Below are positions 1 through 64,000 of a stretch of 64,000 nucleotides of DNA, one piece after another. How positions within the stretch are numbered: the stretch's first letter is position 1; every line of letters begins with the position of its first letter. Under the pieces are notes generated by a model, which was not told the origin of the DNA, did no database searches, and saw only the letters and a program-made list of their open reading frames with translations. The position numbers were made by a program, and so were the translations under genes. The stretch comes from Daphnia carinata (lineage: Eukaryota; Arthropoda; Branchiopoda; Diplostraca; Daphniidae), in contig NC_081335.1 of assembly GCF_022539665.2 (NCBI RefSeq), forward strand, positions 2,232,001-2,296,000. The letters are read 5' to 3'.

Positions 1-1323
1 ATCAATTACATTTTCAGTCTTTCGACGTCGAGAGAAAGTTCGTTAGCGGATTTCTCGCTATCTCTCGGACACACTGCGGTCGAAGTTTGAACAATATCGA
101 GGTGGCGGATGTTCTACTCCATCTACTACAGCGATCCGGAAGAAGACGAAATGCAGCCAAACAGGCGGAAAAAAGCTTTGTGCTTTCATGTTTTTTTTTC
201 TTGTGTGGGAGGGATGAAGAAAAGCGAGAGAATCAGGGGAGAAAGAAGATATGGTTCGAAATCGATCGGTATATACTTGATGTGCGCTGGGATTCTTTTC
301 GCTCTTTGAAGTAACCATTCCGCCTGCATCCGAGTGGAAGGAATGATGAGAAGCTTTTTTGATTAGTCGAGTGCAAGCTAAAAGCGCTTCTCTCTCTTTT
401 TTTTTTTTTTTGCCTCTTATCGATTTGCCCAATTCGTGTAACGAACGAATCGGCGGAGATGATTGGAAAACTTACGTCGGTTAGAAATCGTAACTAGTTT
501 CGTACAAAAATTTAGGCCGTTTTCTAATATGGTTCACGAATCACGAGGCTGGCAAAAAAATATCAAGGCATCTTTTCTAACTTTATTGGCTTTGCAGTTG
601 AGTAACGAACGAAATGCACGTGATACACAAGGAAAAAAAAAAGTTTTTCGGTCGTGGGGTCCGAACCAGTCAGACCGAAATCGCATCAACTGCAATGGGA
701 TCAGCAACCAGACGAGCCGTCGTAAAAGATTCGACAACGTATTATTGACCTAGTATTATATTCGATCCGGCATGTGCTGGCAAGCACAGAACAAAAAAAA
801 AGGCCTATAGGGATACAAGAAAAAAAAAACGCAATTGAAAAGAATAACATTTGTTAATGATTGATTGCATTACGTACGTGAATTTCCGCAGCATTCATGA
901 AAAAAAAAACTTCACGACCTCAATAGTGTCCGTTATCTCTTCTTTCTTCGCTGTCCAGGCACAAAACATCCTTTGCCCATTGGTCGTTATTCTACTGTCC
1001 ACATTTTGCTTTTATTTATTTATTTATATTTTTTGGGGGGGGTTTACATCGGCACAACAAGGGCATTCTTTTTTTATTGCCTCGTACCCCCCCCCCCCCC
1101 CACATTTTTCCTTTGTTGCCACTGGGTTCGTAATCACCGGCCGAGATGGACGTTTCTTTTGTGTGCGTGACTCTATTCGACAATGCGCGACAGCGTCTTC
1201 CTCCCAGCAGACAGTGGCATTATAAATAAAGAGACAGCTGTGCAAGATTGGAAACAAAAGAAAAATAAATGCCGGACGCTGTTTTCATCAAAGACACATT
1301 TGTTTTTGGATTTATGTTTTCAG
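1..1323. other. intronic or upstream sequence of the EGF gene
   Basis: No convincing exon was found here. The stretch is rich in A and T runs and has a run of about 15 C at 1087-1101. There is no EGF-type cysteine spacing on either strand. It ends at the CAG acceptor at 1321-1323, so at least its right part is an intron of the EGF-repeat gene. The small open frames do not have coding character. Confidence 0.5.
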
Positions 1324-4300
1324 GCTACGAAGGCAAGTTTTGCGAAGAGCAATTCAATGCTTGCGATTCGATGGTTTGCCATAATGGGGGCTCCTGCTTG
1401 ATCGCTCACGACGGCCGTGCTCATTGCTCGTGTCCTTCTGGCTTTGTTGGTCTCCATTGCGAGGAAGAATTGACCGGATGCGATTCGTCTCCCTGCGTTC
1501 ACGGCATTTGCGTCGACCAGACCCACGGATACCGATGTTTCTGCCAACCAGGTAAATCCCTATTTTTTTTTCAAACTCTTTCATCGTTAACTCCTTCCAA
1601 ATTGTGTTGTTTATTTTTCCCTTCAGAATTATTAGAACCAACTCGCTAAACGATGCGTTAATTCAATGATGGTGTGAAAATTGTGCACCTATTGACCATC
1701 TTTAGCGATTGTTGCGAAGCTCTTGAGAAAATCGATGTGTGTTTGCATTGCAGATGTTATGTAATCGTTCTTTCGTTCGTCCATTGTTGTTGTTCGTTCT
1801 CGATATTGAATCAAACTTCGTGGCAAGCTAATGACATATTGCGTTTCCGTGACAGGATTTGGTGGACCCGAATGCAACTTCGAGTATAACGAATGCGAAT
1901 CCAATCCGTGTGCCAACGGTGGTACGTGCCTGGACCGAGTGGGCGAATTCCAGTGCATTTGCCCATCTGGTTACGCTGGATCACGTTGTGAGACTCAGGT
2001 TAGTTTCGTCCGTGATCAGTGTGGAAAATTCAATCAGACCATAGGTCTCCACCCCGCGCAGATTGACTCGATTCGACTCTGTTCTGATGATTAATCCGAT
2101 TCTGATTTGCCCTTTACCGGGGCCTTATTGTTTGTTCCGCAATCTGTCCCTTTTTGGCCTACGCTCCGGATATGCAGGTGAATTTGTGCGAACCCAACCC
2201 TTGCGGACTCAATCAAAAGTGCATCGATCACGGAACCAATATCAGCTGCGAATGCATTCCAGGACTCGATCCAGCCCTTTGCGCTGAGATGAACTCGGTA
2301 AGTGGGTTTTCCTTTTTTTTTTTTTTTTTTGCGTGCATCTTACGTGAATTGATGGATGCAATCGTTTAGTAGCAAAGCCACATAGCTCTTCAATTTAAAT
2401 ATTCAAATAATACGACCCCTCTAAAAGGAAAACGGAAGTTTTTCTTGATCGAGACGCCAATGACGTGTGATGAATGTTGCGGTGTGCGAATTAACGAGTA
2501 AGAAATCAAAGAGCAAAGTAAAGTAAGAGAACAAAGTGTAGAGTACTTCTGATTGGGGTGGAATACATCGTCAAATTGTGCGGACGTATGACTTTCATTT
2601 TTTGGGTCATGTTAGGGCAAAGTTCGCCTTCGTCAGCGAGAGAAATCGAATTGCTAGCACCCGTGATTATTGACTAGATTGGCTGCGCCCCCTCCGACGT
2701 TTGACAATTCGTTCGCATCTCTTCGTTCAAAACTGACGGAAACTCGATCACGAGAAATCCAATTGGAGAACTGGGCTGCAATCTCAGCCTCTCTTTCCTT
2801 GTTGATGTCCTTTTATTTTTTTTTTTCCTTGCCGTCAGTTCTATCCTCTTGTCCCCACCGTTCGCTTTTGTACTTTTCAAAACCCCCTCCAAAAAAAAAA
2901 AAGGAAAGAAGCTGGAACCTCGTCCTTTTTGTGAACGCGTGATAAGCTCAGAGGCTCTAGCAGCTCTAACAAAACAGAAAAGAAAAAGACGGGAGGAGGA
3001 AATCCGTACACGAGTATACACAAACGTGCGTACATAGCGCTAAAGAAAATCTAATTTCAACACGGAAATATAAAAGCAGAACAAAACATCTTGTTTTTTT
3101 TTGTTTTTTTTTTTTCGAAGCATTTACCATCGCATTTCTGTTTGCCCATTGGCATGCAAGGCGAATCTGAAAGAAAAATTCAAGTACAAAGAATCCAAAC
3201 AGCTAATCAACTCCGCCAGGTTGAGAAGGATCGATAAGACTACTTCAATCGACTTGTACGCCCAAATAGACGAATGAAGTCTTTTCAATTCGTCTTTCTT
3301 TTTTTCTTTCTTTCTTGCACTGCAAAACAAAGGCATGTCATCCGAACCCTTGCCTGCGTGGCGGGACCTGCTGGGTCAGCAGCGGGAGTTTCTTTTGCGC
3401 TTGCAAGCCTGGACTAACTGGCGATCGATGTCAAGGTAAGAGCACTCTACGCGAAAAGGCAAGATCCCCGTTACAACTTTTAGTGTCTTTCTTGTTGTTA
3501 TTGTCGTTTCTTTTCCCTGCCCCCCCCCCCCCCCCCCCCCTTTCGTTGTTTTGGGATTTGCCATCATGGGTACTTTCTGCACGGGGTTATTTGATACACG
3601 TGACGACGTTGACTTAATTGACGCAGATCTGGTGACGATCGGCAACAAAGCCGAACATCACGAAGTGATCCGTGGCTCGGTCGGCCATTACGGTCTCAGT
3701 AGCAGCGAACTGGAACTCAAGACGCCGTTGCCACTCCATTTGGATCACACGCATAGTGTCTACGTGGCTGTTGGCACGCTCATCTCGGTCGTCATTGTCG
3801 TCGTTATCGCGGTATGCTAATCTTGTGTGGGGGGGGATAGACTCGGTTGACACCATGTCTGTCAATTGCGACAATGAAATTTTGCCTTCTATTGCGCACT
3901 TCATTTGATTATCGCCTTTCATTGATAGGTGACGGCTTGCTACTGTCGGACGCACGAGACGTCCAAATGGTCGCCATCAGCCCGGCTGCCTTTCCTCTGC
4001 CGGGACTACCGCAACTCATCGTCGCCCATCAAGGAGGATCAAGGGTAAACAATAAAGAACAATTTCCATTTTACGTCAGTTAAAATAAGGCACTCGCGTT
4101 CATCTTTATTTTGGGGAGAAGGGCGGGGGTTGATTACGGGAAATCCTGCCGAGTGCCGTATCTTGCGTTTAAGAATGAGGCTAGAGTTGGTTGAAAGTGC
4201 ACCGTGGATTGAATAAATTTCGTGAAAGATATCCGCCCGCTTCTAAGATTTTCCGAGAAAATCATCTGGCAATTCTCTTGCGTGCGAGAGATCAAACGGA

Positions 4301-4640
4301 GATGAAACCGCACCTTTCTTTGACTGTACGTAACCACCGTTGTACGTGATATTGTCTAGCAGGCTGCAAACTTTGAAAGGATTACGAATTCACCGCATCA
4401 GCAATTCGATATTTTTGGGATGTTACGTTCATTTTCCTTCATGCGACGGCGCTGCAAAAAAAAATGGATATGATCTTTTTATTTTATTTTTACCTTCATT
4501 TTGGAATCAGGATGGACGTGCCGTTGGCGGTTGCCATGGAATCGGAAACCTTCCAGCAGCGCAAATTCGAGAGCTTGCATCCCACTCAGTGCCAAGTTTA
4601 TTGGAGCGAAGCGCGCCGCGACGCCGCCGTACTCGACTGA
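1324..4640 (+). CDS. transmembrane EGF-repeat protein, 3' part
   Basis: Seven consecutive exons join in phase: 1324-1551, 1856-1998, 2178-2297, 3333-3435, 3627-3811, 3929-4044 and 4511-4640. They give about 340 C-terminal residues; the 5' part lies outside the window. The order is the end of one EGF domain, then about five EGF-like domains with six-cysteine spacing (for example NECESNPCANGGTCLD), a short stalk, a membrane helix (VAVGTLISVVIVVVIA) split by an intron, and a cytoplasmic tail of about 80 residues. The tail starts with a Cys-rich stretch (TACYCR) and ends AVLD. This is the architecture of a type I cell-surface receptor or ligand. I cannot match the tail to Notch, Delta, Crumbs or another named family, so no symbol is given. 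The acceptor before 3333 is the least certain junction. Confidence 0.85.
3520..3540. repeat. poly-C tract (21 C) in intron
   Basis: A run of 21 C lies in the intron between the last EGF exon and the stalk/membrane exon of the EGF gene. The opposite strand is an uninterrupted G run that could form G-quadruplex structures and is prone to length errors in assembly. Confidence 0.9.
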
Positions 4641-7162
4641 AAAGATGGGCAGAATGGAAAAATGGAAAAGACCTATATAAATAATTTACAATAATAATAA
4701 TAATAAAAGAAAAAAAAAGGAAGGCACGACTGGAGTGGAGGACGAAAAAAAAATGAAAAGAGAAGACCAACATCTTCCACCATTTTTTTTTTCTTTTAAG
4801 GTCGTAATTTGATTTGACTCGGTTCACTCGACTTAATATTTACACAGCACACTTCGACGTCGAAATAGCCTCTGACATTTTAGTTGTATGTTTTCCTTTT
4901 TTTTTTTTTCTTATTTAGTTCTCGGAAATATTTATATCTCTCAATTCCCTTGACTTTTTTTTTTCGTGTTCAACCAACCACTTTTGCCTCCCAGCGACCC
5001 TGCGTATGCGTTAGGAAGAAAAGCAGGGAGGGACTTTGATCTCCGTTCACGATCTATTTTATTTTTTCTTTCGTGACTTGCCTATCTCTTTTCCCCATTC
5101 TTGCCTCTTTTGTATTCATTACCCTGTGTGACTCTGGATTTTCCACGTTTATTTCTTTTTTGCCCTCCTCGTTTATGCGTGTTCATGAATTATTCCACAT
5201 GTAGATCCATGTTCCGTCCTCTCCATTATACTCTGGTGTGTCTTGTCTATTCTTTTTCTTCACTGCTTGTTGCTAAAAAAAAGGTCTGCTAACTTATTCT
5301 GTTGCCGAATGATTGTCTACGAGCTGACGACGAGCACAAAGAGTGGACTAAGACATTTTGTTGATTGACGGAATTCAGTTATTTCTCCCTTTTTTTGTTG
5401 TTTCGTTTTTCTCCATATGTAAATGAATCAGGACCAGTTATGTTTTGTTTTTTACCTTCACGTCTTGTGGTTTTCGTTATTTATTAGATCTGTTCTCCCC
5501 CGACTTCCGAAATTGATTCCATGTTTTTCTTTTTGTTTGTGTCCGGATTTTTCTCGTAGCTTTATTCCGTTATTCATCGTACATCTCTCTAATGCTCACA
5601 ACATACTCACAGATATTTGTATTTCTCTTTGTGATGACGATCCCCTTGTTACGGAATACTGTCAAACCCATCACACCAACGTTCTGATTCAACAATATGA
5701 GCCCTTCCATCTTTAATCATCCTTTTCGACTTCCTCGTCTATGCCAAAGTAAGGACAACCCTCCAAATGAAATTTTCCCCATAAAGAAAATCATTTTTAT
5801 CCCCGTCATTTAACGTTTCGGGTCTGTCGGGACAATTGAATGTCTTTTTAAACGCTCCATTTGTTTGCTCGAGATTTGTCCTCCTTAAGTTTTGAAAAAA
5901 GGTTTTAAAAAAGAGTCCGCTATACATTGGCGCATTTCAATTATTTGTTTGTTTTCATTTTGATGGAGATGTTGTTTCTCTTTTTGGAGCAGTACAAAAA
6001 AAAATGCGTGCGTGAAATACAAACTTGATTGGCTTGTCAATTACTTCCATCGGAAAACACACAATTGTTTCTTGTTATTTGATCAAAAGCAGGAGGATAT
6101 CTGATATGCGAAATAATGATACGTTGCTGAAACTAGAACCGATGAAAACAAATCCTCGACAAGTTGAACGGGTAAAAACAATTTTTCAAGGCCTTGCTGG
6201 CGCATTCTAGTGTCTGATGTTAGAGTTAGGAAAATTCTTTTAATCTTAACATAAAAACGTGAATGAGAAATCCCGGCTGACGCACGTTCGCTTGGCCAGG
6301 TGTGATAGTTTTCCCAAAAGCAAAATAGTTCTAGAAAAAACGATGTAATTTAGATAACACACGAAATCTGAATAGTGAGGCGAACATTTAAAAACCGTTA
6401 ATCGTTTTTTTTTTTTTTGAGAAGCAAACAAAATTAGGCCACAACGGAAATATAGGTCAGTTATGTTGGATTGTACAGAGAAAATTATAGAGAAGATATT
6501 CCATCACCTATCACTAGATCTTCTATGAAGGGGGACTCCCGCGTTTCAAAGTCTCACGTCGTCTTGGCCACCCGTTGCGCAAAATGGTAGTCGGCGCAAT
6601 TGCGTTTTGTCCACAGGTACACCACTTGAAACCGTACAGTGTGTAACGAAGTATTATTGGTAACTCGTATCCCGTAATCAACAGCCGTATCGACCAACAG
6701 GAGAAAATAAAAGCCAACAACAAAAGAAAAGAGCTCGATTGTCTTTTTGTTTTGTTAGAGAGACATTGACCGTTAAAGGTCGTAGTTTGTAACGTAAAAA
6801 TGTCGTTATAACTTACATTGAAAGGCCTTCCGTATTCAACAACCGTAACCGCTGATAGGATAGCATCGGTGCCAACCGTATCCGATCATTTTTCGTTTAC
6901 ACTTGAATCCGCAAAAGAAATTCGTTTTTAAACCAGCTTTCTAAATTTTGGGGAAACCTCACATGGAAAGACATTTGCGGAAACTTTGTGAATATTTAGA
7001 TGGGAAACCACACAAACGTTAATATCATCGATATTGGTCGAAAATGACAAAGATAGCGTTGTTTAATAACCTAAGACACAAGTAAAAATGCCAACGTGGA
7101 ATGAAAACAAACGTAAGAGTAAGTAGTGCAAAGCACTTGTTGGTTGGCCAGCAGGAAAACCA
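4641..7162. other. 3' UTR of EGF gene and intergenic spacer
   Basis: The first part is probably the 3' UTR of the EGF gene; AATAAT/AATAAA-like signals lie at about 4689-4710. The rest is T-rich sequence with no exon-like open frame, splice pairing or recognised domain on either strand. The distal part leads into the promoter of the first proline-rich gene. Confidence 0.5.
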
Positions 7163-7263
7163 GTCACGTGACGTGAACGACGCAGGTTGGTAGGGCTCTG
7201 AAGACCAAGTAGCTACCCAACTGGGTTATAAAATGCCATCGGAAACCTTGGAAGCGTATCAGA
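7163..7263 (+). promoter_or_regulatory. core promoter of PRP-A
   Basis: GTCACGTGAC, a perfect palindromic E-box, is at 7163-7172. TATAAAA is at 7227-7233. An initiator-like ATCAGAG lies around 7259-7264, about 34 bases downstream of the TATA box. The ATG follows at 7295. The same layout recurs before the other genes of the array. Confidence 0.75.
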
Positions 7264-7294
7264 GAAGCTCTTGACTTCCACTACAACGGACAAC

Positions 7295-8530
7295 ATGAAA
7301 CGCCAAAGAATTCCAAAGGTAAACATAACAATTCAAATTCCACAATCATTTAAAATACAGAATGATAACCTAATGTTTAATTATCTACCTTTGCAGTATG
7401 TTCTTTCGATTTGGCTGTCCTTGTTGGTACTAGGCATGGACGCCTTAGATGACAACATAGCCATAGAAAGCAATCCGAAGGAAGTGATGGTTGACCGGAG
7501 ATCCGATGGATTCGGCTGGAGTTTCATAACGGAAGGAAGTAAAATCGAAGCAGAGCCCAGGATGGAGAAACTGGAATGGAGCTATGACGCGGGAACACAT
7601 GTGGAAGAAGACGCTGACAAAAGATTGGATGATCTTCACTGGGATTCCAGTACGGAAAGCAGTTACGAAGACGACGTGGTTGAAGAACGAATGGACGATA
7701 TTGACTGGAGTTTTCTGACTGAGGAAACAACTATAGTGGAAGAGGAAGCTGAGCACAGGATAGACGACTTTAATTGGAACTGGAACATCAAGAGTTCTGA
7801 AGAAGATGATTCCGAAGACAGGATAGGTGAATCAATCGAGGAGCGTGACGCACATAATCATGAATATCGCCCCACGAAATGGCACGGCAAATTGAAGCGA
7901 ATTAAACATCATTACGGCCCACCGAAAGCCGCGAAAAGACCAAAGCCTCAATACGGTCCACCAAAATCGCAATACGGAGTGCCTAAACGGCCACTGAAAT
8001 TCCGGAAGCATCCGAAATCAAAATACGGAGCACCCAAGGCCCATAATCAAATACCCAAAGGTTATTATGGTCCATCAGAATCAAATTACGAGGCTCCGCC
8101 TTATTCAGCTCCAGTTTCCTACTCATCGCAACTGACGCATTCCATTCCAGCGACTCACAGACAACCGGAATCGGTTAGCAATTCAGCACAGCCAGCAGCA
8201 GTTAATTACCCCACAACGGTAGAAAGTAGTCCATCAATTAACATTCCTCCATCATCTCCGATTCAATCTCCTCCAATTGCTGGCTACACTACTGCCCCTC
8301 CAGTCCAAAACTATCATCCTACTTCCAGTGATCCGGTGAGCTACGAATCTCCGACTCATCCGCCTTCCGGGAACGATTTTGGTGATGCCTATTTGCAATC
8401 AACAGAGTCACCTGACCAAAAGCAGTCGCTTCATCAACCGGTTGAGGACAAAAGCGACAATCTAGGATTCTTTGAATATGTAAATTTTCCCAATTTCGAG
8501 GAGATTTTCAAACAGATATTTAAATTTTGA
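7295..8530 (+). CDS. PRP-A: secreted proline-rich protein with acidic Trp repeats
   Basis: Exons are 7295-7318 (MKRQRIPK) and 7397-8530, giving 385 residues. The phase-0 intron of 78 bases splits the signal peptide; the hydrophobic core is YVLSIWLSLLVLG. An acidic region (residues about 30-150) has five imperfect repeats of the form R-M/L/I-D-D-x-x-W (for example RMDDIDWSFLTEE). A basic module follows at about 163 (RPTKWHGKLKR), then YGPPK/YGAPK tyrosine-proline repeats and a Ser/Pro-rich linker. The end is a divergent form of the family C-terminal module (GFFEYVNFPNFEEIFKQ). A poly(A) signal AATAAA is at 8764-8769. Structure and gene layout resemble arthropod low-complexity cuticular or matrix proteins, which is an inference. 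The intron has no in-frame stop, so intron retention would add 26 residues. Confidence 0.85.
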   Translation: MKRQRIPKVNITIQIPQSFKIQNDNLMFNYLPLQYVLSIWLSLLVLGMDALDDNIAIESNPKEVMVDRRSDGFGWSFITEGSKIEAEPRMEKLEWSYDAGTHVEEDADKRLDDLHWDSSTESSYEDDVVEERMDDIDWSFLTEETTIVEEEAEHRIDDFNWNWNIKSSEEDDSEDRIGESIEERDAHNHEYRPTKWHGKLKRIKHHYGPPKAAKRPKPQYGPPKSQYGVPKRPLKFRKHPKSKYGAPKAHNQIPKGYYGPSESNYEAPPYSAPVSYSSQLTHSIPATHRQPESVSNSAQPAAVNYPTTVESSPSINIPPSSPIQSPPIAGYTTAPPVQNYHPTSSDPVSYESPTHPPSGNDFGDAYLQSTESPDQKQSLHQPVEDKSDNLGFFEYVNFPNFEEIFKQIFKF

Positions 8531-11102
8531 AAGACAAGCTCCAGAATTCCAAACATGCCTGAAGCGTTGCTCATTATTCACTTAGAAACACTAAGGTTTC
8601 AGGAACGAATAACCTTGGCTTTTACCCTCTCCCCCCCAAACGTAATTTATTAACTCCGCATTTATTGTTGCAAACAGAATTTTAGGCAGTCTTCATTTTC
8701 ACCTATTTAAAGTGTATCTTTTATTTTGCACCCGCATGCTACATAGCTCTCACGAATACATCAAATAAAGTACATTATACTTGCCAAGAAATATTTGTGT
8801 CGTTATTGACGTATCAAGTCCCACCATTTTCCATGAAAAGGTGCGAAATAAAAGCCCCAACGAACGAGTGTACCGAAATACCTAGGTGCACATGTACTCA
8901 AAAACGTGACCAGACACGTTTGCCCTTCAGTAGGCTTGTAGGGAAGGGTAAACATTTTCTTTGGTGACAAAGACTTAGTGCACTTCTAGACGCGGGTATA
9001 AAGTGTATAGGGAAGAGTAAGGATTTTTAGATGGCACCCCAGTCCTTTCTCATACCCAAGACTATTGCGACACATAGAAACTCAAGCTATACACTTAGGC
9101 CGTGTGGCTTCAATGTGTGACACTTTTCATTTAAACATATTATTTGCGACGTTAATTTTTCGTTGCCGACCCTCACTACTCATACTTCAGTGAAAATCAT
9201 AACCTTTTTTTTGCCGTTGGATTGGCATTGCAACTATGTGAGAACTACCTTGCACATCTTTTCCGTACTCCTACTGTTTAATTCCAATGGAAGAATATTT
9301 TTTAATTCCATTTAAAATAGCATGTCACAGTAGACGTACAAGATGAACTTCTATTTTTTTTTTCCTGCTAATGTTTCGGCCATGTACGTCACGTACCGAA
9401 TGCTCTGCCTTTCAATTCTTTTCCTCGTTGAGTGCTATCGATGATTACAAACCGGACGTTAATGGCAGTGTTTAGTGATGCTTCATTACATTTGCGTTCT
9501 TATCGTATCATTTGCTTTTTCAACGTTTTTATTTTGAGTTAGTGATTATATACGCGTACACAATAGTGCCAATTAACCAAGCAATAAGATAGCGGACAGG
9601 GTGACTGCTTCAGACCTCATTTTTTTTTCTCGTATTCGTACTGAAGCGTGATAGAAGTATCTTGATGAAGGTGTAACCTCGTTTAGATGAACGAAACGAA
9701 ATAAATAGCTCACTCGAGCAATTGTTAGCTAGCGGCTTCATTCTGTGCTATTGCCCAACCACTAGACGTCGTCGTGAATGAAATTGATAGCTCCCTTTCG
9801 ATTAAAACGATCCATATGTTCTTCTGGGGGGTGTATATGGTATAATTTGGAATCGGCCTGCATCCAATTACGTCATCAGAACCTACGGCGGAAGCCACTG
9901 CACGAAATTACGAAACCGTGACAACGCCGGTGAGGTAATTGCTGGTTTTCGAATTTCTTTTTTTGTTTTTTAATTTAGTTAACTGTGGGATGTTTGGAAT
10001 GAAGTCTGATACAGTTTTACGCCAAAGGAAATGTCCTAGTGTTCTAATTAGACAATTTATGCGTGAGTGTCTTAAGGGTGAGTTGTAAATCACTTCTCTG
10101 ATACCAGGATAAGTAGAGAAAAGTTAAAGAAGCACTGGTTTTTTTTAAGGAATAAAAACCCGTTATGAGGCTATTAAATGATAATGATCAACGATTACAT
10201 TTGTCGTCTTGGTGCTAAAAAAAATTACTTTCTTAGCCTGCAATTAGGGCAGCCAAAATGGACAAACTTAATCTCTCTTTGAAAATTTTTGTAATGTTTT
10301 ATTTTATGGCCATTAATTTGTTTCAAAGTAAACCCGACTAGAATTTTCGATAAGCGCCAAAAAGGTAAGTCTTTGTCCCAGATGTTTTCGTTCTGGATAT
10401 TTCCCCAGACATTTCCAAAGGGAAGGGTACAGTAAGATTCACAATTTTTCGTTCCCTTCCTCTCCCATTATTTACATAGTTTTCACATACCTTACCGCAC
10501 CCCTTGGCTTTAGCAAAAGGAAAACGAAAAAAAAATGCTAATTTTTGAAACGAAATATTTGTATTGCGAAATTTAATGTTTTTTCAATATTTGTGCACGA
10601 AAACAAAGTGGCACAGTCGAAATGGTGACACAATAAGTCACGTAAAAAAGTAGGTCGTTGCTTTACTTTTATTTTAAAAGAAATGATCAAACGCAAAGAT
10701 TTTGTCCTCTAGCTCAACGCAATCCGGAATTGAACATCAACTCCTTAACAAACGAAATGTTGTGGCAGCTGCAGGGTTTTCTCGTGAGCTTGCCTGTTGA
10801 CCACTTTTTTGGTCGATACCGGGAGAGTAGACTATAACGAATTATTGTTATTATAACACAAATGCTTTCAAAGAAACAGCCATTCCTCTGCAAATATCAA
10901 CGGGAAAAAACCGGACAATATTTTTCCAGAACTCCCCGCATTGCTGTTTTCTTCTTTTTTTTTTTCTCTTTTATTCTGGTGGTTTTTGTTACCGTCTGGG
11001 GCATCAAAAGAAAACTATAGAAAAACGACAGAGGGATAAGTAGTGCACGCGAATATGTGTCTATTTGCGGGTAAAAAAAAAATTATTTTTTCTCACCATA
11101 TG
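8531..11102. other. spacer between PRP-A and PRP-B
   Basis: The PRP-A 3' UTR runs to about 8790. After it I see no gene. A TATA-like GTATAAAG lies at about 8997 without a following signal-peptide exon, so a decayed family member cannot be excluded. The open frames are short and not protein-like. Confidence 0.45.
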
Positions 11103-11201
11103 GTCACGTGACGGGGTTAGATGAGTTTGCTTTGTGAAAGCGAAGCCCAACCCCCGAAATACTATATAAGACGATTACATTGCGTTCAATATTGTATCAG
11201 T
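11103..11201 (+). promoter_or_regulatory. core promoter of PRP-B
   Basis: GTCACGTGAC at 11103-11112 is identical to the PRP-A site and lies about 60 bases before TATATAAG at 11163-11170. The initiator ATCAGTAAGC has its A at 11199. Confidence 0.75.
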
Positions 11202-11279
11202 AAGCTTCTCGAGTTGGTTTCGACATTGTCTCTTCAGTATACATTTTGTTTCAAAAGAAAATTTAATCACAAATCAAAT

Positions 11280-14200
11280 ATGGAGCTTCAAGGACTTTTG
11301 AAGGTAAATCATCTCATTTTAATATTTACAAGAGATTTGCATATGCAAATTCTTAGTCATTTTGGCGCGTTGCAACATCTCCAGCTATTAAGATTTTTGT
11401 TTTTTCCGTTACCTGCTTGAGCTGCCATGAAAGCGGAGGGGGGATCAAAAATTATTCATGTTTCGTTTCATAACTCACCCTTCCTCTCTCCAGTACGAAC
11501 AGCTCATTTGTTTTCTTCTGAGTAATCTTTGCAAAAATTCAGAATTAAATCCCCAGTGTACTAGTTCAAACGGTAGGGAAGCAGAAAGCCACTCAAATGT
11601 GCAATACAATTCTCTTTCTTTGCGTCTTCTTTCCCCATGTTCCATTGTTATGAATATGCTAAAAATGTCTTTCGACGACAAAACATTACTAAACTTCTGC
11701 TCCTTATAGTTCGTTGGTCCTATTTTGCTAACGCTGTTAGCCATGGCCCTCGCTCACAACAGAATGGATGATAAGGCAGAACAGCTGATGACGCATGAAG
11801 AGCAAGGACAATATGTTGGCTATCGTCAATCGAAATGGCTGGAGAAATTCAAGAGACCAAAACCTCCCAGATCTAACTACGGAAAACCGAAAGCTTATTT
11901 CAAGGCACCTAGGCCACAGTACGGTGCGCCAGTCACGACCCATTACACTCCGCCACATGTCAGCTATTATGAAAATCCAACACCTTACCCATCTCAATAC
12001 CCTGCACAACCATCTTACGTCCCATCAGCTGCACGGCCACCAAAGGTAAACTTTTTCCAAAATGCATCTCCGTACAATCAGCCGCAAGTAGTTTACAGAA
12101 CACCTGCCAGCAACCCGTCGCATCCGTCTTTTAGCAACCCAGAAGTTCAGAATGGTACACCCGCACCGGTGCACCAGGAACCGGTTGACAGTAACCCGGA
12201 ACAGCCACCTTCGGATTACATTCCCCCGCAGCCCGTGAACCCACCGCCACCAGTGGATTCCCCACAAGTTCATAATAATCCAGAGCAACCTCTTTTTGGG
12301 CCGTCAGGGCTTATGAATGCACCTGTTCATTCTGAAACAGAAGATTCTCGAAACCAGGTTAATATCCAACCCTCATCACAGCCACTTCCGGATTACGTTT
12401 CATCGCATCCTGTCAACCCACCGCCGGCTGTTTACGTACCACCGGTGACGCACAACCAAGAGGAGCTTTATAGTCATCCAGAACCTGCGATCGTTACACC
12501 ACTAAAGGATTACCAAGAATCAATCAACAATAACCAACCGCAATTTGCTGTTAGCCATTCAGAACCGGTGGATAACCCGCCAATGCAAGATTTTAGCGTC
12601 CCAGTGAACGAAGAGTCACAGCAGCACAGTCTAGACTTCATTCCATCCGAGCTGGTCAATCCGTCGGTTTACCAATCACCTGAAAATAATCCAGAACAAT
12701 TTTCCTTTAGCCATCCGGAGCCATTGAACAATTCTCCGCTATCAAATTATGAAGAATCGGAGAATAACAACCCGTTGCAGTCGTCTTATAGCCAACCAGA
12801 ACCAGTTAACCAGCCGCAACCATCTTACGGTCATCATGAAACAACCAACAACTCACCACAAGGTCATGGAGAGCAGTTTATTAATAATCCACCTCAGCCA
12901 CCCCACGGGCACCAAGAATTTGCAAACAGTCCTCAGCCGCCCCACAGCCACCAAGAATTTGCAGACAGCCCTCAGCTACCCCACATCCCTCAACCACCCA
13001 ATAACCCACTGCCACAACACAACCACCAAGAATTTGCAAACGGTCCTCAGCCAGCCCACAGCCACCAAGAATTTGCAAGCAGCCCTCTGCCACCACACAA
13101 CCACCAAGAATTTGCAGACAGTCCTCAGCCACCGCACATCCCACAGCCACCTCACATCCCACAGCCACCCCACAGCGCTCAGCTACCCCCCAATCCTCAG
13201 CCAGCTCAAAGCCACCAAGAATTTGCAAACAGCCCTCAGCAACACCACATCCCCCAACCACCCCATAGCCATCTGCCACCCCACAACCACCAAGAATTTG
13301 CAAACAGTCCTCAGCCACCCCACATCCCACAGCCACCTCACATCTCACAGCCACCCCACCATCCTCAGCCAGCTCAAAGCCACCAAGAATTTGCAAACAG
13401 CCCTCAGCCACCCCACATCCGTCAACCATCCCATAGCCATCTGCCACCCCACAACCACCAAGAATTGGCAAACAGCCCTCAGCCATCCCAGAGCCTTCAG
13501 CCAACCCACACTCACCAAGAATTTGCAAACAGCCCTCAGCCACCCCACATCCCTCAACCACCCAATAGCCATCTGCCACCCCACAACCACCAAGAATTGG
13601 CAAACAGCCCTCAGCCACCCCACACTCACCAAGAAGCTCTTAACAGTCCTCAGTCGTCCCATGTCCCCAAACCACCACATAGCCCTCAGCCACCTCACAG
13701 CCACCAGCAATTTAGAAACAGCAAACCACTATCCGGCCACAAAAAGAAGAACAATAATCTTAAGCGACCATTTTCTGCTCAGCACCAGGCTTTTCCAAAT
13801 CGTCCAGGACCATCATCTTATCGCAACTCCAATCCCATCAACAATCCCCCACCTGTTCAAAACAACAATCCTACACCATCGTTTTATAGTCAACAAGGGC
13901 CAGTTAATAATCCACCACCATCACACTTAGCAGCATCGATTAAACATAATCCGCCACAGCCATCGGTGGATTTCATGCCATCAGATCCTTCTTTCAGCCA
14001 GGAAGAAACAGCTTTTAACCAACCACACCCCATTCAAGAACTTCAACAACCAGCTCACACTGAAGCTCCACCATCGACGCTGAAGCCGATGAATCACAAC
14101 GTTCCTGTCCAGGATTCTTTCTTTACTACGGAGGCAACAAGTCAGCATTCTTCAACTAGCTCTCCAGTTGTCCCGACTGAACATCAAGCTCCGTTAGATT

Positions 14201-14367
14201 TCCCTGATAGCCCGTTTTCGGCAAATATTGAAGAGGAAACACCTACCCTTTTTTACAATGAATTCAAAAAAACTGAGAGAAATCGACAAGATGCGGACAC
14301 AGGATTCTTCGAATTCGGTATTTTCCCAAAAAGCAACAGTTTCTTTCTTCAGAATTACAGAGGTTAG
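11280..14367 (+). CDS. PRP-B: giant proline/glutamine/histidine-rich secreted protein
   Basis: Exons are 11280-11303 (MELQGLLK) and 11710-14367, giving 893 residues. The signal peptide (core VGPILLTLLAMALA) is split by a phase-0 intron of 406 bases. A short RMDD-containing acidic start is followed at about residue 43 by the basic module (YRQSKWLEKFKRPK), then Tyr/Pro repeats (QYGAP). A long region follows in which HQEFANSPQPPH and HIPQPPHSHLPPHN recur many times (12897-13700). The protein ends with the family module TGFFEFGIFPKSNSFF and QNYRG. A poly(A) signal is at 14574-14579. It is extremely rich in Pro, Gln, His, Asn and Ser and has no enzymatic domain. An extracellular structural role is inferred. 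Confidence 0.87.
12897..13700 (+). repeat. coding tandem repeat in PRP-B
   Basis: This is a degenerate tandem array inside the PRP-B reading frame. The unit CACCAAGAATTTGCAAACAG, encoding HQEFANS, occurs about a dozen times, with CAGCCACCCCACA-type Pro/His segments between copies. Unit length varies from about 45 to 170 bases. Near-identity of units suggests recent unequal exchange or slippage. It also keeps two other frames open, which produces long spurious open frames. Confidence 0.9.
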
Positions 14368-16360
14368 AAGAGCTAGGCCAATGTCTGGCAATAGGATCAT
14401 AAAAAGAAGCAAATTAGGTAAATGTTTTTTCGAAATTGAATCGGTCTCTAAGCGACCCTTTACTAGTTACGATATTTCTCTCGACAATCGGTACTATGCT
14501 TCTCTATGGTTTCAAGCCAGAACCAGCTTGAACAGATTTTTGCAATTTAATTTAAAGATATTTTATAAATTATAATAAAATGCACCAGTTATTAATTCAC
14601 GACCATCTCTGTATTGGACCACCCAACAATTTTGTTATTGATTGTTTTCTTGTGCGTTGTTATTGTTGTCACGTTCAGTTCCACTTGAATGTCAATAAAA
14701 GTACTCCAGTATACGTCGTCAATCGTCTTAACTATTTTTATTCCTCATTTAACTCTTTTCTCTTTTAGTCTTTCTTAGCCTTAAGTTTTTTCTCTCGTGT
14801 GAAGTGGGTGGTGAGAAAGTGGGGTGGCAGGGCGGTTTGTTTTCATTTTCATCGACCACAGCCGCCATGATTTTTTTGCCTTTGGGTGATGGGATTGGTG
14901 AAAAATGTTGGATTCAGGGATGGGTGAGGAAATAAATGTCCTTGAGAGTTTGCCAGATCATTTACAAAAATTGCTTTCCCGAATCAGTTGATCTTAAAGT
15001 GCTGGTGGTGCAGGTACAAGACAGTACCTACACAGAAAGCAGGAGTGAAATCGACTCTTTAGGGTATGTGAGGTTCACATAATGTTTACAAAGTTATTTT
15101 GACCTATTGACGGTTTCCAGCTAAGATATTTTTAAAATATGCAACATTTCCCCTGACTTTTTACAGGGATCCATTGCACTTTCCTGGCTGCTGGCAAAAA
15201 ACTTCCAACGGCCTATCAGCTGCTGTTCTGCTGGCAGCTAAAAATGATTAGTGAGTACATTGACAGAACCTAAAAATTAAAATAAAATTGCCACAAGCAA
15301 TACGTGATACTTGATAAATGGTTGTCACGATCAGTTAAATATTCGCATCTTGCAATCTCGTCATTACTATTATGTGAATCCATTTTGTCGTGATGTTGTC
15401 AGGGCCTGTTTTACTGGCCTCTTTCTTATAGTACTGAGCTTATTATTTGTGTTACGTGCCTGCAACTGTTTCTGTTTTTGCGTTTCTGGCAAACAACAGC
15501 CAATTGTTTCTCTTATCAATAGGATGTATTTTTAGAGAAAAAAGAAAAGTACCACAGGCTTTGACCGAAAGAGATCTGCCTACACTGGGTATGAGGAAAA
15601 GGAACCGGTCCGTTGCAGTATGTCTAACTTCGAAGAAAAGTTAAAAGGAGGGCGCTTGAGTACACGACATCAATTAAATTAGCATCCCCCGAACTGCCTT
15701 TCGGCCTGATAGGTTTTTTTTTCCTTTAAACATTTATTCGTGCACACAAAACTAATTATGGAGAAAGCAGAAAATTCAGAAAGGCTTAATCTTTGAAACA
15801 AAAAACACGATTATCGATTCTAAAAAAAAAAAATAAATAAAATTGGCGTTTTGCCACTTTGCATGACACAAATGCCAAACAGTATATCATAGATTTGTAC
15901 ATTAACTTAATTAATTTTATCTTAGAAACAAAATCACAGAAAACTTGTAATGGCAAATTCGCTTAAGATTGTTAAGTAATTTCACAGAACATAAAAATTT
16001 ACACAATATTCGATGATCCTTAATTGATAGTCTATCGGCTATTTGTGCTGCGTAAATTCCACATGCCTTTAGGTATACTTAACTTTCTAAATTTCAACGA
16101 CATATGTTCCAGCCAAGTGTGACGGAATCAGAGCATCTGTTCGCGCGTCCTTGATAAAATGTGGCAGAAACTGGAATTTGTTTTACTACGTTGTTCTACG
16201 ACTGTAAGTGACCCGACTTCCGTAATCTTAATAGAAATAAAAACTTTTGAACAGTTTCCAAAAGAATTCATCAAGTTACATACAAACTGACGGATGGGTA
16301 AGTAGAGCAAAACTGAAGATGATGAGCGATCGACGGCATGAGCCAAGATGAGTTACTAAA
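14368..16360. other. spacer between PRP-B and PRP-C
   Basis: The PRP-B 3' UTR is followed by AT-rich sequence. No splice-consistent exon or signal-peptide start was found. AATAAA-type signals at 14574 and 14695 may end the PRP-B transcript. Confidence 0.45.
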
Positions 16361-16445
16361 TCACGTGACTAAGAGGAGATTAGGAGAAAGCGGTACCCTC
16401 TTCACCTGGATATAAGACGGACGTCAGCGTGTTCATATGTCAGTG
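16361..16445 (+). promoter_or_regulatory. core promoter of PRP-C
   Basis: The E-box TCACGTGA is at 16361-16368, TATAAG at 16411-16416, and the initiator GTCAGTGAGG has its A at 16442, 31 bases after the TATA start. The layout and order match PRP-A and PRP-B. Confidence 0.75.
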
Positions 16446-16515
16446 AGGTTCTTGAGCTTGTCTTCAACATATTGTCTCATTGTTGCAAGAAAATTGATAC
16501 AATCCAAGAAGAATC

Positions 16516-17839
16516 ATGTCCAAGGTAGTCAAAATTTTATTATATTATTTTTATTGTTGAACAAGATTTGCAAGAGATTTCGAGAACCACACATTTAATC
16601 CTTTGATATTTTTTTTTTAATTTTCAGGTGTTCATTCCAGTGACGCTGGTTTTGTTCAGTCTTCTAGCTTTATCAATTGCCGAACGCAGGTTTGATAATG
16701 CGAAAGATCTAATAGAAGCTCGGGACGGGCATGTTGAGGAACATCGTCCAAAGAAATTATTTGGCAAACTTAAACGAACAAAAGGTCAGTACGGTCCACC
16801 AAAAGTACATCAACCGAAGAAACCCCAGTATGGACCTCCTCCACACGTTTATGGTGCACCACAGCCAGTCGTTTATGGTCCACCAAGTCAAGCTTATGGA
16901 CACCCGAAACCTGTACATCCTCCACCACAGGCTAATTACCAGCCTCCTGCTTACCACCCACCTCAACCAGCCGCGTACAGCCGGCCAGCTCCTACCCACA
17001 GCCATCCCCCAAAAGCAAGTTATAGCCCACCTGCGTACGCAAGCCCTCCACAGACTGTTTACACTCGACCGAGTCCTGTATACCCTAAGCCGGCCCCTGC
17101 CTACAGTCCACCACAGCCTGCTTACCCTCAGCCAGTCGCAACTTACAGCAAGCCTGCTAAACCAGAAGTGTCGTACAGTCCACCAGCACCTTCATATGGC
17201 CATCAGCCAGCTCAGGTAAATCATCAACCAGCTTCTTATGGTACGCCGGATCACGATGACAGTCACGAAGACGATCGCAAACCATCAGATGATCTTCCAT
17301 TCACATCTGGGTACAACGTACCGCATTCAGCTCATATTGAACTACCCACTCCGGGTTATGGATCATCGAAACCATACGAGCCAGCTGAACCAAAACCGAT
17401 TGTAACGCCAGTTTTCATCAAAGCGGAGTTGACGGGGAATCGTTATCAACCATCAGCAGAAAAACTACCAGAAGTCCCTGTTTACAAGCCTACATCGTCT
17501 CACAGCTCATCACAATCGGAGAATTACCAACCGCAATTAGAAGATGATCCTCCTAAGCAAACTGGATATAATCCTAAAAAACCTTACTCAGATGACGCGA
17601 GTGACGATCATTCAGCAGTTGCACCTGCTGTCACCGGGTCAACAGATAGTTCTGACCACGACGATGACAAACTTTCGCCACCAAGCGAGTCTGATTTCCC
17701 AACGCTCTTTGATCCTTCAAGTAATTTTTACAAGCAATCAGAAAGCGGGTCAGATACAAAAGATCAGGATTTCGGATTCTTTCAACTTGGCGTCTTCCCG
17801 AAAACGAGCAATTTCTTCGAACAGAATTACAAGGGTTAA
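16516..17839 (+). CDS. PRP-C: secreted YGPPK-repeat proline-rich protein
   Basis: Exons are 16516-16524 (MSK) and 16628-17839, giving 406 residues. The signal core is VFIPVTLVLFSLLALSIA. The basic module at about residue 39 reads HRPKKLFGKLKRTKGQ; it has Leu where the relatives have Trp. It is followed by a Tyr-Pro-rich zone with YGPPK, VYGAPQP and YSPPAY units to about residue 200. A charged, Ser/Asp-rich C-terminal half follows, and the protein ends in a clear family module (GFFQLGVFPKTSNFFEQNYK). The YGPP/YSPP pattern recalls resilin-like or low-complexity cuticle proteins. There is no chitin-binding R&R consensus, so assignment to a known cuticle family is not supported. Confidence 0.87.
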
Positions 17840-20093
17840 TAATTTTAAATGGTAATATTCACCGGGGTGTTAAACGTTGCCATAATCAAGAGGATGAAAC
17901 ACATCTCCGTAAAATGGAATTCTTTTTCAACTGCTGAGCTGAATCAACTAAAAATACTTTTTATTAAATTACAATTTTTATTTTGTAGCTTTATTTTGTT
18001 ATCTAAATAAGGTGATGAGATCCCATCAATCTTCCAGTACTGTATAAATGATTTGAAAATGTTTTTTATTTTTGAAATATTTTGTTCTGTTATTTTCGTG
18101 GGATTGGTAACCATTTCCAGAATAATGCATCACCGTGAAACGCCAGAGGAATGTTAAGCAAATTATAGGCTTCGTCTAATAGTTGCCGACCCATGATAAA
18201 TCTTTTTAGGCATCAACACACCACAATGTCCGTCAACGGTAACTATGATTGCTTGCAAAAGTATGTGATTAGCGTTGTTTGCCCTTGTATCAAATTGCGT
18301 AAAATTCGTTACAATAAATTGTTGAAATATAAACAACAGGCTTTGAGAAATCTTTTACTCTTGTCCGTCTTGGATGTTTTGAACACACGGCGACGATATA
18401 GCTCAGCCTAAATAGTAAAACTGAAATTCGATAATTAACAACTTGTTTGAGAATTGCCTTTCATCTTGATTAATCTCCTTAGATGCAAGGTTTCACAATA
18501 AGCCTGTCAGGCATTGAAATCGTTCCATGACTATGCATATCTAGAAGATTCTGGCATCTCGAGAGGTTGCAGACTTGTCCCTGTTAAAAGGTGGCATAGT
18601 CAATCGGAACACTTCCTACAATCCAATTGGTGTCAAGACATCTCCGCTGGTGGTGAAAACGACACGCATTAGTTTCAAATTGGGGAAAGCTTCGCTGAAC
18701 TTCCTGGCTTATCAGCGTGTGACTAGAACATTTTACGCACAGCCTTTATGGGCAAGATCATGAGATCAACAGACCTTTTTTTTCACGTTACAAAGTCGAA
18801 CAATCTCCTTTGGAAGCTGGCCATAATAAAATTAGGTCGTATCATTGTTATCAAGTCTTTTCGTTTTGAAGCGAAGATTGAAACGGGAATACTAACAGTA
18901 GATTTGGGGGATACATAAGTGATGCCCCACTGGTTTTGAAATAATGGCTGTATACACGCATCTCTGGGCTTTCACGTGTAGTGGTGTTGGCGAGTTAGAG
19001 CTCGCCAAAACGGTCTGCTTTAAAACTGATCTGGCGACGCCGCATCGGAGGAAGAGAATCGGTAACGAAAGGCGGAGCTTCGAGGTCTCGACCTCACTCG
19101 ACTTCAGTCTTGATCACACCTCGAACCCTTTTCTTTCCGTTTCCGCCCGTAAATTGAACTTCGCACAAGTTCAACTTTGGTTATTCATTTTTCCTTTTCT
19201 TTTTCCTTTTCAACCGCGTGGAGAGGCAACAAGTGGGAAGAATATTCAAGTACCGCCCATGTCAGGTAGCAGCCCACGTTTCTTTTGCTAACAATATGGA
19301 GAAAAAAGGTGAGCATGATTCGGTTGTTGGTCTCCATGGTGTCCAATCCATAAAGGTCAGAAAAACAAAGTTAGAATACTTGGATTTAAAAAAAAATGAA
19401 ATAATTGTTGAGTATTGCAAAGTACCCAGCTTATTATCTATAAATTTTTATATGGAGTCATCTCGGCTGAAAAAGGCACTTAAAAGGCAGGCCAGTAATT
19501 ATCCGATCGTAGCTGATTCTTTTACACTTTGAAATAGTAACAAGCGTAACTGTTGCAGGTGTACCTAGTGACCTACACAAAATGTATTTAATGTGTTCGA
19601 GTACCGTAATGCATCTAACGAAGTATTATGTCCAGCAGCCGTCCGCTTGGACAAATTCAAAACTGAAGTTTACCTGCAGTTCCAAACGAGACATTTTTTT
19701 TTCTTCCAAATTGGGATACGTACTGGAGAGTAACCTGCACTGATGGCTGGAACAGTAAGTTAAAATAGTAAACAACTAAACCCAGATTGGACGTTGCATC
19801 ATAACGGGAAGTAATTCAAAAATCCTCATGCATACATGAATTGCCTTTGATGAGGCCTTGTTGTCGGGACATGGTAAAAACATCTGCGGGTTTCATGCCC
19901 AACACTTGAGTACAGTTCTGTAGAATTGTATATCATATCTTAACGACTATCCCATGAATATAATAAAACGACAGAAAGGTGACGGATAACTAGTGCGAAA
20001 CTACATAAATCCTTCGACGATCATAAATTCAGAAAAGGCCAGGCCGTTAACGTGGTAGGGTTATTTTTGGAAAAATCCAGAATCTACCAGGAG
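17840..20093. other. spacer between PRP-C and PRP-D
   Basis: No gene is supported. Several open frames of 60-115 codons (18193-18411, 18575-18763, 18944-19291, 19218-19532) lack splice context, a signal peptide or a recognisable domain. Part of the stretch around 18540-19300 has a slightly more GC-rich, coding-like texture and could be an old repeat or gene fragment. Confidence 0.4.
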
Positions 20094-20128
20094 TATATAA
20101 GATGACGGTGAGTCTTCTTTCAGTCAGT
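20094..20128 (+). promoter_or_regulatory. core promoter of PRP-D
   Basis: TATATAAG is at 20094-20101 and the initiator TCAGTCAGTG at about 20120-20129. A half-matching AACGTGG (relative of the CACGTG box) lies at 20049, about 46 bases upstream of the TATA box. Confidence 0.65.
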
Positions 20129-20199
20129 GATGTTTTCGACATTTTAACTTCAACATCCATATCTTGCTTCAAAAATAGTGAAAGAGAGAAATCTCCATC

Positions 20200-21962
20200 A
20201 TGAAGGATCACAGAATTTCAAAGGTATGGGGTTTGCCTTGGAAGAATAACACAACATTCATAAATTAAAAGCTAATTTTTAATTAAATCTGTTTTAGATG
20301 GTCGCCTACGTATTGTTCACTGTAATACTTGCCGTAACAATCGCCGAGGAAATTGGGGAAGACGTTGCAGAAAGTTGGGAATTAAGAAGCCCACGATGTG
20401 AGCACCACAATCACGACGGAAAACGGCCGACGAAATGGCTAGGAAAACTGAAGAGAACTAAAACGCAATACGCTTCATCGAAGCCCCATTCACGACCGAA
20501 ATCTCATTACGGACAACCTCATACCCATAACCGTCCTCCGAAACCGCAATACATCCCACCAGCCACCAATTTTAGAGTCCCTCCTTACAATCCACCAGCC
20601 TCTTATCTACTCCCACATTATTCTCAATCAGCCGTGCAGAATCCTAACTCTCTTCAACATGCATCTTACCCTCCTCAGCAGAAACCACAGGTATCTTACC
20701 CTCCTCAAAAGAATACGCAATCGCTGAGCTACGATCCTCCAGCACATGTCTCTCCTGCCCCCACGGAAGCTCCACTTCCCTCTTACAGTAATACTCCCTA
20801 TCCTCAAAGTCCTGAAAATTTTGAAGACCTTAGTCTTCCAATGTCAGTTTACATTCCGCCAGCGCAAGTTCACAATCCGGCAGGTCCATACTCTCCTGCA
20901 CAGGCTCCGGTTGCAGCGTCTTACGATCTATCAGCAGCACCGCATACAGAGAGCCCGAACAACTTTGCTGCAACAAACCTTCCATCTGCATATATCGAAG
21001 TGACTTCACCGCCTTCCTACACTGAAGCTCCCAGTCCCCATGTTTATAATCCAACTACACCAGCCTATGATCCTCCGGTTACTAGTGAAACAGAGGCTCC
21101 TCACCTTCCTTCTTCACAAGTTCCAGTCTACGATCCTCCAACGACGTACCCTCCACAAGCCATCACAGAACACTCTGTTTACTCCTATCCTTCTTATGCT
21201 CAGTATGATGAAGCGTATAGTCCTCCAGCGCTGACACCGGAACCGTACAATCCTCCACCAGTGACTGAAAGCGCACCTGAATCTTACGTCCCACCACAAC
21301 AGCCTCAAAATACGATAGTTCCTTACGCTCCCCCATATCCTCCAAGCCTTGATTCCGTATCGTACTATCCACCGGCCTCCACCGAGGCACCGAATTATTT
21401 TCCTTCGTCTTATGACGATGCTTCCTACTCTCATTCTTACAATCCACCAAGCTCCGATTCTGCTCCGTATTATTCACCGGCCCCCACCGAGGCTCCTGAT
21501 TATTTGCCTCCGTCTTACAACGATTCTCCTTACGATGGATTGTATAACCCACCCGAACAGAACAAAAACATGCACGTTTCTTATACGTCCCGACATCCAC
21601 TAAACCCCGATTCCGCCCCGCATTACCCAACTGTCTCTACCAAAAAACCGGATTATTTCCCGCCGTCCTACGTTGAATCTCCTTACCTTGAATCTTATAA
21701 TCCTCCAGCGTCAAAGTACAACATACCTGCATCCTATTCGTTCCCTAGTTTCCCCAGTTCTAATTTTCCATCCTATTCTTTTCCAGCGTTCATGGAGTCA
21801 GATGATCACTCCTCCATTGGCTACAAAGATGTTCGTTACCTTTCGACGAACGACAGAACGTCAGCTTACAATCCCAGTCACAAAAATGAAGAATTCTTTC
21901 AATCTGGCAGCTTTCCCCGGTTTAACGAGTTCTTGCAACAAATGTTGAGAGGTAAAATGTAA
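20200..21962 (+). CDS. PRP-D: secreted Tyr/Pro/Ser-rich protein with 34-residue repeats
   Basis: Exons are 20200-20223 (MKDHRISK) and 20298-21962, giving 562 residues. The signal core is MVAYVLFTVILAVTIA. The basic module at about residue 49 reads RPTKWLGKLKRTK. The middle is made of YNPP, YDPP and YSPP units, with three long repeats of about 34 residues near 358, 393 and 444. These have a D-S-x-x-Y-Y-x-x-x-x-T-E-A-P core and a Y-N-P-P end. The C-terminal module is diverged (EEFFQSGSFPRFNEFLQQ) and extended by a few residues. No enzyme domain is present. Its membership in the array rests on promoter, intron position, module and gene order. Confidence 0.86.
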
Positions 21963-23141
21963 CAAAAAACCTGAAACATCAGTGAGCGGTACAGTTGCAA
22001 ATTCCAGCACGTCTAGTTTACAGTTGCTAAATCTTCCTCAGATTGCATTTTTTAAGTGTTACATAGTGGGTTGGGATATCTTGTTATGCTCTATTGAATG
22101 GGATGATATTTAAATATTACATTTTTAGTTAAATGATGCTACAAAAAAAAATACAAGGTGTTGTTTCATTTGGCAATGGTCGAAACTTCCGCTTTCATTT
22201 TCCTTGTGCTTACGGGTCGAGATACAGTAGCAAAAGTTCGAAGAACTGATTGTTTCCGTTGTAATTGTTGTAGTTTCAGACCACACCAGGTAAGTAAATC
22301 GAGCCGATAGGCTCCCCGAAGTTGTAGAGCTGTCAGTTATAATAACTGTCTAACGTGTTTTTGGCGAACACGTGAATACAATCTGTAATTGTGTTGTAAC
22401 GGTTAAGCTGTTTATTAACTATTTTTCTTACCTTATGCAGCAATACGAGTTGACCTAAATTTACCGGGTGGACGAAAAGCTACCTGGTTATTACTGGAGC
22501 CCCCAAGCAAATGTGGTAGTCTGGATAAACTATCACAATGTTTTTCTGGCTACTTTGTTTTGCCATTATGGCAAATAGAAAAATGTCACTGAGAACTGAG
22601 ATAGCTGCGAAAAGTATTTTTTCTTTCTTCGTTCGTGTGTGAATTACCGGCCACGTATTCTTATGGTTATTTAAAGATTATTACTCCCAGAACCTCTTTT
22701 CCTTGTTTCCTTGTGACACTTTTTATTATTGGTAAAAGCTTTCTCAGCTCGCCTTTGGAAAGAAAAAATTCAATTTTCACACCTATGGAATCAGCTAAAG
22801 CGAATGGTTATGAAGCATTAAATTTCCGTATTGGTGGTATATTGAATCGGTCCATTGGAATCACAGTAACCAATATCTGGCCTCCTTGCTGCTATACCTG
22901 CAGTTTCCTCATTTATTCGCTAGCGCTGGACTCTAAACGCCATTACGTACTCTGCTGTCCAGGTATCAAACCACCTCCGGAGTTCGCTCCAGACGATCAA
23001 AAAAAGGTAGTCATTTTTCCTCGTCATTACGATACTACAAATTTCCAAGTTAATGTGATAGATCTAGGCTGGATGTCTGTGTGCTCTATGGCCAGCAGCT
23101 GGATTACATTTCAGTAATTCAAGCCAATTGACTCGAAGCAG
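21963..23141. other. spacer between PRP-D and PRP-E
   Basis: No gene is supported, although one open frame of 160 codons spans 22635-23117. The part from about 22790 to 23030 resembles the region about 25765-26000 upstream of PRP-F, so the open frame is probably chance within duplicated upstream DNA. Confidence 0.5.
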
Positions 23142-23181
23142 TATAACAATCATCATTGTGCTTCTACTTGTCCGACAGTGA
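23142..23181 (+). promoter_or_regulatory. core promoter of PRP-E
   Basis: A TATAAC variant at 23142-23147 lies 35 bases before the initiator-like GACAGTGAGC (A at 23177). The CAGTGAG start is shared with PRP-C and PRP-F. No CACGTG box is present within 100 bases. Confidence 0.6.
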
Positions 23182-23245
23182 GCTTGTCTCGATTTGGACT
23201 TCAGTGTAGTCTAGCAACAACCACTACAAGCAAAACAATCACAAC

Positions 23246-25001
23246 ATGAACCTCCAAGAGGTTTCAAAGGTACAAATTCAGTTCTAGTTCGTTTAAGTAA
23301 AGATAGTTAACTAAACTAAAAGGAGATTCCTTTTCTTAATACATTCCTTAGTTTTTAATTCCTGTTCTGGTGGCAGTACTTGCCCTAGCGATGGCTGATG
23401 AAGGCGTACACGACCCAAGTCTCTATCAGTTTCTTGACTTTACACGAGTGGAGCAAAGCCAGAAAAATGAAGGACATCGACCGTTCAGATGGCTCAACAA
23501 ATTTCGCCGGAAGTCTCAAGCACCATCAAGATCACACTCGGAATCTACCACTACAAAAGAGCAAAAAGGTTCACAGATACCATTAAATTACGTTATTGAA
23601 GACGTGTCTACACAATACCGACCGCAACCAACTTACCATCAAGCAGCGCAACATCAACGGGGATCTGTTAAGAAGCCAAAAGACACTTCTTACATCATCC
23701 TACCACCACCACCAGCGGGCCAAGCTAAACAGATCAACATTCCATCACACGCTGCTTATCTTAAACAGCAAAAGAAACCAAAGATGCCGCTCGTGGCAGC
23801 TTACAAGCAGCGTCAACAAGCTAACAATCCACTGCACCCACCACCATCTCCACCAAGCTCAGATTACAAACAGCAAGTAGGAGAGGTGGACTACAACATC
23901 CAGAAACCTTTGCCAATCCCCTCATCTCAGCAGACCCCAGATTCCCTTAGGAATGTTCCACTTGTATTGAATGATGGAAGCCATTCCAGTGAGGATTCTA
24001 CTCCAACTCATGTTGGTTCTCGCTATTCGAAATGGTTGAACAAGATGCGACGGAACAAAGGTCATCACAATCAGCCTGAAAAACTAGAAAACCAACCGCC
24101 TAAACCCCATAATAAACCCTCGGAGAACCTAAATGATCCTTCGTACTATTTTCAGAATCCATCTCCCAATAACCAATTGCAGCCTGTTTCACATCAGTCA
24201 GTTAGTGGTCATGTAAACGCTAATGGTTATCGCCAACCTCAAACGGTTAACAGCGGACCACAGTTAGCTCCACCGAGACCTGCCAACACCAGGCCGGCAG
24301 AACCAACTTACAGCTCGCCGTCACCTGCGCCATTTCGCCCAGAGGCTTTTCCCACAGTGGCTTCGAATCAAGGTCTTCAAGAAAATTCTCCAGATTCTGG
24401 TGAAACAGCGGACCAAACGCCACCCCCCAACAGGAAGTCGTTCTATTCAAAATTTATGAAAAAGCTCAAAGGAAAGAAAGGGCAGAAACACGAAGAAACA
24501 GTGGCCGAAGAAGAGCCTGCTTTAACACCATTGCAAACACCATATAAACCACCGGTGGAACCGGTAGTTTACCGACCTTCCCAACCGACTAACTACCCAC
24601 CACAACCAACCCCGTCTAGGCCATCTAACGTGAAACCATCACGTCCAGCGAGACCAGCACCTTACAGTTCTTCTGGTACTGTTCCGACTGCGCTTAACCC
24701 ACATGCACCAGCTTATCAAGACGCTCCTGCTCCTACCACTTACTCTCCACCGCAGAATCTATACAACAAATATTCACCGAGACCAACTTATGCCACCACG
24801 GAGAAACCAGTGGCTTATTCACCATTACCAGAGGAGGACAGCTTCTTTTCACCACCGAACAAACCAGATTTTATTCCTTCACCTTTTCATGGACAATCGG
24901 AAAAAGGACAAGGAATTCATGAGGATCCCGAAGATGGATTCTTTGAATTCGGCATTTTCCCCAAAAATAATGGCTTTTTTGAGCAGAATTTTAAGGGTTA
25001 A
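23246..25001 (+). CDS. PRP-E: secreted proline-rich protein with three basic modules
   Basis: Exons are 23246-23269 (MNLQEVSK) and 23352-25001, giving 557 residues. The signal core is FLIPVLVAVLALAMA. Three versions of the basic module occur: HRPFRWLNKFRRKSQ (about 48), SRYSKWLNKMRRNKGHH (about 231) and FYSKFMKKLKGKKGQKH (about 370). Each is followed by a Pro/Tyr/Gln-rich linker, so the protein looks like an internal triplication. The C terminus is the best-preserved family module (DGFFEFGIFPKNNGFFEQ). A poly(A) signal AATAAA is at 25279-25284. The Lys/Arg-dense modules could be proprotein cleavage or matrix-binding sites; this is an inference. Confidence 0.87.
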
Positions 25002-26067
25002 ATCACTGTCATTATCCTGTTTCAAGCTCGTATGAAAGGTATTCTTTTTTTTTGGAGAAAGGGATGAGGTTTTCTCGCACATCTTTACGTTCCAAAATCA
25101 AAAAGAGCGGGCTCTTGTTGTCATGGAAACGTAACTGTCTTTGCATTTTTACTTGTATGGTATTTTTCACGAATTCTCTTAATTCCAATTACACAAAATT
25201 TTTTATTTGGTTTCACCCTTTCGCCAATATTTAAGTGTGTTCACTTGTTATGTTAAACCTTATACCATTCTAAATACAAATAAACCAAAAACAAAAAAAA
25301 GCAAAGGTCATTTTCTCATCTCGTCAAGGGTGGGTAACCAAAAAAATTACGTCATTTTAGTGCTATGAAAGCTTCAGTCTTGACGTGTGCCTCTCTCCGT
25401 CCTTTCACACAAAGCAACGTAAGAGTTAGGCAGGCAGAGCATAGTCTTTATTAGTTCCAGGAAATAAGGTAAGGACGTGAAAATGCACATAACGTTGGGT
25501 CTTTTTAAATTGGAGAAAGTTCGTTTGAAACAACATGACTTGACCTGCACGGCAAATGGCGACAGGAAACATTTGCAGAATGTATTTGTTTTCCAATTAC
25601 CTTGTAACAAAAAATGTATAGGCTACATCGTAACTTGGAAAGCGTCAACCAGTCAATGGATTAAACTCATTTGGAGAAACGTTTGTACTGGAAAGGTTGT
25701 AGTTTTTTTCTCGTTTTTGTCTCTTTGTGCTTGTTTTGAGAAAACGTAGCGATATGAAGCATGTAATAAGAGGTAATTATGAAGCCTTAAATTTTCTCCT
25801 TGGCAATAAAACGAATTGGGACGTGGAATCAGGGTAACCGACGTCTTTTTGTCCTCTTGCCTTTGCTAGCGTATTTTCCCTATATCTGTATCGTTCTCCT
25901 CATTTGTCCTCACTGAACGTACTTTCTTCTTTCTATGTATCAAACGAACTACTAGGGGGGTGCTGGCTCCGAACAAAAGGGTACTTAATTTTCTCATAGG
26001 TGTTAAATTCCAACAAAACTCGAGCAATTGGTCGGTTCGAGAAAGTCGAAATCGATTACGAAAAGGA
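25002..26067. other. spacer between PRP-E and PRP-F
   Basis: The PRP-E 3' UTR ends near 25300. The distal part (about 25765-26000) is homologous to the upstream region of PRP-E. The open frame at 25477-25749 has no support. Confidence 0.5.
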
Positions 26068-26106
26068 TATAAGACTGCATCTTTGTACTACGTTTGTTGT
26101 CAGTGA
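26068..26106 (+). promoter_or_regulatory. core promoter of PRP-F
   Basis: TATAAG is at 26068-26073 and the initiator TGTCAGTGAG has its A at 26102, 34 bases downstream. No CACGTG box was seen. Confidence 0.7.
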
Positions 26107-26192
26107 GATTCGCCATTCGACACAGTCTCGTTCCTTGGTAGCCGTTCGGTTAGGTAAGTAGTGCTCACTACGAGAAGCCTTAAAGTCCCAAC

Positions 26193-27438
26193 ATGAAATC
26201 TATTGGAATTTCAAAGGTACGTAATGCATCTTTGTTGAATGGGAATTTCAATACGAATTATAATTGAAAATTTCTATTAATTATAGTCCCTCGCTCTGGC
26301 CTTGCTGATTTTACTGCCACTTATAAGTGCCGATGGCTTTAAAGATCACCAGTTAAAATTCGGATACGACACCGGTGAATATCGCCTACTGAAATGGTTA
26401 AACAGAATAAGGGGATCAGATAGGACAACAACTCAAACAGAATCCCAATTCGAACCAATTAAAATTGAAACTATAACTCCCGAAATTCAGTACAACACAT
26501 CAAATTTCACGCAAACTCAAGTGTTTGATACTCCTCAGTTAGCAAAGGCAACATATTCATCCGTGCCGCAGCCCCTGGATAATAAATCATCATCCAAATC
26601 TTCACTTGACTCTGTTGAAGGACCCGAAACAAGGCCGTTAGTGACATCGGTGTCTTCTCCTTCCTACAGGGATTATTTCTATTTGAAATGGTTTCACGGC
26701 TCACCGAAAGCAACGTACTTTAATGAAACTGCGCTTCCAGATGAACCGACATCTGTTCTTGACAGCAAGGCGGAACACGGCCGCCATCCAACAGTAGCTC
26801 CATTGCAAACAACGAACCAGGAATTCAATGTGGGGAACATTGACTTTAGTGATGCGGACTCGGCTTTGCTTCCTGGCGATTCTCTTCTTGGAAAAGTTTT
26901 AGGCAAAATTAAACAAATGATGCCATTGAAAACACAAAAATTTGATATCGCACCGCTAAAATTGTACGACGAACCACCGAAACCCCAACTTTTTGCTCGA
27001 CCGGCAGTGATTCACATTCCCCTACCCAGCAATGATGTACAACAGATTCACAGCCAACCTATTAAAGAAGTTAACCCTGTTCCAGCTCAACCCGTCTATC
27101 ATGAAATAAGCTCAGCTATCAAGCAATCACCAGAACCGACAATCACTTCAACAACTACTGAAAATAGCCTGCCAACTACATCTAGCAGTTTACCGCAGCC
27201 AATTCCGCAAAACGAAGAAAATAGAACAGCTGAACCGTCTTCTACCCCACTGCTGCCTTCTAATTCCACCAGTGAACAGCCTGAAACAAAAGATGAGATC
27301 TCGGAGCGAATGTCCGGCCCTTTACAGACGATGTTTTATTACCCCAAACGACCGACCAACGATCCCGCACAACTTGAAGAGCCAGCTTATAGCGCATTAG
27401 AATTGGCTTTTGGTCCACTGGTTCCAGCATATCCATAG
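26193..27438 (+). CDS. PRP-F: divergent last member of the array
   Basis: Exons are 26193-26216 (MKSIGISK) and 26287-27438, giving 391 residues. The signal core is SLALALLILLPLISA. The first module at about residue 38 reads YRLLKWLNRIRG. Weaker relatives are seen at about 136 (YLKWFHGSPKAT) and about 205 (LLGKVLGKIKQMMPLK), which parallels the three modules of PRP-E. The protein is less Tyr-rich and has more Thr, Ser and Glu than the others. It lacks the FFxxGxFPK ending and stops with ELAFGPLVPAYP. A poly(A) signal is at 27773-27778. It is the most diverged member, perhaps a different function or an early stage of decay, though its frame is intact. Confidence 0.82.
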
Positions 27439-29297
27439 GAAACTTGCAGTTTTCATCTTCCTTTTTTTATTATATCGTTGTTATTCTCATAATGATTTGG
27501 TTTACTAGCCAAGTTATAAATTGATGTTCCTATGCTGTCTTTCTAGAAGCAGCTTTTAATACGCAGGCGAACTGTTTCACATAACTCGGAATGCTTTTAC
27601 CCGATGCCGAAAAGCATTTTATTGAGACACTTGGTTCGTCCCAATAACCCTTACTAACCGAATTCATTTTCACGAATTTTCCCTATTGATCTTTCAAAAT
27701 ATCTAACTTAATAATTTAATGCATAATAATACTATTATCTCTTTGTTACATCGTTTTAATAATATCATCCAAAATAAATCGTTATGCCTGCAGTGGCAGA
27801 CATCTGATGACGTAGTCCAACTTATCTCTCAGTACTTAGTTCAAAGCCACACAGAAATTATAGTAAAAAGCAAATCGATGCAACTCACGACAGAAAATGC
27901 CTTTCGAAATTTGAAAATTGAAATACTTGACCTTAGAAATGATCCAAAACTCATTTCGATAAGTCAAGGTGTTGTGCTGGAAGGCAATGTAGGATCGGCC
28001 GGCAGGTGGATCTGAGGTAGTTCGTCTGCTTCTCAAATTATAGAAAGCAGTCGTGTTTGATCCTATGTGAAGTGATGTGTCAGACGGAGCCCCACTTTTT
28101 CCAGCTGGTTACATCTCGTGAAGATTCCCCGAGTTGTGCCCTCGTTTGCTTTGGACCGTGTTTCATCTCACCCTAGACTGGAGCTGTCTAATAACTGTAA
28201 GTAAAACTTATAATTTATAGTGTCTTTCTCTTTGCTTTGTGGGTCTCCCAATGGCAACTTACGCCACAGCTGATCAGACAGAAAACTTTAGTGGTAGGCA
28301 TAACCGGCATATTAAGCAATCAAACTTTCCATGGGTGCGTAGTACGGTCGCCATTTTTTTGTTTATATGCGTGCACGCTGCTGTTTTGAACGCGTCATAA
28401 ACCAAGAAGCCAAGGCAAATAAGAAATTGTGACGTTGGATCGGAAATGTTTATTACAATAGAATGACATGGGCTTCAGATTACACATCATCGTCTCTCGT
28501 TATCACACGCCAATATATTGTTATCAAGAAACGTTGACGAGAGCACAGGATGAAACGTTAATCATATATGAGGGAAGGGAGGTCGTTCTTCTCCGCAGTG
28601 TGTTATTTACAAGCCCTGTCCGGTGTTAAAAGAAGAATAGTGGAGAGTGCGTGTATAGTGTGCCCGCACACAAAGACGGTTCCTTTTGCCTCATAAATCC
28701 CTCTCCGATTTCATATACTAGAAATTGTAACTTCTTTAAATTACTATGTTGGATTAAAAGGACGGAACGACAGATATAATTACGAGGGGATTTGTTTAAA
28801 TTAATTCATAAAAAATATTTGTAAAATAAAATAAAAGAAATGGGAAAAATAAAGATGATATACGGTGTAACCATCTGAGGAGAATTTTCAAACCAGTCAA
28901 GTTGGGGATGAGATTTAGGACACGAAATCGTGCAAAAAAAAGACTGTTGGAATCCCTCGTTGACGAAAATGAAAAAAAAAGGTGACTGGAGGTTTCCCTT
29001 GTTGAATTCCTAAACTGAGCTATTTCTTTCTTGTTTTCTGTAGAAAAAAAAATTTTGAACCATTTCTCAAAAGTTTTTAAAAGTGTGATCTTTCAGTAAG
29101 TATGGCGTTCATCACCCACCGTAGTCAGTTCCCTTCAAAAGAAACTGGGAGGAAACATCAGAATTCAATAAATTAATACTCTAATAAGACATTCCCCGAT
29201 AGCATTGTCCCCCAGGGATTCGAAAATCGAAATATAACGAAAATAACTGATAGTTAAACGAGGAAAAAAGAGGCAGGCTTTTGTGTTTTGTTTCCTC
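27439..29297. other. converging 3' UTRs and spacer
   Basis: The left part is the 3' UTR of PRP-F, ending near 27790. The right part is the 3' UTR of the ZP gene on the minus strand. A minus-strand AATAAA at 28449-28454 would end that transcript near 28430. No coding exon was found between them. Confidence 0.5.
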
Positions 29298-32200
29298 TTA
29301 TTTGTAGTTGGAGATTTTGACGAATTCAGGGTGCTCGATGTGGGCCAACGATGCCATAGAGCTGCTGGATTTGCCCTTGCCGTCAAACTGGCGGACGCGG
29401 AGCAGAAGGAAGACGGCCACCATCGAGGCGATGATGAGGACCAGCAGAAGCATGGTCAATCCACCGACAAAGCTGGGCACAGACAGGCAGATGTGGTTGC
29501 CGTCCATGTCGGTCAAATTCTGAACAACGACCGTCTCGTTCTGATTCGGGTTCAGCGTGAAGGCAACGTCGCCGGGAGCGACAACCTGGATGAAACGAGT
29601 GGTTGGCACGTCTGTCATATCCTGAGCGTCACGTTTGTAGACGTGCAGGATAGTTGGCTGTTCATCAGCGCTGCGTCTGGAACGGATGCCATCGGTAGCG
29701 TTCTCAGAGACCATGCGAGGTTTGCCCAGGAACTGACGAGGCTCGGAGTCGTCAGCTTCACCGGCACGGTTGACGTTCTTGTAGTTAGGTTGAGGTCCAC
29801 CTCGGTTCACTGGGAGAGATTGAGGAGGAGCAGCACCAGCGCCTGGAACGCGAGGATCAACTCCGACAGTCTTGGAGGATGAAGCAGCGTAGCCGAGATC
29901 GCCTTGAGGACCGCCGAGACCGCTGAGACCACCGGGTCCGGCATCGCACTTGGGCTCGGGGCATTGGTTACGGCAGACCTGGATCACGCACTGGAAGTGC
30001 ACGTTCATTGAATCCGGGAATTTGAATGCCTGGCCAAAAAAAAGGTGTTAACAATTGCTATTGTTGTCGAGTCGTTCGAATTCCGTTAGTACCTGGAAGT
30101 AAGCATAAGAGACAACAGAAGCAGACTGGCCAAAGTTGCGGACTTTCTGGAAGCGGGACATGATCTTGGGTCGAGTGACGCAGCCGTATTGATCGACCAA
30201 CTGAATGGGAGCTCGGAGGCCGTCATGGGCGACGCAGTTACGGACCAACATGTCGAATTTGTTTTCGTCGTCCTTGATGGCCAACACCATCGTCATGGTC
30301 TGACCGATCTTGACAATGCCGCTGACTTCGGAAGCCCAGGGGCCCTTGCCGACTTGGATTTGCATCCAGCATTGTAAGTTATCACCGAGGAAGTTGGCTG
30401 TGACGGCGTTGAGCATATCGACGGCGAATGGGCGGAACGTGACCGATTTCTCGTAGTAGTCGTACCTATTTTTTTTTTAAAGAATTCAAAATTAAAGTTT
30501 GGTAAAAACAATTGATTGGAAGCAAGTTTACCAGGTGCAACGAAGACGGCGGGCCTGATCCCAAACTTCCTGAACAAGTGGGTCGTATTGGATGATGATT
30601 GTGTTTTCAACAAAAGTTCCAGCAGGTGAGGGAGCTCCGTAGGCACCACCAGCAGCCTAAATGAAAGAGTTAGTTTACGCTGATTGTAAATTGATAAAAG
30701 AATTATTACCTGGTTGGCGGAAGAGGTCATGCCGCAAGAGTTGAGGTAAACATCGAAAGTCGCGCTCAACTGGCCGGAACCGGGCCCGACGTGGACGCAG
30801 TTGGGATCGCTGTAGTGTCCCTTGGAGAAGATCATGCCGTAGAACGGCCGGTCGAATTCAATGTTGACGCGCATGTGCGTCTTTTCGCACTGGACCTGCA
30901 AGTTCTTGATCTGCGGCTGATCGGCTGCTGCGCCAATGGGCCACTGATCTTCGGGAGCCGGGCCGATAGGTGCACCCTGAGGTGGGTAACTGGCAAGGCC
31001 GGCTGGTGGTGGCAAAAGTCCAGGACCACCTGGGATGTAGTTCGGTGGAAGTGGAATCTGACGTTTATTGGCATTCGATGCTGCTCCTAGCGGAATGGGG
31101 TTGATATCCACACCACGGTGTTCCAGAGGCAGGACGGAAGAATCCGGTACCTTATCAGTGTAGGCGCTCTGTAAAACGGAGAACAAAAACTTTTGTAGCA
31201 AATGTCCCACTTATCAGAAATGTCGGGAATGTTCATCCTTCACTGACGAAATGGAACATTTATTCGAATCGTTAAGCCTTGGCTTCAGGCTAGAATGACA
31301 AAATGGAATGTCCTCAATTTCTTTTCAAAGAGCTTCCTCAACGTGAAGCCTGTTGGCGAGTCTACTAGGTAATTGACGATGCATCATCTATGACGACGCC
31401 TTTGGCGCTATCGTCGGTCTCTCTTCGTCACTTTGTGAGCACCACCCATCGTTAGATATATACGTTACAATGGCTATGCCCGTTTGTCACACGAACGAGA
31501 ATCTAACGGTTCTTCTGCATAGCCAGAATAAGGATGTAGCGTTATGGAGAGCGTGATTTCGGAGAAAAATGTTTGGGAGGGGGAGGCACGCACTATCGAC
31601 TGTGACTCTGACCTGATTTACATCCGACGCAACAGCAAAACAAATTCCGTCTGTTTTAAATGGCGCAAACGATCCGTAACGTCAGCTGGGGGAAGAAAAA
31701 CAAAACATTTGATGTGCATTTTTTTTAGCATGTCTTCATAGCGCAGCTGTTGTTTGATTGCCACCCGTGCGTGAAAAATCTCGTTTGGGTCGTCGGAGAA
31801 ACGACACACAGCAATGGCCGTCGGCACAGCTGGACAAAAGCATTGGAGATGCTCGCGCGCGCGCACCTCCGATGAATAGCATCAAAGCCAAATGTTCCGT
31901 TATACTTGCTTTCTTCTCAGCCCGAATGTCGAATGATACAAACGCATTACGTATAGACACTATTTCGGTTCTTTTTTTTTTCTTTCAAACTGTCAGGATT
32001 ATAAATGTTCTTTACGTACAACTCGTGGCACGGCAATCCTCTATTTTCTTCAATGCAAAGTTGTTGTTATTTTTAAGCCAAGAGGCCAATTGTTGTAGGC
32101 GTTTTTCCGGCTTTCTTTTGCCGACTCCGCGTAATGACATTGAACTCTTTTGGGGGGAAAAAAGCCGGCAAGAATTATTTCAACTTTTTCTTGTTTAGAT

Positions 32201-33699
32201 CTCTGGGTATAAGCGAAACCACAAGGTGTTGCAAACTGTACGTGTTGTAACCTCTGCCTTGACCTTAGAACCGTTTCCTTCATTTCGTCTCTTATAATCA
32301 CACACGTCGGTTGAATCTCTTTGACGTATATACGGCATGAAGGTCGCCTTTTTTTTTTTTGCTAGCGTGTGAACTCTTCATCCGTCCACTTATTACCGAT
32401 CCCGTTGTTGCATGTCAATCGATAATTAACCTCTCCATTAATAGCCCTCCCAACTTATTTTATTTTTCTTAGTGTGAACTCTCAAGTAAGCGGGAGTTCA
32501 TTTGACTTATTTCATTACGTCAAGTCACCAAGCTCTTTCTAATTCAACCCAACCGCCCGGAGCCCTAAAAACAGGGAGACGCGTACTCAATGAGCAGGGG
32601 TACATTGCTTTTCATTAACGGTAGTTAACTCCTCTGACTAGATGTGTAACATGCTGCTGTAAATACTCTTCGCTTGCTCGCACAAAAGCCAACAAACTAA
32701 GCGACGTCTTCCGGGTCTCTCCATCGTGCATGGAAGATAAATAGTAATGAAAAAAACGGGACTGAAGGCTCTACATCCAAATGTAACTGGAATGTACGAA
32801 ATGAAACATTGAAAAAGCTCAGAGAGATGTTAAGAATCACGTTGTGCTTATGGTTTATTTCGACTTGCCCTATGCTGACGATGAGAAAACTATCGGGATT
32901 GCGGGCAGAGCGATGAGAAATTCCCGAAACCTCGATCGAAACCAGACTGATGGAAGACGTTCTCTTGAAAAGAAAGAGCCTTAAAAAAAAGCAACGGGAC
33001 AAACATATGTTGGGCTCGCTCTTTTCGTTCTTCAACGGTTATTTAATGTATGGATATAGTTTACGCGTATGCAACAGCAGCCAAAACCGGTTCGCCTGGT
33101 ATTGCAATAAAGCAAAACTAACAGACATAGCCGGTGGACATGCTAATGGGACGAGATAAAATACCTATAGATTTTTCTATTTCTCCGGGGTTTTTTTTAT
33201 TCTCCATTTTTGATTTCTTTTTCGCACTACGGTTTAAAACGTTTCAAATGCCCGGAATTCTTTCGTTCGATGTTAAAGTAAATAAACCTATCCCTTTCCT
33301 TATTGGACGACCGTTAGCGTACTGGACAGATTCAAATCGTTCACGCATTACGATTTTCCCTCTTACTTCGTGTTGAAGGAAAGAACGAGAAGGCCCACAT
33401 TCTTGGGGGCTTGTTGGTACTATCGGACAAAAAGAGGGGAGAGGGAAGAGTAGTGGCTTTGATAGGAATAATGCATCCGCATCCGGGTGACCCACATTCG
33501 TTCGTCTACACCAACCACGTCTTCCCCTTCCTTCGTGCTTTAAGTACCAAATCCCCCCACTTGGTTCGACCTTATTTCAAAGCGTCACACGCAACAGTGG
33601 AGTAACAAACGTTAGGAAGGAATGTCGGTGCTAGTTTTTTTTTGTTACCTGAATCAAAATGGCGGCGAGAAGGAGCCAGGTATTGAGTCGTCGCTTCAT
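29298..33699 (-). CDS. ZP-domain transmembrane protein (dusky/miniature/cuticlin type)
   Basis: Coding exons in reading order are 33699-33649, 31168-30710, 30656-30532, 30465-30093 and 30029-29298, all in phase, giving 579 residues. Exon 1 encodes the start of a signal peptide (MKRRLNTWLLLAAILIQ). A Pro-rich spacer is followed by a ZP domain from about residue 110 (LQVQCEKTHMRVNIEFDRPF) to about 360 with conserved cysteines. Then come a Gly/Pro/Ser linker, a furin-type site (RSRRS), and a membrane helix (FVGGLTMLLLVLIIASMVAV) with a short basic tail ending ISNYK. Such proteins polymerise in the apical extracellular matrix of arthropod epithelia and shape cuticle after cleavage at the furin site. 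Dusky, Miniature and Dusky-like are the closest types I recognise; the exact orthologue is undecided. Confidence 0.9.
31169..33648 (-). other. large first coding intron of the ZP gene
   Basis: This intron of 2480 bases separates the signal-peptide exon from the ZP exons. It holds no supported exon. A CG-dinucleotide run (CGCGCGCGCGC) occurs at about 31855. Otherwise it shows A/T runs and scattered short open frames. Confidence 0.65.
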
Positions 33700-33719
33700 C
33701 TTTATGTTGTTTTGGGGAT

Positions 33720-35971
33720 CTGCAATGAGAGAAATAATAATAAAGAAAATGATTAAAAATTGCTGGTGTAGTTTGTTACAGGACGCCAGTTTTGACGTGC
33801 AATCAGTTACTGCCAATGATGCCAATAAAAGAATAAAAAGGGACGTGAGAAAAGGCAAGAAATTTTTATAATAGTTATGGCCATATACACGAATTGTACC
33901 GTTGATTTAATTCAACCCAACGAGAGAAGGCGGAGAGATGCCTACGACCGACGTCGCCATTAACCGTTTGAATTATTAACAATCAAATTTCCCCCAAACT
34001 AACTTGTTTTCCAGCTGTTGTCAAACGCAATCGGACGGCGGATAACAAAGCACATCCTCACCAAGAAAAAAAATAAGATAGTGAATTCAACCGGTAACAT
34101 GTTAGCAAAAAGGCCAGACAGAAAAATCTCCACGTTTTTTGGCTAGTTGCGTGTTTAATGGTATCGCGGAAGTACACCTAGCGTAGAAACACCTGCCGCG
34201 CGTATTGGACGTGTGAAAAGTACAGATGGAGAGTATGGAATGATTTTTCCTTTCTAGTCTCAGCTAGTATAGCAATCCCGTTACAGCCGCTTCTCACCTG
34301 TGTTCGAAATAGGGAGGCGCTGTTTGTGAATAAATGTTTGTTACGTTATCCGCAACGTTTCGTCGCCAGGTGAGCGATAAATTTGACAGGGAAGGTTCGC
34401 ATTCGTATAAAAACGGGTGTCTATTGTTAAGATAATTCCAAGCTTAGTTATAGTAGAGGTACTCGAGCACGGGCTGAACAATTGAATGAAAAACAAGCTG
34501 ATGAATCAATGGATGTAATAATAGCCCATTCTGGATTTGGATGACCCACAAGGTCGTCAAGCCAAGACAAACCATTGGAGAGTCATGGTTTAAATCGTGT
34601 TAAGCTTCCAGCAAAAGGAAAATCACGGTGATCGGGAAAAGAATGTAGCCCAGGCCCAGGTAGAAGGAAGGGATGATTATTGAAAAGCTCGACCTAAATT
34701 GTTGAAGCGTTCCAGAAGAATTCTCGCCGCTCTAGCTTTTATCTCCATCGGATGACTAACGACGCCCTCTTTTTTCTTAAAAATCTTTTCTTCCAGCAGC
34801 CCATAACCCACATTTTTTTCTTTGCGCGAGCGTAAACAATGAAAAATCAAATAAACTAAAACATTCTGCTCTACGAGAATCATTTTTTTGTTTCTTATTT
34901 CGCAGTTGAATTACAAATGGAAATGATAATGGGTCACACACACCGGAGGCTGGGCTTACTGGCGTGGGTTTGCAGGAGACTGGGGCGGGTTTTTGTGGAG
35001 TGCACGGGGGATATAGTACCGTTAGTGTTCAAAACCGCCAGAGCTCGTTCGTCCTCGTGCATCATTGTAGGTCATGTGGCCTTTGAACCTCCCTCTTTTC
35101 TCTTCAAGTTTTTTCTTTTTTCTTTTTTAAAGATAAAAGTTGCCTTGAAAAACATGAAATATTAACCGCCCCTTCCCAACTACTACATGTTTTTGAAACT
35201 GTAAAAAAAAATTATGCACGTAGTACTAGAATTTCTCAGGAAAAAAAAAACTGGAGGAAGAGGTCGAGAATTTTCTGACCTATTCCGTTGCTTTTCTTTC
35301 TTATCTTTCGTCGTGAAAATGACTACATTTTTCTCTTTCCTTTCAAAGTCAAGGTGTCCTGATCCCGCTAAACAACGAAATGGAATTGCTGCATTTTCAC
35401 AAACTGACGATTTCAATTAAGTGACTCGACGGTGGATCCGCAACAAGAAGAAAGGAAAAACGACTCCAGACAATACAGGTACTATTTTTGAATTTGCAGT
35501 TAACATGGACAACGGCTACGAAAACGAACAGCGCGTCAGGTGTTGTTCTTGTTATATTTTTTTTTGTTGCTCTGTATGTAGCACTCTTGTGTATACTCCT
35601 ATTTGGGAAAAGTCAGCCCAGCGAGACGTGCTCGTATTATACCGTTAACAAACATGAGGGCCTACCATTATACTATACTGCTACTTCAAGTTACGGCCAA
35701 TGGAAGCACTTTTTTTTTTCAAAGAAAACAAAAAGCTTTAACTTGAACAAAATTTAAGGACTTGAAAACCTGTCCACTCCCCCCTCTTCTTTTAATTCTT
35801 CTGCCACGAACGTGTGTGAGATCTTTCCTGATTGCCAACATCCCGTTTTTTTAACGCAAGTTGACCGACCGCAATTTAGGACTGCGCGAAAATTTCCGGG
35901 GTAAAGCGTCAGGTAACACGGGAAGGAATCAAAGACGAAGGTTTTTTTTTTTTAGGAATAAAGAAACTCAC
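33720..35971 (-). other. 5' UTR intron of the ZP gene
   Basis: If the upstream non-coding exon is right, this is an intron of about 2250 bases. No exon, repeat or RNA gene is evident in it on either strand. Confidence 0.45.
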
Positions 35972-36200
35972 CGAAGTTAGGTGTATCCAAATTTGTAAAA
36001 ATTGTCGGCGATTTGCGATGAACTCGTTGACTTGTTTTTGTCGATCGATGATTTCTTGTTTCGATTTAAAGGTGAAGCGAGACTGATCCAAATGTAAAAT
36101 AGCACAAAATGATTTCTTGTTGGCGCAGAGAAGATGTTTTCAGGACGATCTTCAACGGTTCTCTGTGCCGGAGGAAGTCGACACCGGCAGCTTTTATAGC
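35972..36200 (-). promoter_or_regulatory. likely promoter and 5' non-coding exon of the ZP gene
   Basis: On the minus strand GCTATAAAAG occupies 36200-36191. About 30 bases on, an initiator-like GCACAGA lies near 36165. The transcript would run to a GTGAGT donor at 35971-35966. The matching acceptor is TTGCAG just before 33719, 20 bases upstream of the ATG. No coding start lies in this exon, so it is a 5' UTR exon. The link to the ZP gene is inferred from orientation and splice signals. Confidence 0.55.
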
Positions 36201-39200
36201 GGACGGTGCTTGCGGAAGGGAAAGACTGCAGCCAAGCAGAAGAGCTACACAGCAAGAGGGGTGGGTGGGTATACCTGGTGGGCCACACTAGACACCTGGT
36301 ATTTTTTTTTTCTTTCTCTCTCTTTCTCCAATCCCTCCCCGAAGAGAAAGAAAGAACAAAAAAAGGAGGGAATTCATAAAATAGTCAAGCCAAACCCACA
36401 GCGCAGACGCTACACCGGGCCAGGTGATGACTGTCGTCAGGACTTTTGATGGAGAAAACGAGTTCCGTCAGTGGGGGCGAACGTTTCCGTTAAGTAGGTC
36501 AACTGTGTGTATGTGTGTTGTTCCTTTTTTGGGAGGCAAGAGAGATACACCAGATCCAATGTACTACCGTAAAAAGAAAAAAAATAACATAGACGCCCGG
36601 AGGTTGCTGGGTGCTGCACAGGTATTGACGTCACCGAAATATACCCCCGGCAGCACTTTCTTTCCTATCTAGTAGATTTGAACCCACCTGTGTTTGCCCT
36701 CATTTTAGCAGCCCTTTGTGTTGTTGTTGTTTGTTAGGCTGTGTCTGATTATGTTTCGAAAAGAGAGAGAGACTGTCGGTTCGAATATTTTGTCGACGTC
36801 AGAGATCCAGGATGTGATTTCTCGCGTCGGGTTCTCCCGCAGAAAGACTTACTTCTTTTTCACTTGAGGAGAAAGAGAAAGATCACTCTCTCCTTTCTTT
36901 TTTTCCGGCTTTAATGTGTACGAACTCCCTTATTCAATTTCACTTCCGCTTCATCTGTATCCATGAAAGCGGGAAAGAAATGGAGATTAAATAGGTTGCG
37001 TAAGATCATTTCCATACAACCCGGATAGAGTGGATACTTAAACACATACAGCACTCTCTCCCTTTTCTTGATTTCATTATTACTTTTTGTAATTTCTTAT
37101 TTATAGACTACGTAAAAATGTAGAAGAAAAAATGGCTCTGACGAACGGCACAAAAGATGACATTCGTGGGTCAGAAAATCTAATACATTCGTGAGTACAT
37201 TAAGACCATATGGTATATGGTGCGGGTTCTTTTAAAATGCAGAAAAATAAAGCACTCGTCATTCTCTTTGCGTTTTTGATTGCCATTGTCGTTGAATTCA
37301 CGCTTTTTCATGCTAGTAATTTTTTTTTAGAGTAAAAAGCTACCATCCGTGTTGGGCATCGGGCTCTTGTGATGATGGGCTACCGTCATTAGCGTCTGTT
37401 CGGTCTCCTTCTTTTCTTTCCGAGGAAATCAAATCGCAAGCCGAATGTTGTGCATAAAAAGAGTAATGTTCAATTTCAGACAAGCTTGTTTCTGCGGGGA
37501 GCTACCTCCTCCAGCGGTCGGATGATTCTACAACATCCAATTTCCGTTGTTTGTGGATTTGCTCTGATCTACTTGGCTAATGGATAACCAACCTCAATCT
37601 TTCTCTTCTCGTTAACTAGACGTGGAACACATTTTCTTGATTTCTTTGGCCGCATTTTTTTGCATTTGTTTATTTTCCTTATTCTTCTTCTTGTTTTTTT
37701 TCTTGGCCTATTACGTGCCTACCGTCTGTTACGATAAAGAACGACGGGCACGGGAGAATTCATATACGGGACGTGAACTATGCGTCAATAAAAGACGACG
37801 CAAGGTAAAGTTGTGTTGCTTGACCATCGAAAAAAAAAACCTAACACATGAGAAATCCATTTAACAGCTATTTTTTCGGTCGCTGCTCATGCATATAAAC
37901 CCGGTGAATGTAACTGTGCGCTGCGGGATTTTCTCTTTTTCCATGTGTAGCGCGTTTACCTGTTTGTTTGCTGCTATAGTGGCGTGCCTTTGAGCGTGAA
38001 AATATTATTCGACACCAGAGCCTATGGGAACTATGCAACCTTTCTGTTTGTCGGGCCGTTTCTGACCGGTAGCACGCGGCCCGAGACCGTTTTCTGAAAC
38101 GTCATATTTTTTTTTTTATTTTAATGTTTCTTTTTCTTTATCTCTATTTATCTCTTTATTCGCTTCGGGTAGATGCGACCTGCAATGTCCGCATTCACAC
38201 CTATCTACTCTTTCTTCCTTCTATTTTTTTTTTTACAGTCGATCGTCGATGTGCACACGGTACCGCTGATTTTTTCTATCGTCTCGCGTTATTAGGTGGT
38301 ACCGGACCAATGAGCGGTGCTTTAGTTCCAATGTAGATACAATTACCGCTTATATCGCCTCGATTACACCGCGACAAATTAAAAACAAATAAATAGCCAA
38401 AAAAAAAAGGAGGGGAGGGGGGGTTAAAAATGCGATAGAGATAAATAAGCATGTCTCTTTCATGATCAATTAACAGAGCGCGAATGTTACAAGCGAAACC
38501 TTTTCATCGCTTGCACTAACAAGGTCTGAGTGGAAAACATAAAAGGCGGCAATCATCCAGTGCACTCAACCGATATGACGAATCGCTTCTTATAAGATGC
38601 GCGACCCGGTTTTCATTTTATTTCTATTTTCAAAAGAACGCGTTAAAAGTTTTTGGCAACAATGAAGAGTACGAAATACTACCGGCAATGGCAGGAAAAA
38701 AAAGAGAGAAACACGCACGTAAACGTTCGCTCGCCTTCGTTCTGGGTCAACGGTCACAGAGGAAGTCGCTTCCTTGCATCGGTTATTCGACATCACACAA
38801 ATATTTCGTCATCACAGGTACAGTATACCGTTTGAAATTCTTGCATCGTACGAGCAAGACACACAGAAGAGCTGCGTTGGCAAAAACATCCACGTGAATG
38901 GATGTCCGTTGGCACAGTGAAAAACAAAACGAAACAAGGTGTAATCGGGTCACGCAAATTTATGGGCGCATCACCGAGTCTTGTCTTTAACTGCAACTAC
39001 GTAAAACATGACCAAATGAAAAGGAGTGCCATTCTCAAGCACTTCAAGGTGTGTTTTTCTATTTGAAAAAATAGCAAAAAAAAATTAAAATTTTCAATCC
39101 AAAAGTTGCGTGTGCAATCAAAGTTAGCTCAAACTACTTTAGCATTTTGTATGTATTTATCTGGTAATGAGATTGACCGTGACGCGCTACCATCAGATTC

Positions 39201-42200
39201 CTATTTCCTCCTACAGCAACAGCGACTGACCTCATTGGCGCTTGGCGCCGCGAAGAATGGACGTAACTGTCGTAAATCTCAACCCATAACGTCCAGACAG
39301 TTAAGCGACCGAAACCGGATCGTTTCTTGGGCGGGCGTCAATCACCTCTTTTTACTATGTGGACGTAAACCATATCATTTTGTGCATACACGCTCTAATT
39401 GGTTCTTAGAAGGAGTGCGCCTCGATCCAGATGGCACAATAAATTGCTGTCATCTCAGAGATTTTTATGCTTCGCCCGAATTTCGTTTTTTATGCAACAT
39501 CTTATCTAGATGTTTTTTTTTCTTTCAAAAGAACATATTCAACAGTTGCGCTTGTTTGTTGTTTTGCTGGCTGAAAGTGCCGGTCCAAGCAGGTCACAGC
39601 GAAAGAACCGGCTCATCAGCCGTTAAACTGATTAGGTAACCTTCACGGTATTGTGTGATGTGCGTGTGGTTGACTCTCAAGATTCAAACGTTCTCCATAA
39701 TTCAGAATGAGAATCACGTCATCGGGGAACTAAAAAAAAAAAAAAAAAGAAAATAGGTATGCCTCGTCATCGCACTATCGACCTAGTGGTCGTGCCAAAA
39801 GCCGTAAGATACAATTTATGGCGAAGGGCTTCCTGGCAATGCCGCATTTCATTAATATTATTATTAGCGTTACCACACTGGGAGAAGGACGTACGAACGG
39901 CCATGCCCGGACACGATGATGGCATTCCATTCGATTGCACGACGCTGCCTGGCACATCCGTAATGTGTGAACGGGTTGAATCCGTTATCTTCCGCATTCA
40001 TCAGTTTATGCTGAATACGAAAAGGAGACGAAGGACGCCTAGTCCCGAATGCCGCTAGAACTAATCAAATAAGACGTCAAGGAAAACTAGATTCATCCTG
40101 CCCGTTTGTCCCTCTATCTCCGAATAATAGGCATGTCATTATTCGATTGACCCATAACGTTTTCAGTTCCATTCCAACGGCAATTTTAGATGTGCCTTGC
40201 TTATTTATGCGAACGAGAGGCCGTAAAGTATTTTTGGAAAGACATCTTTCTGGTCCATTAGTAACTAATGGTGAATGATAAGTTTACTTCTACGTGATTG
40301 TGAATTGGAGAAAAGTTTTGTATCTATAAAAATCTTATGTTTTGAATGCAACGGAGAAGATACCGGGCGAATGAACACAGTCATTCGCTTGGTGTAGCAA
40401 AGATTGAAAACCAAACAAAAAATAAAAGGCAAGCGCATTTTATTTCGAAATCTGATTTTATAGAGCGGAAGCGAAAAGAAAAATGAGGTCTGACTTATGA
40501 GAGACATCCGATTACGTAAAATGGAGCCATGTTATGGCTCTTTCTTTTGTTGGTCGGATGGTGATACATTCGAGACAAAAAATGAGGATAGTCATCCCAT
40601 TTTTCTTGCGAGAGTCTTTGCCAAAACATTGGTGTTCGTGGTGGGCTGACGTGACGAACGGACAAACGAAGAGTGCTAAGAGAGAAAATGAGGTCGCGAT
40701 AAGGCGCGGTTCCGCTTCGTCCGCTCTCCGCGTACCTCATCGGTGAAAAAAAAACCCGACCATCACTTTTTCTCCAAACCTTTCCCGCAAAAGTCGGTGT
40801 TCATTTGTTTTTTTCCTTTTAACCAAAACAAAAGAAAGAGAACGAAAGCACGAGACTCATCGTCTTGTTTTGATATGATTGCACCAGTGTGGCGTAACCT
40901 TGCCAGCCGCCACTCCTCCAGCCCCATTGTCGACCTGGAGAAAGTCGGAAGTTAGCCACAATGTTTGGTCTTGGTTTCTTTCCCCTTTGCGTCTTCCATC
41001 CTTTTATTCTTATCTTCTTAATGCACTTCTTTTTTCTTCTTGGTTTTGGTCAATCAGGTCATTGCGGTAATCTATCTTCTTGTATATTTTTGATATCCTA
41101 GACCGGAGAAAGATTTTTGCACCACACACCAAGTTTTGAGATAAAAATGCATCCAATTGAAAAACGGGAATCACCGCTTTACATAATTTAACTTTTCGGT
41201 AGCAATGGCTATAAAAGGAATAATCGTGCAAATCCCCAACAACAGCTCTGAACTTCATAAAAAAAAACAGTTGGTTGCTGACTGAACTCGAACATTTTTG
41301 TGAAGATTTGAACATTTTTGATTAGACCGGATTCGACCTTTATAACTGAAAGGAATGCTATAACCTTTAACCTACCACAAAATATGTCTTGGGGGTCACT
41401 AGCATTGTTTTTTGCTTTTCATTTTAGAGTTTCAGATTATTAGTTTTCTTGGGCGAGCAAGAGACCAACGAAAACATTTCTGCTGCTCTTGTTTTTCTAA
41501 CTGCCTACTCCTCATAAACTTTGTGCAAAGAAACAGAAAAGAATAACGACGTGAAAACATGGTTTACAGTTACGTGCGAGTGTCTAAGGATGCGTTGACT
41601 TTCACTGAACGGTTGCTTCTTATGATTATTCCTTAGGTTTCTTTAGCGGTATATATGTAAGCAACAGTTGCAGAGAGGGCACTGTTCAATGCGAAAATGT
41701 AGTAGGAAATACGAAATAAAAAAAAGGTACGAAACAAAAGGAGGGAAACGAAGCTCTACTAGGTGATACAGAGCAGATGTGACCATACTTTACGCGTATT
41801 ACTATATATCTCGGCGAGAAATCTTCTGCGGGCTGGTGCCCGTTGCGGACGTGGCCGTAACGGTGCTCATAGCTGTTTCTCTTTTTCCTTTCTCATATGA
41901 AAATAAAAAGTACTCTCTACAAGCCCAGGCTGCAAGATGTACCATGAAGTGGTTGGCTATATACGTTATACAGTACAAGAAAGTAAGGCCTGTTATTTCG
42001 TTAAGAAGAAAACGAGCATCGGTAGCGACTTTACTCGACACGAAATGTGCGAAAAAAGGGCAATAATAAAACACCGTCTATCTCGACAGGAAAATTTTAG
42101 AACGTGACGCATCATGAAACACAATAGAGGTATAGCCAGACGACAAAATTCGCCCGTTTTCAAACGCCGTATCATCACCGATGGTTGTAATAAAAGGCAC

Positions 42201-42615
42201 GTAAAGTCTCGGTAGAATGCTTTCGATGTAATAGGAAAAAAAAAGGCGAACCAAAATTGCTATTCCCAAACAGAGGCGTGAGATTGTGTCGATACAGTTG
42301 ATCATTTCCTAGTGATAGACTCAAACGAGGACCTAGTTTTTCTTTTCTTTTTAAGAATGCAAGAAGAACAGTCGCCGTCCAACACTGCAGGAAACAAGGA
42401 GATCCTTTTGTACAGTGAATTATGGATGATCTTGGTCGATGTGACCGATTTCATCACGGCATTATGGCCATGTCATAAGCTCCGATAATTTTTTGGTATT
42501 GACGCCATCAAAGAGAAAGGTCCATCACGATACCCCAATTTCTGTACGGTCGGTGAGTCGAGCTTCTTCTTGGGATTCATCTCAATTGGCCCCGTTCGTG
42601 TGCCTCAATTACTTT

Positions 42616-42661
42616 TCTTTCTCTCTCACCCTTTCTCTTGGAAGCGGGTGAGAGAGAAAGA
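42616..42661. repeat. GAGA-type inverted repeat
   Basis: Perfect 16-base arms (42616-42631, TCTTTCTCTCTCACCC, and 42646-42661, its complement) are separated by 14 bases. The arms contain GAGAGAG, the kind of site bound by GAGA-factor proteins. As RNA it would form a strong hairpin. Confidence 0.85.
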
Positions 42662-42795
42662 GACAGATACCATCGGACGGCCCAAAAAAAAAAATGGTCA
42701 AACTTGTAGTCCCGTTTCGCTAAGATAGACGCAGCACAGTTACGGCGTCTTGATAACGCTGATCGCTCGACGAAACACCATGAGCTCTCTCCTCC

Positions 42796-42815
42796 TCTGA
42801 GGACATGTCCTCAGA
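42796..42815. promoter_or_regulatory. 20-base perfect palindrome
   Basis: The sequence TCTGAGGACATGTCCTCAGA is its own complement. Its centre GGACATGTCC fits the RRRCWWGYYY half-site pattern of p53-family proteins. Function is unknown. Confidence 0.7.
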
Positions 42816-42980
42816 AGCGGTTACAATGAATCGATCGATTTCTGTGGTCATCACTACTTGAGATCTTTTCTAGCGGTACGCAGTGTGTTGGCGGCCCGGC
42901 AGGAGCTTTTACTTCTGCTTCCGCGTACACCACCCACGGCGCTCTTTCCTTCAGTCGACGCCTGGCAATCTGTAGTAAAA
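42811..42980 (-). other. possible orphan exon
   Basis: On the minus strand a strong acceptor (TTTTTGTTTTACTACAG) is followed by an open frame that starts IARRRLKERAPWVVYAEAEV and ends at TGA in 42811-42813, about 52 codons. No partner exon was identified and the function is unknown, so it could be chance. Confidence 0.25.
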
Positions 42981-43530
42981 CAAAAAGTTTCCAAAGAAAC
43001 ACGTGCCTGAGTTTGGGAGTCGCTTAAAAAAGAGGGCAGCTAAAGGGATATCCGACAAGGAAGTTTGACTTGTAACCGGACAAAGGCCAAGTTTGTGTCT
43101 GACTTCTGAACTGGGTCCGTTTTCGCTTTCGCAACCAACTAGTGTAGAGTTTCTTAATAAAAAGTTTTATTTTCACTCATCTATGTCCATCAATCCGTGG
43201 ACCAAGACGGTTTGTATGTTTCGTTCGTGAAGAGAAGAGTTAGCAAAAAGGATTGGATTTGTTTTTAATTGATCCGAGCAAATGGGAATGACGACATATT
43301 GTCGATGAAAAAAAAATTGCTACATCAAATAAGAATTCGAAAAAACGTAAAAATAGAAAATAAAAATTTATAATTTTGAAATTGCCGATAGATGTCATTC
43401 ATTTGTTATGATATTTTAGCAGAAGATATTTTAGCTGAATACAAAAAGGCTGTATATTCCTGGTCTTCTACATTACGTTTTGTTGTCGATTGTTGCAAGT
43501 CTCGCTAAATCACAAAAATTTTTGTATGTC

Positions 43531-45563
43531 ATGTCCACGATAAATAAATTATCTGTTGGAATAAGAAGGTTTCACACAGTAGCCAGCCGATTGAGGAAAT
43601 ATGTAGAGTTGACTTCCGTAAGATATCCTCTTTTAAAACGTGGAAATTTTTCGTTTTTATCTGATAGGCACTTAGGATTTTTCCAAAGCATCCTAAGCGC
43701 TCATCAAGTTCTTACTGACGAGTTGAACGATCTTTCAGGATATAATGTTGATTGGATGCGTTCAGTAAGGGGTATGTCACATGTGATTCATTTGTTCAGG
43801 AAATTATGGTTTGTATATTTATTTATATTGCTTAGGTTCTAGCAGGTTGGTATTACGCCCCAAGACAACAGAGGAAGTTGCAGCAATTTTGCAGTACTGC
43901 AATGTTCAGAATATTGCCATCTGTCCGCAAGGTGGTAATACAGGCTTAGTTGGTGGATCTGTGCCGGTTTTTGATGAAGTTGTCCTCTCTCTGGAGCTCA
44001 TGGATGAAGTTATTTCAGTGGATGAGCTATCAGGCACATTTGCTTTTCATTTAAAAAATGTAAAGGGTGTTTTGAATTACTAAGAACATTTCTGTTTGTT
44101 AAGGAGTTGCAATTGTACAGGCTGGATGTGTTTTAGAAAAACTGGAAACAGTTTTGCACCTCAGCAATTTGGCTTTGCCTCTTGATTTGGGAGCTAAAGG
44201 CAGTTGCCAAATAGGAGGAAATGTGGCAACCAATGGTCTGAAACAATAAAGTAATTCATTTTTGCAACCAAATCTAATATGATAAACAAACATCAGCTGG
44301 AGGAATCCGCCTCCTCCGATATGGCAACTTGCACGGATCGGTATTGGGTTTGACGACGGTTCTTGCTAATGGTCAGATAATGGATTGTCTTAATACGAAC
44401 AAAAAGGATAACACAGGCTATGATCTAAAGCAACTATTCATCGGGTCGGAAGGGACTCTAGGCATTGTTACTCAAGTAGCACTGCAATGCCAGCCAAAGC
44501 CGTCATCAGTACAAGTAGGATTCTTTGGTAACTATTTTTTCAAAAATTATATTGCCATTTCAAATAACGATTACTTTTGTTTCGTTTGAAATTTTAAAGG
44601 CCTGAATTCATTTGAAAACGTGCTTGAAACTATGCGTCTTTCGAAAACAAACCTTGGGGAAATCCTGTCATCTTGCGAACTGATAGACCAATCTTCTTTG
44701 GAATGCGTCACAACACAGCTGGAACTACGATCACCTATCAATAATTTCCCATTTTATATGCTTCTGGAAACAGCTGGTAAACCTACTATACATTCATGAT
44801 GACTGAAAATCCAGAATTTTCTCTTTTTGTCGTCCCTTTAGGTTCGAATGCTAGTCATGACGCCGAAAAATTAAATTCGTTGTTAGAAATATTAATCAAT
44901 AATGGGACGATCGTGGATGGTACCCTGGCTGTTGATTCTGCTCAGGCCAAGGTGCATTTTCCTTACGTTAATTGGATTTGATTTTGAAAATTTTTATGAA
45001 TTACTGTTTGGCTAAATAACATACGATAACTTTGTTTTTTTTTTCTCATAGAATTTGTGGGAATTACGTGAAAGAATTTCTGAAGCTTTAGCATGCGAAG
45101 GCTATGTTTACAAGTATGACGTCTCTGTGCCCGTTAGACAGTTTTATCAACTTGTAGATGACATGCGAATTCGACTAGGAAATTTACCCATCCGATGTTG
45201 TGGATACGGACATTTAGGTAAGACGTATGACCAAAAAAATAAAGTACACCGCACAATGTCCTCCAACTATTATATGGCATTATATTTGATATAGGCGATG
45301 GCAATCTTCATCTGAATATCACTAGTCACGAATACAACCCCATACTGTTAAACAGGATTGAGCCCTTCGTTTACGATTGGGTTTGTCAAGAACGGGGTAG
45401 TGTAAGCGCTGAACATGGACTAGGTTTGAAAAAGAGAGACTACATGGAATATTCTAAATCACCAACAGCAATTCATTGGATGCGACGCGTTAAAAAGCTC
45501 TTTGATCCAAATAATATCCTAAATCCCTACAAAATCTTCCCAGAGCAGTCGTCAACTGACTAA
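43531..45563 (+). CDS. D2HGDH: D-2-hydroxyglutarate dehydrogenase, mitochondrial
   Basis: Eight exons are in phase: 43531-43771, 43836-44033, 44104-44235, 44297-44527, 44600-44776, 44842-44951, 45052-45217 and 45295-45563, giving 507 residues. The enzyme oxidises D-2-hydroxyglutarate to 2-oxoglutarate in mitochondria and passes electrons to ETF. The N terminus is a basic, Ser/Arg-rich presequence. The FAD-binding region has [12 protein letters not shown] and [20 protein letters not shown]. The C-terminal domain has the metal/substrate motif [11 protein letters not shown] and the late motif SAEHGLGL. The second intron (44034-44103) uses a GC donor; the joined protein reads [17 protein letters not shown], matching the family without a gap. 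The start at 43531 is the first ATG consistent with a presequence. Confidence 0.95.
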
Positions 45564-46483
45564 TTTTTGAAATCGATGCAGCCCGAGCAAGTATATCGCG
45601 TTGTGTCTGCGGTCGAGTTCGAACAGTAAAAAATGTGAAATTTATATGCAAATAAAAAATAACTCAACCACTCGGATAAAAACATTGTACAGTTAGCAGT
45701 GTTGACAATAAAACGTATATCTGTTGTATTTAATTGCATACCTCGCATGCCTGTAGCGTGTTGAAACAACAGTTACAGTATAACTATTTAATTTTAACAC
45801 GATTTAATAGATAATAGTATTACCTTATGCAGATAAGAGGTATCTCAGTCGGAAATTCTCGGAGTACCGTACCACTTTGAAATTTATTGCATCCTATGTG
45901 CTTCGGCATGACGTGGATTTCACTGGCAAGCTTATTTTGTCTTTCGTTAGATTGGCTGTTGATATCATCTTTCTATTTCAAGCATAAGAAGTTTTCCTAT
46001 ATTAACATTTAAGAGCCCTGAGCTCTCGACCCTGATTTAGTCTCGACATTCTTCAGGCTGCCTAAAGAATGTCTGGTAATTTATGACTGGCTAGTAGTGA
46101 ACGGGCCACGAGCAATTGGTCGAATTTGGAATTGAAGTTTTCCACTTAAAAATAGTATTCGTTATATTTTAATTAGATGTAGATACGGATAAAAGTAAAT
46201 TAATGTATTTATTCGAGAAAGTTTTCTGTGAAGTGTAGAAGAGACAACAGAGAGACACGACTAAAAATCCGAAACGTTTAAAGAAAAGAGACATTTTCTT
46301 TTTGCGCAGTTCTTGGTCGAATTAATGCGAATGCGCAACGTCGGCCTGTGACAGACAGTTGACTGCTGCTCACCGCTTTTCAGTTTTTAGGTAGACGCAT
46401 GTTTGAGTGTATATCGTTCGGCCGGACTCTTTTTTACTCTTTGGTTTTCTTGCAATTCGCGTTCAGTTATAACCAACTCGGAA
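45564..46483. other. D2HGDH 3' UTR and importin-7 5' region
   Basis: AATAAA-type signals at about 45649 and 45708 are candidates for the D2HGDH poly(A) site. The right part should contain the TATA-less promoter and 5' UTR of importin-7. No other exon is seen. Confidence 0.55.
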
Positions 46484-49400
46484 ATGGATACAAGAAAAAT
46501 TGCTGACTTGTTGAGGGCGACCATCGACCCGAGTCAGCAACAGCAGGCCGAAGAACAACTGACACAGGTACATGCCCACGTGGTCCATGCGACACAACGT
46601 CTTAACAGTTTTTTGCCATTGTCATACCTGGGAATTTTACGTTTTTATGTACCAATTAAGGTCCACAAAATCATTGGATTTGCTCCTTCCCTTCTTCAAG
46701 TTGTGATGACTACGGACATGGACATGCCTGTTCGTCAAGCAGGTATGTTCTTGATTTTACCATTCTTTTCTTTGATTCTGATGTGCAGTACTGAAATTTT
46801 ACAGACCTTTATTGCATGTGAGAAGGTTTTCGAGAGATTAATATTTTTTTATGGTTCATATAGGTGTCATTTACCTGAAGAACATGGTAACACAAAACTG
46901 GCAAGAGAGAGAAGTGGAAGCAGGCCAGCCCCAGGTGTTTCATATTCATGAACAAGATAGAGCTATGATTCGTGATGCGATTGTTGATGCTATGGTCCAT
47001 GCGCCAGATTTAGTTCGGTAATTTGCATTTGTTTTAAAAGTCATCCTGGAGTATTAAGATTAATTAGTTCTTAAGGGTACAACTTGGAGTCTGTGTTAAT
47101 CATATTGTACGGTATGATTTCCCTGGCAAATGGACCCAGATTGTTGACAAGATAAGCATTTATCTTCAAAGTCCTGATCCAAATGGTTGGATGGGAGCTC
47201 TTTTAAGTCTCTATCAGCTTGTCAAGAACTTTGAATACAAGAAAGTTGAAGAAAGAGCACCATTAACAGAAGCTATGAATTTGCTTTTACCACAAGTCCA
47301 ACAGCTACTTGTTCGCCTGCTACCTGATCTTTCAGAACAATCTGTGCTTCTCCAAAAGCAAATACTGAAAATCTTCTACGCCCTCACGCAGTATTCCCTT
47401 CCCATGGGGCTATTAACGAAACCCATCTTCACCCAGTGGATGGAGCTGGCTCGTGCCATAGCGGATCGTCCGGTTCCCGAACAAACTTTATCTGTAGATG
47501 AAGATGAAAGACCCGAACTACCATGGTGGAAATGCCGAAAATGGGCCATGCATATACTTGTTCGAGTTTTTGAGCGCTATGGTAGTCCGGGTAATGTCAG
47601 CAAAGAATATAAGGAGTTCGCTGATTGGTTCCTCAAAACTTTTTCTGCCGGCATCTTGGAGGTACACAACACGAGGCATCGTAACTTGTGTAACCGTGGA
47701 CTAATATTTCTGAATTTAGGTTATGATGCGGACGCTTGACCAGCATAGACGCAAAGTGTATGTCTCACCCCGCGTTCTACAACAAACTTTAAATTACGTC
47801 AATCAAGCAGTGGGTCATGCATTTTCTTGGAAAATGTTAAAGCCTCATTCGGCAGCCGTTATCCAGGAAGTCCTCTTCCCCATCATGTGCTATACGGATG
47901 CAGATGAAGAGTTATGGCAATGCGATCCGCATGAGTATATTCGGACGAAGTTCGACATATTTGAAGATTATGTCAGCCCGGTTATGGCTGCCCAAACTTT
48001 GCTTCACACAATCTGTAAGAAGAGGAAAGATCAGCTTCAGAAAACGATGGAATTCCTTATGCAGGTATATCAATTCATGTTCTTTCGTTTTTCAGCGTAT
48101 ATCCAGCCTCCCTCTCAATTCAGGTTCTAACTGCACCAAATGCTGATCCACGACAAAAAGACGGCGCGTTGCACATGGTTGGAAGCCTCGCGGACATTTT
48201 GTTGAAAAAACCGCTCTATAAAAGCCAGATGGAGCAGTTGCTTGCTCAGTTTGTGTTTCCCGAGTTTTCGAGCCCTCACGGTCACCTACGTGCACGAGCC
48301 TGCTGGGTCCTACAACATTTCTGTAACATAAAGTTTAACGAAGAAACCATCCTTGCGGAGGCGATAAATTTGACCCAACGGGCATTGTTGACGGATTCAG
48401 AATTACCTGTGAAGGTATGCATGATTATTAGGGCCAGCGTCTCATTCTTCTTCATGATTTTCCGTATACGCTAGGTGGAAGCTGCTGTGGCTCTTCAGAT
48501 GCTGTTGAGTGGGCAAGAAGAGAAAGCAGAAAAATACGTTGAACCTCATATTAGACCCATTACCCTTGAACTCTTAAATATTATACGAGAGACGGAAAAT
48601 GACGAATTGACGACAGTTATGCAGAAAATCGTTTCCACTTATACCGAGCAACTGATGCCTGTAGCTGTGGAGATCTGCCAGCATTTAGTGACCACCTTCG
48701 GCCAAGTTATTGGCCATGACGAAGAGTCGGACGAGAGAGCCATCACCGCTATGGGGCTGCTCAACACAATTGAAACTCTGATTGCCGTTATGGAGGATCA
48801 CGAAGAGGTTCTGGCCCAACTAGAACCTGTTGCTTTGCAGGTAGTTTAATCGAGATAAAAAAGGATTGAATATTGAGTTCCAACAATTTTGTTATCAGGT
48901 TGTTGGACTGATTTTCACTCAGTCAGCCATGGAATTCTATGAGGAAGCTCTTTCTTTAGTCTTCGATCTTACAAGCAAAAAAATCTCCCCAGATCTATGG
49001 AAAGTCTTGGAAATGATATATCAAGTAAGTACAACTATCTCGTGTTTTGATTTCTTGTTGTTCATTTGGAATCTTTATCAGGTGTTTGAGAAGGATGCCT
49101 TTGATTACTTTACCGACATGATGCCTGCCCTTCATAATTATGTCACCGTCGACACAGATGCTTTTGTTAGCAACGCAAACTATTTGTTAGCTTTGTTCAA
49201 CATGTGCAAAGCTATTTTAACTGGCGATTCTGGAGAAGATGCGGAGTGCCACGCCGCCAAGCTTTTAGAAGTTATCCTGTTGCAGTGCAAAGGCCGAGTG
49301 GATCAGTGTATTCCTTCTTTCGTTGAACTTGTCTTGACCCGGTTAACCCGTGAAGTGAAAACATCCGAACTAAGAACGATGTGCCTGCAGGTAGGATTTC

Positions 49401-50564
49401 GTTTTATGACAACATGTACATGATATATATATATATATATATTGAAATTGTAGGTGATAATCGCTGCATTATATACGAGCCCTAATCTCGTATTAGAGAC
49501 GCTTAAACGACTTCAGGCAGCAATGGGTGATTCATCCCAATCATTAACGTCGCACTTTATTCGCCAATGGATTCATGATACAGATTGCTTTTTAGGCGAG
49601 TTTCATCTGTATGGAGAAGTAGGCCTATTTTAAACTGCGTTTTTTATCCCACAAATAGGTCTACATGATCGCAAGCTCTGCGTGTTGGGAATGTGCACGC
49701 TTATCACGGCCGCGCCATCTCACCCTGGACTTGTAGAAGAGTGTGCACAGCAAATTGTACCATCGTTGCTATTGCTTTTTGACGGGTTGAAGCGTGCGTA
49801 TGCAGCCAAGGCAGCCGAAGAAGAGGAAAACGGTGATGAGGACGATGAAGATGATGAAGATTGCGAAGAAGTGCTCAGCTCCGACGAAGATGATATCGAC
49901 CATGATGGCCAAGATTACTTGGAGCGTCTTCAGGTATTTGAAACGAAAATTCCCTTCTTATTTGTGTTCGCTTTTTAGATTATCAAGTTGTGTTCGTTTT
50001 CCCAAAGGAAAAAATCACGAAAGCTTCGGGCCAATCTCCATTTCCCATTACCACCGTTATCAAAGACCTTCCTGGAGACGAGGATGAGGAAGATGGCGAG
50101 GATGGTGACGATGAAGATGATGACGAAGAAGAAACTGCTTTAGAAGGTAAAATGTCTTTGTTCCAATATGATTATTCAGAACGAAATTTTTATTATCTTC
50201 GATACAGGCTATACTACTCCATTAGATGTAGAAAATTGCGAAATCGATGAATATATAATTTTCAAGCAAGTACTTGAAGAAGTTCAAGGTACTAATCCCG
50301 GGTGGTACAATGCTTTGACTGGAGCTCTAACGAGCGATCAGCAGAAAGCTCTGAATGACGTGATTGTTCTTGCTGATCAACGACGTGCAGCCGCAGAAAG
50401 CAAAAGGATTGAAGAAGCTGGAGGTAACTAAGATTATTGTAAGGCCTGATAAAGTATTTATTGGTTTTGTATTGGATTACTCAGGTTATAGTTTCAACCA
50501 GCAAACGGTTCCCGCTTCCTTCAACTTCGGAGGAAACGGATCAACCTCACCCTTTAGCAGATGA
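46484..50564 (+). CDS. IPO7: importin-7 (RanBP7/moleskin type)
   Basis: Fourteen exons are in phase: 46484-46567, 46661-46742, 46864-47017, 47076-47661, 47720-48064, 48124-48414, 48475-48840, 48899-49024, 49082-49390, 49454-49595, 49659-49933, 50008-50146, 50208-50423 and 50485-50564. They give 1064 residues against about 1038 in vertebrates. It is a Ran-binding HEAT-repeat nuclear import receptor. The importin-beta N-terminal region begins [20 protein letters not shown] and [13 protein letters not shown]. Two acidic stretches near 49815-49910 and 50080-50135 match the acidic loop of the family. The intron after 49595 has a GC donor (GCGAGT), supported by the conserved join [15 protein letters not shown] (TA)n run of about 18 bases lies in an intron near 49425. 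The C terminus is [11 protein letters not shown]. Confidence 0.95.
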
Positions 50565-51139
50565 ATGTTTCTTACTAATGTTATGGTATACTTCCTTATC
50601 AGTTATGGTACTATTTGGTATAACCTTTCTCGTATAACATTTACCGATAGCTGTGCTTTGACCTTTTCATCCTTACCTGGTTTTCCTTTTGAATCTTTCT
50701 AATTAGGTTAAATTGCCCATTTGTTTTGTTTTTTGGTTGCCGTAACCTTTTTTGTGTAAGGAGGGAACTTTCTTATGTTGTGCATTTAGGCTTTGCTTGG
50801 AAGGTCAATCTAACTGCTGACTATGCGCTCTTTGTAGAAAGTAGAAATATTGGAAAAGTTCAAGACTTTCTATTCTCATCAGTAGCAAAGCCTAGTCATC
50901 ATTCCCTTCCTTCTTCAGCTCGAATCGCAAATGGATGAAATGTTACGACGGAAAGAACGGTGAAGGAATTCAAGAAAAGTAACAACTGAAAGATGAAACT
51001 TAATAAAATTTATGATGGAACGCAAAGCACGCGGATGTTTATTTTTTCTGCACATGTGACATTTTCCATGTTAAAAAATCGGTTGAAAGTTAAATTTGAA
51101 AAGAACCATTGGTTTTTTTTGTTGATTCATATACAGAAG
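50565..51139. other. converging 3' UTRs of IPO7 and UBE2M
   Basis: Importin-7 on the plus strand and UBE2M on the minus strand end toward each other here. AATAAA-like sites occur near 51000 on the plus strand. No further exon is seen. Confidence 0.6.
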
Positions 51140-51988
51140 TTATTTCAAGCATCGTTCGAAATAAACCTGTTTTCAAATATAATAAATATGTGCCTTAATT
51201 ACAGAAGCCTTGTCAGTTCAACTCACCGAGCCAATGTATCCTCCTCGCATTGATTTCTGGACATTTGTCTCGAACAATCGTCGATTTGTCTGCAGTACTT
51301 CTGCTGCTTCTTTATTCAAAGGGTCTTCTGGATTAGGTTCCTTGAAACAAAAACAATCAGAAAAATGCAGATTTGTCAAGCTTAGCATAACCAGAAATAA
51401 ATAGAATAAATTTTAACAATTGAAAGAACAACTCACCAGGAAAAGGTACTGCAGTCCATAAATGATTGAGTTGATGGTTAATACTGGTTTCCAGTCTTCT
51501 CGCAAAATGTTGAGACAAACATTCCCCTCAAGGTCAATGTTTGGGTGATACACCTGCGTTTCACATTTAACTTTGGGTGGTTCATGGGGATACCCAGGAC
51601 CAACTTTGAAGCTAAAAGCAAATTTTCCCCCTCTATAAAATCCCTATTGTGAAGTGACAAAATGAATTTATTAAGTAAGAAAAGTATGCTGCCTTCTAAA
51701 ATTACACCTTACTTCATCTGGAGAAATTATTAGTTTGAAGTTCAATAAGTCATCTTGGTCAGGGAATTCCATTTGACAAGTTTTCGGTAAGTTTAATTCA
51801 TTAATATCTGTAAAAATGGTAAAAAAATGTATGAAATACAAAAACTTCCAGGTCGCAAGGTCAGAATTTGTTTTAACCAACGGACCTTTGGTGATACGCA
51901 GCTGGGCAGCAGATGCCTTTTTTTGATTGCCTGTCCGACCCGGAACTTCATCTTTCTTTTGTTGTTTCAGAGAAAAAAGCTTGATCAT
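51140..51988 (-). CDS. UBE2M: NEDD8-conjugating enzyme E2 M (Ubc12)
   Basis: Five exons in reading order are 51988-51886, 51807-51713, 51643-51437, 51340-51227 and 51166-51140, giving 181 residues (183 in human). It takes NEDD8 from the NAE1/UBA3 E1 and transfers it to cullins. The N-terminal extension ([14 protein letters not shown]) is the E1-docking tail specific to this family. The UBC fold has HPN at 99-101 and the catalytic Cys at 109 in [15 protein letters not shown]. The last exon is only nine codons (VYFERCLK and stop). Reading through its intron would instead give an ending GSVS. The splice is supported by GTGAGT at the donor and by the conserved C terminus. Confidence 0.95.
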
Positions 51989-52474
51989 GCTGTCGGCTTC
52001 ACGAATGTGCGAGATCTATAAATTTGGGAAAACTTAACAACGGGTTTCCTTCTTTTATTTACAGAGGGACCAGTCAAGTTTTTTGTCCAATACAGATCGT
52101 TGCTGACTGAGAAGACTAAGCAGCACGCCGAAACAGAAACGTCAAAATAATTGCTTGGCATTATTCTGGCTTTTATATCACAGATTTAACTTTTATTAGA
52201 AAAATTTAAATTTACAAATAACGTATTATTGATATTAAAAGCCTAACACTGTTTAAAACATTAATTATTAATTAACAACATACTTTTGCGTACCTACTAT
52301 TTGAAAATATGTAAACACTGGATGGGGAGAAGTTTCTGCTTGAAAGTGGAGCCCAAAAAGCTGTTAGCTTTGAAATCAGCACGTGAAGTTTTTGGCTTAG
52401 TGGTAAATAATATTACTACAGTGACTGTGTCATCGTGATTGAACCGTGGAGGCAATCCTGTACATCCAACCGAA
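51989..52474. promoter_or_regulatory. bidirectional promoter between UBE2M and RanGAP1
   Basis: The two coding starts are 486 bases apart and point away from each other. No clear TATA box is seen for either gene, as expected for housekeeping genes. The interval must hold both promoters and 5' UTRs; the RanGAP1 5' end may include an upstream exon. Confidence 0.6.
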
Positions 52475-54999
52475 ATGCATTTAACTGGAAATAAATTGAG
52501 CTGGAGCTCTGAAACCAACGACTATAGTACGAAAGAAGAACTAGTGGATTTTAGCGGGAAAGGACTCAAATTAGACACGGAAGCCGACGGTTGGTTCTGA
52601 TGATTCTTACTACACGAGTGCCATTCTTTAAGCTAAATTTTGTTTCAATTTTGTTTTAGCCCAACCTATTGTAGATGCAATTTATGCTGCAAAAAGCTTA
52701 ACAGGGCTCATTCTTGAAGGAAACACTCTCGGAGTAGAAGCAGCCAAATCCATAGCCAAAGCTCTTGAATCAAAGCCAACATTCCAAAGGGCACTGTGGA
52801 AGGATGCATTCACAGGCCGCTTAAAAGATGAAATTCCAAAAGCTTTGGTAATTTAATGATAAGCCTAAAAATTAGAACATATATTCCACTATATGTGTTT
52901 GTTTGTTTTTTTTGTTTTTTTTTTTTGTTTTTGTTTTTTTTGCTTGTTTTTTTTTATTCTTGAAGAGCTTCTTAGGAGGTGGACTCATTTTGGCCAAAGC
53001 AAACTTGGTTGAACTAGACTTGAGTGATAATGCACTAGGCCCAGTTGGCATGGAAGGTCTGGTGCAGTTTTTGAAAAGCCCTGTCTGTTACTCTCTGAAG
53101 TGTATAAGACTCAACAATAATGGCCTTGGAATTTATGGAGGACGGGTAATATAACAGGCATTGATTAATTTTGCAATTTGTAGTACATTGTCACCTTTAT
53201 TTAAGATGCTTGCCCAAGCTTTAAAGGACTGTCTGAAAGCAAGTAAAGATGCTGGCTCACCGTTGACTCTGAAAACATTCATTGTTGGAAGAAATCGCCT
53301 AGAGAACGAGGGAGCAATTGCCCTCTCAGAATTTTTTAAGGTCATTATTAAAAATCGTATGAAGCATTTGTCAATTACTGGAATCTTTTTTCCTTTTTCA
53401 TTTAGGCTGTAGGGACCTTGGAAGAGGTGCAGATGCCGCAAAATTTTATTAGACATCCTGGTATTTCTGCCTTGGCCAGTGCACTTGTTTACAACCCTGA
53501 CCTGAAAATCCTCAATTTGAACGATAACACATTCACTTGGCGAGGATCACAAGCTGTTGCGGACGCTCTTCCGAAATGGCAGCAACTATCCGTGATCAAT
53601 TTCGGCGATTGTTTAATACGTACCAAAGGAGCAGAATTCCTGGCCAAGGCCCTGTCTAGTGGGCACGAGCATCTTAAGGCAAATCTAGTTCCATCAATTA
53701 TCAATTCAATGCCTTCGTATGTCATTCGCCTATCTTGAAGTGAAAAATTCATGCATCCTTTCTTAGGAAGTGTATATGGATCATGGCGAAATTAATTTGT
53801 CTGGAGCCAAGCAATTGGCTTATTCACTGAAAAACAAAAAAATTCTTGCAATATGCGATCTAAATGGCAACCAATTTGGCGAAGATGGATGTCAGGAACT
53901 TAAAGATATTTTTAATGCCTTTGGTGATAAAAAAGTTCTGCAGAGTTTAAGGTACCAAATTCATTTGTGTAATAACATCTACTCATCTGTACACGATGTA
54001 TATATTTTTTAATTCCTCGTTTGGCCTTGCCGTAAAGTGATGATGAAGGTGAACCAAGCAGTGAAGAAGAAGAAAGTGAAGAGGAGGAGGAGAGTGACGA
54101 AGAACATGAAGAAAAAACGGATATCCACGACAAAAACAGGATGGTCGAGCACATCCCAACGCATGATGCTATGCAGCAGCTTAATACTAACCTGGCACAT
54201 CTCACCGCAAACGAAAATATTCCGGTATTCCGCGTTGATAAGTCCCCAAGATTTCCTATTCTATTGCTATTGTCTCTTAATCTTTACAGTTGACTGTGGA
54301 AGCCTTTCTTAATGCACCTACTTCGGCCCGCTTTTACGGCTTAGGCGACCAAAAGATACTGTTGATTCTTCAGCATATCGACGTATGTTAGCACTTAAAA
54401 CATTTGCCACCAGTATTTTAATCGTTCGCGTTTTATAGCGTGTAATAGCTACCAAACCGGCTGAAATTTTTGATGTCTACGCTGAGGTCATAATGAAACT
54501 GAGCTCAACTGTTAATCCGAGATCAGAAAAACAGTTACTTGAAGAAGTTCAGCAGTTAGTGGAAAAAATATTAAAAATGGCGTTTGAAAAAGCTAAGACT
54601 ACAGAGAAAATGGCCATATGTAACAATACATTCTTCATTTACATGGGTCTTTTAAAGGTACTACTAAGGTTTTAGAAATATCCGTGAACGCGTATCTTGT
54701 TTAATGTGAAAATGAGTTCTCTTTCAGAGTGAGGATAAAAGATTTCGGCCATCATGGCCATTAAGTGGATTTTTCCTCATTCTGGAACGCATCATCACAA
54801 CCAATCCCAGCTGCATTCCGCTCAGTACCATTCAGTCGCTGGAAACCTTCTTTTCGAGGTAATATGGTGACCACTCTAACCCAACATTACTAGATAAAAC
54901 AATAAAACAACTTATTCTATGTTAAATAGGCCTCACCAGGCGTTCGATATATACAAAGAAGAAACGGTAAAGTTAAGGAAGGCTCTGAATAAGCCCTAA
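52475..54999 (+). CDS. RANGAP1: Ran GTPase-activating protein 1
   Basis: Eleven exons are in phase: 52475-52589, 52660-52847, 52966-53145, 53206-53340, 53406-53678, 53767-53951, 54038-54224, 54290-54382, 54439-54657, 54728-54858 and 54930-54999, giving 591 residues. It stimulates GTP hydrolysis by Ran in the cytoplasm and at nuclear pores. The N-terminal half is leucine-rich repeats (LVELDLSDNALGPVG, LKILNLNDNTF). An acidic linker (SSEEEESEEEEESDEEHEE) and a C-terminal RanGAP1 domain follow. The sequence LLKSED contains the LKSE sumoylation motif with Lys at residue 525, and an intron separates the Lys codon from the Ser codon. The intron after 53678 has a GC donor (GCAAAT). Confidence 0.94.
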
Positions 55000-55189
55000 A
55001 GATGAAGAGGCATTCTTAATCATTTGCTATATTTGAATATGTTTCACTTCAACTATCTTAAACAACATTTTATTTCTTTCCCTCATTCTCGAGCAAAAAT
55101 AAAAGTTTAAGATTACTGCGTCGCTGATTCCGATAAAATGATCTATTTCTAATAAACAGTTGAAATAAAGAAAAAAAATGCACATATTG
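55000..55189 (+). other. RanGAP1 3' UTR
   Basis: An AATAAA-type signal is present near 55098 (AAAAATAAAAG), followed by further A-rich sequence. No other feature is visible before the foldback repeat starts. Confidence 0.6.
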
Positions 55190-57480
55190 ACAAAAGTGTG
55201 AAGGGTTTAGCCTTCCTACTAAATCCCGATAGCGATGTCATAAAAGTTATTACCCATTAAAACTTTAATTTCGTTTTTTTTATTTGATTTTGTTATTTTG
55301 AATAATCAAAGAAGTTTGATGTGTCACGCTAGCGCTGTAGCGTACTGGCGCGCTAGAAATGGTTTCGATTCGCACACACACTAATTTTATATTTTAGATC
55401 ACTCCAAAACTATAAACTCTACGTAAAAACAAATTCCATTTTCGTGCCCCTTGGTTAATTTTGAATCAGAATCATCTATAGATATCTAGATTTAATGCTA
55501 TTATTTTTTTGTAGGAAAGATTTTTAAGCCCGAAAGATAAAGTCGGGTTTATTTTTTAACCAATTTTTTGCCGTTTTTTACGTTTTATTCAAAAACTATG
55601 AGTCCCACGAGAAAACAAACCTCATGTTCGTGATGCCCGTTCAATTCTGCATCGAAACCATGTATTTAATGCGAAATCTAAAATTTTGCCCAAATTGAAA
55701 AAGTGAGAAGGCTATAGCCTTCCCACTTTTGTCAAAATCGGAAAAAATCGAAATCTCTCAGAATGCGATGAAAATCGCACAGTATAACCCAATTTTAACG
55801 CTGATTCTGAAAAAGCCCATTGTTTTTTTGTCAAGTAAGCTGTTTTTGAAAAAATCGTGATTTTGCTAAAGCCGCGCTTACTTTTTGAAACACAACTTCA
55901 CCGTTTTTTACGTTTTATTCAAAAACTATGAGTCTCTCGAGAAAACAATCCTCATATTCGTGATTCCCGTTCAATTCTGCATCGAAACCATGTATTTAAA
56001 GCGAAATCTAAAATTTTGCCAAAATCGAAAAAGTAGGAAGGCTATAGCCTTCTCACTTTTTCAATTTTCTTCAAATACTAGATTTCATTAAAAACACATT
56101 ATTCCGATTCGAAATTGATCGCTGATCACGAAAATGTGGTATATTTTTATACAAGGCTTCTACGTTTTGAATTAACCGTATAAAACGGTGAAGTTGGGTT
56201 AAAAAATAAGGCCGGGCTTTTATTGTCGGGCTTAATAAGCGAATTAACCGTTTTTTACGGTTAATTCATAAAGGAGAAGCCTAATGTAAAAATATACCCC
56301 ATTTTCGTGATCAGCGATAAATTTCGAATCGGAATAATGTATTTTTAATGAAATCTAGGATTTGAAGAAAATTGAAAAAGTGAGAAGGCTATAGCCTTCC
56401 TACTTTTTCGATTTTGGCAAAATTTTAGATTTCGCTTTAAATACATGGTTTCGATGCAGAATTGAACGGGAATCACGAATATGAGGGTTGTTTTCTCGAG
56501 AGACCAATAGTTTTTGAATAAAACGTAAAAAACGGTGAAGTTGTGTTTCAAAAAGTAAGCGCGGCTTTAGCAAAATCACGATTTTTTCAAAAACGGCTTA
56601 CTTGACAAAAAAACAAAGGACTTTTTCAGAATCAGCGTTAAAATTGGGTTATATTGTGCGAATTTCATCGCATTCTGAGAGATTTCGATTTTTTACGATT
56701 TTGACAAAAGTAGGAAGGCTATAGCCTTCTCACTTTTTCAATTTTGGCAAAATTTTAGATTTCGCTGTAAATGCATGGTTTCGATGCAGAATTGAACGGG
56801 CATCACGAATATGAGGGTTGTTTTTTCGTGGGACTCATAGTTTTTGAATAAAACGTAAAAAACGGTGAAGTTGGGTTTCAAAAAGTAAGCAAGGCCTTAG
56901 CAAAATGACAATTATTTCAAAAACGGCTTACTTGACAAACAAACAAAGGGCTTTTTCTGAATCAGCGTTAAAATTGGGTTATACTGTGCGAATTTCATCG
57001 CATTCTGAGAGATTGCGATTTTTTACGATTTTGACAAAAGTAGGAAGGCTATAGCCTTCTCACTTTTTCAATTTTGGCAAAATTTTAGATTTCTCTTTAA
57101 ATACATGGTTTCGATGTAGAATTGAACGGGCATCCCGAATATAAGGGTTGTTTTCTCGAGGGACTCATAGTTTTTTAATAAAACGTAAAAAACGGTGAAG
57201 TTGGGTTAAAAAATAAGGCCGGGCTTATATCGTCGGGCATAAAACTTTTACCTATTAAAAAATAATAGCATTAAATCTAGATATCTATAGATAATTCTGA
57301 TTCAAAATCAACCAAGGAACACGAAAATGATATTTGTTTTTACGTAGAGTTTATAGTTTTGGAGTAATCTAAAATTTAAAATTAGTGTGTATGCGAATCG
57401 AAACCATTACCAGCGCGCCAGTACGCTAAAGCGCTAGCGTGACACAACAAACTTCTTTGATTATTCAAAAGCCATAAACT
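55190..57480. mobile_element. 2.2-kb foldback (long inverted repeat) element
   Basis: The outer inverted ends pair 55297-55410 with 57470-57350 (shared GAATAATCAAAGAAGTTTG, CACGCTAGCGCT, GTACTGGCGCGC). Inside are units of about 330 bases, two on the left arm and three on the right. Each carries the palindromic core GAAGGCTATAGCCTTC (near 55716, 56042, 56391, 56721, 57051) and an AACGGTGAAG block (56531, 56861, 57191). The inner symmetry centre is about 56218. No transposase is encoded; the two matching 68-codon open frames on opposite strands are mirror images of the repeat. It is best read as a non-autonomous foldback DNA transposon. Ends and target-site duplication are not resolved; related fragments extend from 55190 to about 57740. 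Confidence 0.8.
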
Positions 57481-58225
57481 CTACGTAAAAACAAATCTTA
57501 AATTTCAGAATCATTATCACACCAAATTGACATACTAGCATGCCAGTACCCAACGGCGCAAAAAAAGTGTCACTAACAGCACTTTGTTTTCTTTTATTTT
57601 CAAACGGCTTGGTTAAGGAGAAAGCTAATAGCTGAATCGAAATCAGCATTCAATTTTGAATATATTCTGAAATTTTGAACCAATTCCAATGAGTTCTAAA
57701 AAGGAATGGTAGAAATTTTAAGCCCGAGAAGAAAATAAGCCCCACTTTCTTTTTCTTTTTAATATCATTAAATTTCGATAACTATGTATGATTTACGTTC
57801 AAAATTTAACAAAGATCACTTTTTTCAAAAATGACTCATTTGACCAAAAAAACGAATAACCTTTCGAATCGCAACGTTCAATTTTGAATATTAAGTATGA
57901 TTTTAATGGTGTTTATGAATTTATAGAGGGGAGGGGGATTACCACTAAATATGATTGTCATTATCGATAGCGATCAAACGTTTTGATTATCAAGATATTT
58001 AGAACGAACATTCACCAAATACGAGGAGTCATAACGTTTAAATATTTTCAGCTTTATTTCCAAGTCTTGTGGCTACAAAAAGTCATTGCTTTACAGTGGT
58101 ATTGTTTCGCAGGACGATGCGAAAGTTTTATTCTGCATTACGCAATCCCCAACTGGATGAAGTTAGAGGCCAAAGAGTTCCAAGCTCTAGATATTCATGC
58201 AGTTAGTTTTGATTGTCAATAGATA
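57481..58225. other. repeat fragments and CUB gene 3' UTR
   Basis: The segment 57471-57740 has pieces related to the foldback element (CATAAACTCTACGTAAAAAC and TTTAAGCCCGA). The right part is the 3' UTR of the CUB gene; a minus-strand AATAAA lies near 58050. No gene is seen. Confidence 0.5.
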
Positions 58226-58901
58226 CTAGCGAAGAAAGCTACTTACATCTTGAGGGTTGACCTGAGTCCAGCTGCAGTTGAATCCAGGAGCAGTGATAGA
58301 TGAATCAGCTGTGAATCCAACGAAAATTGATGGCTGGGTAGACAAGACGGCCAAGTTGCTGGCCTCTCCGGAAAGTTCAAGGAGAACTGGGGACTCTCCG
58401 GTGATACCGTCAAGGATGGTCAAGACGTCATAGCCTTCATGTCGATTCCCCAACGTCATTTGTAGTTGAATTCCGTTTAAAGGAAAATGAATTTATTTTA
58501 AACTAACCTGCTTCGGTCTGCAGATCGTGGACAACAACTGCAATTTTGTTTCCGTTTTCAGCAGTCAAAAACCATCCGCAAGATTCGCTATTCGCATAGC
58601 CATTCGGGTAGTTGGGAGAAATAATGCTACCTCCGGTGCCAGTGGCGTATTGATCACCGCAAACTATAAAGTAAATTACAAATAAATCCTACAAATGGTT
58701 GTACAACAAAACGAAAACAAAAAAAGAAAATGGGGAGGGCGCTTGGCGCAAAAAAGATTTATTTAAAAACTACTTACCCTCTCGGACACTAATTTGGGGG
58801 GCAACCTCAGGCTGGAACTTCTTCATAGGCTTGGATTTTTGGACAGAGCCGGCTGCCAGAGCAACCAAAGCCAAAATAGCGAACGACTTGATGAGAGACA
58901 T
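58226..58901 (-). CDS. small secreted single-CUB-domain protein
   Basis: Exons in reading order are 58901-58778, 58663-58508 and 58434-58226, giving 162 residues. The signal peptide is MSLIKSFAILALVALAAGSV. A short linker follows, then one CUB domain (about residues 42-155). It starts with CGDQYATGTGGSIISPNYPN, continues through SESCGWFLTAENG and YDVLTILDG, and ends with GFNCSWTQV. CUB domains bind proteins or sugars outside the cell; this one has no protease or other domain. The acceptor before 58434 is the only AG available and has a poor pyrimidine tract. The last codons run through a GTAAGT, so an extra spliced 3' exon is possible. Confidence 0.82.
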
Positions 58902-58931
58902 GTTGAGTAAATGGGATTTTTTTCAAACAGG

Positions 58932-58970
58932 AACTGCACTTAATTGCTATTCTGGCGGTTTATTTTATAG
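58932..58970 (-). promoter_or_regulatory. TATA promoter of the CUB gene
   Basis: On the minus strand CTATAAAATA lies at 58970-58961. A GTGCAGTT initiator-like site follows about 30 bases on (near 58937), and the ATG is at 58901. Confidence 0.7.
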
Positions 58971-60027
58971 GCGACTAGCCCCTCGACCTATAGCATGTCT
59001 TATCTCGATGTTTGTCGAATGAAAATATCAACATGTCAAAACTTGACGTGTATAAACAATGAGCCCATGTGGAGGTGCATCTTATTTATCACGCTTTTTG
59101 ACAGGACAAGCAACGATTGAGTTGAGGGCATTTGGTTTGAAACCAAAGATACGTAGCAGTAGTATCGGCATATCCGGATCATTCTGTTATCACAAAACCT
59201 CATATAACTTTTGCACCTTGTACCGTTGCCCGAATAAACAAAAGATATTGCTACACTAGCTAAACAATAAATAACATTTTCTCGAACTTACTTCTTTCGG
59301 ACTAGTTTATTGAAATCCAGAACGTCTTTGTTATCTTCGGGATTGACTAAAATAAATTCGGAGCTTTTTTGATAAAACCTTTTTGATTTTATCGGTGTGT
59401 AAGAGTTCTTCTTTTCATTTTTAAAGCTATTAAAATCTATCATTTCTTTACAAACATAACTTATATAGCTTTAACTATGGGCGGCATGAAAAAAACAGGG
59501 TACAGAAATTATGGGGGCAACCTGTATTGGGCTTTTACCACTTCAACCACTGCGAGTTGGTTTATAACTCGGTAAATAACGTGGAGATATGACAATTGAG
59601 TTTGATGGCTATGCACTTCTCGTTTTAGTTGATATTGCCATTTCAAATGTAATCTAAACTAACTTTCGAAGCGAAAGGTTCTTTATTTTTCCTCTAATGT
59701 TGTTTTAATAATTTAGTGTCTTGCAGCGGTCGTTACCGCAAACTCGAAATAAAAATATTATACACGCATCGCAATCTAGCGTGCAACAAGCATACTACTA
59801 AAGCGCTAGAATTCACGGAAATTTCTGCTAGTTTACAATAGTTAAACATTAACAAAAGCGATAACAAAAATCATTAAATAAATAATTGAAAAAAGGGGCA
59901 AAGAATAGGCTAGGGGAGCGCATTACAGGATTCAACTATTTCTTCGATTCCAGAACCATAACTTTGTAATAACTATTGAACTCAAAGGGCTATTTAGGTT
60001 CTGCCATCCTAAGAGTCCTGACTGATA
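58971..60027. other. spacer between CUB gene and METTL7 gene
   Basis: No gene is supported. Around 59757-59825 there is a fragment (ACTAAAGCGCTAG) resembling the outer end of the foldback element. The METTL7 promoter should lie near the right end; no TATA box is clear. Confidence 0.45.
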
Positions 60028-60993
60028 ATGGCAACCAGTGATGTTGTTTTTCAAGGTGTCATCTATTACTGTTTGATCCCCATACTAATACAATTTCTCA
60101 TCTTTACACTTCTCAATAAATATGGAACTTCAATGAAAGCAAGGTGATACAAATTTTCAAAATAACAACTAAATTTTGAGCCAACATGTGAATGCAGACT
60201 CATAAGTATCTTCTGGAATCATGCAATGATCAAATACCATGCTGCTCTTCGAGACATGAAAAAAGTTCATTTTAATTCGATGAAATATCACAAATCAGCA
60301 GATCTGTATTTGAGGAACAAGGGCCTTTTGAGAATTCTGGAAATTGGACCTGGTTCTGGTAAATGTTTACCCATGATTTACCTAGGTTGCTAACTGAATA
60401 CTATGATTCAACAGGTGCTAATTTTGAATTCTTTCCACCTAATTCAAAATTAACAGTTGTCGAACCAAATGCATTTTTCGAGCCTCTTTTTTATGAAAGG
60501 CAGAAGAAAAGTCTCATTAAAGTGGATAAGTTTCTTCTTACTTGTGCTGAAAACATGAAAGAAGTTGAGGACAGCAGTATGGATATAGTTGTATCCACTT
60601 TGGTACTTTGTTCAGTTCGAGATCTGAAGCAAACGCTCAAAGAAGTTCACCGTGTACTCGCAAAAGTATGCATAACAAAACTCAGCCGAGTTACTTTCTA
60701 GCAATATATATAGAAAATACTGTTGCTGACAGGGTGGAAAATTCTACTATTGGGAACACGTTCACGACGTACCTGGAACTTGGCTCCATTTCCTTCAAAA
60801 CTTGTTGACTTACACTGTGTGGGATCTCATTTTTGGCTGCCACTTAAATCGCAACATTGACGACGTTGTAGCAGAAGACGTAAACTTGTTTTCGCATGTG
60901 TGCCAAAAACGTTTCGATATCCCCTTCAGTAAAGATGGGTGGTCGGTATGGAAACTTGTTCGGGTTCATGTCATGGGAGTCGCCACCAAGTAG
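60028..60993 (+). CDS. METTL7: METTL7-type membrane-anchored methyltransferase
   Basis: Four exons are in phase: 60028-60143, 60198-60358, 60415-60665 and 60733-60993, giving 262 residues (about 244 in vertebrate METTL7A/B). An N-terminal hydrophobic anchor (VIYYCLIPILIQFLIFTLL) precedes a class I SAM-dependent methyltransferase fold. Motif I is RILEIGPGSGANFEFFPP. The acidic strand-2 residue is in KLTVVEPNAFFEP. STLVLCSVRDLKQTLKEVHR and GGKFYYWEHVHDVPGTW complete the core. Relatives sit on the ER or lipid droplets, and vertebrate members methylate thiols. The substrate here is not known. A poly(A) signal AATAAA lies near 61071. Confidence 0.9.
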
Positions 60994-62249
60994 TCATAGT
61001 GCCAAAAAATTTTGAAAATTTTGTTTTAAATTTATACGGGTTATCATTTGCATAGAGGCCTTATTTGATAAATAAACACGCAACGACGAAAACACAATTG
61101 TTTAGGGACACGGACGAAGAGCATTGTATTGAACCAATAATAATCCCCACCATTACCGAGATTCTTGTTAAATCCAAAGAGTACAGCAATTTTCACGCAG
61201 TTCAGTTATTACAACCTTTTCTTCCGAATTTACCAATCGATTAATCAGAATCCAGTAGTCATTGTTTTTTCTTCATGTTGTCTAAAAAGTCACTAGTCTA
61301 CTGCAGTCTGTAAAATCTACGTCCCTTTCTTACTGACTAGTAACTTACACGAATTTACAATCAAAAATAAGGGGAAAATAAGGTTGAGGGATATGAGAAG
61401 TATTGAGGGAGAGAGTTTTAAGTTTTTCTAATTATAAACTAATAAGAAGACAAGCACGATACGAAAGGGTTGCAAAACCGCCCGCCATTTAACGAAGTTT
61501 TCCGTTACTCCAAGAATAGCCGTTCTTCGATTTTAGCCAGTTAGACATTGATCGGCGATTGAAAAGGTTTAAACAGATTTCACTGCCTTATGCGAGGACA
61601 TCAAAAGCGAATAAGCTAGGAAATATAGCGAGCGAAAGTAAAAGTTTTACTGGGCGCAGACTCGGCTGCGCTAACAATGTAATGAAATAACGCCATAGGA
61701 AGCGATTTTAATTATTAAGAGTATGAAGAAAACCAATAAATCAACCAACGGTACTTAGATGTACAACTTTGAGCACTGACTGAAAGCCTACAGGCAAATT
61801 TGTCAGCGGAAAAATTCTAACTCAATAAAGGAAGGGGAAATGAGTACCGTATCGTCAAATTGAAAAAAAAAAAATAAAATAAAAAGAAGTAAAAAATCGA
61901 GCTGCGTTTGATGTCGCTACACTCATTTACAAGGGATAAGGGTTGGGGTATATGTGTGGACTGGCTTCTAAACACAAAACTACAGGAAGTCAACATCGTT
62001 TCAGATCTTAGTGGTTGTTCTAGATGGGATATTAAATTCCTCCCCGAAAAGTGTTAAAACATGCAATAATCGTTATTTAAGGACAAGAAATTGAAAGAAG
62101 AAAGCGTTGACGAAATCACGAAGCGAGATTAACTGTAGATGTTGGTATGCACGAGGGGACAATCAGAATAGATAATTGAAGCACCACGCAGATGATAACA
62201 TTGTCAACCTATTAGGTTATCTCAGGTCCTTCTTTATTCCTTCAGTTCT
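60994..62249. other. converging 3' UTRs of METTL7 and Dscam
   Basis: METTL7 ends from the left. The rest is probably the long 3' UTR of Dscam on the minus strand. No exon or RNA gene is evident. Confidence 0.5.
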
Positions 62250-63930
62250 TTAGACATTGACGGTGTCGTAAGCGATCAGACCATTAGTGACGTGGGCCCC
62301 ACCTTCATTCCTGTTGGAAAAACAAAAATAGAAGTCCAACATGATAGTTAACGCGGAAATTTCACAAGCCATTAATGATTCACTTACGAGCTCCTTCAAG
62401 GAAAGCATGGGTTTAAAAAAAAGGGAAATGAATGAGTGAAAGAAGTGTCGTGATTGAAGAGACATCAAGGAACAACGAGAACATGATGAAAGCAGACAGT
62501 TACTTAAAAACAAACTTACTTTTCAATCAGTTTCCGCATTTCTTCCATACTCATCCCATCCTTGCTGTTCATGCTCCGAATGCCGACTGTTTGACGATGA
62601 CCGAGGGAGCGCAGATTTTAAAATAACAAAAAAAGCAGAGACACCAAAGTAGAATAAAGAGATCAGAACGATAAGCACACGATGAGATACAGTACATAAA
62701 AGAGATGGACGTTCACCTCCTTCACAGATCACATGCAACTTCGCTAAGGGTTAATAAAGCACAGAGAAATCATGGTCGACGTCGAAGACGTCTCTCTTTC
62801 ACTCCCATTTGTCCCCCTTCCAATTACCGCCCGAAATGATTTTCATTAAAACTTGAAAAACTTGAAAAAAACTTACCACCGTAGTTGCGATTGACCAAAT
62901 GCTCACGATCACATTCGGCTTCAGAGATTTCAGCGCTGATGGTCGAATCGTTGTTGGACGAGCTGGAGACATTGGCGGAATCGTTTCCGCAGCGAGGAGG
63001 AGGTAAAGGTGGCTGAGGAGGATCCGGATACGGTGGCAAGGGTAGATTCATGGTGCCGTTGCCGCGCAATTGTTGTCCGTTCATGCTGCGTCGGGCCAGC
63101 ATAGTATTCTGGGTCGGGCTAGTGCCGAAATCCGGTGGCGGCAACGGTGGGTTGGTGTTGGTGTAAGAAGCGTACCTATTGCTTTCGGCTCCTCCGTACA
63201 TGTCACAATTGGCAGGATCGTCGTAGCAATTCTCAGGAGCATAGGTAGCGCCGTTAGGCATTCGCATCATACGGTTTCCAGGGCCTGGACGAGGCTGTAT
63301 TTCGAAAATAATTTTTTATATCGAGGATGTTAAGTTTGAAAAAGGTTAATGGATTAGTTACCATCGATTGAGAAGCCTGACGGTGATGAGCCATATCTTG
63401 TTGGGGTCCTCCATTGGGATGCGGGAAAGTCTGGAATTGGTTACCAGTCTTGTTGGGATCCATTTCCTCACGGAAGCCAAGCAGGTGGAAAGTAGCGTAC
63501 GGGCAAATCTCATCATCCATACCTTTCGCGAATTGAATAATTAGTTTTCGTTTCATACCTTCGGGTTTCAATCCCCAATTAGTCTTTTTAATAAAAACAA
63601 ATAATCAAGTTAATTGTCAGGTGAACGAGTACCACACAGATTGTCAGCGGCTTTTTTTATGCTTTGCAATAAAGTATGCCTTCAACCGAGGGTAAGAAAA
63701 AGTATTAAGGTTAAAGAAAGACAACAAATCCAGGCATGAACTGACACGATAAGGTAAGCAAGGTTTGGCACGGGATAGTTTTGATTTACCTGCGTACAAC
63801 GAAGCCCCAGACTGGTTTACCTCCTCACCGGGAACCGGCGCTACACGGCGCGGAGGAGGGTGGATCGACAGTTCGTCATAAACAGGTCGGCGTGGGTCCA
63901 GCGTCCGATAGGCGTGACAGTCTGCGTGAC
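62250..63930 (-). CDS. Dscam: Dscam, cytoplasmic tail exons (3' end of gene)
   Basis: Five exons in reading order are 63930-63790, 63522-63362, 63294-62877, 62586-62520 and 62310-62250, in phase, giving about 282 C-terminal residues. Dscam is an immunoglobulin-superfamily receptor for neuronal self-recognition and, in arthropods, immunity. The ectodomain exons must lie beyond the right edge. Landmarks are DEICPYATFHLLGFREEMDP, poly-Pro SH3-type stretches (HPPPRRVAPVP, LPPPDFG, PPQPPLPPPR), SMNSKDGMSMEEMRKLIE, and the ending GLIAYDTVNV. That ending contains an ITIM-like IAYDTV and a possible C-terminal PDZ ligand. The acceptor before 63930 is A-rich and uncertain. The 141-base exon is phase 1 at both ends and could be skipped without a frame change. 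Confidence 0.88.
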
Positions 63931-64000
63931 CTTTTTTTTCGTATGCGTAATTGTACGTTTTGTGTGTGGGGGTGTGTGTTTTGTCAGGTTTTCAGTCGAC

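Follow-up and report, generated by a model that had tools for sequence, protein, structure and literature searches.

Clusters of genes for low-complexity secreted proteins are hard to trace in arthropods because repeats mask their homology. A precedent for such clusters comes from flies (Drosophila): Cornman 2010 (PMC2932725) describes clustered genes whose secreted, low-complexity products are rich in Gly or Pro, mostly lack Cys and have no known function, and the origin of these clusters is called a puzzle there. By its count, 228 proteins of Daphnia pulex carry its Tyr motifs, which are also present in peritrophic-matrix and eggshell proteins. In insects (Diptera and Lepidoptera), proline-rich low-complexity cuticular proteins are grouped as CPLCP (PMC12426002), and a D. 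magna "proline-rich extensin-like" gene (APZ42_021312) appears as strongly downregulated in the metal-exposure table of PMC11331620.

The array described here belongs to a branchiopod, the cladoceran crustacean Daphnia carinata, from an established crustacean model genus, and lies in a window (the whole stretch of DNA analysed, 64 kb) that corresponds to C5:2232001-2296000 of its 108-Mb genome. Splicing of the gene models placed six genes, all on the plus strand, at positions 7295-27438, in agreement with the six same-strand genes of a preliminary description of this DNA. G1 (exon 1 7295-7318, intron 7319-7396, exon 2 7397-8530) encodes 385 aa, with a long acidic stretch ahead of the core; G2 (exon 1 11280-11303, intron 11304-11709, exon 2 11710-14367) encodes 893 aa, with Pro/Gln/His tandem repeats; G3 (exon 1 16516-16524, intron 16525-16627, exon 2 16628-17839) encodes 406 aa; G4 (exon 1 20200-20223, intron 20224-20297, exon 2 20298-21962) encodes 562 aa; G5 (exon 1 23246-23269, intron 23270-23351, exon 2 23352-25001) encodes 557 aa; and G6 (exon 1 26193-26216, intron 26217-26286, exon 2 26287-27438) encodes 391 aa. 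G3 and G5 are 100% identical to the D. carinata records LOC130696770 and LOC130696760, respectively. Every gene has one GT..AG intron of phase 0 (70-406 nt), located inside the signal-peptide region, followed by a single long exon 2; exon 1 measures 24 nt except in G3, where it has 9 nt, and its last codon is AAG in all six. A hydrophobic N-terminus of signal-peptide type was computed for the array proteins. An intron within the signal peptide is a likeness to cuticular genes; no paper was found in which the interruption of cuticular signal peptides by introns is set out as a general rule. The 64-kb window gave no matches when scanned for Rfam families and tRNAs.

The array shares with the fly clusters of PMC2932725 the set of traits that delimits them (at least three clustered genes, Cys-poor and Pro/Gly-rich low-complexity products, secretion by signal peptides and no Pfam domain), together with a suspected structural role. 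Cys is absent from five of the six proteins and occurs once in G4. However, the fly genes are described there as lacking recognisable mutual homology, and it is the demonstrable homology through end modules that sets the Daphnia array apart. The CPLCP (PMC12426002), secreted low-complexity proteins rich in Pro with Lys, Val and Tyr that were set beside the array by description only, are close to it in composition, being likewise proline-rich and of low complexity, with Lys and Tyr; the array (Pro 10-20%, Lys 2-7%, Tyr 3-10% across the six proteins) departs from them in that Val reaches just 4-5% and in the scarcity of PY and PV pairs, together 0.5-2.3 per 100 residues. The YG.P and Y.PP-type Tyr-Pro repeats of several members recall resilin, but the combination of an R&R domain with Gly-rich elastic repeats that characterises resilin is found in none of the six, Gly being just 1-5% from the basic core onward. 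Membership in the CPR (R&R) family was likewise not found, since the Pfam scan of the six proteins gave no Rebers-Riddiford domain (PF00379), as the preliminary description had anticipated, and no other chitin-binding domain. That scan returned a single match at chance level (CCDC53, E 0.19, one of six proteins) and the NCBIfam scan two (E 0.35 and 0.59, one of six), which bears out in both collections the assertion that the proteins belong to no named family; a PDB sequence search with G5 gave no match.

Regarding plant extensins (Extensin_1, PF02095), four of five proteins encoded elsewhere in the genome (see below) match weakly over their Pro/Tyr part (17.9-34.7 bits), but all these scores are far under the curated cut-off of 105 bits and reflect repeat composition only; the six array proteins are not extensins either, with no match at E 1. 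In the literature searched on Daphnia proline-rich, extensin and cuticle proteins, no description of the array family was recognised, and the names LOC130696770, LOC130696760 and GHT06_019841 were not found. The DUF4794 protein P0007 was rejected as a relative: its alignment covered 43% of G3 with 34% identity and, by eye, it shares just SYGPP-type repeats. By analogy, a likeness to cuticular protein clusters seems reasonable, as gene design and composition fit.

Homology among the six genes was assessed with leave-one-out profiles built from the other array members; in each gene a 36-residue basic segment and the C-terminal 40 residues were scored against 500 shuffles. In G1-G5 the basic module scored 15-42 bits, a value that none of the 500 shuffles reached in any gene. 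It is located, always on the plus strand, at 7865..7906 in G1 (YRPTKWHGKLKRIK), 11821..11862 in G2 (YRQSKWLEKFKRPK), 16742..16783 in G3 (HRPKKLFGKLKRTK), 20421..20462 in G4 (KRPTKWLGKLKRTK) and 23475..23516 in G5 (HRPFRWLNKFRRKS); G5 carries a second copy at 24018..24059 (SRYSKWLNKMRRNK; domain E 9.1e-5), and its third basic stretch was rejected as a module copy, not being significant in the profile scan. G6 has a weak version at 26380..26421 (YRLLKWLNRIRGSD), with 8.0 bits, matched by 1/500 shuffles. Thus, a module of the form RPxKWLGKLKR, initially proposed for all six genes, can be recognised in each of them, weakly in G6. The C-terminal module (15-38 bits, 0/500 shuffles in each of G1-G5) lies on the same strand at 8462..8527 in G1 (LGFFEYVNFPNFEEIFKQIFKF), 14299..14364 in G2 (TGFFEFGIFPKSNSFFLQNYRG), 17771..17836 in G3 (FGFFQLGVFPKTSNFFEQNYKG), 21888..21959 in G4 (EEFFQSGSFPRFNEFLQQMLRGKM) and 24933..24998 in G5 (DGFFEFGIFPKNNGFFEQNFKG), those of G1 and G4 being divergent; it is absent from G6, where 292/500 shuffles reach the score, so that the original count of "four or five" genes becomes five. 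A profile scan of the window in six frames (stop-free stretches of at least 25 codons) found no further module copies or relics above background. As the modules exceed the shuffles, the interpretation of the locus as a tandem array of homologous genes stands.

The six genes, taken at first for the whole family, are not alone in the genome. At least eight further loci with the same design were found on five other contigs (C2, C3, C4, C6 and C10), and the array would therefore be one branch of a larger family, which numbers 14 copies or more in D. carinata. Genome searches and open frames located these members at C2:3172168-3172884, C3:1311604-1313468 (minus strand), C6:3036679-3037709, C6:3039629-3040690, C6:4093052-4093879, C10:3854528 and C10:3858938; the weakest, at C4:3738143, matched a partly mistyped query with E 1.7e-5. 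The G3 query gave eight genome matches, including the array genes G3 and G1, and open frames were read at six of the loci, two of which, on C6, contain K(R)PK.SYGAPK blocks along with YSPP repeats. A further query gave 130 genome matches, many spanning the repeat part alone, and for a subset of them open frames were read, from 14 and 11 loci, several of them overlapping; the eight dispersed loci are a lower bound. Other Pro/Tyr-rich loci (such as L042, L046 and L008), with a His-rich start and without the C-module, were not counted.

The C3 locus has the basic motif in the form given by the preliminary description (RPSKWQEKLKR), and its second open frame holds GFFSSNDFPDFDDFF. Basic block and C-end fall in separate open frames both there (406 and 155 aa) and at C6:3036679 (331 and 272 aa), each of which is assumed to be one gene whose frames are split by an intron or a frame error. 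As a query, residues 1-99 of the C3 frame recovered four of the six array genes with individually weak values (G1, E 0.0014; G2, 0.0066; G4, 0.04; G3, 1.9) among 12 matches that also included the C2, C6 and C10 loci, one C10 place having stops. A profile of seven dispersed basic blocks made a stronger link, with 26.7-30.9 bits in G1-G4 (0/500 shuffles), 8.7 bits in G5 (3/500) and 4.2 bits in G6 (4/500). Surviving short end modules tie the array to its dispersed relatives, and they offer a starting point for defining the family, studying its expression and carrying out assembly tests of disordered matrix proteins.

The C-ends behave less uniformly. A profile of the dispersed C-ends recognises G1 and G4 (0/500 shuffles each), with G5 intermediate (7/500) and no match in G2 (63/500), G3 (141/500) or G6 (371/500), and the C-end of C10:3854528, left out of every profile, scored 19.0 bits (0/1000). 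In the opposite direction, the G1-G5 profile placed four of the eight dispersed C-ends above all 1000 shuffles, with 4-16/1000 shuffles reaching the score in the other four. When the dispersed C-ends were joined with those of G1 and G4, G2 (139/1000) and G3 (134/1000) still failed and G5 gave 5/1000; on full mature sequences, this joint profile found none of G2, G3, G5 and G6. Since both the joint and the dispersed profiles miss G2 and G3, two forms of the C-module are distinguished on sequence grounds: a general one, in G1 and G4, and a putatively derived one, in G2, G3 and G5, which is tied to the general form via the array's own profiles only. The genome query with the G5 C-module returned just G5, G2 and G3, and FF[EQ]xGxFP, searched as a DNA pattern, had 15 genome matches, four of them G2-G5 and the other 11 short open frames (10-151 aa) unlike the family and rejected. 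The impression of an isolated family given by this pattern and this query was dropped because longer queries revealed divergent members.

Two further traits extend across the family. Ahead of the basic block, five of 13 proteins (G1, G3, C2, C3 and C6c) carry a third motif, E.RD.[HY]; shuffles had it in a mean of 0.02 and a maximum of 1/13, in a post hoc test of a motif first spotted by eye. At six of the eight dispersed loci, a pattern search also predicted candidate first exons that are short (7-9 codons) and end in phase 0 (MKRGTSQ, MRREISR, MKREIFK, MKHFIFQ, MTRSGIQK and MARRIEISK), whose last codon is CAG, AGG or AAG. A first exon of 3-9 codons with a phase-0 intron in the signal-peptide region would thus be the design of the wider family, and it is seen in all six array genes. 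The split signal peptide and phase-0 intron of the preliminary description were confirmed, whereas the Lys preceding the intron is not a family signature, because AAG|GT is the splice-donor consensus and the candidate exons of the relatives end in AAG, CAG or AGG.

The 400 bp ahead of the six ATGs were compared using 10-mers with at most one mismatch and 15 shuffled sets as control. The 10-mer TAAGTAGTGC occurs, within that tolerance, upstream of five of the six genes and in none of the shuffled sets; no 11-mer is common to five genes. Its sites, all on the plus strand, are 7120..7129 (G1, TAAGTAGTGC), 11037..11046 (G2, TAAGTAGTGC), 16299..16308 (G3, TAAGTAGAGC), 19987..19996 (G4, TAACTAGTGC) and 26155..26164 (G6, TAAGTAGTGC), the last one 38 bp ahead of the ATG and probably within the 5' leader. 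The degenerate pattern TAA[GC]TAG[TA]GC, composed post hoc once the sites were known, occurs five times in the 64 kb, ahead of these same five genes. Another sequence, TCACGTGA, has three occurrences in the window, on the plus strand upstream of G1 (7164..7171), G2 (11104..11111) and G3 (16361..16368). Neither TAA[GC]TAG[TA]GC nor TCACGTGA is present upstream of G5, and the shared element was found ahead of none of the seven dispersed loci checked, out of eight. This putative promoter element shared by array genes is reported here for the first time.

Upstream DNA aligned above the maximum of 100 shuffles for G5/G6 (92 vs 39), G2/G3 (74 vs 43), G3/G4 (58 vs 44) and G2/G4 (53 vs 44), and not above them for the remaining 11 of 15 gene pairs, a pattern that fits successive tandem duplications in two subgroups. 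These alignments also bear on the idea that Pro/Tyr-rich sequences without common origin have converged in composition. Pro/Tyr repeats do match many genes, as the 130 genome matches illustrate; however, the non-repeat modules of G1-G5 beat all shuffles, which contradicts convergence for these five genes, and both the upstream similarity of the four pairs and the gene structure common to array and dispersed copies speak against it, so that convergence is barely credible. The kinship of G6 rests on its weak basic module and on its upstream similarity to G5.

Alignments of G5 with four relatives and of G3 with five, evaluated by mean pairwise identity, separate modules from linkers. In G5, where linkers average 0.57, the N-domain reaches 0.82, the C-module 0.80 and the later basic stretches 0.73 and 0.68; in G3, the C-module has 0.81 and the basic block 0.67, compared with 0.46 in linkers; late-starting alignment rows depress the identity of the first residues (0.33). 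AlphaFold2 gave no confident fold from shallow alignments (mean pLDDT 46.6 for G3 and 42.4 for G5), with helices, mostly of low confidence, at all three basic stretches of G5, and according to these models the array proteins are probably intrinsically disordered.

With respect to charge, the 60 residues starting at the basic core are net positive in all 11 proteins examined (just +1 in G6), and the stretch preceding it is net negative in nine of them. The second half swings to negative charge strongly in G1, G3, C6b and C10 (0-12/5000 shuffles) and nominally in G4, G5 and C6c (159-200/5000); C2 is borderline (261), and G2, G6 and C4 show no such swing. The acidic stretch followed by a basic module that ends in KR or RR in G1-G5 would also suit precursors in which cleavage after dibasic KLKR/KFRR yields an acidic pro-piece together with a proline-rich, cationic product such as a signalling or antimicrobial peptide. 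This is improbable, taking into account that these long chains (385-893 aa) mostly have a single conserved site, that the residues flanking the dibasic pair are also conserved, that the conserved C-module would be left unexplained, and that the hydrophobic moments of 17 basic segments are ordinary. The best two of these segments rank 245 and 495 among 5000 shuffles, and a reading of the basic module as a cationic amphipathic helix was discarded.

With confidence evenly divided, we read the array as one branch, arranged in tandem and in part co-regulated, of a wider Daphnia family that has no name; its members would be secreted, disordered, Pro/Tyr-rich structural proteins of the apical matrix, most probably in the cuticle. 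Linkers that evolve faster than the conserved end modules flanking them, scarce Cys, predicted disorder, the basic block behind a mostly acidic stretch, the homology to dispersed genes, the shared upstream element and similarity, and the fly precedent are consistent with this reading, and the absence of R&R or other chitin-binding domains and of a C-module in G6 argues against it. The proteins would sit in the cuticle, as apical extracellular matrix, where the basic block may dock onto acidic partners, whether polyanions of the matrix or the acidic stretches of sister chains, while chain ends may associate through the aromatic C-module and Tyr and Lys of the linkers could be oxidatively cross-linked, with tandem duplication supplying dose and linker variants. 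The charge pattern backs this matrix mechanism only in part. More doubtful is the fuller proposal of a possibly cladoceran-restricted matrix family resembling telechelic polymers, in which a conserved cationic "sticker" near one end and a conserved aromatic one at the other are joined by fast-evolving, disordered Pro/Tyr spacers; it would have 14 or more copies in D. carinata, and the array would have gained a promoter element of its own and, in G2, G3 and G5, a derived C-module.

A matrix or secretion outside the body cuticle (peritrophic lining, labral-gland secretion, egg or ephippium case) has also been considered, and seems rather unlikely. Low-complexity composition does not discriminate here, as it equally fits gut, gland or egg-case proteins, and the presence of the same Tyr motifs in peritrophic-matrix and eggshell proteins (PMC2932725) favours this alternative; however, a gene with a cuticlin N-terminal domain adjoins the array (~29.3-31.2 kb), weakly favouring an epidermal matrix, although its proximity may be a coincidence.

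Transcription of genes of the G3 and G5 types, the two queries used in the searches for protein relatives, is suggested by putative transcript contigs, probably of other Daphnia. In the G5 search, the best 7988 candidates by shared words were scored, and the C-module region retrieved just G5 relatives (four of five candidates), with a sensitivity limited to the extent that the G2 and G3 types went undetected. Both P0009, a G5 relative (contig of 2,167 bases), and P0002, a G3 relative (contig of at most 1,457 bases), run continuously across the exon junction (MNLQEVSK-FLIP and MCK-VFN, respectively). P0002 has additional in-frame residues ahead of the start, as the mechanical reading of a spliced transcript would.

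The basic module (RPxKWLGKLKR form) of G1, one of the six array genes, is preceded by an acidic repeat stretch (7397-7880, + strand), built on a unit of about 22 residues of the form R.DD..W and carrying a net charge of -35. Tandem repeats are also present in G2, at 12892-13722 (+); their periods include 18, 39 and 75 bp as well as longer ones, and their units are PQPPH/HQEFANS.

At two dispersed family members, L030 (C6:3036679) and L041 (contig C3), the basic module and the aromatic C-terminal module are found in separate open frames, inside or past the Pro/Tyr repeats, a split for which an intervening intron, slippage in the repeats or faulty assembly may be responsible. Three further loci on contigs C8 and C7 (L008, L042 and L046) constitute a separate Pro/Tyr-rich group, whose open frames start with a His-rich segment (GHGHHGHHDH), contain KPKGSYGAPK blocks and lack the C-terminal module.

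Beside the array, a gene on the minus strand (29298-31210) encodes a cuticlin N-terminal domain (Pfam CUT_N, E 6.1e-8, above the Pfam cut-off), ZP-type matches remaining below the cut-off in the Pfam scan; this is probably a further apical-matrix gene.

Elsewhere in the window, the domain scan revealed EGF-like domains in two open frames (1269-3617, +). A run of open frames at 46391-49978 (+) resembles an importin-type gene when inspected by eye, and 47068-47739, the sole frame of this run scanned, gave no Pfam match. A methyltransferase domain (Methyltransf_11, E 3.5e-8) lies at 60363-60701 (+), and a Dscam C-terminal domain (PF12355, E 7.3e-33) at 62824-63315 (-).
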